Assembly: GCA_020851635.1 (NCBI GenBank)
Contig: JADZCJ010000038.1
Span: 1 to 55,817, forward strand
Reading direction: 5' to 3'
Length of the DNA: 55,817 bases
Source: Anaerolineae bacterium
GTDB taxonomy: Bacteria > Chloroflexota > Anaerolineae > UBA4142 > SHND01
Shown here: one piece after another, positions 1 to 55,817 of the stretch
How positions within the stretch are numbered: position 1 is the stretch's first letter
Layout of the letters: every line of letters starts with the position of its first letter
Made by a program: the position numbers and the translations under genes
Notes under the pieces: generated by a model
Database searches by the model: none
Seen by the model: only the letters and a program-made list of their open reading frames with translations
What the model was told of the DNA's origin: nothing

Positions 1-2
1 AG

Positions 3-101
3 CAAGACCCGGAAACGACGGCGAAACGACTTGCAAAGCGTATTGCAAAGCTGGGTTACCAAGTCACTCTACAACCTCAGTCCACTCCAATCCCCGCATA
101 G
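3..101 (+). CDS. C-terminal end of a probable transposase (partial)
   Basis: An open frame enters from the contig edge and stops at TAG 99-101. It encodes about 32 residues ending KLGYQVTLQPQSTPIPA. Basic helix ends of the type RLxxRIxKLGYxVTL are common at the C-termini of insertion-sequence transposases, and the frame lies within a sequence found at both contig ends in opposite orientation. The IS family cannot be assigned from this fragment. The transposase identity is an inference from the repeat context and the residue pattern. Confidence 0.45.
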   Translation, partial: QDPETTAKRLAKRIAKLGYQVTLQPQSTPIPA

Positions 102-114
102 CCGGGGTTATTTT
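92..114 (+). terminator. Hairpin terminator overlapping the transposase stop
   Basis: The stem CCCCG (92-96) pairs with CGGGG (103-107) across a six-base loop that contains the stop codon, and is followed by TTATTTT. This is a compact intrinsic terminator for the partial transposase frame. It is mirrored at 55704-55726. Confidence 0.5.
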
Positions 115-210
115 CGAATCAGAGAGCCACAAAGGAGGCAGAGTCTCAAGATACCAAATCTCACAGCCAAAGGCGAAACACAAACAGTTTGATTCCAAAG
201 GAGGAACAAA

Positions 211-1350
211 ATGAAGCTCGAACGTTTTTCGCGGACAATTATGCTATTGGCGCTCGTGCTTGGGGTCCTTGTTGCTGCGGCGTGCGCCCCGGTCGCGGCG
301 CCGGCGCCGAGCGCGCCAGCCGCCACCTCGGCTCCCGCAGCCACGGATGCGCCCGCTGCCACTGCGGCGCCTGCGGCGACAGATGCGCCAAGCACAACTC
401 TAAAGCCGATCACGTTTCAGGCGGGCTATTTGGCACAAGGCAATATCAGCTTTGTCCCGGCATATATTGCCAAGGAAAAAGGGTTTTTTGAAGACGAAGG
501 TCTGGATGTGACGATCGAACATGCGTCGCCGGGCGGAGGCGAGCAGTTCCAACGGCTGGCAGCCAAGAACATCCATTTTACAACTCACACTGCCGAGAAC
601 TGGGCCAAGCAGGTCGAAGCGGCTGGTCCGCCGTTTATAGGCGTTGCGGTACTGGGTCATGCCAGCGACCACGGGCTGATTGTGCTTGATGATAGCGGGA
701 TCACAAAGGTCGAAGACCTGAAAGGCAAAAAGATCGGAATCAAGACGGGTGAGGGCGCCCTGCCACCGTGGCTGCTCGGGATGTTGAAATCCGCCGGTCT
801 CGACTTTGACGACGTGCAGTTGGTGCAGGTCGGTTTTGACCCGCGCGTGATTTTGCCGGAATCAGGAGCCGGGCAGGTGGATGCGCTGCAAGTGTTCAAG
901 TCCAATGAACCCGACACCCTGGAACGCATGGGGCACAAGACCCATTTGTTCAACCCGGAGGAATATGGGTTGACGTTTCTGGGGCAGATGTATGTCACGA
1001 ACGCGGACTTTGTGCGTGACGATCCCGAGATGGTGCAAGGATTTGTCAATGCCACGATGCGAGCGCTTGCGTGGGCGATGGACCCCGCGAACAAGGACGA
1101 AGTGACGGACATTGTGATGAAGTACGCGGGTGAAAAAGCCAACCGCGAACACAACGAATTCATGTGGACGACAGAAATCAAGTATGTGACTTCAGATGAG
1201 ATCGCCAAGCAGGGTCTGGGCTATGCGACTCCTGAGGAATGGAATACGATGATGGATACCATGGTCGAATTCGGTTCGCTAAAGGAAAAAGTCGCGCTCG
1301 AAAAATTGTATGATCCGCGGTTTGCGCAGGCGGCGGGCGTCAAGAAATAG
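211..1350 (+). CDS. ABC transporter substrate-binding lipoprotein, NMT1/SsuA-like
   Basis: This is a 379-residue exported solute-binding protein. The N-terminus has basic residues, a hydrophobic stretch (11-24) and a lipobox ending AAAC with C25 as the lipidation site. An Ala/Pro/Thr-rich linker of about 38 residues follows. The mature part resembles the NMT1/THI5/SsuA family: an early AYIAKEKGFFEDEGLDV segment and a later VEDLKGKKIGIKTGEG segment. Family members bind small organic ions such as pyrimidine precursors, sulfonates or nitrate; the ligand here cannot be read. The start is secure: AAAGGAGG at 197-204 lies six bases upstream. No permease or ATPase gene follows, so it is an orphan binding protein preceding the catabolic block and may deliver that pathway's substrate through a transporter encoded elsewhere. 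Confidence 0.85.
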   Translation: MKLERFSRTIMLLALVLGVLVAAACAPVAAPAPSAPAATSAPAATDAPAATAAPAATDAPSTTLKPITFQAGYLAQGNISFVPAYIAKEKGFFEDEGLDVTIEHASPGGGEQFQRLAAKNIHFTTHTAENWAKQVEAAGPPFIGVAVLGHASDHGLIVLDDSGITKVEDLKGKKIGIKTGEGALPPWLLGMLKSAGLDFDDVQLVQVGFDPRVILPESGAGQVDALQVFKSNEPDTLERMGHKTHLFNPEEYGLTFLGQMYVTNADFVRDDPEMVQGFVNATMRALAWAMDPANKDEVTDIVMKYAGEKANREHNEFMWTTEIKYVTSDEIAKQGLGYATPEEWNTMMDTMVEFGSLKEKVALEKLYDPRFAQAAGVKK

Positions 1351-1356
1351 GATTGT

Positions 1357-1413
1357 GTAGAGACCTTGAAGGCGCCCGACGAGGCGTATCGCCGGGACCT
1401 TGAAGGTCTCTAC
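1357..1413. repeat. Long imperfect palindrome after the binding-protein gene
   Basis: The arm GTAGAGACCTT (1357-1367) pairs perfectly with AAGGTCTCTAC (1403-1413). Both arms continue into the self-complementary core CCTTGAAGG. No T-run follows, so it is not a classical terminator. It may protect the 3' end of the upstream mRNA or be a copy of a dispersed palindromic element. Confidence 0.6.
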
Positions 1414-1475
1414 TGAAACGCGGTAGCAAGTATCTGTTTCGACGAATTATCGGCAAGCGTTCATCTTTAACCTAA

Positions 1476-3167
1476 ATGTCAGCGATAGATCCGATTTTGC
1501 TGTCCGTATTGCGGAGGCGGTTCAAGTCCATCACGGAAGAGATGGGGTTGACGCTGCTGCGAACAACGCGCTCGCCGATCTTGAGCGAGGCGCGTGATTT
1601 TGTGACGGGGTTGTATGACGCGCAGGGGAATATGCTGGAACAGACCGAGTATATTCCCGTGCTGGCGTTTGCGCTGCAACCGGTGTGCAAAAATATCGTC
1701 GCATATTTTGGGGACAAACTGTATCCCGGCGATGTGATTCTGCACAATGATGTTTTCAGCGGGGGCAACCAGTTGGCGGATGTGGCGGTGTTCAAACCCA
1801 TCTTTTTTGAAAATCAATTGGTCGCGTGGGCGGCGTGCAAGGGACATCAAGCGGACATTGGCGGCGCGGTGGCGGGCGGATACAACCCGCAAGCGCGCGA
1901 GGTATGGCAGGAGGGGCTGCGGATTCCACCGGTGAAATTGTACGAGCGCGGGGAGCTGCGACAGGATGTCTGGGATTTTGTGTTTGCGAACATTCGTTTG
2001 CCGATCGTGCAGGACGACATCCGCGCCGAGATCGGCGGCTGCACCATTGGCGAGCGGCGTTTGATGCAGGTATTTGAGCGTTATGGCATCGAGCGAGTGC
2101 GCGAACATATTGACGCGTTGTATGACGCGACGGAAAAGCAGATGCGCGCCGAGATTGCGCGGATTCCCGATGGGACGTATCGCGGCGCGAGCACGGTGTA
2201 TTTTGACAGCATCCGCGAAGCAAGCGAGATGCAAATTGTCGTAACCGTGACAAAAGCGGGTGACGAGATTTCGTTTGACTATACGGGAACCTCAGCGCAG
2301 ACGCCGGGTTTTGTGAACGCGCCGCTCAATACCACACTGTCCGCGCTGCTGTTGACCTTTTTGATGCTGGTGGACCCGGATATTCCGCACAACGCGGGCT
2401 TGATGCGCCCAATTCATGTGACGGTGCCGGAGGGGAGTTTTTTGAACCCGCGTTATCCCGCCGCGACGACGTTTGGCAACACATTGACGGGACCCCACTC
2501 GGACGCGTTGTTCCGCGCGCTGGCGGACGCGCTGCCGCAGCGCGTGACTGCCGCATGGAACCGTGTGCTGGCGTGCAACCTGGTGGGACACGACCCGCGC
2601 TTTGGGCGGCGGTATGTAGACATTTTGTTCTTGTCGCAAAAGGGCGGTTCGGGGGCTACCTATGGCGTGGACGGATACGACCACATCGGATTGATCAACT
2701 GTGCGGGCGGCATTTTGGCGCAGGACTATGAGATGTTTGAACTGCAGACGCCGAATTTTTTGCGTCGGCACGAGTATTGGCGCGATTCGGCGGGCGCGGG
2801 GCAGTGGGACGGCGGGCTGGGCATTTATACCGAGATGGAGCTGCGCGGCGACAACAATATGGCAATCGTCTATGGCGATGGGGTGGATGAGAATGCGCGC
2901 GCGTTCGGCGTGTTTGGCGGTCAGCCCGGGGCGGCGAACCGCATCGAATTTGTGCTGCCGGATGGGCAGGGCGTGACGCCGCGCGTCAAGGACAAGGTGG
3001 AGAATCTGCCAAAGGGGACGGTATTTCGCCAATGGGCGGGAGGCGGAGGCGGTTACGGAGACCCGCGCAAGCGTGAGCAGGGGTTGGTGCGTGCCCGTAT
3101 GCGGGATGGGTTGTTGTCACGCGAAAAAGCGATGGATGTGTATGGGATCGAATTGGACGGGTTATAG
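1476..3167 (+). CDS. hyuB: Hydantoinase B / oxoprolinase-family subunit (HyuB-like), copy 1
   Basis: This 563-residue protein aligns by eye along its whole length with the HyuB / acetone-carboxylase-alpha family. It starts with DPILLSVLRRRF, has NDxxxGGNQLAD near residues 91-102 and GHQADIGG at 123-130, and ends in the Gly-rich AGGGGGYGDP. In this family HyuB works with HyuA in ATP-dependent opening of cyclic amides (hydantoins, 5-oxoproline) or in ATP-dependent carboxylation of ketones. The residue usually seen as His in the first motif (GGxH) is Gln here. The paired hyuA begins six bases downstream, so the two are surely one complex. The substrate is unknown. The ATG lacks a clear ribosome-binding site but fits the family N-terminus. 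Confidence 0.85.
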   Translation: MSAIDPILLSVLRRRFKSITEEMGLTLLRTTRSPILSEARDFVTGLYDAQGNMLEQTEYIPVLAFALQPVCKNIVAYFGDKLYPGDVILHNDVFSGGNQLADVAVFKPIFFENQLVAWAACKGHQADIGGAVAGGYNPQAREVWQEGLRIPPVKLYERGELRQDVWDFVFANIRLPIVQDDIRAEIGGCTIGERRLMQVFERYGIERVREHIDALYDATEKQMRAEIARIPDGTYRGASTVYFDSIREASEMQIVVTVTKAGDEISFDYTGTSAQTPGFVNAPLNTTLSALLLTFLMLVDPDIPHNAGLMRPIHVTVPEGSFLNPRYPAATTFGNTLTGPHSDALFRALADALPQRVTAAWNRVLACNLVGHDPRFGRRYVDILFLSQKGGSGATYGVDGYDHIGLINCAGGILAQDYEMFELQTPNFLRRHEYWRDSAGAGQWDGGLGIYTEMELRGDNNMAIVYGDGVDENARAFGVFGGQPGAANRIEFVLPDGQGVTPRVKDKVENLPKGTVFRQWAGGGGGYGDPRKREQGLVRARMRDGLLSREKAMDVYGIELDGL

Positions 3168-3172
3168 AGAAT

Positions 3173-5233
3173 ATGTTTCGTATCGGCATTGATGTTGGCG
3201 GGACGTTCACCGATTTTTTGCTGCTGGATAAAACGGGCGCGGCGACCCTCTATAAAACTTCAACCACCCCGCACGACCCAGCGATCGGTTTGTTGAATGG
3301 GCTGCAAGAGATGGCAGACGCACACGCCGTCTCACTGCAGGAATTTGTGCGTGATGTGGAATTGATCGTTCACGGCACGACGGTGGCGACGAACGCGGTG
3401 CTGACAGGGAACGGCATGCCGACGGGTTTGGTGACGACCGAAGGATTTCGTGATGCGTCGCAAATGCGGCGCGGGATTCGCGAGGCGCAGTACAACAATC
3501 GCTATCGAGCGCCCGAGCCGCTGGTGCCGCGCCATCGCCGTTTGACGGTGCGCGAGCGGATCAATTACGCGGGCGAGTGCGAGACACCGTTGAACACGCA
3601 AGAGGTATGCGCGGCGGCGAAACAGCTGCGGGACGAAAGGGTCATGGGTGTGGCGCTGTGTTTTATGCAAGCGCATGCCAACCCCGCACACGAACAGCAG
3701 GCGGCTGAAATCTTGCGGCGGGAACTTCCGGACGCATATCTATCGGTCTCGTCCGAACTGGCGCCGCAGATTCGTTTTTATGACCGAACCAGCACGACCG
3801 TTCTTAACGCGTATGTAGGTCCGTTGATCGAACGCTATTTGACCAACTTGAGCGCGCGGCTCGGCGAACTCGATTTTCGAGGGGTGCTTCTGATCATGCA
3901 GTCGAACGGCGGTGTGGCATCACCCCAGGTGACCAAGCGGGTGGCGGCGGGCACACTGCTCTCGGGTCCCGCAGGCGGTCCGGTGGCGGGACTGGCGTTT
4001 GTCGAGCCGCATGAGCGCGGCGACTGTATCACGGTGGATATGGGCGGCACGAGTTTCGATGCCGCGCTGATCTTTGACCGCAAGCCGCTGGTGGTGACGG
4101 ATGGGCGTATCAACGGACATTTGCTTGCGCTGCCGATGCTCGACATTCACACGATAGGGGCGGGCGGCGGGAGCATCGGCTGGATTGATTCGGCGGGGTT
4201 ATTGCGGATGGGTCCGGCGAGCGCGGGCGCGCAGCCGGGTCCGGCGTGTTATGGGCGAGGGGGTGAAAAACCGACCTGCACTGATGCGGACCTGGCGCTG
4301 GGTTATCTCGACCCGGACTTTTTTCTGGGCGGGAAACTGAAATTGTATCTCGACAAGGCGCGCGGGGCGATTGAAACGCATATCGCGCAGCCGCTTGGTA
4401 TGAGCGTGGAACAAGCGGCGGCAGGGATGTTTTCGGTGATAAACAATCACATGGCGGAAGGGATTCGCCAGGTATCGGTGCGGCGGGGCTATGACCCGCG
4501 TGATTTTCCGCTGGTGGTCGCGGGCGGGGCAGGTCCCATTCATGCGGCAGTGCTGGCAACCGAGCTGGAAATTCCGCTGTTGATCGTGCCGCGCGCGTCG
4601 TCCATTTTTTGCGCGGCGGGGATGCTGCTGAGTGACCTCAAGCACGATTTTGTGCGGACCTACACGACGCCGTGGGCGACGCTGAGTGTAAAACGGCTTG
4701 AAGAATTGTGCGCGGCGATGGAGAGCGAGGCGCGGGCGACGCTGCAAGTTGAACGTGTGCCGCAGGACAAGCAGCAGATGTATTTCTCGGCGGACTTGCG
4801 CTATGTGGGTCAGTATCATGAGGTGAGCGTGTCGTTCACCGCGCAAGAGCTGCAGAAATTCGACCCGGATGAACTCACGGCGCGATTTCACGCGCGGCAC
4901 GACCAGTTGTACGGATACGCCGTCCCGGGCGCGCCGATGGAACTGGTGACACTGCGCTTGACGGCGGTCGGTCAGACGGTCAAACCCCAACTGCCGCGCA
5001 TGCCAAAACAACCCGCGGGGAGCGACCATGCGATCAAAGGCAAGCGACGCGCGTATTTGCCGCAATCGGATGATTATGCCGAGATCCCGGTGTATGACGG
5101 GGACAAGCTCGTTCATGGGAACCGCGTAAAGGGTCCCGCGCTGATCGAGCAGGCGACGACAACGGTGCTGGTCCCAAACGAATACGATGTCGAGTGTGAT
5201 GCGCTCGGGAGTTTTGTGCTGTCGCTCAATTAG
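3173..5233 (+). CDS. hyuA: Hydantoinase A / oxoprolinase-family ATPase subunit (HyuA-like), copy 1
   Basis: This 686-residue protein belongs to the hydantoinase A/5-oxoprolinase family, which has an ASKHA-type ATPase fold. It shows the first phosphate loop IDVGGTFTDF at residues 5-14, a second VDMGGTSFD near 288, a GAGGGSIGW stretch and a C-terminal GPALIEQATTTVLVPN segment. It is expected to use ATP to activate the cyclic amide or ketone acted on with the preceding HyuB. Together the pair could be a hydantoinase, an N-methylhydantoinase or an acetone/acetophenone-carboxylase-like enzyme; the sequence alone does not decide. Length is normal. It is downstream of hyuB with a short gap and 17 bases upstream of the alcohol dehydrogenase, so it is probably cotranscribed with both. 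Confidence 0.85.
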   Translation: MFRIGIDVGGTFTDFLLLDKTGAATLYKTSTTPHDPAIGLLNGLQEMADAHAVSLQEFVRDVELIVHGTTVATNAVLTGNGMPTGLVTTEGFRDASQMRRGIREAQYNNRYRAPEPLVPRHRRLTVRERINYAGECETPLNTQEVCAAAKQLRDERVMGVALCFMQAHANPAHEQQAAEILRRELPDAYLSVSSELAPQIRFYDRTSTTVLNAYVGPLIERYLTNLSARLGELDFRGVLLIMQSNGGVASPQVTKRVAAGTLLSGPAGGPVAGLAFVEPHERGDCITVDMGGTSFDAALIFDRKPLVVTDGRINGHLLALPMLDIHTIGAGGGSIGWIDSAGLLRMGPASAGAQPGPACYGRGGEKPTCTDADLALGYLDPDFFLGGKLKLYLDKARGAIETHIAQPLGMSVEQAAAGMFSVINNHMAEGIRQVSVRRGYDPRDFPLVVAGGAGPIHAAVLATELEIPLLIVPRASSIFCAAGMLLSDLKHDFVRTYTTPWATLSVKRLEELCAAMESEARATLQVERVPQDKQQMYFSADLRYVGQYHEVSVSFTAQELQKFDPDELTARFHARHDQLYGYAVPGAPMELVTLRLTAVGQTVKPQLPRMPKQPAGSDHAIKGKRRAYLPQSDDYAEIPVYDGDKLVHGNRVKGPALIEQATTTVLVPNEYDVECDALGSFVLSLN

Positions 5234-5250
5234 CGTCGGATACACTTGGG

Positions 5251-6402
5251 ATGGCAGACGGGTATACCGCTCCGCGGATTTATTTTGGATGGGACGCGCT
5301 GGAGACGTTGGAGGAATTTCGGGCGACGCGGGTGGGGATTGTTTCGGATGAGGCGATGCGCGGGTTGGGGTATGTGGCGCGGGTCGAGGGAATATTTGCG
5401 AAAGCAGGGATCAAAGCGCGGGCGGTAGGTTGGGTGAATCGCGAACCACAGGCGGCGGATGTGCTGCCGCTGGTGGACGAACTGCGCGAATATGCGCCTG
5501 ATTTGGTGGTGGCGCTGGGCGGCGGCGCGGTGATGGATGCGGCAAAAGCAGCGTGGGCATTGTATGAGCATCCGGGATTGGGTTGGCAAACGCTGTTGAC
5601 CGCAAATGGTTTGCCTCCGTTTCAAGGGCGGGCGCAGTTTGTCGCCGTCCCGACGACGAGCGGTTCGGGCAGTGAAGTTTCAAAAGTTGCCGTGCTGATT
5701 GATGGGCAGACGCGACTGAAACGATTGGCGTATTCACAGCATCTGGTGCCGCACGCGGCGATATTGGACCCCGCGCTGACGCTGACGATGCCGCAAGCGT
5801 TGACGGCTCATTCGGGATTTGACGCGCTGACGCACGCCGTGGAAGCGATGACGACGCGGGCGACCAACGAGTTTTCGCGAGCGAATGCGCTCTATGCGGT
5901 TGAGCTGATTTTTGGCAATTTGCGCGGCGCAATCGAAAAGAACGACCACACGGCGCGCGAAAAAATGCATTATGCGGCTACGCTGGCGAGTCTGGCGGTT
6001 AGTAATTCGTTTGCGGGACTCGCGCACGGGATGGACCAGGTGGGTCCGCTGTTTCATTTGCCGCACGGGTTGGTCTGCGCGACGCTGCTGCCGCACACGA
6101 TGCGTTTCCAATTGGAGACGGCGCAGGATGCATACGCCCGGCTGGGAAGTGCGGTTGGATTGAGGATGAACGACGCGCGCGAGCGCGCCGAAGGGTTTTT
6201 GAGACAGGTGGTCGAGCTGCAGCGGACGGTCAATTTGCCGACGACGTTGGCGCAGTGTGGGGTTGGCGAGGCGGATTTTTTCAGAGCCATGGAGACACTG
6301 GTGAACGCGACGCGGGAATCGAGGTCAACGCAATTGAGCGCGCGTGTGCCGGATACGCAAGAGACGCGCGAATTGTTTGAACGGGCGTATTGGGGAAATT
6401 GA
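5251..6402 (+). CDS. Iron-type alcohol dehydrogenase / maleylacetate-reductase-like
   Basis: This 383-residue protein is an iron-containing alcohol dehydrogenase family member. It has the NAD(P)-binding GGGAVMDAAKA and PTTSGSGSE motifs, then HSGFDALTHAVEA, which supplies the Asp and first His metal ligands, and a late LPHG with another metal His. The segment normally written HxMxH has only the first His: it reads HGMDQVG, is one residue shorter, and has no second His, which in characterised members lies beside the nicotinamide. The enzyme may therefore differ in substrate or mechanism. It probably interconverts an alcohol or keto acid made by the neighbouring hydantoinase/carboxylase. The start at ATG 5251 is the first in frame and has no strong ribosome-binding site. 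Confidence 0.8.
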   Translation: MADGYTAPRIYFGWDALETLEEFRATRVGIVSDEAMRGLGYVARVEGIFAKAGIKARAVGWVNREPQAADVLPLVDELREYAPDLVVALGGGAVMDAAKAAWALYEHPGLGWQTLLTANGLPPFQGRAQFVAVPTTSGSGSEVSKVAVLIDGQTRLKRLAYSQHLVPHAAILDPALTLTMPQALTAHSGFDALTHAVEAMTTRATNEFSRANALYAVELIFGNLRGAIEKNDHTAREKMHYAATLASLAVSNSFAGLAHGMDQVGPLFHLPHGLVCATLLPHTMRFQLETAQDAYARLGSAVGLRMNDARERAEGFLRQVVELQRTVNLPTTLAQCGVGEADFFRAMETLVNATRESRSTQLSARVPDTQETRELFERAYWGN

Positions 6403-6409
6403 GTCGGTT

Positions 6410-6922
6410 ATGAGCGAGACAGAGAATGTAGTTGTGACACTGAACGTAAACGGCGAGACGCATACGGTGTTGGCGCCTCCATACGAGACGCTGCTCGAAA
6501 CACTGCGCGAACGGTTGGACCTGACGGGGACCAAGCATGGATGTGAGTTGGGCGAATGCTCGGCGTGCATGGTTTTGATGGATGGCGAACCGGTATTGTC
6601 GTGCTTGACGCTGTCGCTGGAAGCGCAGGGGCACGCGCTGACGACAATCGAGGGGGTTGCGAAAAACGGCGTGCTGACGCCCCTGCAGCAGGCATACATC
6701 GAGTCAGGGGCGTCGCAGTGCGGGTATTGCACTCCGGCGATGGTGCTGTCGGCGCAGACGCTGCTGGACAAGAACCCGTCGCCCACGCGGCAAGAGATTC
6801 GCGATGCGATAGCGGGCAACCTCTGCCGCTGTACGGGGTATGTACAGATTGTGGATGCGGTGGAGCTGGCGGCAAAGAGGATGAGGGAGAGCGTAGAGGA
6901 CAGAGTGAGGCGTGAGACGTAA
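6410..6922 (+). CDS. Molybdenum hydroxylase small subunit, two [2Fe-2S] clusters (XdhC/HcrC/CoxS-like)
   Basis: This 170-residue protein is the iron-sulfur subunit of a xanthine-dehydrogenase-family enzyme. The plant-type cluster is held by C45, C50, C53 and C65, and the second by C104, C107, C139 and C141 (CGYC and CRC). The frame is open further upstream, but ATG 6410 gives the normal family N-terminus. The last ~14 residues (RMRESVEDRVRRET) run into the 7-bp periodic spacer that follows and may be repeat-derived. It is the first gene of a small-large-FAD subunit set with the next two genes, a common layout for heterotrimeric members including 4-hydroxybenzoyl-CoA reductase. Confidence 0.9.
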   Translation: MSETENVVVTLNVNGETHTVLAPPYETLLETLRERLDLTGTKHGCELGECSACMVLMDGEPVLSCLTLSLEAQGHALTTIEGVAKNGVLTPLQQAYIESGASQCGYCTPAMVLSAQTLLDKNPSPTRQEIRDAIAGNLCRCTGYVQIVDAVELAAKRMRESVEDRVRRET

Positions 6923-6923
6923 A

Positions 6924-7014
6924 GGATGGCAAAGGACGGACGACGCAAGACGGACGACGTTTGGCAAAAGGCGTTCGACGAAATGTGATATGCGATTGGC
7001 GATGGGCAATAGAC
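6924..7014. repeat. Degenerate 7-bp periodic spacer (13 units)
   Basis: The gap between the two molybdenum-hydroxylase genes divides exactly into 13 heptamers, nearly all ending in C: GGATGGC, AAAGGAC, GGACGAC, GCAAGAC, GGACGAC, GTTTGGC and so on up to AATAGAC, directly before the G and ATG of the next gene. This is one of at least ten such spacers in the window. Confidence 0.75.
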
Positions 7015-7015
7015 G

Positions 7016-9382
7016 ATGAGCGAGATGAGAATTGTTGGGAAACCGCGAACAAAAATTGATGCTGTGAGCAAAGTGACGGGCGCGGCGAAATACGGCGACG
7101 ACATGATGCTGCCGCGCATGGCGTATGGCAAGTTACTACGCAGTACGCAGCCGCACGCATATATCCGGCGGATTGACGTCTCGCGCGCGCGGGCGCTGCC
7201 CGGCGTGCTGGATGTGATTACAGGAAAGGATTTGCCGATTCATTACGGCGTGCTGCCCAACAATCAGGACGAGACGGCGCTGGCGATGGACCGCGTGCGC
7301 TATATCGGCGAACCGGTCGCGGCGGTGGCGGCGCTGGATGAGCGGACCGCGGAACGCGCTTGCGATTTGATCGAGGTCGAGTATGAACCGATCAAACCGC
7401 TGTTGACGATGGAGGATGCGCTCGCCCCGAATGCCGGGCGGATTCACGATTGGACGCGCACGCCGAACGCGCACAAGATTGTGTCGCTCGAATTTGGAGA
7501 TGTGGAAGCGGCGTTCGGACGCGCCGACCTGGTGCGCGAAGATACGTTCTTGTATGAGGGCAACAGTCATGTGCCGCTCGAAACGCATGCAGTCGTTGCG
7601 AAATTTGAAGGCGGGCATCTGACGCTGTGGTCGGGCACGCAGGTGCCGCACTATGTCCAGCGCGCGCTGGCGCAGGTGCTGAATATTCCGCACGGACATG
7701 TGCGTGTGATTCTGCCTGCCATCGGCGGCGGATTCGGCGGCAAGAGCGAGCCGTTGAGTTTTGAATTTTGCGCCTCGGAATTGTCACGACGCACGGGACG
7801 CCCGGTAAAAATTGTCTTGACGCGCGAAGAGCAGTTTTACACGCATCGCGGGCGGCATCCCGCAAAAATGTGGATGAAAACGGGTGTGAAACGCGACGGC
7901 GAATTGACGGGGCTGGCGGTCAAGATTTTTCTGGACGGCGGCGCGTTCAGCAGTTTCGGAATTGCCAGCACCTATTACACGGGAGCATTGACGCCGATTA
8001 CATACAAGGTCCCGGCGTACAAATTCGATGGGGTGCGTGTGTTTACCAACAAACCGCCCTGCGGACCCAAACGTGGGCATGGGGGACCGCAGCCGCGTTT
8101 TGGATTTGAAATTCAGCTGGACAAGCTCGCCGAGGACCTGGGGATGGACCCGATCGCCCTACGCAGGCGTAATCTGGTCGAGCCGTACTCGACGACCGTA
8201 AACTCGCTTCGGATCACGAGCTGCGGATTGAGCGAATGTATCGCACAGGTTGAAAAAGGTTCGGGGTGGCAGGAACGGCGCGGCAAGATGCCGCCGGGCA
8301 AAGGGCTGGGCTTTGCGGCGAGCGCGTATTTGTCGGGCACGGGGACGACGATGTGGCATCCTGACCTGCCGCATTCGGGCGCGCACGTTCAAATTGACCG
8401 CGGGGGAGCTATCACGGTCTTTTGCGGCAGCGCAGAAATCGGGCAGGGGTCGGACCATTTGCTTGCCGCGCTGGTGGCGGAAGAATTGGGCGTGTATCCC
8501 GAAGATGTGCGCGTGGTCGCCGGGGATACGGGGATAACGCCGGTTGATCTGGGGAGTTATTCAAGCCGTGTGACATTCATGAGCGGGAACGCGACGCTCA
8601 AGGCGACGGGCGAGCTCAAGGCAAAATTGCTGGAGGCGGCAAGCCGCGTGCTCGAAACGGCTCCCGAGGAGCTGGAATTTGGCGATTATGAAATCCACGA
8701 CCGCAACGACCACGCCAATTCGATCAAACTGGTGGACGCGATCGTGCGCGCAGAGGCGCAATTTGGCACACTGGGTGCGACAGGCAGTTATTCGCCGCCG
8801 CGGCTGGGAGGGAACTATCGCGGGTCGGTGATCGGCACCTCGCCCGCTTATAGCTTTACGGCATGTGTGGCGCAGGTGGATGTGGATGCGGATACGGGCG
8901 AGGTGCGCGTGGAAAAATTGTGGGTCGCGCACGACTGCGGACGCGCGCTAAATCCCACACTGGTACATGGACAAATTCAGGGCTGCGCGTATATGGGTGT
9001 GGGTGAGGCGCTGATGGAGACACAGCAAATTGATGGGCGCGGGCTGCACATGTCACCGTCGCTGCTAGAGTATCATTTGCCGACCTCTATCGAGACGCCC
9101 GAAATCGAGACGATTCTGGTGCAGGCAATAGACCCCGAAGGACCCTATGGCGCCAAGGAAGCGGGCGAAGGTCCTCAGAACCCCATCGTGCCCGCGATTA
9201 CGAATGCGGTGTATCAGGCGACGGGGGTCCGGTTTGACGAGACACCGCTGAGCGCCGACAAGGTGTATCGCGCGCTGCACAAGAAAAAGGGTCAGCGCGA
9301 AACGACGTTGACGATTCCCGAATTTCGATTTCCGGAACCCGAACGACCCACACCGCGCGAGTACTATGGTGATTGCTCATGA
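7016..9382 (+). CDS. Molybdenum hydroxylase large (molybdopterin) subunit
   Basis: This 788-residue catalytic subunit is of the xanthine dehydrogenase/CoxL/HcrA family. The N-terminal domain starts VGKPRTKIDAVSKVTGAAKYGDD, typical of the a/b hammerhead. Molybdopterin contacts include GGGFGGKSEP near residue 236 and GQGSDH near 474. The catalytic Glu lies in AKEAGEGP near residue 717. These enzymes hydroxylate N-heterocycles or CO, or, in 4-hydroxybenzoyl-CoA reductase, remove a phenolic hydroxyl. Its FAD subunit has the extra cluster of the reductase type, which favours an HcrA-like role, but the substrate cannot be read here. A second ATG lies nine bases inside. The stop overlaps the next start by four bases. 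Confidence 0.9.
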   Translation: MSEMRIVGKPRTKIDAVSKVTGAAKYGDDMMLPRMAYGKLLRSTQPHAYIRRIDVSRARALPGVLDVITGKDLPIHYGVLPNNQDETALAMDRVRYIGEPVAAVAALDERTAERACDLIEVEYEPIKPLLTMEDALAPNAGRIHDWTRTPNAHKIVSLEFGDVEAAFGRADLVREDTFLYEGNSHVPLETHAVVAKFEGGHLTLWSGTQVPHYVQRALAQVLNIPHGHVRVILPAIGGGFGGKSEPLSFEFCASELSRRTGRPVKIVLTREEQFYTHRGRHPAKMWMKTGVKRDGELTGLAVKIFLDGGAFSSFGIASTYYTGALTPITYKVPAYKFDGVRVFTNKPPCGPKRGHGGPQPRFGFEIQLDKLAEDLGMDPIALRRRNLVEPYSTTVNSLRITSCGLSECIAQVEKGSGWQERRGKMPPGKGLGFAASAYLSGTGTTMWHPDLPHSGAHVQIDRGGAITVFCGSAEIGQGSDHLLAALVAEELGVYPEDVRVVAGDTGITPVDLGSYSSRVTFMSGNATLKATGELKAKLLEAASRVLETAPEELEFGDYEIHDRNDHANSIKLVDAIVRAEAQFGTLGATGSYSPPRLGGNYRGSVIGTSPAYSFTACVAQVDVDADTGEVRVEKLWVAHDCGRALNPTLVHGQIQGCAYMGVGEALMETQQIDGRGLHMSPSLLEYHLPTSIETPEIETILVQAIDPEGPYGAKEAGEGPQNPIVPAITNAVYQATGVRFDETPLSADKVYRALHKKKGQRETTLTIPEFRFPEPERPTPREYYGDCS

Positions 9383-10356
9383 TACGGCTGCCTCCCTTTC
9401 GGTTTTTCACTCCGGGCACATTGACGGAAGCGACGCGCCTGTTTGCCGAGCACGAACGCGCGGTCGTTGTGTCGGGCGGGACGGACTTGTATCCAAACAT
9501 GAAGCGGCTTCAGGTCAGTCCGCCGTCGCTCATCAGTCTGCGCGGCGTGCGCGAGTTGAAAACGATTCAGGCGGGCGCTGACGGTTCGATTCATCTCGGC
9601 GCGGGGATGACTTTGACGCAGATCGAGCGCCATGCGCTGGTGCGCGAACGCGTGCCGTCGCTGGTCGAGGCGATCCCCTTGGTTTCGACGCTGCCGTTGC
9701 GGAACATGGGCACGCTCGGCGGAAATCTGTGTCTGGACACGCGCTGTCACTTTATCAATCAGACGCCGTTCTGGCGTCAAGCTGTGGGTTCGTGTCTAAA
9801 AGATGTTGGGGATGTGTGTCGCGTGGCGCCGGGGGGTTCACGCTGTTGGGCGATTGCGTCGGCAGATTTACCTCCGTTGTTGATTGCGCTCGGCGCGCGC
9901 ATCCGGCTGGTGAGCGAACGCGGCGAACGCGAAATTCCGTTGAGCGAGTTGTATCGTGATGATGGGATCCATTATTTGAATAAAATGCAGGATGAGATTT
10001 TGACCCGGGTGATTTTGCCGCGCAATGAAAATGTGCGCGCGGGTTATTTGAAACTGCGGCGGCGCGGGGCATTTGATTTTCCGTCGCTCGGCGTGGGGGC
10101 GGCGCTGCAATTCAACGCGGATGGGGTGTGCGAATCGGCGCGCGTGGTTCTGGGGGCGGTGACCTCCAAGCCGCTCGAAATGCCGCAAGCGCAGGGACTC
10201 GTCGGCGAAAAATTGTCGGCGCCATTGATAGCCGGGGTGGCGGAAGCGATCGCGCTCCAGGCGCGCCCCCTGCAGCTCGCCGACTATACCTATGCGTTTC
10301 GAAAACAAATGGTTGCGGTGTATACGAGCAAATTGTTGAATCGTTTAGCTGATTGA
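9379..10356 (+). CDS. Molybdenum hydroxylase FAD subunit with a [4Fe-4S] insert (HcrB-like)
   Basis: This 325-residue FAD-binding subunit of the CoxM/HcrB type shows SGGTDLYPNM (32-41) and RNMGTLGGN (108-116) flavin contacts. An insert after the second motif carries C123, C139, C147 and C156. From memory, 16-8-9 is the spacing that binds the extra [4Fe-4S] cluster in the beta subunit of Thauera 4-hydroxybenzoyl-CoA reductase; ordinary CoxM/XdhB proteins lack it. Total length also matches that subunit. The enzyme is therefore more likely a low-potential reductase than a simple hydroxylase. ATG 9379 is chosen because it gives an ATGA overlap with the large subunit; a TTG lies six bases earlier. 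Confidence 0.88.
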   Translation: MIRLPPFRFFTPGTLTEATRLFAEHERAVVVSGGTDLYPNMKRLQVSPPSLISLRGVRELKTIQAGADGSIHLGAGMTLTQIERHALVRERVPSLVEAIPLVSTLPLRNMGTLGGNLCLDTRCHFINQTPFWRQAVGSCLKDVGDVCRVAPGGSRCWAIASADLPPLLIALGARIRLVSERGEREIPLSELYRDDGIHYLNKMQDEILTRVILPRNENVRAGYLKLRRRGAFDFPSLGVGAALQFNADGVCESARVVLGAVTSKPLEMPQAQGLVGEKLSAPLIAGVAEAIALQARPLQLADYTYAFRKQMVAVYTSKLLNRLAD

Positions 10357-10363
10357 GGTGTGT

Positions 10364-11155
10364 ATGATTGCCGATAAAGCCGAGCCGCGTTTGCGCTTGA
10401 ACACGATGCGTCTGCCAAAAGCGGCAGAAGTGCTGGCGTCTCAGATCAAAGCAGAGATTATTTCGGGCAAGTATCCCGAGGGCGCGATGCTGCCGCCGGA
10501 AACCGAGATGGCGACGCAGTTGAATCTGAGCCGTCCGACGGTGCGCGAGGCGCTGCGCCTGCTCGAATCCGAAGGACTGGTGAGCATTCGCCCGGGTCCG
10601 CGCGGAGGTCCGCGCGTGGAACGTCCGAGCAGCAACACGGTCACGCGGTCGCTGACGACGCTGTTTCAGTATGAAAGGGTGTCGCTCGCGGCGCTCTTGG
10701 AGGCGCGGCGAGCCATCGAGCCGGCATGTGCCCGCGTGGCGGCGGCGCGCGCCCAAGACCAAGATATTTCGGCGCTCAAGGATTCGATCAAACGGATGCG
10801 CGGGAACCTGACGGATGATGGGCAATTCTGGACAGAAAACGCAAATTTTCATGTGGCGCTGGCTGAGGCGGGAAGCAACCCGGTCTTGAATACGCTGATG
10901 ATTTCACTGCGTGAGCTGATCTATGGATTTACGGCGGGATTGCACATCGAGCCGGAGGAACGGGCGGAAACGCTGACCGAACACACCGCCATCTTGAAAG
11001 CAATCATGGCGCGGGACGCGGATGCAGCCGCGCGCGCGGCGGAGGCGCATCTGGGCTCTTTTGAAATGCGGCTCAAGCAGGTGTTTCATGATCTCGATTC
11101 GGTCTGTCTGAGCGGAACAACTATTCCGACGAACGGAAAAATGGGCGGCGAATGA
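10364..11155 (+). CDS. GntR/FadR-family transcriptional regulator
   Basis: This 263-residue regulator has an N-terminal winged helix (about residues 15-80, with LPPETEMATQLNLSRPTVREALRLLESEGLV) and a C-terminal all-helical FCD ligand-binding domain. FadR-type GntR proteins usually sense an organic acid or acyl-CoA and control adjacent catabolic genes, so this is the likely local regulator of the surrounding block. GAGGTG (10355-10360) precedes ATG 10364. A GTG at 10358 could start a form two residues longer. The stop overlaps the next gene's ATG, so regulator and zinc-ribbon protein are translationally coupled. Confidence 0.88.
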   Translation: MIADKAEPRLRLNTMRLPKAAEVLASQIKAEIISGKYPEGAMLPPETEMATQLNLSRPTVREALRLLESEGLVSIRPGPRGGPRVERPSSNTVTRSLTTLFQYERVSLAALLEARRAIEPACARVAAARAQDQDISALKDSIKRMRGNLTDDGQFWTENANFHVALAEAGSNPVLNTLMISLRELIYGFTAGLHIEPEERAETLTEHTAILKAIMARDADAAARAAEAHLGSFEMRLKQVFHDLDSVCLSGTTIPTNGKMGGE

Positions 11156-11448
11156 TGGCATCCATCAACGAGTTTTTGATTATTGCGGGCGACGGCGAAC
11201 GCAAGATGATTCGATGCGCGCGCTGTGGATTTGATTTGTGCGCGGCGACCGAAAATCACAAACTGCACGCGCTGATGCAGGAAGGTCCCGTGCAAGAGGC
11301 GGGTCCACACGTGAATCCGCATCATTTGGGCGGGGACAAGTTTGTGTTGAGGCGGTTTTATTGTCCGAACTGCCTGACACAGCTCAACACCGAGGTGGCG
11401 TTGAGAGGCGAGCCGGTGTTGTGGGACGTGCAGCTCGGGACCGAGTGA
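11152..11448 (+). CDS. Small zinc-ribbon protein, acetone-carboxylase-gamma-like
   Basis: This 98-residue protein has two Cys pairs, CARC near residues 22-25 and CPNC near 71-74, separated by a His-containing stretch, so it should bind one zinc. It resembles the small gamma-type subunits that accompany HyuA/HyuB-like acetone or acetophenone carboxylases. Its position between two hyuBA pairs supports a role as third subunit of one of them. The family assignment is from pattern and context only. The start overlaps the GntR stop (ATGA); ATG 11155 is an equally possible start one codon later. Confidence 0.65.
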   Translation: MMASINEFLIIAGDGERKMIRCARCGFDLCAATENHKLHALMQEGPVQEAGPHVNPHHLGGDKFVLRRFYCPNCLTQLNTEVALRGEPVLWDVQLGTE

Positions 11449-11460
11449 CCGGTGCGCGGG

Positions 11461-11567
11461 CGCGCAACGCGACGGAGGACCGGGGGACACGAGAGCGCGC
11501 CAAACGTGAGGTGTAAAGCGTCAAACGTCGAGTATAGCGGGTCGTTCATCATTCGTCATCAGCAATC
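11461..11567. repeat. Degenerate 7-bp periodic spacer
   Basis: The non-coding gap before the amidohydrolase reads in heptamers (for example GCGTCAA, ACGTCGA, GTATAGC, GGGTCGT, TCATCAT, TCGTCAT). The period is clear although the units vary. No promoter was recognised in it. Confidence 0.6.
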
Positions 11568-11591
11568 ATGATGCGTGGAGAGACAAAGATA

Positions 11592-12278
11592 ATGCAGCCG
11601 ACAACAGTTTCGGAAATGATTCGAGAACGGATAATCAAGCGCCGCGGGCGTTTGCGCGTTTTTCAGGATTTGGACGCGAACAAGATGGCGCTGGTCATCG
11701 TGGACATGCAGAATGTGTTTTGTCAGCCGGGCGGCGCGTTGGAAATCGCTGCGTCGCGTGACACGACGGACAATGTGAACCGGCTGGCGGATGAATGTCG
11801 CGCGGCAAAGATTCCCGTGATTTGGATTCGTTCGTATCACCCGGCAGGCGGCGCGGACTGGAAGATGTTTTTTGACTATTTTATTTCGCCGGAACGGGGC
11901 AAGTTGGCGGCGGAACAACTGCAACAGGATAATCCCGGCTCGGCAATCTATTCCGAGATGCGCGTGGACCCCTCCGATTACATTCTCTCCAAGAACCGCT
12001 ATTCGTGTTTGATTCCCGGCTCGTCATCGCTCGAACGGCTGCTGCGGAGTTTGAAACGGGATACACTGATCATTTGCGGCACGCGCTCGAATGTGTGCTG
12101 CGAATCCACCTCGCGCGATGCAATGATGCTCGATTTCAAAGTGTTGTTTGTCAGCGACGGAACTTCGGCGATGAGTGATTACGAGCACCAGGCGACGCTG
12201 GACACGCTGGCGCAGTCGTTTGCAGACGTGATGACGACGGATGAGGTGATTGCAGAAATCAAAGGGGCGGCGGCGTGA
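11592..12278 (+). CDS. Cysteine amidohydrolase, isochorismatase / N-carbamoylsarcosine-amidase family
   Basis: This 228-residue protein of the isochorismatase-like hydrolase superfamily shows the catalytic triad: D38 in VIVDMQN, K134 in SKNRYS and C169 in TRSNVCCEST. Relatives include N-carbamoylsarcosine amidase, ureidoacrylate amidohydrolase, biuret hydrolase and nicotinamidase. It ends one base before a hyuBA pair. In creatinine and hydantoin breakdown, N-methylhydantoinase (HyuA/HyuB) makes an N-carbamoyl amino acid, which a hydrolase of this family cleaves to sarcosine, CO2 and ammonia. That role is attractive but inferred. ATG 11592 is preferred, with GGAGAG ten bases upstream; an in-frame ATG at 11568 would add eight poorly matching residues. 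Confidence 0.8.
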   Translation: MQPTTVSEMIRERIIKRRGRLRVFQDLDANKMALVIVDMQNVFCQPGGALEIAASRDTTDNVNRLADECRAAKIPVIWIRSYHPAGGADWKMFFDYFISPERGKLAAEQLQQDNPGSAIYSEMRVDPSDYILSKNRYSCLIPGSSSLERLLRSLKRDTLIICGTRSNVCCESTSRDAMMLDFKVLFVSDGTSAMSDYEHQATLDTLAQSFADVMTTDEVIAEIKGAAA

Positions 12279-12279
12279 A

Positions 12280-14283
12280 ATGATTGATCCGATTACACTA
12301 GAAATTTTCCGGTCGCGGTTGGCGGCGATCAATGATGAGGCGGCGACGACGCTGCGGCTCGTTTCGGGGTCGCCGGTCGCAAACGAAGCGCATGACATGA
12401 ACACCGCGCTCATGACGCCCGCCGGGGAGGCGTTTGCCATCGGCGTGTATATCTCGATCCATGCCATGTCGCTCGCGTCCACCGTCCAAACCATCGTGCG
12501 CGAATATGCGGACAATCCCGGTATCTCGGAAGGGGATATCTGGATGTCGAATGACCCGTATGTGGGCGCGTGCCATCAAATGGATGTGGTGGTGGTCGCC
12601 CCCATTTTCTTTGACGGCGAGTTGGTCGCATGGACGGGCGGGACGTGCCACCAGATTGATCTGGGCGGTCCGGTCGAGGGTCAGGTGCAGATCGGCGCGA
12701 AATCCATTTATGGCGAACAGCCGCTGGTGACGCCGATCAAGTTTGTGGAAAAAGGTGTTGTCCGCAAGGATTTGGAATGGTTGTTTTTGCGCCATTCGCG
12801 CTTGCAAAACCTCGCCGCGCTGGACCTCAAAGCAATGATTGCGGCGTGTAATGTGGCGACCGAACGGCTCAGGGAATTGATCGGGCGGTACGGAATCGAA
12901 ACCTACAAGGACGCGGTCAGCAGCATTATCGAGACGACTGAAAAGCAATTCCGCGCGCGGGTGCGCGAGCTGCCCGACGGGACCTTTCGGCATCGCGGCT
13001 ATATTGACGCCGACGGCGCTGTGTATCCCGTAGTGGTTTCGATGACCAAAGAGGACGACCACCTGACGTTTGATTTTTCGGAATCGGCGCCGCAAGCGCC
13101 CGCGCTGGTCAACTGCTGCCGCCCCGCGCTGGAAGGCGCGACGATTTCCGCCATCCTGCCGTATTTGTGCTATGACATTCCGTGGTGTCCCGCCGGGATT
13201 GCGCGGGCGGTAGAGATTGTTTCCAAGCCCGGAACGGTCGTGCATGCGGAATGGCCCGCCGGCGTTTCCAAAGCGACGACGACGGGCAGCTATATGGCGA
13301 CTATCAGTTCGAGCGTATGCATGTCGAAACTGCTCGCCGCATCAGAAACCTATCGGGACCACGTGATGGCGACATGGATGGGCGGTCTGTTTGTCGAAGA
13401 ATTGTTCGGAACAGACCAGCGCGGCAATTATTTTGGCGGCACGATTCTGGACGCGATGGCGGGCGGCTCGGGCGCGCGCAGTTACAAGGACGGGATTGAT
13501 ACGGGCGGCTTTTTGGATTCGCCTTCTTCGATCATTGCCAACATCGAGGATTACGAGTTCAACTATCCCGTTCTCTATATGTACCGGCGACAGCAAGCGG
13601 ATACGGGCGGCGCGGGCAAGTTTCGCGGCGGCGCGACGGTGAGCATGATGTATATGGCGCATGATGTCGGGATGATTCCGACAAAAATCATGCATGCCAT
13701 CGGCGTGGAACAACCCGGCTCGGCGGGGATTGCGGGCGGGCTGCCTTCATGCACGAACCAGTTTGTGCTCAAGCGGGACAGCAATATTCGCGCGCTGCTC
13801 GGGCGCGGAATCATTCCACAAGAATTGTCCGAGGTCAAGGGCACGCTGGAAGTGGCAACGGGCATCACGCCGACGTATCAAGGCAAGAATGATGTGTATC
13901 ATTGCATTGGTATGGGCGGCGGAGGATATGGCGACCCGCTGACGCGCGATCCCGAACTGGTGATGCGCGATGTGGTGAACGGGCTGGTGACGCCCAAATG
14001 GGCGGCGAAAATTTATGGTGTGGTCGTGCGCGCAAACCCGTGGCGGCTTGACCTCGCCGCGACGCAAAAGCAGCGTGAGGCGGTGTATAGGGAGCGGCAA
14101 AAGAATGCGGAAGACGGAAAAAGCGCGGCAAAAGACCGGGGACGAACGGCGAAAAGTAAAGTGTCGGGCGCGAAACGTCAATCGTCTCGCGTCAAGCATG
14201 CCGTCGCCGCGCCCAAGAAAAAATTGGCAATACAAGTAAAAACCAAGCAAACCAAAACCAAAGCGCGAGTGAAAAAAGCATGA
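12280..14283 (+). CDS. hyuB: Hydantoinase B / oxoprolinase-family subunit (HyuB-like), copy 2, with basic tail
   Basis: This 667-residue HyuB homologue is a diverged paralogue of the one at 1476. It shows MIDPITLEIFRSRL at the N-terminus, NDPYVGACHQMD near 91 and CHQIDLGG near 122, so it keeps the His that copy 1 lacks. The Gly-rich GMGGGGYGDP follows at the usual place. The final ~60 residues, from about 606, are almost all Lys, Arg, Ala, Ser and Thr and have no family counterpart. The DNA there resembles the intergenic periodic repeats, so the tail probably arose by read-through into repeat sequence. ATG 12280 lies one base after the amidohydrolase stop. The stop overlaps the next hyuA start. 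Confidence 0.85.
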   Translation: MIDPITLEIFRSRLAAINDEAATTLRLVSGSPVANEAHDMNTALMTPAGEAFAIGVYISIHAMSLASTVQTIVREYADNPGISEGDIWMSNDPYVGACHQMDVVVVAPIFFDGELVAWTGGTCHQIDLGGPVEGQVQIGAKSIYGEQPLVTPIKFVEKGVVRKDLEWLFLRHSRLQNLAALDLKAMIAACNVATERLRELIGRYGIETYKDAVSSIIETTEKQFRARVRELPDGTFRHRGYIDADGAVYPVVVSMTKEDDHLTFDFSESAPQAPALVNCCRPALEGATISAILPYLCYDIPWCPAGIARAVEIVSKPGTVVHAEWPAGVSKATTTGSYMATISSSVCMSKLLAASETYRDHVMATWMGGLFVEELFGTDQRGNYFGGTILDAMAGGSGARSYKDGIDTGGFLDSPSSIIANIEDYEFNYPVLYMYRRQQADTGGAGKFRGGATVSMMYMAHDVGMIPTKIMHAIGVEQPGSAGIAGGLPSCTNQFVLKRDSNIRALLGRGIIPQELSEVKGTLEVATGITPTYQGKNDVYHCIGMGGGGYGDPLTRDPELVMRDVVNGLVTPKWAAKIYGVVVRANPWRLDLAATQKQREAVYRERQKNAEDGKSAAKDRGRTAKSKVSGAKRQSSRVKHAVAAPKKKLAIQVKTKQTKTKARVKKA

Positions 14284-16367
14284 ATTACAGCATTGCGGTT
14301 GACAGCGGCGGGACATTTGCGGATTGTATTGTAGTGGACGAGCAAGGGCATGTCACCGCCGCCAAGGCGCCTTCGACGCCTGACGATTATTCGCGCGGAG
14401 TGCTAGATTCGGTCGAGCGCGCGGCGAAACAATTGACCATGACGTTGGACGACCTTTTGTCGCAGGCGACGTTGTTTGCGCATGGGACGACGGTGGCGAC
14501 AAACGCGTTGTTGACGCGGTCGGGGTCCCGAACGGGTTTGATTACCACGCTCGGGCACGAGGACGCGCTGATCATCGGGCGGACGGTCCAAAAGGTCGCG
14601 GGGTTGACCGAGGGCGAAATCACGTATCTGGCGCGGTTGGACAAGGCGGACCCGATTGTGCCGCGTCCGCTGATCAAAGGCGTGACCGAACGCGTGGATT
14701 ACAAGGGCGCGGTGATTGTGCCTTTGAACGAAAAGGATGCGCGCCGCGCGATCCGCGAATTGTTGGAGGAGGGTTGCGGCGCGATTGCAGTTTCGTTGTT
14801 GTGGTCATTTTTGTATCCCGCGCACGAACGGCGCATCCGAGAATTGATTCACGAGCAAGCCCCTGATGTGTTTGTGAGTTTGTCGCACGAACTGGCGCCC
14901 GTCATCAAGGAATACGAGCGCACGGCGACGACAGCGATCAATGCTTATCTTGGACAGGTGGCGGCGCGCTATTTGCAATCGTTGATAGAGCGGCTCAAGG
15001 CGCACGGTTTGAAACCCGAACCGGTGATCATGCAGTCGTCCGGCGGCGTGGTGCCGGTCGAACAGGCGCAGGCGCGCGCGGTGTCGCTGCTGTCGTCAGG
15101 ACCGGCGGGCGGTGTGATGGGTGCGGTGGAGCTGGGCAAAGCGCTCGGATATCGTGATTTGATCACCACCGATGTCGGCGGGACGAGTTTTGATGTGGGG
15201 TTGGTGGTGGAGGGTGAGCCGCAATTTTCGCTCTCGCCCGTCTTTGCGAAATATCACACAGTTTTGCCCAGCATTGACATCCCCTCGATTGGCGCGGGGG
15301 GCGGCAGTATTGCGTGGATCGAGCCGGGCGCGGGACTGCTCAAGGTGGGTCCGCGCAGCGCAGGTTCGGTGCCCGGTCCTGTATGTTACGACCAGGGTGG
15401 GACGGAACCGACGGTCACGGATGCGAATGTGGTCTTGAACCGTCTGAATCCGGATTTCTTTTTGGGCGGCTCGAAAAAGTTGCATGCAGACAAGGCGCGC
15501 GCGGCGATCGAGGAAAAAATCGCGCAGCCGCTCGGGATTTCGGTGCAAGAGGCGGCGTTGGGAATTATAGATATTCTCGATGCCAAGATGGCAGACCTGG
15601 TGCGCAAGGTGAGCATCGGGCGCGGGTATGACCCGCGCGATTTTGTGCTGTTGGCGTTCGGCGGAGCGGGTCCCATGCACGTGGGCGCGTATGCGCGTGA
15701 TGTCGGCGTGCGTGAGATCATCATTCCCGCGCATGCATCAGAATTTTCGGCGTGGGGCATTGTGGGTTCCGACCTGATGAATTTGCGACAGGTCTCGGAA
15801 CCGATGATCGCGCCGTTCGATCCCGCGCGACTGAACGAGATTTATCACGGTCTGGAGCAAGAGGCGCGGGCGACTTTGGCGCGCGAAGGAATATCGAATG
15901 GCAATGTATCATTCCTGCGCTATATTGACATGCGGTATCGCGGGCAGATTCACGAAGTGCGCGTGCCGGTGACGACGGATGAACTTGGCGAGCAAGAGCT
16001 GGCGAAAATTCACCAGACCTTTGAGGACACATATAACCGCAAATACGGACAGGGCGCGGCGTATCGCAAGGCGGGCATCGAAGCGCGGACGTATCAGGTG
16101 CGCGGTATTGGCAAGATTCCCAAACCGGCATGGGTGAAACACGAGGCGGGACCCGCGGATGCCTCCCCTGCGCTCAAGGAAACGCGGCAGGTCTATTTCA
16201 AAGGCGGTTGGCGCGCCACTCCCGTCTATGCGCGCGAACAGATGCGCACGGGCAATTGCGTCAACGGTCCGGCGTTGGTCGAAGCTGTAGACACGACGGT
16301 GCTCGTGCCACCGGATATGTCGCTGGCGATTGATGGGTATGGGAATATGGTGATGCAGGGAGTATGA
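14280..16367 (+). CDS. hyuA: Hydantoinase A / oxoprolinase-family ATPase subunit (HyuA-like), copy 2
   Basis: This 695-residue HyuA homologue has the ATP-binding VDSGGTFADC near residue 7 and TDVGGTSFDVGL near 297, GAGGGSIAW, and the C-terminal GPALVEAVDTTVLVPP. It pairs with the hyuB directly upstream (ATGA overlap) and is coupled to the CoA-transferase downstream by another four-base overlap, so hyuB, hyuA, the CoA-transferase and grdC are translated as one unit. It should act as the ATP-driven half of a cyclic amidase or carboxylase. It differs clearly from copy 1, so the two pairs probably handle different substrates or steps. Confidence 0.86.
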   Translation: MNYSIAVDSGGTFADCIVVDEQGHVTAAKAPSTPDDYSRGVLDSVERAAKQLTMTLDDLLSQATLFAHGTTVATNALLTRSGSRTGLITTLGHEDALIIGRTVQKVAGLTEGEITYLARLDKADPIVPRPLIKGVTERVDYKGAVIVPLNEKDARRAIRELLEEGCGAIAVSLLWSFLYPAHERRIRELIHEQAPDVFVSLSHELAPVIKEYERTATTAINAYLGQVAARYLQSLIERLKAHGLKPEPVIMQSSGGVVPVEQAQARAVSLLSSGPAGGVMGAVELGKALGYRDLITTDVGGTSFDVGLVVEGEPQFSLSPVFAKYHTVLPSIDIPSIGAGGGSIAWIEPGAGLLKVGPRSAGSVPGPVCYDQGGTEPTVTDANVVLNRLNPDFFLGGSKKLHADKARAAIEEKIAQPLGISVQEAALGIIDILDAKMADLVRKVSIGRGYDPRDFVLLAFGGAGPMHVGAYARDVGVREIIIPAHASEFSAWGIVGSDLMNLRQVSEPMIAPFDPARLNEIYHGLEQEARATLAREGISNGNVSFLRYIDMRYRGQIHEVRVPVTTDELGEQELAKIHQTFEDTYNRKYGQGAAYRKAGIEARTYQVRGIGKIPKPAWVKHEAGPADASPALKETRQVYFKGGWRATPVYAREQMRTGNCVNGPALVEAVDTTVLVPPDMSLAIDGYGNMVMQGV

Positions 16368-17509
16368 GTTATCCGTTGGAAGGGCTGCGGGTCCTCGATT
16401 TCTCGTGGTTTTTGGCGGGTCCGTATGCGACAATGATTTTGGCGGATTTGGGCGCGGACGTGGTCAAGGTGGAAGCGCCCGAACGCGGAGACCCGAGTCG
16501 CACAGCAGGACCGTTTGCGAATGGGGTCAGCGGATATTTTCTGAGCGTCAATCGAAACAAGCGCAGTATTGTGCTGGATCTAAAAAGTGAAGCGGGAAGG
16601 GCGCGGGCGGCAAAGCTGGCGGGGCGCGCGGATGTGGTCGTAGAGAATTTCGTCCCCGGCACGATGAAGCGCTGGGGATTGGATTATGCGACGCTGGCAG
16701 AGACAAACTCGCGTTTGATCTATGCTTCGTGCACCGGATTTGGGCAAACGGGTCCCCGCGCGCTCGAGTCGGCGTTTGACCTGGTTATACAGGCGCTGGC
16801 GGGGACGATGAGCATTACCGGTGAAGCGGGTGCAGCTCCGGTGCGGGTGGGCAATTCGATTGGCGATCTCGGCGGCGCGCTCTATTTGACAATCGGGATT
16901 TTGGCGGCGCTCCAAGCGCGGCATCGGACGGGGCGCGGGCAGGCGTTGGATTTGAGCATGATGGATGCTCAAGTCGCGCTGCTCGAAAATGCGTTCATGC
17001 GCTATTTTGTGACGGGTGAAACGCCCGCGCGACTGGGTTCGCGGCACCCGTTGATTGTGCCGTTTCAAGCGTTCCCGACGAGCGACGGGTATGTGGTCGT
17101 GACGGCGGGGACAGAAGCACAGTGGGGGCGGCTGTGTGAGGCGTTGGGCGCGAGCGAATTGAAAGAGGACGCGCGTTTTTTGACAAACACGGCGCGGCGG
17201 CAGAACATTCCCGCGCTGGAAACGGAATTGAGCGCGCGTTTCAAGACCCGCACGACCGATGAATGGCTCGAGATTCTGCGAGATCATGAAATTCCCTGCG
17301 CGCCGATCCAGACGATTGCGCAGGCGGCGAGTGATCCGCAAATTGCGGCGCGCGAAATGATCGTAAACGTTGAGGACGCGCAGGCGGGGACACAGCGGAT
17401 TGTGAATACGCCGCTGCGCTTTTCCGAGATGCAGAGCGGCGTGCGGACGAGCGCGCCGCAGTTGGGTGAACATACGGACGAAATTCTGAGGGACTGGTTG
17501 GCGGAATGA
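16364..17509 (+). CDS. CaiB/BaiF-family (class III) CoA-transferase
   Basis: This 381-residue family III CoA-transferase begins LEGLRVLDFSWFLAGPYATMILADLGADVVKVE, the standard N-terminal signature, and contains GQTGP and the catalytic Asp D168 in SIGDLGG, matching D169 of formyl-CoA transferase. These enzymes move CoA between carboxylic acids without ATP. The four-base overlaps with hyuA before it and grdC after it imply that CoA activation is a direct step of the pathway, either charging the acid released by the hydantoinase/carboxylase or receiving an acyl group. The substrates are not predictable. Confidence 0.88.
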   Translation: MSYPLEGLRVLDFSWFLAGPYATMILADLGADVVKVEAPERGDPSRTAGPFANGVSGYFLSVNRNKRSIVLDLKSEAGRARAAKLAGRADVVVENFVPGTMKRWGLDYATLAETNSRLIYASCTGFGQTGPRALESAFDLVIQALAGTMSITGEAGAAPVRVGNSIGDLGGALYLTIGILAALQARHRTGRGQALDLSMMDAQVALLENAFMRYFVTGETPARLGSRHPLIVPFQAFPTSDGYVVVTAGTEAQWGRLCEALGASELKEDARFLTNTARRQNIPALETELSARFKTRTTDEWLEILRDHEIPCAPIQTIAQAASDPQIAAREMIVNVEDAQAGTQRIVNTPLRFSEMQSGVRTSAPQLGEHTDEILRDWLAE

Positions 17510-18942
17510 AATATCCTGTTGTTAAAGCGGTGACATTGGTGTTGGCGCATGTGCCACATTTTGCGCGGTATGGCTCCAAGCCGCTGCGCGAGATTCCGCG
17601 CGATGAGCAGGCGTTGGGGCAAATCGAAAGCGCGCTGCGAAGTTTTGACCAGGCGCGCGATTATGCGCCGCATCAGGTGTATATCGGCAACATGCGCCCC
17701 GAGGCGCTGGCGGCGATTGAAAAACCGTGGTACGCGCATACCAAAACGTCCGACCGTTTCGGCCCGCATGGCGAAATCATTCCCGAAGACGAGTTTTATG
17801 GATTGATGGCGATTGCCGACCAGTTTGATTTGTTTCGCCTGGAAAAGGAATTTGCCGCGCGCGTGCGCGAACGTTTGAGCGAACATCCGCTCATCAAGCC
17901 CGAAGAATTGAAACCGCTCGACAAGGGGCTGCCGCTTGAACAGATCGAAACAATGATTGGGCAGGGGGCACTGCCGCTGTTTGTAAACGGCGGGACGCTG
18001 GTCGGCGCGATGCGGAGTGGACATGACGAGGATGATACGCTGACAGCGAATGTGCTGCTGGAAAATCTGGCGTGCAAGGCATCGGGCGCGTGGGCGATGC
18101 GGCATTTGACGAATGAACGGCACGGCGTTGATATTTCGCAGGTGGATTATGTGCTCGGCTGTGGTGAAGAAGGCGTCGGCGACCGCTATCAACGCGCGGG
18201 CGGGGCAATGGGCAAGGCGATGGCGGAATTTGCCGGATTCAGCGAGGCAAGCGGCTCGGATGTCAAGGCATTTTGTGCGGCGCCGATTCACGCGACCGTA
18301 ACCGGCGCGTCGTATGTCCAGTCCGGCTTGTATCGTAACATCGTCGTCGCGGGCGGTGGGTCACTGGCGAAATTGGGCATGAAATTCCGCGGGCATGTGA
18401 AACATCAGATGCCGATTCTGGAAGATGTGCTCGGCGCGGTGGCGATCGTGATTGGCCCCGACGACGGCAAGAATCCTGTCATTCGTCTGGACGGCGTTGG
18501 CATTCATCGCGTCAAGCACAGTTCATCGCCGCCCGCCATGATGCAGGCGCTGGTGGTCGAGCCGCTGGAACGGATGGGGCACAGAATGACCGACGTGGAC
18601 AAGTTTGCGCTGGAACTGCATAATGCCGAGATCACGGAACCGGCAGGCAGCGGCGATGTGGCGCTGACAAATTACAAGACGCTGGCGGGGATTGCGGTGA
18701 TGCGCAAGGAAATTGTGCGTGACGAGATGGATGCGTTTGTGCGCGAGCGCGGGATGCCGGGTTACTCGCCCACGCAAGGACATATCGCGGCGGCTGTCCC
18801 GTTTTTGGGTCACGCGCGCGACCGTATGTTGAACGGAGAGATGCAACGCGCGATGTTTGTGGGCAAAGGGAGCTTGTTTTTGGGACGGATGACGAATTTG
18901 TCGGACGGGATGTCGTTTGTGGTCGAGCCGAATGGGGGATAG
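17506..18942 (+). CDS. grdC: Glycine/sarcosine/betaine reductase component C, beta-subunit-like
   Basis: This 478-residue protein matches GrdC of the clostridial glycine reductase by recalled family sequence along its full length: HQVYIGNMRPEALAAIEKPWY, FGPHGEIIPEDEF, GSDVKAFCAAPIHA with the probable active Cys C257, ILEDVLG, MPGYSPTQGHI and KGSLFLGRMTNL. GrdC has a FabH-like fold. In the known system it takes the carboxymethyl group from the selenocysteine of GrdA as an acetyl thioester, which GrdD releases as acetyl phosphate. No grdD lies nearby; instead the gene is coupled to a CoA-transferase, which suggests that the acyl group may end on CoA. thioredoxin and grdA follow after a repeat-rich gap. 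The family call is strong, the acceptor is a guess. Confidence 0.88.
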   Translation: MKYPVVKAVTLVLAHVPHFARYGSKPLREIPRDEQALGQIESALRSFDQARDYAPHQVYIGNMRPEALAAIEKPWYAHTKTSDRFGPHGEIIPEDEFYGLMAIADQFDLFRLEKEFAARVRERLSEHPLIKPEELKPLDKGLPLEQIETMIGQGALPLFVNGGTLVGAMRSGHDEDDTLTANVLLENLACKASGAWAMRHLTNERHGVDISQVDYVLGCGEEGVGDRYQRAGGAMGKAMAEFAGFSEASGSDVKAFCAAPIHATVTGASYVQSGLYRNIVVAGGGSLAKLGMKFRGHVKHQMPILEDVLGAVAIVIGPDDGKNPVIRLDGVGIHRVKHSSSPPAMMQALVVEPLERMGHRMTDVDKFALELHNAEITEPAGSGDVALTNYKTLAGIAVMRKEIVRDEMDAFVRERGMPGYSPTQGHIAAAVPFLGHARDRMLNGEMQRAMFVGKGSLFLGRMTNLSDGMSFVVEPNGG

Positions 18943-19184
18943 TGGGATTTTTGATTTCTGATTTTGGATTGCTGATTGCTGATTGGAGGATGAGACCTGT
19001 CAGGCGAGTGCGATAAAGAAAAAGTTGGTTGACAAATTGCGACCGGACAATCGGGATGAAAACGCGAATCTGCGCGAATTTTTGCGAATGGGACTCGAAT
19101 TTGCCAGCTTGGTTATTGTGCGCCGCATGATAAATTGGCGATTTCAAGCGGGCTGTTGTGGGGATGCCGCATAGGAGGGATGAA
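18943..19184. other. Repeat-rich gap between grdC and the thioredoxin gene
   Basis: These 242 bases hold no convincing gene. The first part (about 18949-18987) is period-7 sequence (TTTTTGA, TTTCTGA, TTTTGGA, TTGCTGA, TTGCTGA). At 19061-19090 lies one copy of a dispersed ~30-bp GCGAATT-rich repeat whose second copy is at 26403-26432. The gap ends with the strong ribosome-binding site AGGAGG of the thioredoxin gene. It may have replaced a lost gene such as grdD, or may hold a promoter for trx-grdA; no clear -35/-10 pair was found. Confidence 0.6.
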
Positions 19185-19520
19185 ATGGCGTTACCGGAAG
19201 TGAATACGGCGACGTTTGCGGAGCAGGTGTTGGGGGCGGACAAGCCGGTGCTGGTGGATTTTTGGGGACCGCGCTGCCAACCGTGTATCGCGCTGATGCC
19301 GACCGTCGAACAGTTGGCGCAGCAGAACGCCGAACGGCTCAAGGTGGTCAAGGTGAATGCGAACGCGCGTGAAAATTGGGAGCTGTGCCGCACGCAGAGC
19401 GTGATGGGCTTGCCCGCGTATTTGATTTTTAGTGAGGGCAAAGAAGTCAAACGGATGGCGGGAAAAGACGTGACGCGCGAGACGTTGGTGGACGCGATTC
19501 AAGAGTTGTTTGCCGACTAG
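19185..19520 (+). CDS. Thioredoxin of the glycine-reductase type (CQPC active site)
   Basis: This 111-residue thioredoxin-fold protein reads VLVDFWGPRCQPCIALMP, with the redox pair C31/C34 as CQPC rather than the usual CGPC, and a cis-Pro in MGLPAYLIF. Thioredoxins encoded next to clostridial grd genes have the same style of altered site (WGPxCxxC) and re-reduce the mixed selenide-sulfide of GrdA after each turnover. It lies directly upstream of grdA, so a dedicated role as electron donor is likely. The start at ATG 19185 is fixed by AGGAGG at 19173-19178; the longer open frame from 19158 is not needed. Confidence 0.9.
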   Translation: MALPEVNTATFAEQVLGADKPVLVDFWGPRCQPCIALMPTVEQLAQQNAERLKVVKVNANARENWELCRTQSVMGLPAYLIFSEGKEVKRMAGKDVTRETLVDAIQELFAD

Positions 19521-19548
19521 AGTCGGCACTATGGGGTATAGGAGAAAC

Positions 19549-20004
19549 ATGGAGCTCAAGGGTAGAAAAGTGATTGCGCTCGGCGAACGGGACGGCGTTC
19601 CGGGAACGGCGATTGCCGATCTGGTAAAGACGGCGGGCGCGGACGTTGTCTTGACGCTGACGCAATGCTATGTCTGAACGGCGGCAGGTGCAATGGACCT
19701 GGACGACCAGTCGTTGATCTTGCGGGCAGCGCAAGAGCATGGCAACGACGTGGTCGTGGTGTTGGGGCAGCCGGACCCGGACAGCGCCGAAATGGCAGCT
19801 GAAACGGTCCACAATGGCGACCCCACCTACGCCGGACCATTAGCCGGAGTCTCGTTGGGACTCCCCGTCTATCACATATTGGAAGATGAAATTCAAAATC
19901 AGGTTGACCCTGCGAAATTCGAGGCAGAGGTCGGCTTGATGGCGCTCACCCTCGACAAGGATGCGATCCGCGAGGGGATGGGCCGTGTTCGTAATGCCGG
20001 ATAA
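19549..20004 (+). CDS. grdA: Selenoprotein A of glycine/sarcosine/betaine reductase (UGA decoded as selenocysteine)
   Basis: Reading TGA 19675-19677 as selenocysteine gives an uninterrupted 151-residue GrdA. The N-terminal half runs ELKGRKVIALGERDGVPG, then the redox motif C40-Y-V-Sec43 followed at once by TAAGAMDL, the hallmark of the family. The second half has AAETVHNGDPTYAGPLAG, LPVYHILEDE and VGLMALTLDKDAI, all typical. GrdA carries the carboxymethyl group on its selenolate between the substrate-specific component B and GrdC. Length is close to the usual ~157. GGAG lies four bases before ATG 19549, and thioredoxin is 28 bases upstream. A standard gene caller would break this gene or drop its first half. 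Function requires selA, selB, selC and selD elsewhere in the genome. Confidence 0.93.
19678..19710 (+). promoter_or_regulatory. Candidate bacterial SECIS hairpin after the grdA UGA
   Basis: Just after the UGA, CAGGT (19685-19689) pairs with ACCTG (19697-19701) around the seven-base loop GCAATGG, which starts with G. The apical loop begins 13 bases after the UGA. That is compatible in form, although at the short end, with known bacterial SECIS elements that recruit SelB inside the coding region. The codon after UGA is ACG, so the hairpin must be compatible with the conserved TAAGAMDL sequence. Confidence 0.6.
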
Positions 20005-20028
20005 TCTCATTGCCAAGAGAAATTATCT

Positions 20029-20092
20029 CGCGAATCCACGCGAATTTTCGCCAATTTTTCCGACAATTCGTGCAAATTCGCGTGGATTCGCG
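20029..20092. repeat. Perfect 18-bp palindrome downstream of grdA
   Basis: The arm at 20029-20046 (CGCGAATCCACGCGAATT) is the exact reverse complement of 20075-20092, with a 28-base loop. The units GCGAATT/GCGAATCC are related to the dispersed repeats at 19061 and 26403. It could stabilise or end the trx-grdA message, although no T-run follows, or be one copy of a mobile palindromic repeat. Confidence 0.7.
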
Positions 20093-20144
20093 GGAAACTG
20101 TTTTGCATGATGCAGCCCCGGACGCAACCTGAAAGTTGAGAGCT

Positions 20145-21623
20145 ATGTCACGAATTGATTGGAATTGGATACAGAGCGAGCCGTATGAAATGTTTATCGG
20201 CGGCGAATGGACGCGCGGTTCTGCGGGACGGACGTTCGAGATCGTCAATCCCGCAAACAACGAGACGATTGCGCGTGCGTACGAAGGGAATCTGGATGAT
20301 GTAAACCGCGCCGTAGCTGCGGCGCGCGACGCGTTCGATAACGGTCCGTGGCGACACATGACGGGCAAGGAACGGGGCGAAATTCTGCGGCGCACGGCGG
20401 AGATGATTCGCGCGGACGCGACCAAGTTTGCGTTTCTGGAAGCGGCGGATGTGGGCAAGACGTTCCACCGCACCCTCGGGTATTCGATTCCACAGGCGAT
20501 TGACGGGTTCGAGTATCATGCCGCCAGGGCGCGCGAGATTGAGGGAAAAGTGCGCGCGGTCCCCGAACGAAACTTTTTCAATTATCGCACCTGGGAACCC
20601 ATGGGCGTGGTGGCAGAAATTTTGCCGTGGAACGGTCCGTTCATGATGGCGTGCCAAAAGGTCTCGGCGATTCTGGCGGCAGGCAATACAGTCGTCATCA
20701 AACCCGCGCAGGATGGGAGTCTGAGCAATCTCGAACTGGCGAAATTGTTTGCCAAAGCGGGCTTTCCGCCGGGCGTGGTCAATATTGTGGCGGGACCGGG
20801 GCGCGCACTGGGCGCGCGGTTGGTGGAACATCCCGATGTCAACATGGTCTCGCTGACGGGCGGGACCGAGACGGGCAAGCAGGTGATTCGCCAATCCGCC
20901 GATACGGTAAAAAAGGTCGCTTTGGAATTGGGCGGCAAGAACCCGCACATTGTGTTCGAGGACGCCGATCTGCCGCAAGCGGTGCAGTGGGCGATCTGGG
21001 CGGCGTATGCGGACCAGGGTCAAATTTGCGTGTCGGGATCGCGGCTGCTGCTGCACAAACCGATCTATGAGGAATTTTTAGATTTGTTTGTCAACAAGGT
21101 GAGCGCACTCAAAATCGGCGACACGATGAGCGAAACGACGGATGTGGGTCCCGTGATTACGCGGCGGCACGAGCAGTCAATCCTCGATTACATCGCAATC
21201 GGCAAGCAAGAGGGCGCGGTGACGATCCTGGGCGGAAACAAAGTGACGAGTGCGCCGTTCGACCGCGGGAATTTTATCGAGCCGACGATATTTACGGGTG
21301 TCACGCCCGACATGCGGATCGCGCAAGAAGAAATTTTTGGACCCGTCGTCACGGTGACGATGTTTAACGACGACGCGGAAGCGGTGCGGATTGCGAACGG
21401 GGTGAAATATGGGCTGGCGGGCGGCATCTGGACGCAGGATATTGACCGCGCGCTGCGGACGGCGAGCCAACTGCAAGCGGGACAGATTTATTTGAATTCG
21501 TATTACAGTCCCGCGATTGTGGACTCGCCCGCAGAGGGGCACAAAGAGAGTGGCATCGGCGGGACGGGCGTACACAAGTATATGCAGGAAAAGACAGTGT
21601 TTGTGAAATTAAAGCTGGATTGA
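20145..21623 (+). CDS. NAD(P)-dependent aldehyde dehydrogenase
   Basis: This 492-residue protein of the ALDH superfamily contains the PWNGPFMMACQKVSAILAAG cofactor segment, E261 in LELGGKNP as general base and C295 in GQICVSGSR as nucleophile, at the standard 34-residue spacing. It oxidises an aldehyde to the acid, or to a CoA ester, with NAD(P)+. Its place between the Grd genes and the acyl-CoA genes suggests use on an intermediate of the same pathway. ATG 20145 gives the normal N-terminus; an in-frame TTG nine bases earlier is less likely. The stop codon lies inside the left arm of a strong hairpin. Confidence 0.88.
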   Translation: MSRIDWNWIQSEPYEMFIGGEWTRGSAGRTFEIVNPANNETIARAYEGNLDDVNRAVAAARDAFDNGPWRHMTGKERGEILRRTAEMIRADATKFAFLEAADVGKTFHRTLGYSIPQAIDGFEYHAARAREIEGKVRAVPERNFFNYRTWEPMGVVAEILPWNGPFMMACQKVSAILAAGNTVVIKPAQDGSLSNLELAKLFAKAGFPPGVVNIVAGPGRALGARLVEHPDVNMVSLTGGTETGKQVIRQSADTVKKVALELGGKNPHIVFEDADLPQAVQWAIWAAYADQGQICVSGSRLLLHKPIYEEFLDLFVNKVSALKIGDTMSETTDVGPVITRRHEQSILDYIAIGKQEGAVTILGGNKVTSAPFDRGNFIEPTIFTGVTPDMRIAQEEIFGPVVTVTMFNDDAEAVRIANGVKYGLAGGIWTQDIDRALRTASQLQAGQIYLNSYYSPAIVDSPAEGHKESGIGGTGVHKYMQEKTVFVKLKLD

Positions 21624-21664
21624 TTTTTGTCAACGTAACTCTGTTACGTTGGCAAAAATCAATC
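21618..21664. promoter_or_regulatory. Long hairpin between aldehyde and acyl-CoA dehydrogenase genes
   Basis: A 22-bp stem with a single G-T pair is formed by 21618-21639 and 21643-21664 around a three-base loop. It contains the upstream stop codon and ends nine bases before the TTG start of the next gene, where it could cover the ribosome-binding region or stabilise the upstream message. There is no proper T-run on the + strand. Confidence 0.65.
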
Positions 21665-21673
21665 AGACCGCAT

Positions 21674-22816
21674 TTGGATTTCAATCTTTCTGAAGAGCAG
21701 ACATTGTTCCGCGATTCGGTGCGGGCGTTTGTGGCGCGCGAGGTGGCGCCGTGTGCGCGAGAAATGGACGAGCGCGACGAGTTTCCGCGTCAATTGTTCA
21801 AGCGGTGCGGCGAGCTGGGCTATTTTGCGGTGCGCTATCCCGAAGACGTCGGCGGGATGGGCGGCGACGCGCTGACGTTTGTGCTGATGATAGAAGAACT
21901 GGCGCGCGGGTCGCTGGCGCTGGCGTCGGTGGTGGGGATGCAGGGGTTGAACGGCACAGACCTGTTGTTTCACCTCGGCACGGCAGAACAAAAGGAACGC
22001 GTGCTGAAACCCGCGCTGCGCGGGGAAAAAATCGGCACGATTGCGATCACGGAACCGGATGCGGGTTCGGACATTGGCGGCATTACGACGACGGCGCGGC
22101 GCGAAAGCGATGTGTGGGTGCTGGAGGGGCAAAAAATCTGGATCACGTCCGCCACGGTCGCCGATTTTTTTATTGTGGCGGCAAAAACAGACCCGACGCT
22201 CGGCACCAAGGGAATTGATTTGTTCATGGTCGAAAAAGAGATGCCCGGCGTTTCGGTGGGCAGGCGGATCGAAAAATTGGGCACGCGCGGCTCGGAAACA
22301 TCCGAAGTGATTTTTGAAAGCGTGCGGGTGCCGCACGAAAATTTGTTGGGCGAACGCGGCACGGGGTTTCGCCATTTGGGCAAGACGCTGGCGGAAATTC
22401 GAGCCATGACGGGCGCGCTTGGGGTAGGGTTGGCGCAGGCGGCGCTGGATGCTTCATTGGCGTATGCGCAGCAGCGGACCCAATTCGGACGACCGATCGT
22501 CCAGTTTCAAGCGATCGCGCACAAGTTGGCGCACATGGGGACGCAGATCGAAGCGGCGCGGGCGCTGGTGTATCGCGCGGCGTGGCTGGTGAGCGCGGGC
22601 AAGCCCGACGTGAAATTGTCGGCGATGGCAAAATATTTTGCCACAGAAACGGCAAACCATTGCGCGGACCAGGCGACGCGGATTTTCGGCAGCTATGGGT
22701 TTGCGCTCGAGTATGACGCGCAGCGCTATTTTAGGGACGCGCGCTTTTTGTTGTATGGCGCGGGCACGAGCGAAATTTTATTGTCTTTGATCGCCAAAGA
22801 GATGGGGGCAGCATGA
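21674..22816 (+). CDS. Acyl-CoA dehydrogenase
   Basis: This 380-residue flavoprotein of the acyl-CoA dehydrogenase family begins DFNLSEEQTLFRDSVRAFV. FAD and substrate signatures are AITEPDAGSDIGGI and WITSATVADFFIVAAKT, with a C-terminal RIFGSYGFALEYDAQRYFRDAR and GAGTSEI. The Glu that acts as base in short-chain mitochondrial enzymes (YEGTSEI) is not at that place (YGAGTSEI), as in many bacterial members that use another Glu. It would introduce a double bond next to the CoA carbonyl. TTG 21674 is chosen because the family N-terminus begins there; upstream codons belong to the hairpin. The stop overlaps the MaoC start. Confidence 0.88.
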   Translation: MDFNLSEEQTLFRDSVRAFVAREVAPCAREMDERDEFPRQLFKRCGELGYFAVRYPEDVGGMGGDALTFVLMIEELARGSLALASVVGMQGLNGTDLLFHLGTAEQKERVLKPALRGEKIGTIAITEPDAGSDIGGITTTARRESDVWVLEGQKIWITSATVADFFIVAAKTDPTLGTKGIDLFMVEKEMPGVSVGRRIEKLGTRGSETSEVIFESVRVPHENLLGERGTGFRHLGKTLAEIRAMTGALGVGLAQAALDASLAYAQQRTQFGRPIVQFQAIAHKLAHMGTQIEAARALVYRAAWLVSAGKPDVKLSAMAKYFATETANHCADQATRIFGSYGFALEYDAQRYFRDARFLLYGAGTSEILLSLIAKEMGAA

Positions 22817-23256
22817 CACAGCGCGGACTAACTTTTGACCAGTTCAATGTAGGTGACAGTTTTGTTTCGCCGCGTCGCACGGTGACGGAAGCGGACGTGG
22901 TGAATTTCGTCGGTGTATCGTGGGACATTAACCCGCTGCACACGGACGCCGAGTTTGCCAAAGGGACGCCCTTTGGCGAGCGCATCGCGCACGGGATGTT
23001 GATCGCATCCATCGGGACGGGTTTGGGCAATCAAATCGGCGTCCTGGAAGGGACGACGCTCGCGCTGATGGAGCAGGTGATTCGCTACAAGGGACCCGTC
23101 AAGTTGGGCGATACGGTGAACCTGGAATTGATCGTCAAGGAAAAGCGCGAGACATCGAAACCCGACCGCGGAGTGGTGATCTTTGATACCCCGATCAAGA
23201 ATCAACGCGGCGAGACGGTGGTCGAGATGCAGTGGACGTTGTTGATGAAAAGATAG
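22813..23256 (+). CDS. MaoC-like (R)-specific enoyl-CoA hydratase
   Basis: This 147-residue single hot-dog protein has hydratase-2 residues in the motif DINPLHTDAEFAKGTPFGERIAHGML, with the catalytic Asp and His in DxNPLH. It would hydrate the enoyl-CoA made by the acyl-CoA dehydrogenase directly upstream, to which it is coupled by an ATGA overlap. With the reductase and thiolase that follow it completes a beta-oxidation-like sequence. Confidence 0.88.
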   Translation: MTQRGLTFDQFNVGDSFVSPRRTVTEADVVNFVGVSWDINPLHTDAEFAKGTPFGERIAHGMLIASIGTGLGNQIGVLEGTTLALMEQVIRYKGPVKLGDTVNLELIVKEKRETSKPDRGVVIFDTPIKNQRGETVVEMQWTLLMKR

Positions 23257-23267
23257 CGTTGAGCATA

Positions 23268-23305
23268 GAGTGACGAAGGACGAAAGGCGGGGACGAAGGA
23301 CGGGT
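23268..23305. repeat. Degenerate 7-bp periodic spacer
   Basis: The gap before the reductase reads GACGAAG, GACGAAA, GGCGGGG, ACGAAGG, ACGG. It is open in frame with the next gene, so automatic start selection could wrongly include it in the protein. Confidence 0.6.
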
Positions 23306-23320
23306 GCAATGGAGGAGAAT

Positions 23321-24085
23321 ATGCGATTCGAGGACAAAGTGGTGCTGGTGACGGGGGGGGGAAGCGGGATCGGGCGCGCGACCGCGCTGCGGTTTGCAAA
23401 CGAGGGCGCGCGGCTTGTGATTTCCGATGTGGATGAAGCGGGCGCGGGCGCGCTGGCAGAGGAGATCAACCAGAACGGGCGAGCGACCCTGGTTTTGGGC
23501 AACGTGGCAGTGCGCGCCGATGCGGAGCGGATGGTGCAAGCGGCGCTGGACTCGTTCGGGCGGTTGGATATCCTCATCAACAATGCGGGCATCACACGCG
23601 ATGCGCTGACGGTGCGAGTCAAGGACGGCGAAACCAAACGCATGAGCGAAGAGCAGTGGGATGCGGTGCTCGATGTGAACTTGAAAGGAACGTTTCTGGT
23701 TTCGCAAGCGGCGGCGGTCCCGATGATGGCACAAAAATTTGGACGGATCGTGAATACGGCGTCGGTCGGCGCGCTGGGCAATATCGGTCAGGCGAACTAT
23801 TCGGCGTCGAAAGCGGGGGTCATCGGGCTGACAAAAACATTCGCGCTCGAATGGGCGCGCTACAACATTACCGTGAATGCGGTTGCGCCGGGGGCGGTCA
23901 AAACGCGCATGACCTCGACCATTCCCGAAAACGTCGCAAATCAACTGAGCGAAAGAATCCCGCTGAAACGCTGGGCGGAGCCGGAAGACATTGCGGCGGT
24001 GCATGCGTTCCTGGCGAGCGACGATGCGCGTTATGTGACGGGTCAGGTGATCTGGGTGGATGGCGGCTTGACGTTGGGGGCATAG
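23321..24085 (+). CDS. Short-chain dehydrogenase/reductase, FabG-like
   Basis: This 254-residue Rossmann-fold oxidoreductase shows the cofactor loop TGGGSGIG at residues 11-18, NNAG, and the catalytic Ser and YxxxK in NTASVGALGNIGQANYSASK. It ends in VTGQVIWVDGGLTLGA, typical of 3-oxoacyl-(ACP/CoA) reductases. It probably oxidises the hydroxyacyl-CoA from the MaoC hydratase. The start ATG 23321 has GGAGGA at 23311-23316; the open frame back to 23270 is repeat-derived. Confidence 0.9.
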   Translation: MRFEDKVVLVTGGGSGIGRATALRFANEGARLVISDVDEAGAGALAEEINQNGRATLVLGNVAVRADAERMVQAALDSFGRLDILINNAGITRDALTVRVKDGETKRMSEEQWDAVLDVNLKGTFLVSQAAAVPMMAQKFGRIVNTASVGALGNIGQANYSASKAGVIGLTKTFALEWARYNITVNAVAPGAVKTRMTSTIPENVANQLSERIPLKRWAEPEDIAAVHAFLASDDARYVTGQVIWVDGGLTLGA

Positions 24086-24091
24086 ACCGAC

Positions 24092-25306
24092 ATGAAATTT
24101 GAGAATGTGTATATCCCGTATAGGGGTTACTGGGCGACACCGTTCGTCAAATGGCAGGGGAATTTTGCGAACCTGCACCCTCTGGTCTTTGCCGCCGAAG
24201 TGACAAGGCGCGCGCTGGCGGAACGGAATCTCGCGCCGACGGATTTTGACGCGCTGTTTCTCGGCACCACGGTCCCGTCCAAAGGCGCGTTCTATGGCGC
24301 GCCGTGGGTGGCGGGGATGATTGGGGCGGAAGGGTTGACAGGTCCGACGATTGCACAGGCGTGTGCGACTTCGGCGCGGGTGCTCGCGAATGCGGCATCC
24401 GAAGTGGAAAACGGGAACGCGGATGCAATTCTGTGTCTGACCGCCGACCGCACCTCGAACGGACCGCACATGTTGTATCCGAACCCGCAAAATCCGGGCG
24501 GGCGCGGGGATGCGGAAGATTGGGTGTGGGATAATTTCAACCATGACCCATGGGCAAAGCTGGGAATGCTCGAAACCGCCGAAAATATCGCGCGCGAGTT
24601 TGAAATCACGACCGCAGAGCAGCACGAGGTCGTTTTGATTCGACACGCGCAGTATGCGGATGCGCTCAAGAATGATGGAGCATTTCACAAAAGTTTTATG
24701 GTGACGCCGATTGAGGTCAAGGATGCGAGCGGTCGCAAGGTAATGGCAACGGTGTCTACCGACGAGGGAGTTTTTCCCACCACTGTCGAAGGATTGAGTC
24801 GACTGAAACCTGTCATGCGCGATGGGACCGTCACGTATGGCGCGCAAACCTTTCCCGCCGATGGGAATGCGGGGATGGTCGTGTCGGACCGCGAACGCGC
24901 AGGGCAAATGGATGCGCCGTTCCGCATCCGACTGGTTGCGGTCGGCGCGAGCCGCGTAAAAAAAGGGTTTATGGGGATTGCGCCCGTTCCGGCAGCGCAG
25001 CAAGCGCTCAAGGATGCGGGCATCGGCATTGACGATGTCGCGGCGATCAAGACGCACAACCCGTTCGTGGTGAATGACATCTATTTTGCGCGCGAGTTTG
25101 GATTGAAACATGACGCGCTCAACAATTACGGCTGTTCGCTGATCTGGGGGCATCCCCAGGGACCGACGGGGATGCGGCTGGTCGCCGAATTGATTCAAGA
25201 GCTGGCGCTGCGCGGGGGAGGTTACGGTCTGTTTGCGGGCTGCGCGGCGGGAGACACCGCCATGGCGGTCGTGGTCAAGGTGGATTCGAGCACATCTCGC
25301 GCTTGA
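24092..25306 (+). CDS. Thiolase-family acetyl-CoA acyltransferase
   Basis: This 404-residue thiolase has its nucleophilic Cys in QACATSARV near residue 91, the His in KTHNPFVVND and the second Cys in GCAAGDTAM. The N-terminus (FENVYIPYRGYWATPFVKWQGNF) is unusual compared with fadA/phaA thiolases, pointing to a divergent subgroup. It starts six bases after the reductase and would cleave the 3-oxoacyl-CoA. The long antisense frame of more than 700 codons over this gene and its neighbour is a composition artefact. Confidence 0.88.
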   Translation: MKFENVYIPYRGYWATPFVKWQGNFANLHPLVFAAEVTRRALAERNLAPTDFDALFLGTTVPSKGAFYGAPWVAGMIGAEGLTGPTIAQACATSARVLANAASEVENGNADAILCLTADRTSNGPHMLYPNPQNPGGRGDAEDWVWDNFNHDPWAKLGMLETAENIAREFEITTAEQHEVVLIRHAQYADALKNDGAFHKSFMVTPIEVKDASGRKVMATVSTDEGVFPTTVEGLSRLKPVMRDGTVTYGAQTFPADGNAGMVVSDRERAGQMDAPFRIRLVAVGASRVKKGFMGIAPVPAAQQALKDAGIGIDDVAAIKTHNPFVVNDIYFAREFGLKHDALNNYGCSLIWGHPQGPTGMRLVAELIQELALRGGGYGLFAGCAAGDTAMAVVVKVDSSTSRA

Positions 25307-25327
25307 CGCGTTGGCGATCAATTCATT

Positions 25328-26365
25328 ATGGAATCATCCGCTTTTCCCATTCGTTTTGGCGTTACCCTGCAAGGCGTTGAACCCCCGCGTGTGTTTCAAC
25401 AGCAAGTGCGCGAGATTGAAGCCGGTGGGTTTACCCACCTGTGGATTACGGACTCGTCGCTGCATGCGCGCTATGTTTACTCGTATTTGACGCTCGCCGC
25501 CCTGAACAGCGAACATTTGCAGTTGGGCACGGGGGTGACGCATCCGTTTACGCGACATCCTGCGATCAATGTAAATGCCATCGCAACCCTCGACGAAATT
25601 TCCGAGGGGCGCGCCATTCTCGGCATTGGCGCAGGCGACAGCCCGACCGTCGAGCTGGGCTATGCGCCCGCCAAAGTGCAAATTGTGCGCGAAATGATCG
25701 AGGTCGCGCGGCGATTGATGGCGGGCGAAACGTTGGATCATGAGGGTCCCGCGTTTCGGATCAAGCACGGGCATTTGCATTACAAATTCCGCGACCGCGT
25801 GCCGATTTATATGGCGTGCAGTGGACCGCGCATGTTGGAACTGGCGGGCGAACTGGCGGACGGCGTGATCGTCCAGTGCGGGCTGTTTCCCGAAGCGGTC
25901 GAGTTTGCGCGCGAACATGTGGCAAAAGGCGCGGCGCGTGCGGGGCGTTCGCTCGACGAGGTTGATTTTTGGGTGATGATGTGCGGGGCAATTTCGGAGG
26001 ACCGCGAGACGGCAATGAATCGCTCGCGGACGATGGCGGCCTGGTTCGCCCAGATGGCGCCGCACATGTGCGCCGTCGCGGGGATTGACCGCGCGACCAT
26101 CGCGAAAATTCAAGCGGCATACAGCGGTGGGGAATTTCACCAGGCGCAGGCGGCCGCTGCCTTGACGCCGGACGAAATGGTCGAATGCTTTACACTCGGC
26201 GGAACGCCCGACGACGCGCGGGCGCGCGTGGAACGGCTGATAGAGTGCGGCGTCAAAGGATTCAACTATATGCCGACGGGCGCGGGCAGACCCGAATCAT
26301 TGGGACTGTTTACGCGACAGGTGATGCCGTCGCTGCGAGCAGAAGAGGCGCTGATGGGCAAGTAA
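25328..26365 (+). CDS. LLM-class flavin/F420-dependent oxidoreductase
   Basis: This 345-residue TIM-barrel protein of the luciferase-like monooxygenase family, closest in style to F420-dependent methylenetetrahydromethanopterin-reductase-like enzymes, shows RFGVTLQG at the N-terminus, GTGVTHPFTRHPAINVNAIATLDEIS and GIGAGDSPTVELG. Members oxidise or reduce diverse small molecules with F420 or FMN. The substrate here is unknown. It follows the thiolase by 21 bases and probably belongs to the same transcript. Confidence 0.82.
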   Translation: MESSAFPIRFGVTLQGVEPPRVFQQQVREIEAGGFTHLWITDSSLHARYVYSYLTLAALNSEHLQLGTGVTHPFTRHPAINVNAIATLDEISEGRAILGIGAGDSPTVELGYAPAKVQIVREMIEVARRLMAGETLDHEGPAFRIKHGHLHYKFRDRVPIYMACSGPRMLELAGELADGVIVQCGLFPEAVEFAREHVAKGAARAGRSLDEVDFWVMMCGAISEDRETAMNRSRTMAAWFAQMAPHMCAVAGIDRATIAKIQAAYSGGEFHQAQAAAALTPDEMVECFTLGGTPDDARARVERLIECGVKGFNYMPTGAGRPESLGLFTRQVMPSLRAEEALMGK

Positions 26366-26402
26366 GTTGCTTTACAAAAACAATCTGGGCAACAAGTAAG
26401 AA

Positions 26403-26432
26403 AACGCGAACCTGCGCGAATTAGTGCGAATT
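26403..26432. repeat. Dispersed GCGAATT-rich repeat, second copy
   Basis: These 30 bases match 19061-19090 at 26 of 30 positions and share the GCGAATT units of the palindrome at 20029-20092. The surrounding gap (26366-26484) shows no gene. Confidence 0.6.
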
Positions 26433-26484
26433 TCAGCATTTGATCGCCTGCACACGTATTTTCAAGAGTATGCATGGTGGAGTG

Positions 26485-27744
26485 ATGAACGAGACGCGAT
26501 TGCAAGAGCTGCGCGATTTTTTTGCGCAGGGCGAAGCGGCGGAACTGGCGCTCACGCTGGGACAAATCAATAGTCCGCACGGAAACGAGGGCGAGGCGGG
26601 CAAGTTTGTCTATGACTGGCTCGAAAAAAACAAACTTGCTGACAAGCTCCAGGAGGTCCTGCCCGGACGCTATAACGCGATTGGACGCCTGCCGGGAAGC
26701 GGCGGCGGCAAGTCGTTGATCCTCAACAGCCATCTCGATACGGCGTACGGGTTGGAGGAAGATATTTGGACGGCGGGACGATTCAGCCGCGGCGACATTG
26801 AAGCATGGGCGGAGGGCGACCGCCTGTATGGGCAGGGCGTGGTGAACGACAAGGCACCGATGGCAGCGACCCTGCTTGCGTTCAAGGCGATTCGGGAATT
26901 CAAATTGCCCCTGCGCGGCGATTTGATTTTTACGGGTGTTTGTGGCGAGATTGGACAGGCGCCGATTGACGAATATCAGGGGACCCGCTATGAAGGCAAA
27001 GGCACGGGGTCGCGCTATGCGGTGCTGCACGGCGTCGTTGCGGATTATGCGCTGGTGGCGGAATGCACAAACTGGTGCATGACGGCGACCGAGTGCGGCG
27101 ACCTGTTTGTCAAAGTCTCTATCTATGGGCGCGCCGTATATACGCCGTTCCTGTCACGGGCGGGCGCTTCGCCGAATGCAATTGTTGCGGCGGCGAAATT
27201 TGTCGAGGCGTTTGAAACATGGGCGGGCGAGTATGAAAAACGCGCGGCGTATCAATCGCCGAGCGGACCCGTGGTCCCCAAAGCGTCCATCGGCGCGATT
27301 CGCAGCGGCTTGCCCTACAAGCCGATCGAAACGGCGGGCGTGTGCGCCGTTTATTTGGATGTGCGGATTCCGCCGCCCGGCGACCCGAACGCGGTGCTGC
27401 GCGAACTGCGCGAGCTGACGTTGTCGCTCGGGCTGGATGCCGAAGTGCAGGCATATTTGTTTCGCAGAGGATATGACGGCGAGAATGTCGAACCACTGCA
27501 GGACGCAGTGCAGCGTGCACACGCACAGGTATTTCCGAATCCGCCGGGGACACCCGATGCGCCGGTCAGCAGCATGTGGCGCGATTTGAACGTGTTTAAC
27601 GAGGTGGGGATTCCCTCGCTCACCTATGGTCCGCCGTTGGGACTGTCCGCCGAAGGGTGGAGCTATTTTATTCGACGGGACGATGTGAATCTTGCGGCGC
27701 AGCTGTATGCCATGATTGCGCTGGATGTGTGCAACCGCGAATGA
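26485..27744 (+). CDS. M20-family metallohydrolase (ArgE/DapE/AcyI-like)
   Basis: This 419-residue protein of the M20 peptidase/deacylase family shows the first zinc His in LNSHLDT, the bridging Asp in GQGVVNDKAPM and the later Glu in VAECTNW. At the usual EE pair (catalytic base plus zinc ligand) the sequence is VCGEIG, so the base Glu appears replaced by Gly. Relatives remove acyl or carbamoyl groups from amino acids or cleave dipeptides; N-carbamoyl amino acid hydrolases also occur in this family and would fit a hydantoin pathway. Several in-frame starts exist; ATG 26485 gives the cleanest N-terminus. Confidence 0.8.
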   Translation: MNETRLQELRDFFAQGEAAELALTLGQINSPHGNEGEAGKFVYDWLEKNKLADKLQEVLPGRYNAIGRLPGSGGGKSLILNSHLDTAYGLEEDIWTAGRFSRGDIEAWAEGDRLYGQGVVNDKAPMAATLLAFKAIREFKLPLRGDLIFTGVCGEIGQAPIDEYQGTRYEGKGTGSRYAVLHGVVADYALVAECTNWCMTATECGDLFVKVSIYGRAVYTPFLSRAGASPNAIVAAAKFVEAFETWAGEYEKRAAYQSPSGPVVPKASIGAIRSGLPYKPIETAGVCAVYLDVRIPPPGDPNAVLRELRELTLSLGLDAEVQAYLFRRGYDGENVEPLQDAVQRAHAQVFPNPPGTPDAPVSSMWRDLNVFNEVGIPSLTYGPPLGLSAEGWSYFIRRDDVNLAAQLYAMIALDVCNRE

Positions 27745-27747
27745 ATC

Positions 27748-28782
27748 ATGATCTATAAATTATTGGGCAAGAGCGGACTGCGCGTGAGCGAGCTGGCGCT
27801 GGGCGCGATGGGGTTTGGCGCCGAATGGGTTTTTGGTCAAACCCGCGACCAGAGCAAGGCGATTTTTGACGCGTATGTGAATGCGGGCGGCAATTTTATT
27901 GACACTTCGATCAATTATCAGAACGGGGCAAGCGAAAAGTTTGTCGGCGAGTTTGTCGCGAGCGAACGCGATGCGTTTGTGATTGCGACCAAATATTCGT
28001 TCTCGCGGCGCACAGGTGACCCGAACGCATCGGGCAACGCGCGCAAGAACATGATGGCGTCGGTCGAAACGAGTTTGAAACGCCTGCGGACCGACTATAT
28101 TGATTTGTATTATTTGCACGCGTGGGACGCCATGACACCTGTGGATGAGGTGATGCGCGGGCTGGACGACCTGGTGCGGCAGGGCAAGGTGTTGTATATC
28201 GCCATTTCGGACACGCCCGCGTGGGTTGTTGCGATGGCAAATGTGATGGCAGAACTGCGCGGCTGGTCGCGTTTTGTGGGACTGCAGCTGCGGTACTCGC
28301 TGGCGGACCGCGCGGCGGAACGCGACTTGATCCCGATGTCGCGGGCGCTCGAAATTTCGGTGCTGCCGTGGAGTGTGTTGGGCGCGGGGGTCCTGACCGG
28401 CAAATATCTGGAGAATGCCGAGACACAGGGACGCGCCAGGAACTATGACGTGCCGCAGAAAAATCTCGACATTGCGCGCACGGTAGTCGAGGTGGCACAA
28501 GAGGCAGGTTTGACCACTTCGCAGGTTGCGATTGCATGGGTGCTGGCACAGCAAGACCCGCGTTCCGCGCCGCTCATCCCCATTCTGGGCGCGAGCAGCG
28601 TGCGGCAGCTCACGGACAATATGGGCGCGTTGGATGTGAAATTGTCCCAAGCTCATATGGAACGATTGAATACGGTGAGCAATATTGATCTGGGTTTTCC
28701 GCATGATTTTTTGATGGGGGATGACATTAACAAATACATGTTTGCGGGGATACAGGACAAGATTGTGAATCATCGGCGGTAA
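27748..28782 (+). CDS. Aldo/keto reductase
   Basis: This 344-residue NADPH-dependent aldo/keto reductase is related to the potassium-channel-beta/YghZ-like group. It shows GNFIDTSINYQNGASE with the catalytic Asp and Tyr, the Lys in VIATKYS, and the His in YYLHAWD. It reduces aldehydes or ketones to alcohols. It is the last gene before a strong terminator and so closes the 27-kb + strand block. The start at ATG 27748 lies three bases after the previous stop. Confidence 0.9.
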   Translation: MIYKLLGKSGLRVSELALGAMGFGAEWVFGQTRDQSKAIFDAYVNAGGNFIDTSINYQNGASEKFVGEFVASERDAFVIATKYSFSRRTGDPNASGNARKNMMASVETSLKRLRTDYIDLYYLHAWDAMTPVDEVMRGLDDLVRQGKVLYIAISDTPAWVVAMANVMAELRGWSRFVGLQLRYSLADRAAERDLIPMSRALEISVLPWSVLGAGVLTGKYLENAETQGRARNYDVPQKNLDIARTVVEVAQEAGLTTSQVAIAWVLAQQDPRSAPLIPILGASSVRQLTDNMGALDVKLSQAHMERLNTVSNIDLGFPHDFLMGDDINKYMFAGIQDKIVNHRR

Positions 28783-28816
28783 CCTCCGGCGCGCGTTTTA
28801 TCGTATAGAAACCCCG

Positions 28817-28862
28817 AGACTCGTTTTTGACGGCAATTGCCGCCAAAGACGAGTCTTTTTTT
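28817..28862 (+). terminator. Intrinsic terminator ending the catabolic block
   Basis: AGACTCGT (28817-28824) pairs with ACGAGTCT (28849-28856), with further pairing around the inner palindrome GGCAATTGCC, and is followed by seven Ts. It separates the catabolic block from the potassium operon. Confidence 0.88.
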
Positions 28863-28863
28863 G

Positions 28864-28967
28864 TTTCTTGACATTTTCTTGACCCTGACGGGCAGTTTCT
28901 TGTCCCCGCTGTGACGTGATTTCCGATAGATTATCGGCGTGATGACGCAAGGACGGCTCAAGCCGTC
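28864..28967 (+). promoter_or_regulatory. kdp leader with helically phased TTTCTTG repeats and two small palindromes
   Basis: TTTCTTG occurs at 28864, 28875 and 28896, offsets of 11 and 21 bp, that is one and two helical turns. This is the arrangement expected for a dimeric response regulator such as KdpE. Downstream are CCGATA/TATCGG (28923-28937) and GACGGCT/AGCCGTC (28952-28967). A convincing -10 box was not found, so the promoter position remains approximate. Confidence 0.5.
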
Positions 28968-28986
28968 GCCGGAATGAGGAGGAGAG

Positions 28987-29091
28987 ATGGACGATGTTTT
29001 GATGATCGGGATTTTGGTCTTGTTTGCGGGGGCGACGCTGGGGCTGATTACGCTCGCCGAACGCTTGATGGTTGAGGAGAAGGAAAAATGA
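28987..29091 (+). CDS. Small single-span membrane peptide leading the kdp operon
   Basis: This 34-codon frame starts at ATG 28987 after AGGAGGAGAG and encodes one hydrophobic span (about residues 5-22, ILVLFAGATLGLITL) with a charged end ERLMVEEKEK. Its TGA overlaps the kdpF start as ATGA. Peptides of this size and shape commonly precede kdpF/kdpA in other bacteria, so it is probably a genuine accessory peptide of the pump. Its function is unknown. Confidence 0.75.
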   Translation: MDDVLMIGILVLFAGATLGLITLAERLMVEEKEK

Positions 29092-29180
29092 ACGTGGTGT
29101 ATTTGGTCGCGGGGATCGCTGCGCTGGCGCTGCTGGCGTATCTGTTTTTCGCGCTGTTGAAACCGGAGTGGTTTGCATGA
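29088..29180 (+). CDS. kdpF: Potassium-transporting ATPase KdpF subunit
   Basis: This 30-residue membrane peptide has a single hydrophobic helix ending LLKPEWFA, the characteristic KdpF end (LxKPExF). KdpF is a lipid-like stabiliser of the KdpABC complex in the inner membrane. It overlaps its neighbours on both sides by four bases, so translation is coupled from the leader peptide through kdpA. Confidence 0.88.
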   Translation: MNVVYLVAGIAALALLAYLFFALLKPEWFA

Positions 29181-30916
29181 CATTCATTGGCATTTTACAG
29201 ATCGTCTTGTATATCGTCGTCCTGGTGGCGCTGACGAAACCGCTCGGCGCGCACATGGCGCGCGTGTATCAAGGTGAAAAAACGTTTCTTGATCCCTTGC
29301 TGAGACCCGTCGAGCGATTCCTGTATCGTCTGTTCGGCACGCGTGAAACGGACGAGATGGATTGGAAAACATACGCGATGGCGGTGTTGATGTTTAGCGC
29401 GGCAGGTCTCGTATTTTTGTATACACTGCAGCGCGCGCAAGGATTTTTGCCATTAAACCCGCAGGCGTTCGGCGCGGTCACGCCCGATTCGTCATTCAAC
29501 ACGGCGTCGAGTTTTGTCACAAATACCAACTGGCAAGGATACGCGGGCGAGACGACGATGAGTTATCTGACACAGATGCTCGGAATGACGGTGCAGAATT
29601 TTGTCTCTGCCGCGACGGGTATGGCTGTCCTGGTCGCGTTCATTCGCGGTCTGACGCGTCACAACTCGAAACTGCTCGGCAACTTTTGGGTGGACTTGAC
29701 GCGCAGCACGCTCTATATCTTGCTGCCGCTTGCGATACTCGTTTCGCTTTTGATCATTTCGCAGGGCGCAGTCCAAAGTCTTGCGTCCTCCACGACAGCG
29801 ACGCTGGTGGAGCCGACAATAGATTCCAACGGCGCGACGGTGACAACTCAGACGATTGCGGTGGGACCTGCCGCGTCACAGGTCGCAATCAAGCATCTCG
29901 GCACGAACGGCGGCGGTTTTTTTAACGCGAACGCGGCGCATCCTTTTGAAAGCCCCACGCCGCTCACCGATTTCGTGTTGATTCTTGCCGAATCGGTCAT
30001 CGCCGCCGCGCTCTGTTATACCTTTGGAAAAATGGTCGGCGATACACGACAAGGATGGGCGATTCTCGCGGCGATGGTCGTCTTGCTGGTGACGTTTATG
30101 TTTGTTGCGTATTGGGCGGAAGCGAAGGGCAACCCCGCGTTCGCGCCATTCGGGGTGGATCAAACCGCGAGCGACGTGAATCCCGGCGGCAACATGGAAG
30201 GCAAAGAAGTCCGTTTTGGGATTGCGCGTTCCGCGCTCTTTGCGACGGCGACGACCGCGACCTCCACCGGCGCAGTCAATTCGATGCACGATTCGTATAT
30301 GCCGATGGGCGGTTTTGTCCCATTGTTCATGATGCAGCTCGGCGAAGTGGTCCTCGGCGGCGTCGGTTCGGGCTTGTATGGCATGTTGGTTTTTGTCATC
30401 GTCGCAGTCTTTATTGCGGGCTTGATGGTCGGACGCACGCCCGAATATCTCGGCAAAAAAATCGAACCGTTTGAAATGAAAATGGCGGCGCTGTTGATCT
30501 TGATCATGCCGCTCACGGTGTTGGGCATGACCGCGTTCGCTGTCGTGCATCCGGAGGGCTTGAAAAGCATTTCCAACCCGGGCGCGCACGGGTTTAGCCA
30601 GGTGTTGTACGCATTCACCTCACAGGGCAACAATAACGGCAGCGCGTTCGCGGGACTCGGCGCCAACACTTTATTCTACAACACGCTCGGCGGGCTTGCG
30701 ATGCTCATTTCGCGCTTTTGGCTCGCGGTGCCAACGCTCGCGCTCGCGGGTTCGCTGGCGCGTAAAAAGCATGTCCCCGCGTCGGCCGGCACACTGCCCA
30801 CATACTCGCCCCTGTTCATCGGTTGGCTGATTGCGGTCGTCCTCATCGTCGGCGCGCTGAATTTTCTTCCCGGGCTCGCGTTGGGACCCGTTGTGGAGCA
30901 GGTAATGATGAAATAG
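29177..30916 (+). CDS. kdpA: Potassium-transporting ATPase, channel-like subunit A
   Basis: This 579-residue polytopic membrane protein is the K+-binding subunit of the high-affinity Kdp pump. The start MTFIGILQIVLYIVVLVAL at ATG 29177 is the family N-terminus; the open frame back to 29072 is only the overlapping kdpF region. Pore-loop segments include TNGGGFFNANAAHPFESPT and a later GNNNGSAFAG. KdpA has four K+-channel-like repeats and captures K+ at submicromolar levels for transport driven by KdpB. Length is normal. Confidence 0.95.
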   Translation: MTFIGILQIVLYIVVLVALTKPLGAHMARVYQGEKTFLDPLLRPVERFLYRLFGTRETDEMDWKTYAMAVLMFSAAGLVFLYTLQRAQGFLPLNPQAFGAVTPDSSFNTASSFVTNTNWQGYAGETTMSYLTQMLGMTVQNFVSAATGMAVLVAFIRGLTRHNSKLLGNFWVDLTRSTLYILLPLAILVSLLIISQGAVQSLASSTTATLVEPTIDSNGATVTTQTIAVGPAASQVAIKHLGTNGGGFFNANAAHPFESPTPLTDFVLILAESVIAAALCYTFGKMVGDTRQGWAILAAMVVLLVTFMFVAYWAEAKGNPAFAPFGVDQTASDVNPGGNMEGKEVRFGIARSALFATATTATSTGAVNSMHDSYMPMGGFVPLFMMQLGEVVLGGVGSGLYGMLVFVIVAVFIAGLMVGRTPEYLGKKIEPFEMKMAALLILIMPLTVLGMTAFAVVHPEGLKSISNPGAHGFSQVLYAFTSQGNNNGSAFAGLGANTLFYNTLGGLAMLISRFWLAVPTLALAGSLARKKHVPASAGTLPTYSPLFIGWLIAVVLIVGALNFLPGLALGPVVEQVMMK

Positions 30917-31016
30917 TGAAATCGCCATTTCAAGAGGACGGACGAAGCGCGACAGGGCTGGGCAAAAAGGCGAGCGGCGATACGCGACAGATGAGGCGCG
31001 AACAAGGTAGAGAGAC
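30917..31016. repeat. kdpA-kdpB spacer made of 7-bp periodic sequence
   Basis: After a small palindrome (GAAAT/ATTTC) the gap runs in heptamers such as GAGGACG, GACGAAG, CGCGACA, GGCGATA, CGCGACA and CGCGAAC, continuing into the first codons assigned to kdpB. It is an unusually long gap for genes of one pump. Confidence 0.6.
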
Positions 31017-33074
31017 ATGAAGACGAGAAATGAAAAGAGAATGATGTATCAACGGGCGCTGACGGACTCGATTCTCAAGCTAGACCCGCGCAGGCTGGCG
31101 CGGAACCCGGTGATGTTTGTGGTCGAGGTTGGAAGTGTTTTGACGACATTGCTGTTGGCGCAAGCGTTGTTTGGCGAGGGGCAAGAGAATCCCGCGTTCA
31201 TCGGCGCAATCGCGTTGTGGTTGTGGTTTACCGTGCTCTTTGCGAATTTTTCCGACGCGCTGGCAGAAGGACGCGGCAAAGCGCAGGCGGATTCGCTGCG
31301 AAATGCGCGCAAGGACACGCAGGCGAAAAAATTGCGCGAGGCGAAATATGGGACACCATTTACGCTCACGCCATCGAGCGCTCTTCGTCAGGGCGACCTG
31401 TATCTGGTAGAAGCGGGCGACCTGCTGGCGGCGGATGGAGAAGCGGTCCAGGGCGTCGCGTCGGTGAACGAGAGCGCGGTTACGGGCGAAAGCGCGCCGG
31501 TGATCCGCGAAGCGGGTGGCGACCGCAGTGCAGTGACGGGCGGCACTTTGATCCTTTCGGACTGGTTGATTGTGCGTGTGACGGCAAATCCCGGCGAAGG
31601 ATTTTTGGAACGGATGATAGCGATGGTCGAGGGCGCCAAACGACAAAAAACGCCGAACGAGATTGCCTTGAACATTTTGCTGGCGGCGTTCACGATCATC
31701 TTTTTGGTCGTTTGCATTACGCTGCTCCCGTTTTCGCTCTATAGCGTCAACAGCAGCGGGCTGGGCACGCCCGTGACGATTACGGTGCTGGTCGCCCTGC
31801 TGGTGTGCCTGATACCGACGACGATTGGCGGCTTGCTGCCTGCCATCGGGATTGCGGGGATGGACCGGTTGATTCGCAGAAATGTGATTGCGCTGTCGGG
31901 GCGCGCGGTGGAAGCGGCAGGGGATGTGGATGTGCTGCTGTTGGACAAGACGGGCACGATCACACTGGGCAATCGTCAGGCGGTTGAATTTATCCCCGTT
32001 GGCAAAGCGAACGAACGCGAACTCGCCCAAGCCGCGCAGCTGTCGTCGCTCGCCGACGAAACGCCGGAGGGTCGCAGCATCGTCGTTCTCGCCAAAGAAA
32101 AATATAACCTGCGGGGGCGCGATGGCGGAGCCGAAGGCATGACGTTTATCGAATTTACCGCGCAGACGCGCATGAGCGGGGTGAATTTCAATGGGACAGA
32201 AATCCGCAAGGGCGCGCCCGATACAATGCTTGAATATATCGGGACAAACGGACGCGCCGTTCCGGCAGACTTGCACAAAGCGGTGGAACAAATCGCCAAG
32301 CACGGCGGCACTCCGCTGGTGGTCACCGAAAATGGCGACGCGCTGGGGGTGATTCATCTCAAGGATATCGTCAAGGGCGGCATCAAGGAACGCTTTGGGC
32401 ATTTACGCAAGATGGGCATCAAGACGGTCATGATCACCGGCGACAATCCGCTGACGGCGGCTGCCATCGCGGCGGAGGCGGGAGTAGACGATTTTCTGGC
32501 GCAGGCGACGCCGGAAGCGAAACTAAAGTTGATTCGAAATTATCAGACCGGAGGACGTCTCGTTGCGATGACGGGCGACGGCACGAATGACGCGCCCGCG
32601 CTGGCGCAGGCGGATGTGGCAGTGGCGATGAACACGGGCACACAGCCCGCGCGCGAAGCGGCGAACATGATTGACCTGGACAGCAATCCGACCAAGTTGA
32701 TCGAGATCGTGGAAATCGGCAAACAGTTGTTGATGACGCGCGGCTCGCTCACGACCTTTTCAATCGCGAACGATGTCGCCAAATATTTTGCGATCATTCC
32801 CGCCGCGTTTGCGACGACGTATCCCGCGCTGCAGGCATTGAATCTGCTCGGGCTTGCCACACCTGCGTCCGCGATCATGTCGGCGGTGATTTTCAATGCG
32901 CTCGTCATCGTCGCGCTGATTCCACTCGCGTTGCGCGGTGTGCCGTATCGCGCGGTGGGCGCGGCGCAGCTCTTGCGCGACAATTTATTGCTCTATGGCG
33001 TCGGCGGCTTGATTGCGCCATTCATCGGCATCAAACTCATTGATTTGATCCTGGTGACGCTGCGCCTGACGTAA
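31017..33074 (+). CDS. kdpB: Potassium-transporting P-type ATPase, catalytic subunit B
   Basis: This 685-residue P-type ATPase has its phosphorylated Asp D310 in [10 protein letters not shown], the dephosphorylation motif TGES and the hinge [16 protein letters not shown]. It hydrolyses ATP to drive K+ uptake through KdpA in the cytoplasmic membrane. The first residues (MKTRNEKR) come from the periodic repeat before the gene; an ATG at 31038 or 31041 would start nearer the normal family N-terminus ([15 protein letters not shown]). Otherwise it is full length. Confidence 0.95.
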
Positions 33075-33081
33075 CCATAGT

Positions 33082-33103
33082 AACGACTTGTACACAAGTC
33101 GTT
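33082..33103. promoter_or_regulatory. Palindrome before kdpC
   Basis: AACGACTTG (33082-33090) and CAAGTCGTT (33095-33103) form a perfect nine-base stem with the loop TACA, four bases before the GTG start of kdpC. It may affect kdpC translation or be a repeat. No ribosome-binding site is visible. Confidence 0.55.
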
Positions 33104-33106
33104 GCT

Positions 33107-33697
33107 GTGAAAAATAAAATGTTTTCTCAACTCAGACCCGCGCTCGTCGCGTTTGTCGCTCTTGCAATAATCACGGGTATCTTTTACCCATTCACCATCA
33201 CGCTCATCGCCCAGCTCGCATTTCCATCGCAGGCGAACGGTTCGTTGATCGCGCAAAATGGAACCGTTGTGGGTTCGGCGTTGATCGGTCAGCACTTTGA
33301 CGACCCGAAATATTTTTGGAGCCGGCCTTCGGCAACATCGCCGGTTGCTTTTAACGCCGGCGCGTCGGGCGGCTCGAATCTTGGTCCGACGAATCCCGCG
33401 CTGTTGGAGCAAGTGCAGGCGCGCATCGAGGCATTGCGCGCGGCCGACCCGGACAACACCGCGCCGATTCCCGTTGACCTCGTCACCGCATCGGCGAGCG
33501 GTCTTGACCCGCACATCAGCATCGCGGCGGCGAATTATCAGATTGCGCGAGTGGCGCGGATCCGCGGTCTGGATGTTGCGCGCGTGCGGGATTTGGTGGC
33601 ACAATATACCGAGGGGCGGACATTGGGAGTCCTGGGCGAAGCGCGCGTAAATGTGCCACAGTTGAATTTGGCGTTGGATGGAATCGCGGGCGAATAA
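33107..33697 (+). CDS. kdpC: Potassium-transporting ATPase subunit C
   Basis: This 196-residue protein has a single N-terminal membrane span ([22 protein letters not shown]) and a periplasmic domain with [21 protein letters not shown], the signature of KdpC, which helps K+ binding by the pump. GTG 33107 or ATG 33119 could start it; neither has a good ribosome-binding site, and the GTG form adds four residues. Length is normal. Confidence 0.93.
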
Positions 33698-33698
33698 A

Positions 33699-33753
33699 AG
33701 GACGAACGACGAACGTGAAATGTCAAACCTCAAGACCCAAAACTGGAAACTAG
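33699..33753. repeat. Degenerate 7-bp periodic spacer (about 8 units)
   Basis: AGGACGA, ACGACGA, ACGTGAA, ATGTCAA, ACCTCAA, GACCCAA, AACTGGA, AACTAG fill the kdpC-kdpD gap exactly, each unit ending in GA or AA. Confidence 0.75.
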
Positions 33754-36408
33754 ATGAGCACTCGTCCTGATCCGGATGCGTTGTTGGCGCGCGTGACGGC
33801 GGAAACGCCAGAGCGAAAACGCGGCAAACTAAAGATCTTTTTGGGGTATGCGGCGGGCGTAGGCAAAACCTATGCCATGCTGGGAGCGGCGCGTCAGCGC
33901 AAGGCGCAGGGTGTGGATGTGATTGTGGGTTATGTAGAGACCCACGGACGCGCCGAAACGGACGTTCTGCTAAATGGTTTGGAGACGCTGCCCCGCAAGA
34001 CGATCGAATATCGCGGAGTGACTCTGTCCGACATGGATTTGGACGGGGTCCTGGCGCGTAAACCGCAGTTGGCGCTGGTGGACGAGTTGGCGCACACGAA
34101 CGCGGAGGGAATGCGGCATCCGAAACGAGTGCAGGATGTTTTGGAACTGCTCGATGCGGGCATTGACGTCTATACCACGCTGAATATTCAGCATCTGGAA
34201 TCGTTGAACGATGTGGTCGCGCAAATCACCGGGGTGATTGTCCGCGAGACGCTGCCGGACAGCATTCTGGATGCGGCAGACGAGATCGAGCTGGTTGACC
34301 TGCCGCCGGATGAATTATTGCAGCGCTTGCGCGAAGGCAAGATCTATGTTCCGGAGCAGGCACAGCGCGCCCTGCAGAAATTTTTCAGACAGGGGAACTT
34401 GACCGCCTTGCGCGAAATGGCTCTGCGGCGCGCGGCGATGCGCGTGGATGACCAGATGCGCGACTATATGCAGATGCGCGCTATCCCCGGACCCTGGGCG
34501 GCGGCGGAGCGTCTGCTGGTGGCAGTGAGTCCGAGTGCGTTCGGCGAGAAATTGGTTCGACGGGCGCGCCATCTCGCGGATGAGCTGAACGCCCAGTGGT
34601 TCGTCGTCTATGTCGAGACGCAGGAAAAATTAAAGTTATCGCCGAGTCAGGCGGACCAATTGGCGCGCACGATGCGTCTGGCAGAGGAATTGGGGGCGCA
34701 AACGCAGACGCTTGCGGCAGATCAGGTGACGACCGCCGTGATCGAGTTTGCCAGGGCGCGCAATATCACCACAATCATTGCAGGCAAACCGGCGCGCCCG
34801 CGGTGGCTCGCGTTTTTCCGCGAATCTGTCGTAGATGAATTGATCAGGGCGAGCGGTGACATTAGCGTTTACATTATTCATGCCGAGCCGGACCGCCGCG
34901 CCAAGCCTGCGCGAGTTGAATGGATGCCGCGCCGCCCATTCCTGCGTTATGTGATGGCGGTCATCCTGGTAGGTCTGGCTATCGGCGCAAGCGCGCTGCT
35001 CAGTCCGATCCTGCATCTGACGAACGTAGTCATGGTTTTCCTCCTGGCTGTCGTGCTGGCAGCTGTCTATCTGGGGCGCGGTCCCGCCGTCGTGACATCG
35101 CTTTTGAGCGTCCTCGCGTTTGATTTTTTTCTGGTGCCGCCGCTCTTGACATTTGCTGTAAGCGACACGCAATACATCTTGACATTTGCGGCGCTCCTGG
35201 TTGTGGGTCTGGTGATCAGCCAGTTGACCGCGCGCATGCGCGAGCGGGCGGATGCGGCGCGAGAGCGCGAACAGGAAAATGCTACGCTCTACTCACTCAG
35301 CCGCGATTTGGCGGTTGCGGCGGATGTGAACGACATCCTGCGCGCGCTCGAAACCAACGCCGTCACCATGTTTGGGCGACAGGTAATGGTCTTGCTCGCG
35401 AATGGCTCTCGCAAACAGCTCGAATTGGTCGGGAAACAAGCCGGCGCGATTGACGACAACGAGCGCGCGGTTGCGGCGTGGGCATACGAGCACAATCAGC
35501 CGGCCGGTCGGGATACCGATACACTGCCTGCAGCGCAGATGCGATTCATTCCGCTGCGCACGGTAAACGGCGTGATCGGCGTGATCGGCGTCGCCCCGAG
35601 CGATTCCAAGTCGCACCTTTCACCCTCCCAGCGACGATTGTTCGACACCTTTGCTTCGCTCGCGGCAACCGCCCTCGAGCGCGCCCGCTTGAGCGAGGAG
35701 GCGCAACAAGCTCAAACGATCAAAGCGACCGAGGACCTGCAGAACGCGTTATTGAATTCGATCTCGCACGATCTGCGGACACCGCTGGTTTCGATCACGG
35801 GCGCGCTCAGTTCGTTACAGGAAGACGATGGCACCCTCAGCAGCGCGACGCGCCAAGCCCTGATCGAGAATGCGCGCGAAGAGACAGAACGTTTGAACCG
35901 CCTCGTGGGAAACCTGCTGGACATGTCGCGCCTGGAAGCAGGGGCGATGCGATTGGTGAGGGAAACGTCGGATATTCAGGATGCGATCGGGTCGGCGCTG
36001 GAACAACTGGACCGTCGGCTGCAGGGCAGACAAGTCAAAGTTGATGTGGCGGACGATGTGCCATTGGTGTGGATGGATTTTTCGTTGATTGTGCAGGTGC
36101 TGGTCAATTTGATTGACAATGCGCTAAAATACTCGCCGCGCTATACTGCCATCGAGATTCGAGCGCGCGCCCAGTCGAACCAGATTCAGGTGCAGGTGAT
36201 GGATCGCGGACCGGGGATCCCCTCAAAAGACCTGCCGCACGTGTTTGACAAATTCTATCGCGTGCAGCACCCGGACATGGTGCGCGGGACGGGGATGGGG
36301 CTGGTGATTTGCAAGGGTATCATTCAGGCGCACGGCGGGACGATCACAGCCGAAAACCGTTTGGGCGGCGGCACGTTGATCACATTCACACTTCCGCTCA
36401 AGGCGTGA
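33754..36408 (+). CDS. kdpD: Osmosensitive potassium sensor histidine kinase
   Basis: This 884-residue sensor kinase has the KdpD N-terminal domain with a Walker A (GYAAGVGKTYAML, about 31-43) and LALVDELAHTN, a universal-stress-like domain (about 245-370), four membrane spans (about 390-490), a GAF-like region, the phospho-accepting H672 in SISHDLRTPL and an ATPase domain with NLIDNALKYSP, DRGPGIP and GTGMGLVICKG. It senses K+ limitation and phosphorylates KdpE. All domains are intact. The start follows the heptamer spacer immediately and has no clear Shine-Dalgarno sequence. Confidence 0.95.
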   Translation: MSTRPDPDALLARVTAETPERKRGKLKIFLGYAAGVGKTYAMLGAARQRKAQGVDVIVGYVETHGRAETDVLLNGLETLPRKTIEYRGVTLSDMDLDGVLARKPQLALVDELAHTNAEGMRHPKRVQDVLELLDAGIDVYTTLNIQHLESLNDVVAQITGVIVRETLPDSILDAADEIELVDLPPDELLQRLREGKIYVPEQAQRALQKFFRQGNLTALREMALRRAAMRVDDQMRDYMQMRAIPGPWAAAERLLVAVSPSAFGEKLVRRARHLADELNAQWFVVYVETQEKLKLSPSQADQLARTMRLAEELGAQTQTLAADQVTTAVIEFARARNITTIIAGKPARPRWLAFFRESVVDELIRASGDISVYIIHAEPDRRAKPARVEWMPRRPFLRYVMAVILVGLAIGASALLSPILHLTNVVMVFLLAVVLAAVYLGRGPAVVTSLLSVLAFDFFLVPPLLTFAVSDTQYILTFAALLVVGLVISQLTARMRERADAAREREQENATLYSLSRDLAVAADVNDILRALETNAVTMFGRQVMVLLANGSRKQLELVGKQAGAIDDNERAVAAWAYEHNQPAGRDTDTLPAAQMRFIPLRTVNGVIGVIGVAPSDSKSHLSPSQRRLFDTFASLAATALERARLSEEAQQAQTIKATEDLQNALLNSISHDLRTPLVSITGALSSLQEDDGTLSSATRQALIENAREETERLNRLVGNLLDMSRLEAGAMRLVRETSDIQDAIGSALEQLDRRLQGRQVKVDVADDVPLVWMDFSLIVQVLVNLIDNALKYSPRYTAIEIRARAQSNQIQVQVMDRGPGIPSKDLPHVFDKFYRVQHPDMVRGTGMGLVICKGIIQAHGGTITAENRLGGGTLITFTLPLKA

Positions 36409-36487
36409 GGACCGGAAACCGGCGCTCGAGAGAGCGCGGGATTCATCGTTCATCATCCAACGCCCACCATCTGTCGAGGATCGAGCA
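36409..36487. repeat. kdpD-kdpE spacer with 7-bp periodicity
   Basis: The gap reads GGGATTC, ATCGTTC, ATCATCC, AACGCCC, ACCATCT, GTCGAGG, ATCGAGC up to the kdpE start, so the repeat itself supplies the GAGGA that may serve as ribosome-binding site. Confidence 0.6.
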
Positions 36488-37189
36488 TTGTTCATGAATA
36501 CGAGTAAAGGCGCGCGAATTCTGGTTGTGGATGATGAGCCGGCGATCCGGCGATTTTTGAGAACTGTCTTGACGGCGCACGGGTATACGGTGTTTGAAGC
36601 GGCGCGGGGCGATGATGCCGTGTCGCAAGTGAGCGCGCAGCGGCCCGACGTGATTGTGCTGGATTTGGGACTGCCGGACATGGATGGGGTGCAGGTGACG
36701 CGAGTGGTGAGAGAATGGTCGCAGACGCCGATCGTGATCCTGTCGGTGCGCGGCGGCGAGGCGGACAAGATCGCGGCGTTGGATGCGGGCGCGGATGATT
36801 ATTTGACCAAACCATTCGGGACGGGAGAATTGCTGGCGCGGCTGCGGGTGGCATTGCGGCGCGGCGCCAGAACGACGAGTGAACCCATTTTCGTGTTCGA
36901 GAGGCTGCGGATGGACCAGACGAAAAGGGTTGTAACGATTGACGGGAAACCTGTGCCGCTCACGCCGACCGAATATGATTTGCTGCGCGCGCTGGTGAAC
37001 GACGCGGGCAAGGTGTTGACGCACCACCAATTACTGCGCGCGGTCTGGGGCGTCGGATACGATCAAGAGATGCACATGCTGAGAGTCAATATCAGCAATC
37101 TGAGAAAAAAGATAGAGCCGGATGCGGCGCGACCACATTACATCGTGACCGAGCCGGGAGTGGGGTATCGGTTGCGAATTATCGAGTGA
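36488..37189 (+). CDS. kdpE: KdpE-type response regulator
   Basis: This is a 233-residue OmpR-family regulator. The receiver has the acidic DDE pocket in LVVDDEPAI and the phosphorylated D59 in IVLDLGLPDMDG; the C-terminal winged helix contains LTPTEYDLLRALV and GVGYRLRI. It should activate kdpFABC when phosphorylated by KdpD. TTG 36488 lies seven bases after GAGGA; ATG 36494, two codons later, is the alternative and has 13-base spacing. A terminator follows directly. Confidence 0.94.
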   Translation: MFMNTSKGARILVVDDEPAIRRFLRTVLTAHGYTVFEAARGDDAVSQVSAQRPDVIVLDLGLPDMDGVQVTRVVREWSQTPIVILSVRGGEADKIAALDAGADDYLTKPFGTGELLARLRVALRRGARTTSEPIFVFERLRMDQTKRVVTIDGKPVPLTPTEYDLLRALVNDAGKVLTHHQLLRAVWGVGYDQEMHMLRVNISNLRKKIEPDAARPHYIVTEPGVGYRLRIIE

Positions 37190-37204
37190 AATGCTATGCT
37201 GACA

Positions 37205-37239
37205 CCGGGTTGCGAAATGGATCGCAACTCGGTTTTTTT
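37205..37239 (+). terminator. Intrinsic terminator of the kdp operon
   Basis: CCGGGTTGCGA (37205-37215) pairs with TCGCAACTCGG (37222-37232), with one G-T pair and a six-base loop, followed by seven Ts. Confidence 0.92.
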
Positions 37240-37315
37240 GTGGCATGGCGGAAAGGGCGGATGTCAATCCCGGATGGCGGGGCAGGGATAATCCCCAACG
37301 CAGAAATGGATACGA

Positions 37316-38605
37316 ATGGTTGAGATCGGACGGCGGGTGGACCCGTATGCGGCGCTGCGTGTGCCGGAATTTCGGTTTTGGTTGGGCGCGACAGGATTTG
37401 CGTCGTTGGCAAATCGCGCGCTGACGGTGGCATTGGGCTTTCAGATTTATCAGCTCACGGGCGATCCGTTGGCATTGGGATTTCTAGGGCTTGTCGGGGC
37501 GATTCCTTCCATCAGTCTCGCGCTGTTTGGCGGGCATGTGGCGGACAGATATGACCGTCGCACGATTATCTTGGTCACGCGCGGGATGTCGGTGTTTGCT
37601 GCGCTGATTTTTGCCTTGCTCTCGGTCAGTTCGGCAGCGTATGGGCTGGCGGCGTTGTACGCTGTGGTGTTTTTGGCGGGGATTGCGCGCGGGTTTGGCG
37701 ACCCCGCGGCGTCCGCGTTTGAAGCGCAGGTGGTGCCGCGCGAATTGTATGTGAACGCATCCACCTGGGCAGGCACAATGTGGGAAATCACCGCGATTTT
37801 TGGTCCGGCGCTGGGTGGGTTTGTGTATGCGTTTTTTGGCGTCACCGCGACGTATTTGATGATTGCGACATTTTTTGCGCTGGCGTGGCTTTTTATGACG
37901 CGGATCGAGAAAAAGCCGATACCTCCGGCTGTCCAGGGTGAGTCAATTTGGACGAGTATTCGCGTTGGGCTGAGTTATGTGTTTCACAGTCAGATTTTTG
38001 TAGGCGCGATGGCGCTGGACCTGTTTGCGGTGTTGTTTGGCGGGGCGATTGCGCTCTTGCCGATTTTTGCCGCGGATATTCTACAGGTGGGTCCCCAGGG
38101 TCTGGGTCTGCTGGTGGCCGCGCCCGCGGCGGGGTCGCTGCTGAGCATGTTGTGGGCGACGCGGCACCCGCCGAGCAAGCATTCCGGCAAGATTTTTCTC
38201 GGCGTGGTCGCGGGGTTTGGCGTTTCGATGATCGTCTTTGCGCTTTCGAGAAATTTTATGCTGTCGCTTCTGGCGCTGGCGTTCAGCGGAATGTTTGACG
38301 GCGTGAGCGTGGTGATTCGAGAGACACTTTTGCGCATCTATTCACCCGAAGAACTGCGAGGGCGGATTGCGGCGGTGAACTGGGTCTTTATCGGGTCGTC
38401 CAACGAACTGGGCGCGTTCGAAAGTGGAGTCGCGGCGAGTTTGCTCGGCACGGTGCCCGCCGTCGCGCTGGGTGGGCTTGTGACTCTGGTTGTTGTTGGT
38501 GTGACAGCGATTTTTGCGCCACAACTGCGCGAGATGGAGCTCGACCCCAAGTATGTGCCGCCGCTGCCACAAGTGGCGCAAGCGGAGCCGTCCGGTTATG
38601 AGTGA
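37316..38605 (+). CDS. MFS transporter, exporter type
   Basis: This 429-residue major facilitator protein has about 12 membrane spans and the inter-helix motif GGHVADRYDRRTII after span 2, as in the MFS_3 (EntS-like) exporter group. The substrate cannot be predicted. It is the first gene after the kdp terminator, and its end overlaps the menG start by eight bases, so it shares a transcript with menaquinone genes. It ends with a cytoplasmic tail rich in Pro and acidic residues. Confidence 0.85.
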   Translation: MVEIGRRVDPYAALRVPEFRFWLGATGFASLANRALTVALGFQIYQLTGDPLALGFLGLVGAIPSISLALFGGHVADRYDRRTIILVTRGMSVFAALIFALLSVSSAAYGLAALYAVVFLAGIARGFGDPAASAFEAQVVPRELYVNASTWAGTMWEITAIFGPALGGFVYAFFGVTATYLMIATFFALAWLFMTRIEKKPIPPAVQGESIWTSIRVGLSYVFHSQIFVGAMALDLFAVLFGGAIALLPIFAADILQVGPQGLGLLVAAPAAGSLLSMLWATRHPPSKHSGKIFLGVVAGFGVSMIVFALSRNFMLSLLALAFSGMFDGVSVVIRETLLRIYSPEELRGRIAAVNWVFIGSSNELGAFESGVAASLLGTVPAVALGGLVTLVVVGVTAIFAPQLREMELDPKYVPPLPQVAQAEPSGYE

Positions 38606-39284
38606 GATTGAGCGCGCGCGGGAAAACCGTGCGATGTTTGCGCGGATTGCGCCGCGCTATGACGTGATGAATCGTCTGATGACGGCGGGGCTGGACGGCA
38701 GATGGCGTCACGAGCTGCTCGAGCGCGCGCAGCTGGGGGTCGGGGACCGGGTGCTGGATATTGGAACGGGCACGGGTGATATTGCGTTCGAGGTGACGCA
38801 GCGGTATCCCGGAGCGACGGCGATTGCGGCGGACTATACATTCGAGATGATGGATGCGGGCAAAAAAAAGGGTCGTGTCCTCAAGTTCAACGCGGCAGAC
38901 ACACTGCAGCTGCCGTATGCGGACGGCACGTTTGACGCGGTGGTTTCGGGATTTTTGCTGCGGAATGTGACAGATTTGGATCGCGCACTGTGCGAACAAT
39001 ATCGGGTGTTGAAACCGGGCGGACGCTGGGTCTCGCTGGATACGACGCGCCCCGAGAAAAATTTGTTCTCGCCCTTGATTCAATTTCATTTGCAGACCGT
39101 GATTCCGATGCTGGGGCGTCTTGTGACGGGACAAGCGAGCGCGTACCGCTACCTGACAGCGTCCACACAGAATTTTCTGCGCGCCGAAGATTTGACGGCA
39201 CGCGCGAGCAAGGCGGGTCTGCGCGACGCGCATTTTGTGCGGCGTAATTTGGGGACAATTGCGATCCATTGGGGGACCAAATAG
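38598..39284 (+). CDS. menG: Demethylmenaquinone C-methyltransferase
   Basis: This 228-residue SAM-dependent methyltransferase of the UbiE/MenG family shows IAPRYDVMNRLMTAGLDGRWR at the N-terminus, the SAM loop VLDIGTGTGDIAF, and GFLLRNVTDLDRAL followed by LKPGGRWVSLDTTRP. It performs the last step of menaquinone synthesis. Since only menaquinone genes surround it, menG is preferred over ubiE. ATG 38598 gives the family N-terminus; the open frame back to 38514 lies inside the MFS gene. The stop overlaps the menA start by one base. Confidence 0.92.
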   Translation: MSEIERARENRAMFARIAPRYDVMNRLMTAGLDGRWRHELLERAQLGVGDRVLDIGTGTGDIAFEVTQRYPGATAIAADYTFEMMDAGKKKGRVLKFNAADTLQLPYADGTFDAVVSGFLLRNVTDLDRALCEQYRVLKPGGRWVSLDTTRPEKNLFSPLIQFHLQTVIPMLGRLVTGQASAYRYLTASTQNFLRAEDLTARASKAGLRDAHFVRRNLGTIAIHWGTK

Positions 39285-40192
39285 TGGCCCCGTCACCGGC
39301 AACAAAATCGCTGTTGGAAAGCTGGTGGCTGGCGATCCGCCCGCGCACACTTCCCGCGGCAGCAGCGCCGGTCCTTGTAGGAGCGGCGTTTGCCTTTCAT
39401 GACGGCGTATTTCAATTCTGGACCGCCCTTGCCGCGCTGGTCGGCGCGCTGTTGCTGCAAATCGGCGCGAACCTGGCAAACGATGTGTTTGATTTCAAGA
39501 AAGGCGCGGATACGGCGGAGCGACTGGGTCCGCCGCGCGTGACGGCAACGGGGCGGCTCACGTCACAGCAGGTATTGATCGGAATGTGCCTGGTCCTGGG
39601 ATTGGCGACACTGATCGGATTGTATCTGGTGCTCGTGGGTGGTTGGGTGATTCTGGCGATTGGGGTCGCGGCAATCATTTGCGCTGTGGCATACACCGGC
39701 GGTCCGTACCCGCTCGGCTATCATGGGCTGGGTGATCTATTTGTGTTTGTGTTTTTTGGGCTCGCAGCGGTGGCGGGGACGTATTATGTGCAGGCGCTCA
39801 AGGTTAACCCGGCGGTGTGGTTTGCGGCGATACCGCTTGGATTGCTGGCTGTGGCAATTCTGGTTGTAAACAACTTGCGCGATATCGAGACGGACCGCGC
39901 GGCGGGCAAACATACGATGGCGGTGCGGCTGGGCGCGGAACGGACGCGCGTGGAATATGTGCTGCTGCTTGTGCTGGCGTATCTGATTCCGCTCGGTTTG
40001 GTTCTGTTCAGTCTGGATTTTGTCTGGGTGGCGCTGATTTTCGGTTCGGTCCCGCTGGCATTGCCCCTGGTGCGGATTGTGCGCACCGAAAAGGGGCGCG
40101 CGTTGAATGCGGCGCTGGCGGGGACCGCGCGATTGGAATTTGTGTATGCGGTCTTGTTTACGGCGAGTTTGGTGATAGCAAGATTGATTTGA
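39284..40192 (+). CDS. menA: 1,4-dihydroxy-2-naphthoate polyprenyltransferase
   Basis: This 302-residue UbiA-family membrane prenyltransferase has the first Mg-diphosphate motif NDVFDFKKGAD, a second at NNLRDIETDRAAGKHT, and about nine membrane helices. It attaches the isoprenoid tail to dihydroxynaphthoate before MenG acts. GTG 39284 is chosen because TTGGGGGA lies seven bases upstream and the stop of menG ends on the same base; a TTG at 39269 would overlap menG more. It is the last + strand gene before the convergent menE. Confidence 0.9.
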   Translation: MAPSPATKSLLESWWLAIRPRTLPAAAAPVLVGAAFAFHDGVFQFWTALAALVGALLLQIGANLANDVFDFKKGADTAERLGPPRVTATGRLTSQQVLIGMCLVLGLATLIGLYLVLVGGWVILAIGVAAIICAVAYTGGPYPLGYHGLGDLFVFVFFGLAAVAGTYYVQALKVNPAVWFAAIPLGLLAVAILVVNNLRDIETDRAAGKHTMAVRLGAERTRVEYVLLLVLAYLIPLGLVLFSLDFVWVALIFGSVPLALPLVRIVRTEKGRALNAALAGTARLEFVYAVLFTASLVIARLI

Positions 40193-40289
40193 GTAAAGCT
40201 CTTTGGATTGACGCGCGCTTTGACGCGAGCTTGCGCGAATGGGGTTTCTTTTGTGTGTATTCGCGATTTGCCGGGGCGGCGCCAACTCC

Positions 40290-41843
40290 TCATTTCTTGA
40301 CGGGAGAGGGCGGCGCGAGGTTACGGCGGAGGACCTTGCCACTGGCGTTGCGGGGGAGTTCGGGGATGAAATAAATGTTGGTCGGGATTTTGAAACGCGC
40401 AAGCTGCCGGGCGCAAAAGGTTTGTAGTTCGTCTTGTGTCAGGGTATCCCCATTCTGTAATACAACGTATGCGACCGGCGATTGACCCCATTCGGGGTGC
40501 GAGACGCCGATGACCGCCGATTCGATCACGCTGGGGTGGGTGTTGAGCACCGCCTCGATTTCGGCGGGATAAATATTCTCGCCGCCCGAAACGATAAGGT
40601 CGTCGCGCCGCGAAACGACATACAAAAAGCCCTCGTCGTCCAAATACCCCATATCTCCGGTATAAAACCAGCCGTCGCGTAACGCCCGCGCAGTCGCCTG
40701 CGGGTCGTTCACATATTCGCGCATGACGGTGGGACCGGAAATCACAATTTCGCCGATTTCGCCCTGCGGCAATGGCTCTCCCTGTTGTTCGATTCTCAAT
40801 TCAATACCCATTAACGGTTTGCCTGCCGAGCCGAGTTTTCTCAGGGCATCCCGGGGCGTGAGCGTCGCGACCTGCGATGCTGCTTCGGTCAAGCCGTATG
40901 TTTGGACCACCGGAACGCCGACCCGCGCGCAGCGTTCGAGCAGTTCGGCAGTCGCAGGACCGCCGCCCAACAGCACACAGCGCAGGGTGGGAGGAAAGGG
41001 CTTGTCGCCCCGCGCGTCCAACACGCGTTGCAGCATGGTGCTGACGAGGGAAACAATGCTGACACGCTGTTCGTCAAAGGCGCGATTGACCGCGTCGGGA
41101 TCGAACGCGGGATGGATGATGACGGGATTGCCATAGATGACGCCGCGCAGGAGGATGGCAAGCCCGCCGATGTGGTAGAGGGGCATGCAGACGAGCCACA
41201 CATCGTCCGTGTCGAGTCCGAGATTGAGCGCGGAGGCGACCGCATTCGACCAGTGGTTGTGATAGGTCAAGAGCGCGGCTTTGGGGTTGCCGGTGGTGCC
41301 GGAGGTGAAAAGAATCGAGTGAGTTTGAATTTTCGATCCCTCGACCGCGCTCGGGACAAGTTTTTGATTTTCGAATGGGGATTGAAGACGGGTGAATGCT
41401 GATTGTTGATTGACGATTTCTGAGTGGAGATTTGAAACCGATTCCAGTTGGAGGTTTGGAAGGGTTTCTAGTGTCTCTACTGCTCTTACCCGGTTCGTTT
41501 CGTCGTGGAGCAATATGGAAGCGTTGATGTGACCGAGCTGCCAGGCAATCTCGCGCGCGGTGAGACGCGTGTTGAGGGGAACAAGGATGGCGCCAAGTCG
41601 CGAGAGAGCGTGGACGACGAGGGCATAGTCGTCGCTGTTGCGCATGAGGACGGCGACGCGGGTTTCGGGTTGGACGCCATGCTCCAAGAGTGACCGGGCA
41701 AGCTGTGTCACCTCCGCGTCGAGGCGGCGAAAGACGCGAGCGCGCTCACCATACACAAGCGCGAGTTGATCGGGGGAACGCAACGCGCGTTGGGCAAGCC
41801 AATCGTGCGAAAGGGATATGAATTCGGCGGACGAATGACGCAT
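40290..41843 (-). CDS. menE: o-Succinylbenzoate-CoA ligase with a repeat-derived insert
   Basis: This 517-residue AMP-forming acyl-CoA ligase has the phosphate loop ILFTSGTTGNPKA, the TYGLTEAAS adenine motif, YTGDMGYLDDEGFLYVVSRRDDLIVSGGENIYP, and the catalytic C-terminal Lys in PRNASGKVLRR. Context in the men set makes it MenE, which activates o-succinylbenzoate. Residues about 135-170 are encoded by 7-bp periodic sequence plus CTTGTCCCGAGCGCGGTCGA, a type of sequence normally found between genes. The insert keeps the frame and sits just before the phosphate loop, a variable surface region, so the enzyme may still work. Confidence 0.9.
   Translation of the reverse strand: MRHSSAEFISLSHDWLAQRALRSPDQLALVYGERARVFRRLDAEVTQLARSLLEHGVQPETRVAVLMRNSDDYALVVHALSRLGAILVPLNTRLTAREIAWQLGHINASILLHDETNRVRAVETLETLPNLQLESVSNLHSEIVNQQSAFTRLQSPFENQKLVPSAVEGSKIQTHSILFTSGTTGNPKAALLTYHNHWSNAVASALNLGLDTDDVWLVCMPLYHIGGLAILLRGVIYGNPVIIHPAFDPDAVNRAFDEQRVSIVSLVSTMLQRVLDARGDKPFPPTLRCVLLGGGPATAELLERCARVGVPVVQTYGLTEAASQVATLTPRDALRKLGSAGKPLMGIELRIEQQGEPLPQGEIGEIVISGPTVMREYVNDPQATARALRDGWFYTGDMGYLDDEGFLYVVSRRDDLIVSGGENIYPAEIEAVLNTHPSVIESAVIGVSHPEWGQSPVAYVVLQNGDTLTQDELQTFCARQLARFKIPTNIYFIPELPRNASGKVLRRNLAPPSPVKK
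41335..41440. repeat. 7-bp periodic repeat inside the menE coding region
   Basis: Read on the coding strand: AATCTCC, ACTCAGA, AATCGTC, AATCAAC, AATCAGC, ATTCACC, CGTCTTC, AATCCCC, ATTCGAA, AATCAAA, then a CTTGTCCCGAG-type unit. The same kind of sequence fills gaps elsewhere in the window. Confidence 0.7.
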
Positions 41844-41904
41844 GACAAGAGAGCAATTGCCAAAGGCGATGGCGGACCGCGGACGGCAAATCGCGAATCA
41901 GTCA

Positions 41905-42729
41905 TCAGGGAAAGCGCGGGTATTTTGACCAATCAGGTTTGCGCTTTTCGAGAAAAGCGTTCTTGCCCTCTTGCGCCTCTTCGCTGAGATAAAAGAGCAA
42001 TGTGGCGTCGCCGGCGAACTGCTGCAGCCCGGCGAGACCGTCGGTATCGGCATTGAACGCCGCCTTGAGCATACGAATAGCGATCGGGCTTTTTTCGAGA
42101 ATTTCGCGCGCCCATTGCACTGCTTCGTCTTGTAACTTGTCGAGAGGAACGACGGTGTTGACAAGCCCCATATCGAGCGCCTGTTGAGCGTTATACTGGC
42201 GGCAGAGATACCAGATTTCACGCGCCTTTTTGTGCCCGATGATGCGCGCGAGATAGCCCGCGCCGTAACCGCCGTCGAAACTGCCGACTTTGGGTCCGGT
42301 CTGTCCAAACACCGCGTTTTCCGCGGCGATGGTGAGATCGCAGACGACATGCAGGACATGCCCACCGCCGACGGCATAACCGGCGACGACGGCAATGACG
42401 GGTTTGGGCGTGGTGCGAATGAGGCGCTGGAGTTCGAGGACGTTCAAGCGCGGCACGCCGTCGGCGCCGACATATCCGCCTTTGCCGCGCACGCTCTGGT
42501 CGCCGCCCTAACAAAACGCCTTGTCGCCCGCGCCGGTCAAAAGAATGACACCGGTGCTTGCGTCATCACGCGCATGGGTGAACGCGTCGAGCATCTCGCT
42601 GACGGTGAGAGGGCGAAACGCGTTACGCATCCTAGGGCGGTTGATGGTGATTTTGGCGATGGCTTCGCTCTCGGCGTGTTCATAGAGAATGTCGCTATAT
42701 GTTTTGATGGGTTTCCATTTGATAGACAT
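41905..42729 (-). pseudogene. menB: 1,4-dihydroxy-2-naphthoyl-CoA synthase interrupted by an amber codon
   Basis: This crotonase-family gene of 274 codons starts at ATG 42729 ([17 protein letters not shown], with AAAGGA upstream). It contains [22 protein letters not shown] and [12 protein letters not shown], diagnostic of MenB, which closes the naphthoquinone ring. At 42508-42510 the coding strand reads TAG between FC and [11 protein letters not shown], where MenB proteins have Ser (FCSGGDQ). A single C-to-A change from TCG would explain it. Everything else is intact, so this is a sequencing error, a very recent nonsense mutation or read-through. Other genes in the window stop at TAG. Confidence 0.88.
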
Positions 42730-42775
42730 GGGTATCCTTTGGAATTGCTGATTCTTGATTTTCAAATTTCGATTT
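42730..42775. repeat. 7-bp periodic spacer running into the end of menH
   Basis: On the minus strand the sequence reads GATTCGA, AAATCGA, AATTTGA, AAATCAA, GAATCAG, CAATTCC. It supplies the last codons (SKIEI and the stop) of menH and the gap before menB. Confidence 0.6.
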
Positions 42776-43592
42776 TCGAATCATCGAGGAATTGCGTGAC
42801 GAGTTGATCGAAAAGCTCCGGTTGTTCGAGATGGATTGTATGCCCTGCGTTGGGGACGATGGTGAGCCGGGCGTTGGGCATGGATTGGGACATGGCTTGG
42901 GCGATGGCGGTGAATTTCCGGTCGAGCGCGCCTGCAACAAGCAGGGTGGGAATTTCCAGATTTGGCAGTTGGTCCCAGAGCGACGGTTGAACGCCGACGC
43001 CGAGACCGCGCAGACTGTTGGCGAGACCGTCCGCGCGATTTTCGAGACGCTGTTGATAGACCGCGGCGCGAACAGGTCCGGACAGGTCTCTTTGCGTGGT
43101 GAATAGTGGAATGTTGGTCCAATATTCGACAAAGGATGCGATGCCGTCACGCTCGATTCGTGCCGCGAGTGCAGCATCATTGGCAGCGCGCTGCGCACGT
43201 TCATGCGGGTCGGCGAGACCGGGAGACGCGCTTGTGAGGACCAGACTCGCAATGCGTTTGGGATGCGTGAGCGCGAAATAGAGCGCGACACGTCCGCCCA
43301 TCGAGTATCCCAGGATATGGGTGCGGTTGGTTTCGAGTTGATTCAAAAGAGCGAGCAAATCTGCGGCGCAGTGTTCTATGCTATAACGCGATGGATGCGC
43401 GGGTGCGTCGGATTTGCCGTGACCCAAGAAATCGGGTGCGATGAGTGAGAAATGGTCTCCAAGGGTCTGAAAATGTGACTGCCAGGATTGCGCGCTGCCG
43501 GTAAAGCCGTGCAAGAGGACGAGGGGTGGTCCGCCGCCTGCGAGAATGATCCGGTAGCGCGCGTCGTTCAGGGTGAGATAGATGGTCTTCAC
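42762..43592 (-). CDS. menH: 2-succinyl-6-hydroxy-2,4-cyclohexadiene-1-carboxylate synthase
   Basis: This 276-residue alpha/beta hydrolase has [13 protein letters not shown] for the oxyanion region, the nucleophile Ser in GYSMGGRVA, an Asp in GALDRKF and the His in NAGHTIH. Position between menD and menB identifies it as MenH, which removes pyruvate from the MenD product. GTG 43592 overlaps the menD stop (GTGA) and starts the real fold ([13 protein letters not shown]); the open frame back to 43769 is a shadow of menD. Confidence 0.9.
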
Positions 43593-45394
43593 CCCCGGGA
43601 CCCCTCGACTTGTAGGGGAGGGGGCGAAATGGGGATGAGAGTTTGCGAGACAGCTTGCCAGATGGCGCGGTGCATGGTGACGTTGGATTGACGGTTGGTT
43701 TTGACGCGGACGATTTTGAGACCGGGTGAGCGCAATCCGTCTCGAACGGCGGAGCGAAAAGTTTCCCAATCGGTCGCGTTGGTGAATGTCGCGCCATACA
43801 GGTCGGCGGTGTGTCGGAAATCCAGTCCGTGCGGCGTGCCAAAGAGTTTTTCAAATTGTTCGGGATACTCGGCTTGTGGCAAAAAGGAAAAGATGCCGCC
43901 GCCATCATTATCTATCAAAACGATCAAGGCGTTCAATTGGTACTGTGCGGCGGCAAGCAAGCCATTCATGTCGTGATACAAGGCGAGGTCGCCGATGACA
44001 AGGACGAGGGGACCTGTGGTTGCCGCGCCCGCGCCGAGCGCGGTGGAAACGACACCATCAATCCCATTGGCTCCGCGATTGGAGAGAAAACGGATGCGTT
44101 GCGGTGACGACGGGAAAAAGGTATCCATGTCGCGCACAGGCATACTGCTGCCGGCAAAGCAGACCGCGTCGTCGGCCAACAGCGCCGCAAGTTCGACAAA
44201 AACGCGTCCTTCAAACATTTCGGAATAGGTCTCAAGCTGTGTTTTGATGGCGGATTTCGACGCGCTATTGATGTGATGCCACGCGGAGAGCCAGTCGGTA
44301 GTTTTGCGGGCGTTGGGGATCGCGGTGGCGAGCGCGTTGCAGACCCGCGTTGGGTCAGCGGCGAGCATTTCGGATGTAATTTGCGCGGGGTCGTTCCAAC
44401 TGTTGTTGTCAATCAAAATTTGTCGGCTTGCCGCGTGCGCCTGGAGGTATTGCAGAACGGGTTTTGAGGTTGGGACCGCGCCAAACCGCAGAACCACTTG
44501 CGGCGCGAGCTGTTTCACCCAATGTGGGTCGCGCAAAAAGGCGTCGTACGCATCGAGGACGTTTGTGCGTTCATGCGCGCCGGAGCGCACCTGCGAGAGC
44601 GGGTCGGCGAGAATCGGGTATCCGAGTTTGGCGGCTAGATTTACGAGCGCGGGCGGAAAGGCGTCGTCGTTTTGCATGCCCGCGACAATCAAGCCGCGTT
44701 CGGTTTGAGCGAGAGAGGTTGCGAGGGCAGAAATGACATTCGGATCCGGCGCGGCAAGGTCCTGCGTGATGGCGGCAAACGGTTTACCGTCTGGACGACC
44801 GAAAAAGGCGTCGCGGTCTGCCACGTCCGCTTCAAGTTCGGGGCGCAGAGGAATGAGCGGTTCGCGAAAGGGCAGATTGAAATGCACAACGCCCGCGGGC
44901 GCGACAAGGGATTTGGCGACGGCGCGATTTGCCATTGTCCGCGCATAGCGCAGCATCGGCGCCGTTGCCTCGGGGAGCGCGATTTCTGCGAACCATTTGG
45001 CATAATCGCCATAAAGCTTGATCTGGTCAATGGTCTGCGGCGCGCCCGTGTCGCGTAACTCGTGGGGCCGGTCGGAGGTCAAGACGATGAGCGGAACATG
45101 CGCGAGCGATGCTTCGACGATGGCGGGCAAGAAATTTGCGGCGGCAGTCCCGGAGGTGCAGACGAGAATAACGGGTTTGCGCGAAGCTTTGGCGAGACCG
45201 AGGGCAAAAAAGGCGCAGGAACGTTCATCGAGATGCATCCATAACCGAAATGCGGGATGTTCCGCAAAGGTCATGGCGAGGGGAGTGGAACGAGAACCCG
45301 GACACAGACAAACGTGATACGCACCGGCGCGCGCAAACTCATCGGCGAACGCGCGCACATAGAGCCATGTAATGTTTTCGCGCGAGAGGTTCAT
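43589..45394 (-). CDS. menD: 2-succinyl-5-enolpyruvyl-6-hydroxy-3-cyclohexene-1-carboxylate synthase
   Basis: This 601-residue thiamine-diphosphate enzyme shows CPGSRSTPLA near residue 31, LDERSCAFFALGLAKASRKPV with the active Glu, CTSGTAAANFLPAIVEA, and the diphosphate motif GDLALYHDMNGLLAA. It joins isochorismate and 2-oxoglutarate, the first committed step to menaquinone. Start and stop overlap menF and menH. The last residues ([11 protein letters not shown]) derive from a CCCCTACAAGTCGAGGGG palindrome and extend beyond the usual C-terminus. Confidence 0.94.
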   Translation of the reverse strand: MNLSRENITWLYVRAFADEFARAGAYHVCLCPGSRSTPLAMTFAEHPAFRLWMHLDERSCAFFALGLAKASRKPVILVCTSGTAAANFLPAIVEASLAHVPLIVLTSDRPHELRDTGAPQTIDQIKLYGDYAKWFAEIALPEATAPMLRYARTMANRAVAKSLVAPAGVVHFNLPFREPLIPLRPELEADVADRDAFFGRPDGKPFAAITQDLAAPDPNVISALATSLAQTERGLIVAGMQNDDAFPPALVNLAAKLGYPILADPLSQVRSGAHERTNVLDAYDAFLRDPHWVKQLAPQVVLRFGAVPTSKPVLQYLQAHAASRQILIDNNSWNDPAQITSEMLAADPTRVCNALATAIPNARKTTDWLSAWHHINSASKSAIKTQLETYSEMFEGRVFVELAALLADDAVCFAGSSMPVRDMDTFFPSSPQRIRFLSNRGANGIDGVVSTALGAGAATTGPLVLVIGDLALYHDMNGLLAAAQYQLNALIVLIDNDGGGIFSFLPQAEYPEQFEKLFGTPHGLDFRHTADLYGATFTNATDWETFRSAVRDGLRSPGLKIVRVKTNRQSNVTMHRAIWQAVSQTLIPISPPPLQVEGSRG

Positions 45395-46809
45395 GGCGCG
45401 TTCAACGCGGCGAGCATCGGTTTCATCTTGAGCGCAGACTCGGCGTACTCGCGGGCGGGGTCTGAATCGGCGACGATGCCGCAGCCCGCGAAAATGGTGG
45501 CGCGGTTCTGTTGCAAGAGCGCGGAGCGAATGGCGACCGCAAATTCACCTTCGAAATTTTGATCGATCCAGCCGACCGCGCCTGCATACCAGCCGCGGTC
45601 CAGATTTTCGTGTTCGGCGAGCCATTGCAGCGCCTCGGTGCGCGGGAGACCGCCAACGGCGGGGGTCGGATGCAAACGCTCGACCAAATCAAGGACCGTA
45701 TAACCATTGGCGAGCGTGCCTTGAAAGCGTGTGACCAGGTGTTGAATGCTGCGTAATTTCAAGAGGGCAGGGGTGTCGCTGATGTCGAGTTCGGCGCAAG
45801 TGTCACCGAGCACCTGTTTCATCCCGCGCACGACGATTTCCTGCTCGCTGCGGTCTTTGGCGCTTGCCAAAAGTTCATCGCCAAATTGCTTGTCCTCTCG
45901 GGGCGTTTCGCCACGGGGGACAGAGCCTGCGACGCCCATCGTTCTCAGCTGCCCATCGCGCACATGTACGAGCTGTTCGGGAGTTGCGCCGAGGAAACAG
46001 GTCTGATCGTGCGCAAAGGCGAATTGATAGGTGCCGGGCGCGTTGGCAGAGAAATATTCGAGCGCGCTGACCGGATCAAAGGGTTGTGTCGCCTGCAATT
46101 CGAGGGCGCGGGCGACGACCACTTTTTCCAATTCGCCGCGCCGGATGGTTTGCACCGCATCGGCAACAATTCCTTGCCAGACATGTGCGGGCACCGGCTC
46201 GCGGGCTTGGATGTGTGAGGGACCGCCGGTGAACGAGGCGGATGAGGATTTTGGAGAGTCGTCTTCAATGATTTCGCTCAACAGCGCGCTGAGGAGAAAC
46301 GGCTCTATTTCGAGGTCGCTGTCGGCGTGGACGACGAGATTGCGCGTGAGCCAAAAAGAATCTCGGGTCCTGGTAAACAATAGTTTCGGGAGAACAAGAC
46401 GCCCCGCCGGGAAGCCTGTCCAGAGGGCGGTGGAGGGGCGATGTGGATCAAACGCAAAACCGCCCATTAAGAGAGGACCCACGCCCGGCAACACGCGCGG
46501 GTCCCCGTACAATGCATGAGCCAGTAAATCACGCCAGCCGGACGCAGCTTGTCGAAACCGCGAGGGCTCAACGAGATCCATGGCGTATGCAGAACCGATG
46601 CCAACCAGAGTCAAAGAGTTGTCGGCTTGTGCCCAATAGGCACGCTCGACGGATAGGGCGGCCGCCCGCCGCAGCAATTCCAACGGCGCAAAAGCGCTGA
46701 TCTCTTTGGAGGCGCTAACCAGTACAGGAGTGCGTGATGTGGCGGCTCGCCCGATAGCATGATCCAAAAGCGTGACCCATTCCGATTTTAGGGTTTCTTG
46801 AACTAGCAT
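45391..46809 (-). CDS. menF: Isochorismate synthase
   Basis: This 472-residue chorismate-utilising enzyme of the MenF/EntC type has the C-terminal catalytic domain with HLVTRFQGTLANG, LHPTPAVGGLPRTEAL, GWYAGAVGWID and FAGCGIVADSDPAREY. It converts chorismate to isochorismate and starts the divergently transcribed men set. ATG 46809 is preferred over TTG 46815. Its stop overlaps the menD start by four bases. An A+T-rich gap of about 130 bp upstream separates it from the divergent regulator and probably holds both promoters. Confidence 0.93.
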   Translation of the reverse strand: MLVQETLKSEWVTLLDHAIGRAATSRTPVLVSASKEISAFAPLELLRRAAALSVERAYWAQADNSLTLVGIGSAYAMDLVEPSRFRQAASGWRDLLAHALYGDPRVLPGVGPLLMGGFAFDPHRPSTALWTGFPAGRLVLPKLLFTRTRDSFWLTRNLVVHADSDLEIEPFLLSALLSEIIEDDSPKSSSASFTGGPSHIQAREPVPAHVWQGIVADAVQTIRRGELEKVVVARALELQATQPFDPVSALEYFSANAPGTYQFAFAHDQTCFLGATPEQLVHVRDGQLRTMGVAGSVPRGETPREDKQFGDELLASAKDRSEQEIVVRGMKQVLGDTCAELDISDTPALLKLRSIQHLVTRFQGTLANGYTVLDLVERLHPTPAVGGLPRTEALQWLAEHENLDRGWYAGAVGWIDQNFEGEFAVAIRSALLQQNRATIFAGCGIVADSDPAREYAESALKMKPMLAALNAP

Positions 46810-46815
46810 GTGCAA

Positions 46816-46938
46816 ATATCTCGAATACCACTTGTGATTTTTGTTACAATTATATCACGTATTTCAATTTTCTATTATATTACGAGGTGCGAGAACGACT
46901 GAATGTAGGGCACTTGTTCATGTTAAAATTCCCCGCGT
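46816..46938. promoter_or_regulatory. Divergent A+T-rich promoter region between menF and the AfsR-like gene
   Basis: This is the most A+T-rich stretch of the window. Two TATAAT-like hexamers (ATATAAT on the minus strand around 46850 and 46880) suit transcription of menF. TATTATATTA on the plus strand could serve the regulator. No confident -35 boxes were found, so exact promoters are not assigned. Confidence 0.45.
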
Positions 46939-48921
46939 ATGTCTAAAATGTTGAACCTACGTTTGCTTGGCAAGCCGGAGGTAAAACTGGGAGAAATGCC
47001 CTTGACGGGGTTTATCTCTTCCAAGGCACAGGCATGCTTGTTTTATCTGGCGGTGACGGGGACGAGTCATGCGCGCGAATCGCTGGCAGGACTGTTTTGG
47101 GGTGAAATGCCCGCGCAGCAGGCGAGCAAGAATTTGAGAAATGTGCTCTCGAATTTGCGCGCGCTGGTCGGAGACTATTTGCGCATTACGCGGTATGACG
47201 TGGCGTTTGACCGTGATGCCGAATACCGGCTGGACGTGGAGCAGTTTATGAGCGCGCTCGGCGATGATGTGTTCAAGCAGGACCTGCAGCACCTGCATCG
47301 CGCGGTCGAGCTGGTGCAGGGTGATTTCCTGGAAGGATTTTACGCGGGCGATGCGCTGGGTTTTGAGGAATGGGCGCTGGGTCGGCGATCACTGTTGAAC
47401 GGACTAATGGTGCAGACACTGCACACGTTGGTGGTAAAGCATTTGGAGCGCGAAGAGTACGCGGCGGGCATCGAGTATGCCAACCGGCTGCTGGCAATCG
47501 AACCGTGGCGCGAGGAAACGCATCGCCACTTGATGCTGTTGTATGTCCGAAGCCGTCAGCGCAGCGCCGCATTGGCTCAATACGAGGTTTGCAGACGAAT
47601 CCTGAGGGCAGAGCTCCATTCCGAACCGCTGGCGGAAACGTCCGCGCTATACGAGCGAATTTTTTCGGCTGCCGCGCCGCCGCCGCACAATCTGCCACCC
47701 CAACTGACGCCTCTGATCGGTCGCGAAAAAGAGCTGGCGCAAATTGCGACAGAGATGAACAATCCCGCGGCGCAATTGATCACGCTGGTGGGACCCGGAG
47801 GCATCGGCAAGACACGACTGGCATTGTATGCGGCGGAGCGTTGTACCGATCCCGAGACGATGCTCGACGCGCCGTTTGTGGATGGAGTGTTTTTGATTCC
47901 GCTGGCGGATGCGCTGATGGCAGGGGAAGACGGACGCGGGACGCTGTTTCAGACGATTGCAGACACACTTGGCGTCAAGCTCAAGAGCGCCCTGCCGGCG
48001 CAAGCGCAGCTGCTGAATTATTTGCGGGACAAAAAGATGCTGCTGCTGCTCGACAACTTTGAGCATTTTGTCCCGGAAGCGCGCGCCCTGAGCGACCTTT
48101 TGCGATTTGCGCCGCACGTGCGTGTGGTGGTGACTTGTCGCGTGCGGTTGAATCTGAAACACGAGTATTTGCTCGAAATCGGCGGATTGGAATACCCCGC
48201 GCAGCGCGGGCTGACGCCGCAGGCGATGCTCGAATACAGCGGGGTGTCATTGTTTGTTGCGAGCGCGCGCCGGGCACAACCGCTCTTTCAATTGGACGAA
48301 TCCAATGCGGAGGGTGTGGCGCGTATTTGTGAACTGGTGGAAGGCGCGCCCTTGGGCATCGAGTTGGCAGCATCCTGGCTGAGGATGCTGACGCCGGACG
48401 AAATCGTGTGCGAGATCGAATCGAATATGGATTTTCTCGCGACGACGGCGCAGGACACGCCGGAACGACACCGCAGTCTGCGAAGCGTATTCGAGTATTC
48501 GTGGGCTTTGCTCTCGCCGAGCGAGCAGAAAATGTTTCGTTCGCTTGCGGTGTTTTACGGCGGGTTTGACCGCGAGGCGGCGGCGCATGTTGCGGGCGCG
48601 TCGCTGCCCGCGCTGGCGGGACTGGTGGACAAGTCGCTCTTGCGGCGGAGCGCGGCGGGACGGTATGCGATTCACGAACTGTTGCACGCCTATGCGCGCG
48701 AAAAATTGGCAGAGGATGCGGACAACGAGAGGGTGCGGGATGCACACTGCCGTTATTTTGCCGAGCTGCTGGCGCGTCATCAAGCGCAGCTGCAAAGCGA
48801 GGATGTGTCGGACGCGCTGAGCGCGTTGAGCGCGGAACGCGAGAATGTGCGCGCGGCGTGGAATTGGGCGGTCAGTCAGCGGCGCGTGCACGAGATGAAC
48901 TTGTTTATGGAGTGTTTATGA
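46939..48921 (+). CDS. AfsR/SARP-type BTAD regulator with ATPase domain, C-terminus truncated
   Basis: This 660-residue protein has an N-terminal winged helix (about 5-95), a bacterial transcriptional activation domain (about 100-245) and an AAA/NB-ARC-like ATPase with Walker A GPGGIGKTRLAL (about 285) and LLLLDNFEH (about 370), then GAPLGIELAASWL. Full relatives in this phylum continue for several hundred residues of TPR repeats. This one stops at RENVRAAWNWAVSQRRVHEM plus seven residues, exactly where TPRs should begin, and its stop overlaps the end of a convergent gene. A deletion or rearrangement at about 48900 is likely, so activity or signal sensing may be altered. Its target genes are unknown. 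Confidence 0.85.
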   Translation: MSKMLNLRLLGKPEVKLGEMPLTGFISSKAQACLFYLAVTGTSHARESLAGLFWGEMPAQQASKNLRNVLSNLRALVGDYLRITRYDVAFDRDAEYRLDVEQFMSALGDDVFKQDLQHLHRAVELVQGDFLEGFYAGDALGFEEWALGRRSLLNGLMVQTLHTLVVKHLEREEYAAGIEYANRLLAIEPWREETHRHLMLLYVRSRQRSAALAQYEVCRRILRAELHSEPLAETSALYERIFSAAAPPPHNLPPQLTPLIGREKELAQIATEMNNPAAQLITLVGPGGIGKTRLALYAAERCTDPETMLDAPFVDGVFLIPLADALMAGEDGRGTLFQTIADTLGVKLKSALPAQAQLLNYLRDKKMLLLLDNFEHFVPEARALSDLLRFAPHVRVVVTCRVRLNLKHEYLLEIGGLEYPAQRGLTPQAMLEYSGVSLFVASARRAQPLFQLDESNAEGVARICELVEGAPLGIELAASWLRMLTPDEIVCEIESNMDFLATTAQDTPERHRSLRSVFEYSWALLSPSEQKMFRSLAVFYGGFDREAAAHVAGASLPALAGLVDKSLLRRSAAGRYAIHELLHAYAREKLAEDADNERVRDAHCRYFAELLARHQAQLQSEDVSDALSALSAERENVRAAWNWAVSQRRVHEMNLFMECL

Positions 48922-50100
48922 TTGACCCAACACCAAATCGAGACGTTTGCCGAGCGAGACGAGGCGGCGGGAGATGGCGGCGTCGAGGTCAACGCCGGAG
49001 GGATCGTAAAGGACATCGCGCCAGAGACCTGCGAGCGCGGCGGCGAGACGGTCTTCCATCAAGCCCCACGAGCGCGTGACGGGAAATGCGCGACCCATTT
49101 CAAGCCCACGCAGCGCCGTTTGCCAAAGAGGATTTGTGGCGAACGGCGCTTGTTTGTGTGCGGCGGGGACGACGGGGAGCAAGCCGACGACCTGCGCGTA
49201 TTCGATTTGTGCGGGGATGCGCGTGAGAAAGTGAACGAGCTCGCGCGCGGCGTCGGCTTGGGGCGAGTGTTTCCAGACGACGAGATACGAGCCGCCAACA
49301 AAGGAGGGTCCGGGGGGAAGCGCCGCGCCCAGGTCATCCAAGAGATGCGCGGAGGCGGCTTGAAAGAGCCAGGACCCGCTCATTGTCAGCGCGGTCTCGG
49401 CGTCTTGAAGGAATTGTTTGTCAGGTTCCAACCCATTGAGGTTACGCACCCGGGGCGGCAAATATTTGCCAAGCGAGAAATAGGCGCGGACGCCGCGCAG
49501 GGCTTCGGGTTGACCAAAGACGGTGCGTTTCCCGTCGGGCGTGACAAAATCGCCGCCTGCGCCCCAAACCCAACTTGCGATGTTTAGAAACGAGGTGTGG
49601 GTGAAACCCGTTGGGACCGTCCATGGCACGCCAACGCGGGCGCGCTGGAGTTCGCGCAGAGCTTGATCGAAACTTGAGGCGTTGGCGAGCGCGCTCGCGG
49701 CATCAATGCCCGCGCGCCGAAACAGCGAGCGACGGTAAAACACGAGGCGAGCGCCCACCAGCCACGGAATCGCCCAGATGGTTTCGTCGCCGACGAGTCG
49801 GGTGTTGTGCCAGGCAGAAGGCAGAATATGGGGTTTGCCGCCGAGCGCCTGAATGTGCTCTTGTTCGAACGGGCGAATTGACTGCATCGCGACGAGGTCG
49901 CCAATCCACGTGCTGCCGATCTCGGAGACATCGGGTCCGTCGCCGTAGAGGGCGACTTTGATCAAATCACTCCAGGCGGTGTCCCACGATAAAAGGCGCA
50001 AACGAACGCGAATGCCCGTCTCATCAAAGAAACGGTCCATGAGCGGCTGTATTCCGGCCGCGTTGGGAGCCATGATGGAAAACTCGAGATCGGCAGGCAT
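48916..50100 (-). CDS. Family 1 solute-binding protein without signal peptide
   Basis: This 394-residue protein has the fold signature of sugar ABC binding proteins (DLEFSIMAPNAAGIQPLMDRFFDETGI, then GDGPDVSEIGSTWIGDLVAMQSI, WAIPWLVGARLVFYRR and MSGSW). It starts directly with the mature domain: no signal peptide, lipobox or linker is encoded upstream before a stop, and no ribosome-binding site is seen. It is either an N-terminally truncated lipoprotein or a cytoplasmic sugar-sensing protein. Its 3' end overlaps the truncated AfsR-like gene, again hinting at a rearranged junction. Neighbouring sugar-transport genes share its strand. Confidence 0.75.
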   Translation of the reverse strand: MPADLEFSIMAPNAAGIQPLMDRFFDETGIRVRLRLLSWDTAWSDLIKVALYGDGPDVSEIGSTWIGDLVAMQSIRPFEQEHIQALGGKPHILPSAWHNTRLVGDETIWAIPWLVGARLVFYRRSLFRRAGIDAASALANASSFDQALRELQRARVGVPWTVPTGFTHTSFLNIASWVWGAGGDFVTPDGKRTVFGQPEALRGVRAYFSLGKYLPPRVRNLNGLEPDKQFLQDAETALTMSGSWLFQAASAHLLDDLGAALPPGPSFVGGSYLVVWKHSPQADAARELVHFLTRIPAQIEYAQVVGLLPVVPAAHKQAPFATNPLWQTALRGLEMGRAFPVTRSWGLMEDRLAAALAGLWRDVLYDPSGVDLDAAISRRLVSLGKRLDLVLGQS

Positions 50101-50175
50101 GAAATCGAACGGCGAGCGTGTTACCCGGCAGCTGCTTGTCTGTCGCGAATGGGCGCGATGATTCGCGAATGTGGT

Positions 50176-51762
50176 TTAGCCATTATACCCGAGCGGATAG
50201 AGATCGGGTATAGAAACGGGCAAGGCCCCTTGTGGCGCGGCGTGACCGAAAAGGACAGCGGCAAGCGCGCGCAGGGAGGGCGGTTGGATGCCATACGTAC
50301 AGAGATAGGTTGGAGCTTGCGCGAAACACTGCAAATCATACGGCATGCGGAGGGCGATGACAAGGGTGTGCGGGTTTGTTTCGAGCGCGGCGCGGACGAG
50401 CGTCGCTTGCCCCGCGTGCTGGGGTGTGTTGAGCGTGCCGATGATGATGTGGTCGTATCGCTCAAACTGCAAGCGCAGAGCCGCAAGGTCGGAGGGCGGC
50501 GGGTCCAGGGGCAGGACGATTTCATCGGTCTGCGGGTGATACCTGCGGACCGCGTCGGCGAGCGCGATGGTCTCGAACGAGGATGTATCGGCGGGTGTAA
50601 GGTCTTGGGGTGTCGGGACGATAACGAGGACGCGCGCATCATGGTTCAGGCGGAGCGGCAGTTGACGCGCCGTATCTCGCACAAGGGTTATCGAACGCGC
50701 GGCGATTTCATCCGCGAGCGCATTGTGCGCGGCGCAATTGACCACCGAGAGGTCGGGTTGTGGAGCGAGGGCACACCATGCTTTGAGTTCGAGAACGCGC
50801 GCGGCGGAGGCATCGAGTTCTGCCGGGGCAAGGAGACCGCGGCGCGCCGCGTGGAGGATGGAATCGTACATGACGGTCGCGCCCGCCTGCGCCGGACCTG
50901 AAAGGAAAACATCCACCCCCGCGGCAGCCGCCGCGACGGAATCAAGAATCATGTGCTCTTGAGCGATGGACTGCATATCCATCGCATCTGTGATAATAAC
51001 TCCCCGAAAGCCGAGCTCCCCGCGCAAAAATTTTTGGAGGATTATCGGCGAGAGGGTGGCAGGCAAATCCTGTCTTGCATCGAGCTGCGGAAGGGCGATG
51101 TGCGCGGTCAAGACCAGGCGCGCCCCCGCGTCAATCGCCGAGCGAAACGGCGGAAATTCAATCGCGCGCAGACGCGCGACATCGTGGTCCAAAATGGGGG
51201 TGCCATAGTGCGAATCCAAAGTGGTATCCCCGTGTCCCGGAAAATGTTTGGCAGTGGCGGCAACCCCCGCCGCCTGAAGTCCGCGCACATAGGCGCCAGC
51301 CATCTGTGCGACCATATTTACATCCCCGCCAAAAGAACGCGCCCCCACGACCGCGTTTTCGGGATTGATGTGCACATCGCATACGGGCGCAAGGTTGATG
51401 TTGACGCCCATTGCCGCGAGTTCGAGACCGACCGCGTTTGCCATCCTCTCGGCGAGTTGGGGGTCGCGCGTCGCGCCGAGCGCCAGATTGCCGGGAAACG
51501 GAGTGGTCCCCGGAATGGCGAACAGCGTCCCCGTCTCCTGGTCTGTGGCGACGAGCAGCGGCGGCTGGTCGGAATGATGCGCCGCGCGCTGCAGCGCGGC
51601 AGTGAGTTCGCGGACCTGGCCCGGACCGGATACGTTCAGGGCGCGAAAGAGAATGACTCCGGCGATGGGTTGGCGCGCAATTACAGCCGAGACCTCAGGG
51701 GGCACATTTGGACCGCTGAAACTGAGCATCCATTTATGACCGACGGCAATTGTGGGAGACAT
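50176..51762 (-). CDS. Glycoside hydrolase family 3, beta-N-acetylhexosaminidase (NagZ)-like
   Basis: This 528-residue cytoplasmic-type GH3 enzyme has no signal peptide. It shows LLVATDQETGTLFAIPG, the His-Asp acid/base loop KHFPGHGDTTLDSH typical of NagZ-type members, and the nucleophile Asp in GVIITDAMDM. A second C-terminal domain follows. It removes terminal beta-N-acetylglucosamine or similar residues from imported oligosaccharides. It lies next to a sugar ABC transporter on the same strand and probably works on the sugar imported by it. Confidence 0.86.
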   Translation of the reverse strand: MSPTIAVGHKWMLSFSGPNVPPEVSAVIARQPIAGVILFRALNVSGPGQVRELTAALQRAAHHSDQPPLLVATDQETGTLFAIPGTTPFPGNLALGATRDPQLAERMANAVGLELAAMGVNINLAPVCDVHINPENAVVGARSFGGDVNMVAQMAGAYVRGLQAAGVAATAKHFPGHGDTTLDSHYGTPILDHDVARLRAIEFPPFRSAIDAGARLVLTAHIALPQLDARQDLPATLSPIILQKFLRGELGFRGVIITDAMDMQSIAQEHMILDSVAAAAAGVDVFLSGPAQAGATVMYDSILHAARRGLLAPAELDASAARVLELKAWCALAPQPDLSVVNCAAHNALADEIAARSITLVRDTARQLPLRLNHDARVLVIVPTPQDLTPADTSSFETIALADAVRRYHPQTDEIVLPLDPPPSDLAALRLQFERYDHIIIGTLNTPQHAGQATLVRAALETNPHTLVIALRMPYDLQCFAQAPTYLCTYGIQPPSLRALAAVLFGHAAPQGALPVSIPDLYPLGYNG

Positions 51763-51774
51763 ACAACCTGCTAG

Positions 51775-51868
51775 TAGTGCAACAACATGAGATTGCGGGA
51801 TTGAGCGTCGTGTTTTGTAACTCGCGTGCCATCACTTGACTCGACAATTTCATCATGTTGTTGCACTA
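51775..51868. mobile_element. Candidate TA-flanked miniature inverted-repeat element
   Basis: TAGTGCAACAACATGA (51775-51790) is the exact reverse complement of 51853-51868, with 62 bases between. Excluding the outer TA on each side leaves a ~90-bp element with 14-bp ends flanked by TA, as expected for miniature elements moved by IS630/Tc1-type transposases, which duplicate TA. The right end supplies the stop codon of the permease gene. It could instead be a terminator-like stem. Confidence 0.5.
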
Positions 51869-52750
51869 GCCCTTGACGGCTCCGCTGAGACCACGGACGA
51901 ACTGGCGTTGAAGGGTGACGAAAAAGATGAGGATCGGAACGACGGTCATGACCACACCCGCCGCGACACCGCGAAAATCGGACGCAAACATTCCTTGCAG
52001 GGCGACGAGACCGACGGGCAGGGTCATATTTTCGCGCGAATGGAGCATGAGCGAGGGCCAGAGAAAATCGTTCCACGAGTTCACAAAGGTAAAGATGGCG
52101 ACGGTCGCAAGCGTGGGGCGGATGATCGGCAGCAGAATTTGCCACCAGATGCGAAGCTCACTTGCCCCGTCCATGCGCGCGGCATCAATCAGGTCGTTGG
52201 GCACGGACATGAACGCCTGGCGCAAAAGAAAGATGTTGAACACGGTCGCGAGACTGGGAAAAACGAGCGCGAACAAGGTGTCATAATATTTGAATACGTT
52301 GACGGCGAGGACAAAACTGGGAATGTAGGTGAGCTGCGCCGGAATGATAAAGGTGGCGAGCAGCAGATAAAAGATGGCATCGCGCCCGCGAAAGTTCATT
52401 TTGGCGAGGGGGTAGGCGGCAAGCGCAGTGATGCCGATGTTGAGCGTGGTCGTCGCCACGCCGACGATGATGCTGTTGAGGAAAAATCTGCCGACCGGCA
52501 GCTGATTCCAGACGCGCAAATAGTTGTTAAGGGTGGGCTCGTGCGGAATAAACTGCAGCGGAATGGATACGACCGCATCGGTCGGACCTTTGAAGGACGT
52601 GCTCAGAATCCAGAGAAAGGGCAGGACCGTAATGATTGCGACCAGAATTAAAATGGCGTACCAAAAGACCGTTTCGATGAACTTGTGGCGTTGGCGGCGG
52701 CGGTGGGCGACTGCCGCCGCGTTCAGAGCAAGGGACGGTGTGTTGGTCAT
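51866..52750 (-). CDS. Sugar ABC transporter permease (MalG/UgpE-like)
   Basis: This 294-residue inner-membrane permease has six predicted spans. The cytoplasmic coupling loop near the C-terminus reads PNDLIDAARMDGASELRIWWQILLPIIRPTLATV, matching the EAA motif. The final residues (GLSGAVKG) are typical of this family. It partners the MalF-like permease, whose stop overlaps this start (ATGA). The ATG at 52750 is chosen over a longer shadow frame. The stop codon TAG sits inside the right arm of the possible miniature element, so the last residue may depend on that insertion. Confidence 0.92.
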   Translation of the reverse strand: MTNTPSLALNAAAVAHRRRQRHKFIETVFWYAILILVAIITVLPFLWILSTSFKGPTDAVVSIPLQFIPHEPTLNNYLRVWNQLPVGRFFLNSIIVGVATTTLNIGITALAAYPLAKMNFRGRDAIFYLLLATFIIPAQLTYIPSFVLAVNVFKYYDTLFALVFPSLATVFNIFLLRQAFMSVPNDLIDAARMDGASELRIWWQILLPIIRPTLATVAIFTFVNSWNDFLWPSLMLHSRENMTLPVGLVALQGMFASDFRGVAAGVVMTVVPILIFFVTLQRQFVRGLSGAVKG

Positions 52751-53625
52751 GTGTTTTGCTCCGAACGTTCCAACAATCGAATGTTGATGATGGAAAAGGC
52801 GAGGGTGATGAGCAAAAGGACCATCGCGACCGCAGAGGCATACCCTGCATGTTGCAGGCGGAATGCCTGTCGCCACAAATAAAAGACCATCGTAACCCCG
52901 CTGTTCAGGATGCCGCCGAGTCCGCCGGTAATGACATAGATTTCGTTGAAAACCTCGATGGCGGCGAGACTGGAGATGACCGCGACAAAGACGATTTGCG
53001 GGCGCAAGCCCGGCAGCGTGACATACCAATGTTTTTGGACCGGATTGCAGCCGTCAATGACTGCCGCGTCGTACAAATCCTCGGGGATGTTTTGCAAGCC
53101 CGCCAAAAAGACCATCATGTAATACCCAAGCCCGATCCAAATTGTCAAAAGCATCGCGATCGGCAAGGTAAAGGCGGGTTCCGCGAGCCACTGGACCGGC
53201 GCGGGCAAAATGCCAATGCCGACCAGGATGCCGTTGATGAGACCCCCGTTATAGTCAAAGAGCCAGCGCCACGCGATCCCCACGGCGATGGTGCCGCTGA
53301 TGACCGGAACGTAATAGAGCGCGCGAAATACGTTAATGCCGGGAAGCGGACGATTGACGACAATGGCGAGCAGAATCGAGAGGAAAATAAGCGTCGGGGT
53401 GACGATCAGATAAAGAAACGAGTTTGTAAATGCTTTCCAAAAAATGGGGTCGCGCAAGAGTTGTTGGTAATTCTGCAGACCGACCCATTCGGGCGGCTGC
53501 ACAATGTTGTAATCGGTGAAACTGTAATAGACGACGGCGGCGGTGGGATACAGAATAAAGACCGTGATGATGATCAACGCGGGCGCGAGAAAGAGATAGG
53601 GAGTCAGCGAAAAACGTTTCGACAT
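52747..53625 (-). CDS. Sugar ABC transporter permease (MalF/UgpA-like)
   Basis: This 292-residue inner-membrane permease has six spans, the N-terminal TPYLFLAPALIIITVFILYP and the EAA loop PEDLYDAAVIDGCNPVQKHWYVTLPGLRP. It forms the channel with the MalG-like subunit and takes sugar from the binding lipoprotein encoded upstream. The ATPase is not encoded here; a shared MsiK/MalK-type ATPase encoded elsewhere is common for this family. Confidence 0.92.
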   Translation of the reverse strand: MSKRFSLTPYLFLAPALIIITVFILYPTAAVVYYSFTDYNIVQPPEWVGLQNYQQLLRDPIFWKAFTNSFLYLIVTPTLIFLSILLAIVVNRPLPGINVFRALYYVPVISGTIAVGIAWRWLFDYNGGLINGILVGIGILPAPVQWLAEPAFTLPIAMLLTIWIGLGYYMMVFLAGLQNIPEDLYDAAVIDGCNPVQKHWYVTLPGLRPQIVFVAVISSLAAIEVFNEIYVITGGLGGILNSGVTMVFYLWRQAFRLQHAGYASAVAMVLLLITLAFSIINIRLLERSEQNT

Positions 53626-53635
53626 GAGGTGAGGT

Positions 53636-53670
53636 GTTGGGAGGGAATAAAATTTCTATTCCCTCCCAAC
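53636..53670 (-). promoter_or_regulatory. Hairpin between binding-protein and permease genes
   Basis: GTTGGGAGGGAATA (53636-53649) pairs perfectly with 53657-53670 around a seven-base loop. There is no T-run on the transcribed strand. Such stems commonly stabilise the binding-protein part of the message and lower expression of the permeases. Confidence 0.75.
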
Positions 53671-53682
53671 CGGCTAACGATT

Positions 53683-55137
53683 TTACTTGTTGATCAATTC
53701 GGTGCAGGCCTTGGCGGCGGTCGTGAGCGCGTCCTGGACGGGCACATTATCGAACAACGCGGATTGCACTGCCTGGAGGACCGCTTCGTTCACATCGGCT
53801 TTGTTGGGAACGGTGGGAACGATATCGGCGTATTTGCTGACAATGTCTTTGGCAATCGGTTTTGCGCTGTCTTCAACGGCGATCGGTTTAGCGGCAAAGA
53901 ACGGATCGTCGTACGATTTCGGTGTGGAAGGATAGACGGCGACAATCTTGCTGAATTCGAGCATGCTCTCCGGGTTGGTAAAGAACTGTGCGAGCGCGAT
54001 GGAAGCATTCGGGAACTTGGTATCGTTCTTTACCGAAATGCCCATCAGACCCTTGCCGAGCACACCCGACTTGCCCACGGGGGCGGGAACGGCGGCGAGA
54101 TAGCCATACAACCCGGGGTTGTTGGCGCGCACTTCACGGATCAGGTTCGGACCGGTCTGATAGAACGCCGAGTTGCCCGAGGTAAAGAGGTCAAGCCCGA
54201 CGCGGTCCTGGTCGGTGACGAGCACGGAGCGATCCACAGTGCCCGCTTTGACCATGTCCACATACATTTGCAGCCAGGCGGCGCCATCGGCTGAATCAAA
54301 CGTGCAGGTCTTGCCGTCCTCGCTGAGAATTTTGACGCCGCCTTCATAGACCATTTGCGCGAGCAGGTCGTTGACGGTCAGGCGAATGTTGCACAGGGTG
54401 CCGGTCTTGTCTTTGATGGTCTGGCACAGTTCCGGCAGACCGTCAACGGTTTTGGGAAAGTCTTCGAGTTTCAAACCCGCGCCATCGCTGTATACTTTCA
54501 TGTTGACGAGTTCGACGCTGATGCCCTGATACCAGGGGAACTGATAGTTGACTCCGTCAACGAGCTGTTCTTCCCAGAGACCCTTGAAATACAAATCCTT
54601 GACGTCTTGCGGGACCTTGTCGTCGAGCGGCAGGAGCAAGCCCTTGGTGGCATAGTCGCTGACCCAACCCTCACCGACAGACAGGTTGATGACGTCGGGA
54701 GCGTTGCCGGCGGCAAAAGCGTTGCGCAAATCATCCTGGAACGTGGCTTGGTGGTCTTCCCAGTTCACTTTGACGCCGGGATAGGTGGCTTCAAAGCGCG
54801 CGATCGTGCTCTTGATGTAATCATCAAATGTGGGCGAAAGCCAGAATGTCCAGAGCGAAACTTCTGCATTTGGTTCGACATCCTTGATCACGGCTTCGGG
54901 ATTGGGCGCGGCAGTGGGTTGGACGACGACAGTTTGTTCGGCAACGACCGTCTGGGGCACGACGACGGTCTGCGGGGCGACGACGGTTTGTGCCGCGACG
55001 ACCGTCTGGGGCACGACGACTGTTTCGCGGACGGTCTGCGCCGGCGGGGCAGCTGGTGCGCCGCAGGCGACAAACAGGATGGCGGCAAGCGCCAATACGA
55101 ACGCGGCGGACAAATATCCTTTTTCTATTTGTTTCAT
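53683..55137 (-). CDS. Sugar-binding lipoprotein of an ABC transporter
   Basis: This 484-residue family 1 solute-binding protein has a signal peptide with the lipobox ending VAC (C25), then a linker of roughly 45 residues with five six-residue repeats of the type (A/V)(P/A/E)QTVV, then the binding domain (AEVSLWTFWLSPTFDDYIKSTIARFEATYPGVKV, with AGNAPDVINLSVGEGW). It captures a sugar outside the membrane for the two permeases. GGGAGGAG lies just before the ATG. The repeat linker is typical of lipoproteins in this phylum and probably spans the cell envelope. Confidence 0.93.
   Translation of the reverse strand: MKQIEKGYLSAAFVLALAAILFVACGAPAAPPAQTVRETVVVPQTVVAAQTVVAPQTVVVPQTVVAEQTVVVQPTAAPNPEAVIKDVEPNAEVSLWTFWLSPTFDDYIKSTIARFEATYPGVKVNWEDHQATFQDDLRNAFAAGNAPDVINLSVGEGWVSDYATKGLLLPLDDKVPQDVKDLYFKGLWEEQLVDGVNYQFPWYQGISVELVNMKVYSDGAGLKLEDFPKTVDGLPELCQTIKDKTGTLCNIRLTVNDLLAQMVYEGGVKILSEDGKTCTFDSADGAAWLQMYVDMVKAGTVDRSVLVTDQDRVGLDLFTSGNSAFYQTGPNLIREVRANNPGLYGYLAAVPAPVGKSGVLGKGLMGISVKNDTKFPNASIALAQFFTNPESMLEFSKIVAVYPSTPKSYDDPFFAAKPIAVEDSAKPIAKDIVSKYADIVPTVPNKADVNEAVLQAVQSALFDNVPVQDALTTAAKACTELINK
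54922..55026 (-). repeat. 18-bp tandem repeats coding the lipoprotein linker
   Basis: Five to six degenerate 18-bp units encode xxQTVV hexapeptides. The number of copies could vary by slippage and so change linker length. Confidence 0.7.
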
Positions 55138-55312
55138 TTCTCTCCTCCCTGAAAGAGCAAGCGTCGTTGATTGTGATGTTGGGTATCACGGTAAGGTGCA
55201 GATCTGCTTGCGAGATTTGCAAAAATTGGAATGGGAACGATTGGGGTGTATGGGCAGGATTTTGTTGCACGTGCCGCGCCGCTGCCGGGCGGCAGGGGGG
55301 TCCATGGCACGC
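55138..55312. promoter_or_regulatory. Upstream region of the sugar transporter operon
   Basis: These 175 bases carry the ribosome-binding site for the lipoprotein gene, a GCAGATCTGC palindrome (55198-55207) and a GC-rich stem region around 55268-55304 (CTGCC/GGCAG within CGTGCC/GGCACG) that probably ends the small gene upstream. No clear promoter hexamers or LacI-type operator were recognised. Confidence 0.4.
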
Positions 55313-55561
55313 CTAGGCACCTCCTTTGGGTTCTTGCATTAAAGGTGGTTCTGATTGGGGCATGATTTTTAGCTGAATCCAAGCCACCAGGGCATCCAAA
55401 TCGGCAAAACCGAAACGCTCCTGCGTTTGTGGGTCGTGGAGCATGAAACGCCAAATCTGCGCGTCGTCTGTCTCGCCGCGTTCTTCCCAGAAACGGAGCA
55501 AATAGGAATGATAGTGGGGGGGGCGCGGGACGAGGACGTCAACAGACGCGAGATCGCTCAT
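55313..55561 (-). CDS. Small conserved protein of unknown function
   Basis: This 82-residue soluble protein has the pattern HSYLLRFWEERGETDDAQIWRFMLHDPQTQERFGFADLDALVAW. Short proteins of the form YLLRLWR...VWRASLEDPxTGERxGFxxLEALFAFL are common in Chloroflexota genomes, and this looks like a member. Nothing known ties it to a function. It reads toward the sugar transporter operon but is separated by a stem region and is probably a single-gene unit. Confidence 0.65.
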   Translation of the reverse strand: MSDLASVDVLVPRPPHYHSYLLRFWEERGETDDAQIWRFMLHDPQTQERFGFADLDALVAWIQLKIMPQSEPPLMQEPKGGA

Positions 55562-55690
55562 TGCATGGATACTTTACACAAAAATCGTCCAGAGAACGTC
55601 CATGAATCGTCCGGGCGGACAGGCAAAAAAGAGACCGCGTGGGTTTTTGACTGCGGTGGAGCCGCAGAATTGAGATTTATCTCAGTTTTA
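55562..55690. other. Gap between the small protein and the right terminal repeat
   Basis: There is no gene here. A small hairpin CTGCGG/CCGCAG at about 55650-55666 is the only clear structure. The region should contain the promoter of the small minus-strand gene. Confidence 0.4.
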
Positions 55691-55703
55691 GCTCTCTGAT
55701 TCG

Positions 55704-55726
55704 AAAATAACCCCGGCTATGCGGGG
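55704..55726 (-). terminator. Hairpin terminator overlapping the transposase stop (right copy)
   Basis: This is the mirror image of 92-114: a CCCCG/CGGGG stem with a T-rich tail on the minus strand. Confidence 0.5.
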
Positions 55727-55815
55727 ATTGGAGTGGACTGAGGTTGTAGAGTGACTTGGTAACCCAGCTTTGCAATACGCTTTGCAAGTCGTTTCGCCGT
55801 CGTTTCCGGGTCTTG
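55717..55815 (-). CDS. C-terminal end of a probable transposase (partial, right copy)
   Basis: The same frame as at 3-101, read inward from the right contig edge on the minus strand and stopping at 55717-55719. The identical sequence in inverse orientation supports two copies of one mobile element flanking the contig. Confidence 0.45.
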   Translation of the reverse strand, partial: QDPETTAKRLAKRIAKLGYQVTLQPQSTPIPA

Positions 55816-55817
55816 CT

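Follow-up and report, generated by a model that had tools for sequence, protein, structure and literature searches.

Two questions are raised by the short open reading frame that follows grdC-like and thioredoxin genes in this Chloroflexota DNA: whether it is part of a functional selenoprotein, and where the acyl group formed by the corresponding reductase would go. GrdA and GrdB are textbook selenoproteins; in textbook accounts, the Grd selenoproteins belong to organisms that carry out Stickland fermentation and obtain ATP by way of acetyl phosphate. The canonical component C consists of GrdC and GrdD, of which the latter resembles a phosphotransacylase and forms acetyl phosphate. The overall glycine reductase reaction is described in a review (PMC13188914). 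The DNA analysed here (the window, 55,817 nucleotides) is one entire contig of a 5.8-Mb draft genome, which is 97.7% complete and consists of 144 contigs. The features around grdA are listed in the table.

Features around grdA (positions in the window)
Feature	Position	Strand	Evidence
Isochorismatase-fold amidase; RutB and N-carbamoylsarcosine amidohydrolase among relatives	11568..12278	+	Comparison of profiles and relatives
Hydantoinase B-like subunit	12250..14283	+	Profile matches
Hydantoinase A / 5-oxoprolinase / caprolactamase-alpha-like subunit; 4-nt overlap with next gene	14280..16367	+	Profile matches
CaiB-type family III CoA-transferase; 4-nt overlap with grdC	16364..17509	+	Pfam CoA_transf_3, 1.3e-135
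grdC, component C beta subunit, 478 aa, GrdD-less type; Cys257, His372, His426	17506..18942	+	NF040746, 635 bits (cut-off 450 bits); tree, residues, predicted KAS III/thiolase-type fold
Thioredoxin (CQPC), probable electron donor to GrdA	19158..19520; likely start ATG near 19185	+	Pfam Thioredoxin, 1.2e-19; NF047697, 93 bits
grdA, selenoprotein A of glycine/sarcosine/betaine-type reductase, 151 aa, CxxU motif	19549..20004	+	Pfam, NCBIfam, TGA conservation
In-frame TGA as selenocysteine (residue 43)	19675..19677	+	TGA in 92/92 homologous codons; Sec machinery in genome
Candidate SECIS apical hairpin, 5-bp stem, 7-nt loop starting with G	19685..19701	+	Sequence; folding moderately above controls
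Aldehyde dehydrogenase	20136..21623	+	Profile match; also after grdA in several Actinomycetota loci
Acyl-CoA dehydrogenase, MaoC-type hydratase, SDR and thiolase (beta-oxidation-like set, downstream)	21620..25306	+	Profile matches

Under the standard code (table 11), only a 103-aa open reading frame starting at 19693 was obtained at grdA, as the sequence-only reading had described when it proposed a hidden selenoprotein here. Reading the TGA as selenocysteine gave a 151-residue protein from ATG 19549 that contains TQCYVUTAAGAMDL. This read-through protein matched Pfam GRDA over residues 3-148 (1.5e-56) and NF040748 (selenoprotein A) with 194 bits (cut-off 130), that is, at full length and above the curated cut-off, and the profile alignment spanned both sides of the TGA. 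The homologous codon was TGA in all 92 GrdA matches from all loci fetched, a count in which a few contigs appear twice; a sequencing error at this codon is therefore very unlikely. When the protein was aligned with eight other GrdAs from Chloroflexota (50-63% identity), neither the Cys nor the Sec of the CxxU motif varied, and profile matches confirmed that grdC and a thioredoxin gene precede grdA. Judged from sequence, the gene almost certainly encodes a genuine selenocysteine-containing GrdA; as a protein, this GrdA adds one more member to a known family.

The G-first-loop hairpin noted earlier just after the UGA was present, with the stem CAGGT/ACCTG (19685-19689/19697-19701) and the loop GCAATGG, 13 nt after the TGA, and its folding signal as a SECIS was modest. 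The gain was small against dinucleotide shuffles (z -1.2 to -1.3). Against synonymous-codon shuffles, z reached -3.66 in this grdA for a stretch starting 9 nt from the TGA, and the mean of the GrdA family was weak (-0.4 to -0.76). The hairpin is consistent with a SECIS but is not proof of one.

The genome was searched for selenocysteine machinery, whose absence the sequence-only reading had regarded as evidence against a selenoprotein. All of selA, selB, selC and selD were found: tRNA-Sec with anticodon TCA at C22:149-241 (69.5 bits), SelB on contig C25 (349 bits), SelA on C65 (594 bits) and SelD on C107 (366 bits). The selD gene (C107:51778-52704, L133) has an in-frame TGA of its own near the start (...SCAG-TGA-AAKLG...), as in a Sec-containing selenophosphate synthetase. 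That the TGA in grdA is a nonsense mutation or assembly error in a dead gene, or that the contig is a contaminant, seems highly improbable. GrdA was found in none of 59 relatives, five of the same genus included, and the contamination estimate of the genome is 3.2%, both of which would fit such an explanation. However, all homologues have TGA at that codon, the sequence is conserved on either side of it, and the contigs carrying the window, GrdB, SelB, SelA, SelD and tRNA-Sec share a tetranucleotide make-up clearly unlike that of other GrdA loci, even that of a congener. The composition of the window also agrees with the remaining genome, and the Chloroflexota host proposed earlier is supported. 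Contamination and assembly error were thus rejected on the basis of composition and the universal TGA. The patchy occurrence is compatible with horizontal gain, and the grd trait was probably acquired in this way. No syntenic match to the window was seen in 20 partial contigs from one genome of the same genus, an uninformative result. The occurrence of Grd in Chloroflexota, which had been regarded as a notable extension, is not new, since glycine reductases of Dehalococcoidia and of a novel Chloroflexi family were reported previously (ISME J 2022, PMC9751293).

A more interesting point, overlooked in the sequence-only reading, is the missing GrdD. The GrdD model had no match in this genome at E<=0.001. 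Among the ten Chloroflexota GrdA genomes (this and nine others) none exceeded the cut-off, the nine others giving no more than PlsX-level scores, and 5 of 50 further GrdA genomes exceeded it; as this sample was drawn by similarity to the present GrdA, the proportions need not be those of all Grd systems. The weak matches to the GrdD model (13-35 bits) were like those of control genomes without Grd. Where GrdD stood beside GrdC, it was located directly after GrdC or fused to it, and it was never seen beside short GrdCs. The fusions L104:5783-8416 and L119:11831-14380 are single proteins of 878 and 850 aa. Acetate kinase was absent from this genome and from six of the nine other Chloroflexota GrdA genomes. 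Incompleteness was rejected as the cause of the missing GrdD, because 54 genomes besides this one (about 55 in all) also lack it and its absence goes together with the type of GrdC. The GrdD-less form was also present in two isolates, Desulfofundulus thermobenzoicus DSM 14055 (L053) and Bacillus sp. FJAT-44742 (L071); the latter has two grdA genes (6773 and 10001) in one Grd cluster without GrdD. No description of a GrdD-less Grd system was found in a literature search outside of which most subscription journals lay. The GrdD-less Grd complex is widespread and apparently undescribed.

In a maximum-likelihood tree of 80 GrdCs, the seven GrdD-linked proteins formed one clade (support 100/100), and the remaining 73, whose labels cover about ten phyla, were without GrdD. 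The median length of the GrdD-less GrdCs was 476 aa as compared with 515 aa for the GrdD-linked ones (512-516 aa or fusions), and a C-terminal tail of ~38 residues was missing from all 73. Cys257 was present in 80 of 80 proteins. Position 372 was His in 72 of the 73 GrdD-less GrdCs and Gln in all seven GrdD-linked ones, and K254 and K293 also differed between the two types. The difference at position 372 tracks one clade and may mark descent rather than function.

The AlphaFold2 model of GrdC (pLDDT 93) had structural matches with Z of about 21-23 to SpoVAD, OleA, FabH, HMG-CoA synthase and thiolase, the top VIA match being SpoVAD, a spore protein. Cys257 aligned with the active cysteine of KAS III. 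GrdC is thus predicted to have a KAS III/thiolase-type fold with a catalytic Cys, although a shared fold alone shows no function. In profile comparison of His372 with FabH and thiolase, no FabH occurred in the loci and the thiolase comparison reached the Cys region only; the HNP motif is present in both GrdC and the window thiolase, and the mapping of His372 rests on this motif likeness.

The genes for GrdB and GrdE were located on another contig, C4 (locus L011, minus strand), not adjoining grdA. GrdB (L011:5258-6570, minus strand) lies near GrdE and is a second selenoprotein hidden from standard ORF calling, with a TGA at L011:5516-5518 (TATUGTGTRCGAT); it matched GRDB and the selenoprotein B subfamily. 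Around it are genes for an ABC transporter, an FGGY kinase, a zinc alcohol dehydrogenase, a DeoC/LsrF-type aldolase and a flavin amine oxidase-like protein. Some Actinomycetota loci, for example L066, L068 and L083, have a single cluster in the order grdE-grdB-grdC-grdA-ALDH-ADH-FGGY-aldolase-ABC. Since the same parts form one cluster there, the window (grdC-trx-grdA-ALDH) and C4 (grdE-grdB-aldolase-ADH-FGGY-ABC) look like two halves of one pathway.

Of the motifs given in PMC9751293, the C4 GrdB has neither the one for glycine nor the one for sarcosine, and the same is true of 52 of 57 GrdBs from GrdD-less loci; given the strictness of these motifs, a mismatch says little about the substrate. 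The remaining five fit the glycine motif, and some GrdD-less systems may therefore reduce glycine. NCBIfam sarcosine models scored best for the C4 GrdB (521 bits, cut-off 800) and GrdE (334 bits, cut-off 780), both far below the cut-off, and GrdH (betaine reductase) scored 459 bits against GrdB, also below its cut-off (775). With GrdD and acetate kinase absent and neither motif present in this GrdB, the plain glycine, sarcosine or betaine reduction suggested earlier is not supported. In other genomes, an MttB-family trimethylamine methyltransferase without an internal stop follows grdA at L060:11032-12765 (Anaerolineales), a hint that the substrate at that locus is a quaternary or methylated amine, and three GrdB/GrdE pairs surround one grdC-grdA pair within 11.6 kb at L041 (G065), which suggests several substrate modules feeding one core.

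We also considered whether the neighbourhood of grdA indicates the substrate. The hydantoinase A/B genes and the isochorismatase-fold amidase recall the conversion of creatinine/N-methylhydantoin to sarcosine in Tissierella (PMC5364220). However, the amidase is nearer to a generic cysteine hydrolase and RutB than to N-carbamoylsarcosine amidohydrolase, and the window HyuA also matches acetophenone carboxylase and 5-oxoprolinase; this route was kept as a lead only. Hydantoinase genes were not found beside other grdA loci. The contig carries two hydantoinase B/A pairs (1476-5233 and 12250-16367), for which caprolactamase models were best but below cut-off. Downstream of the beta-oxidation genes, 25328-26365 encodes a luciferase-like protein with an F420-dependent oxidoreductase score (mer-like, below cut-off).

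Based on these results, we favour, with some reservation, a reductase composed of GrdA, GrdB, GrdE, GrdC and thioredoxin from which the acyl group would leave GrdC as acyl-CoA, not as acetyl phosphate; the acceptor and the order of reactions are our proposal. GrdE and GrdB would take up an alpha-substituted carbonyl compound and break the C-N (or C-X) bond in it, a carboxymethyl-type group would move to the selenocysteine of GrdA, and thioredoxin would supply electrons. The acyl group would then be bound to Cys257 of GrdC as a thioester. As GrdD, which would phosphorolyse acyl-GrdC, is missing, GrdC itself, with its predicted KAS III/thiolase-type fold and Cys-His-His set, may hand the acyl group to CoA. 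It is from the missing GrdD, the fold match and the alignment of Cys257 together that we infer this transfer from GrdA via Cys257 to CoA. The product would feed into CoA metabolism, and no ATP would be gained via acetyl phosphate. The CoA-transferase gene that overlaps grdC and the downstream acyl-CoA genes agree with chemistry at the CoA level but do not prove it.

An ordinary glycine, sarcosine or betaine reductase, in which a diverged or unrelated phosphotransacylase (PlsX, Pta) makes acetyl phosphate from acetyl-GrdC, appears unlikely. In its favour, GrdA, GrdB, GrdC and GrdE here show clear homology, many GrdA genomes contain PlsX-level matches, five GrdBs of GrdD-less loci carry the published glycine motif, and the function of GrdD could be supplied by an unrelated phosphotransacylase such as Pta. 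Nevertheless, this genome has no acetate kinase, the weak GrdD-model matches are similar to those of control genomes without Grd, and GrdD accompanies GrdC only within its own clade.

It is also rather improbable that the acyl group is merely hydrolysed from GrdC, the system serving as a reductive deaminase or detoxifier or as an electron sink with no energy gain. The lineages of many GrdD-less hosts are generally regarded as aerobic, and a fermentative ATP yield would be of little weight there; the absence of both GrdD and AckA fits such a role as well. On the other hand, a Cys-His-His thiolase-type site suits CoA transfer, and many CoA enzymes are encoded in the window operon, including the CoA-transferase, acyl-CoA dehydrogenase and thiolase. 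Transfer to CoA remains our preferred reading. More broadly, we tentatively raise the possibility of a separate, phylogenetically wide branch of selenium-dependent reductases, present also in lineages better known for aerobes, in which acyl-CoA would be formed directly from GrdA-bound intermediates via a Cys-His-His GrdC, GrdD would be confined to one lineage, and new substrates would be converted by many of the GrdB modules. A GrdD-less form spread over roughly ten phyla, among them lineages considered aerobic (Pseudonocardiales, Thermoleophilaceae and Nitrospinota), would mean for annotation that acetyl phosphate and ATP could no longer be inferred from glycine reductase genes, and it would point to further substrates for a powerful C-N bond-cleaving selenoenzyme.

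The present system resembles glycine reductase GrdABCDE of Peptoclostridium acidaminophilum and Clostridium sticklandii in its selenoprotein GrdA with CxxU, its selenoprotein GrdB, GrdE, GrdC and the thioredoxin gene adjoining grdA. It differs in that GrdD and acetate kinase are missing, GrdB is without the glycine motif, GrdC is short (478 aa) with no C-terminal extension and with His372 instead of Gln, and grdBE lies on a separate contig, amid genes for a sugar kinase, an aldolase and a transporter. It is like sarcosine reductase (GrdF/GrdG) in that the NCBIfam sarcosine models are best for its GrdB and GrdE, whereas both scores are well short of the curated cut-offs and GrdB lacks the published GrdF motif. 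The glycine reductases of Dehalococcoidia and other Chloroflexi share the phylum and have GrdB/GrdE homologues; the report on them covers GrdB/GrdE and the acetate-kinase route and does not name GrdC or GrdD in its main text (PMC9751293). In fluoroacetate reductase FarBE, the B component takes other substrates and feeds a shared A/C core, and the gene map of its host marks grdD (PMC10838667); similarity to FarE here is weak (152 bits, cut-off 675). Finally, GrdC resembles the KAS III/thiolase superfamily (FabH, OleA, HMG-CoA synthase and PhlABC) in its predicted fold and in the position of the active Cys, whereas its identity in structural alignments is only about 8-18%, and it is larger and a partner of a selenoprotein.
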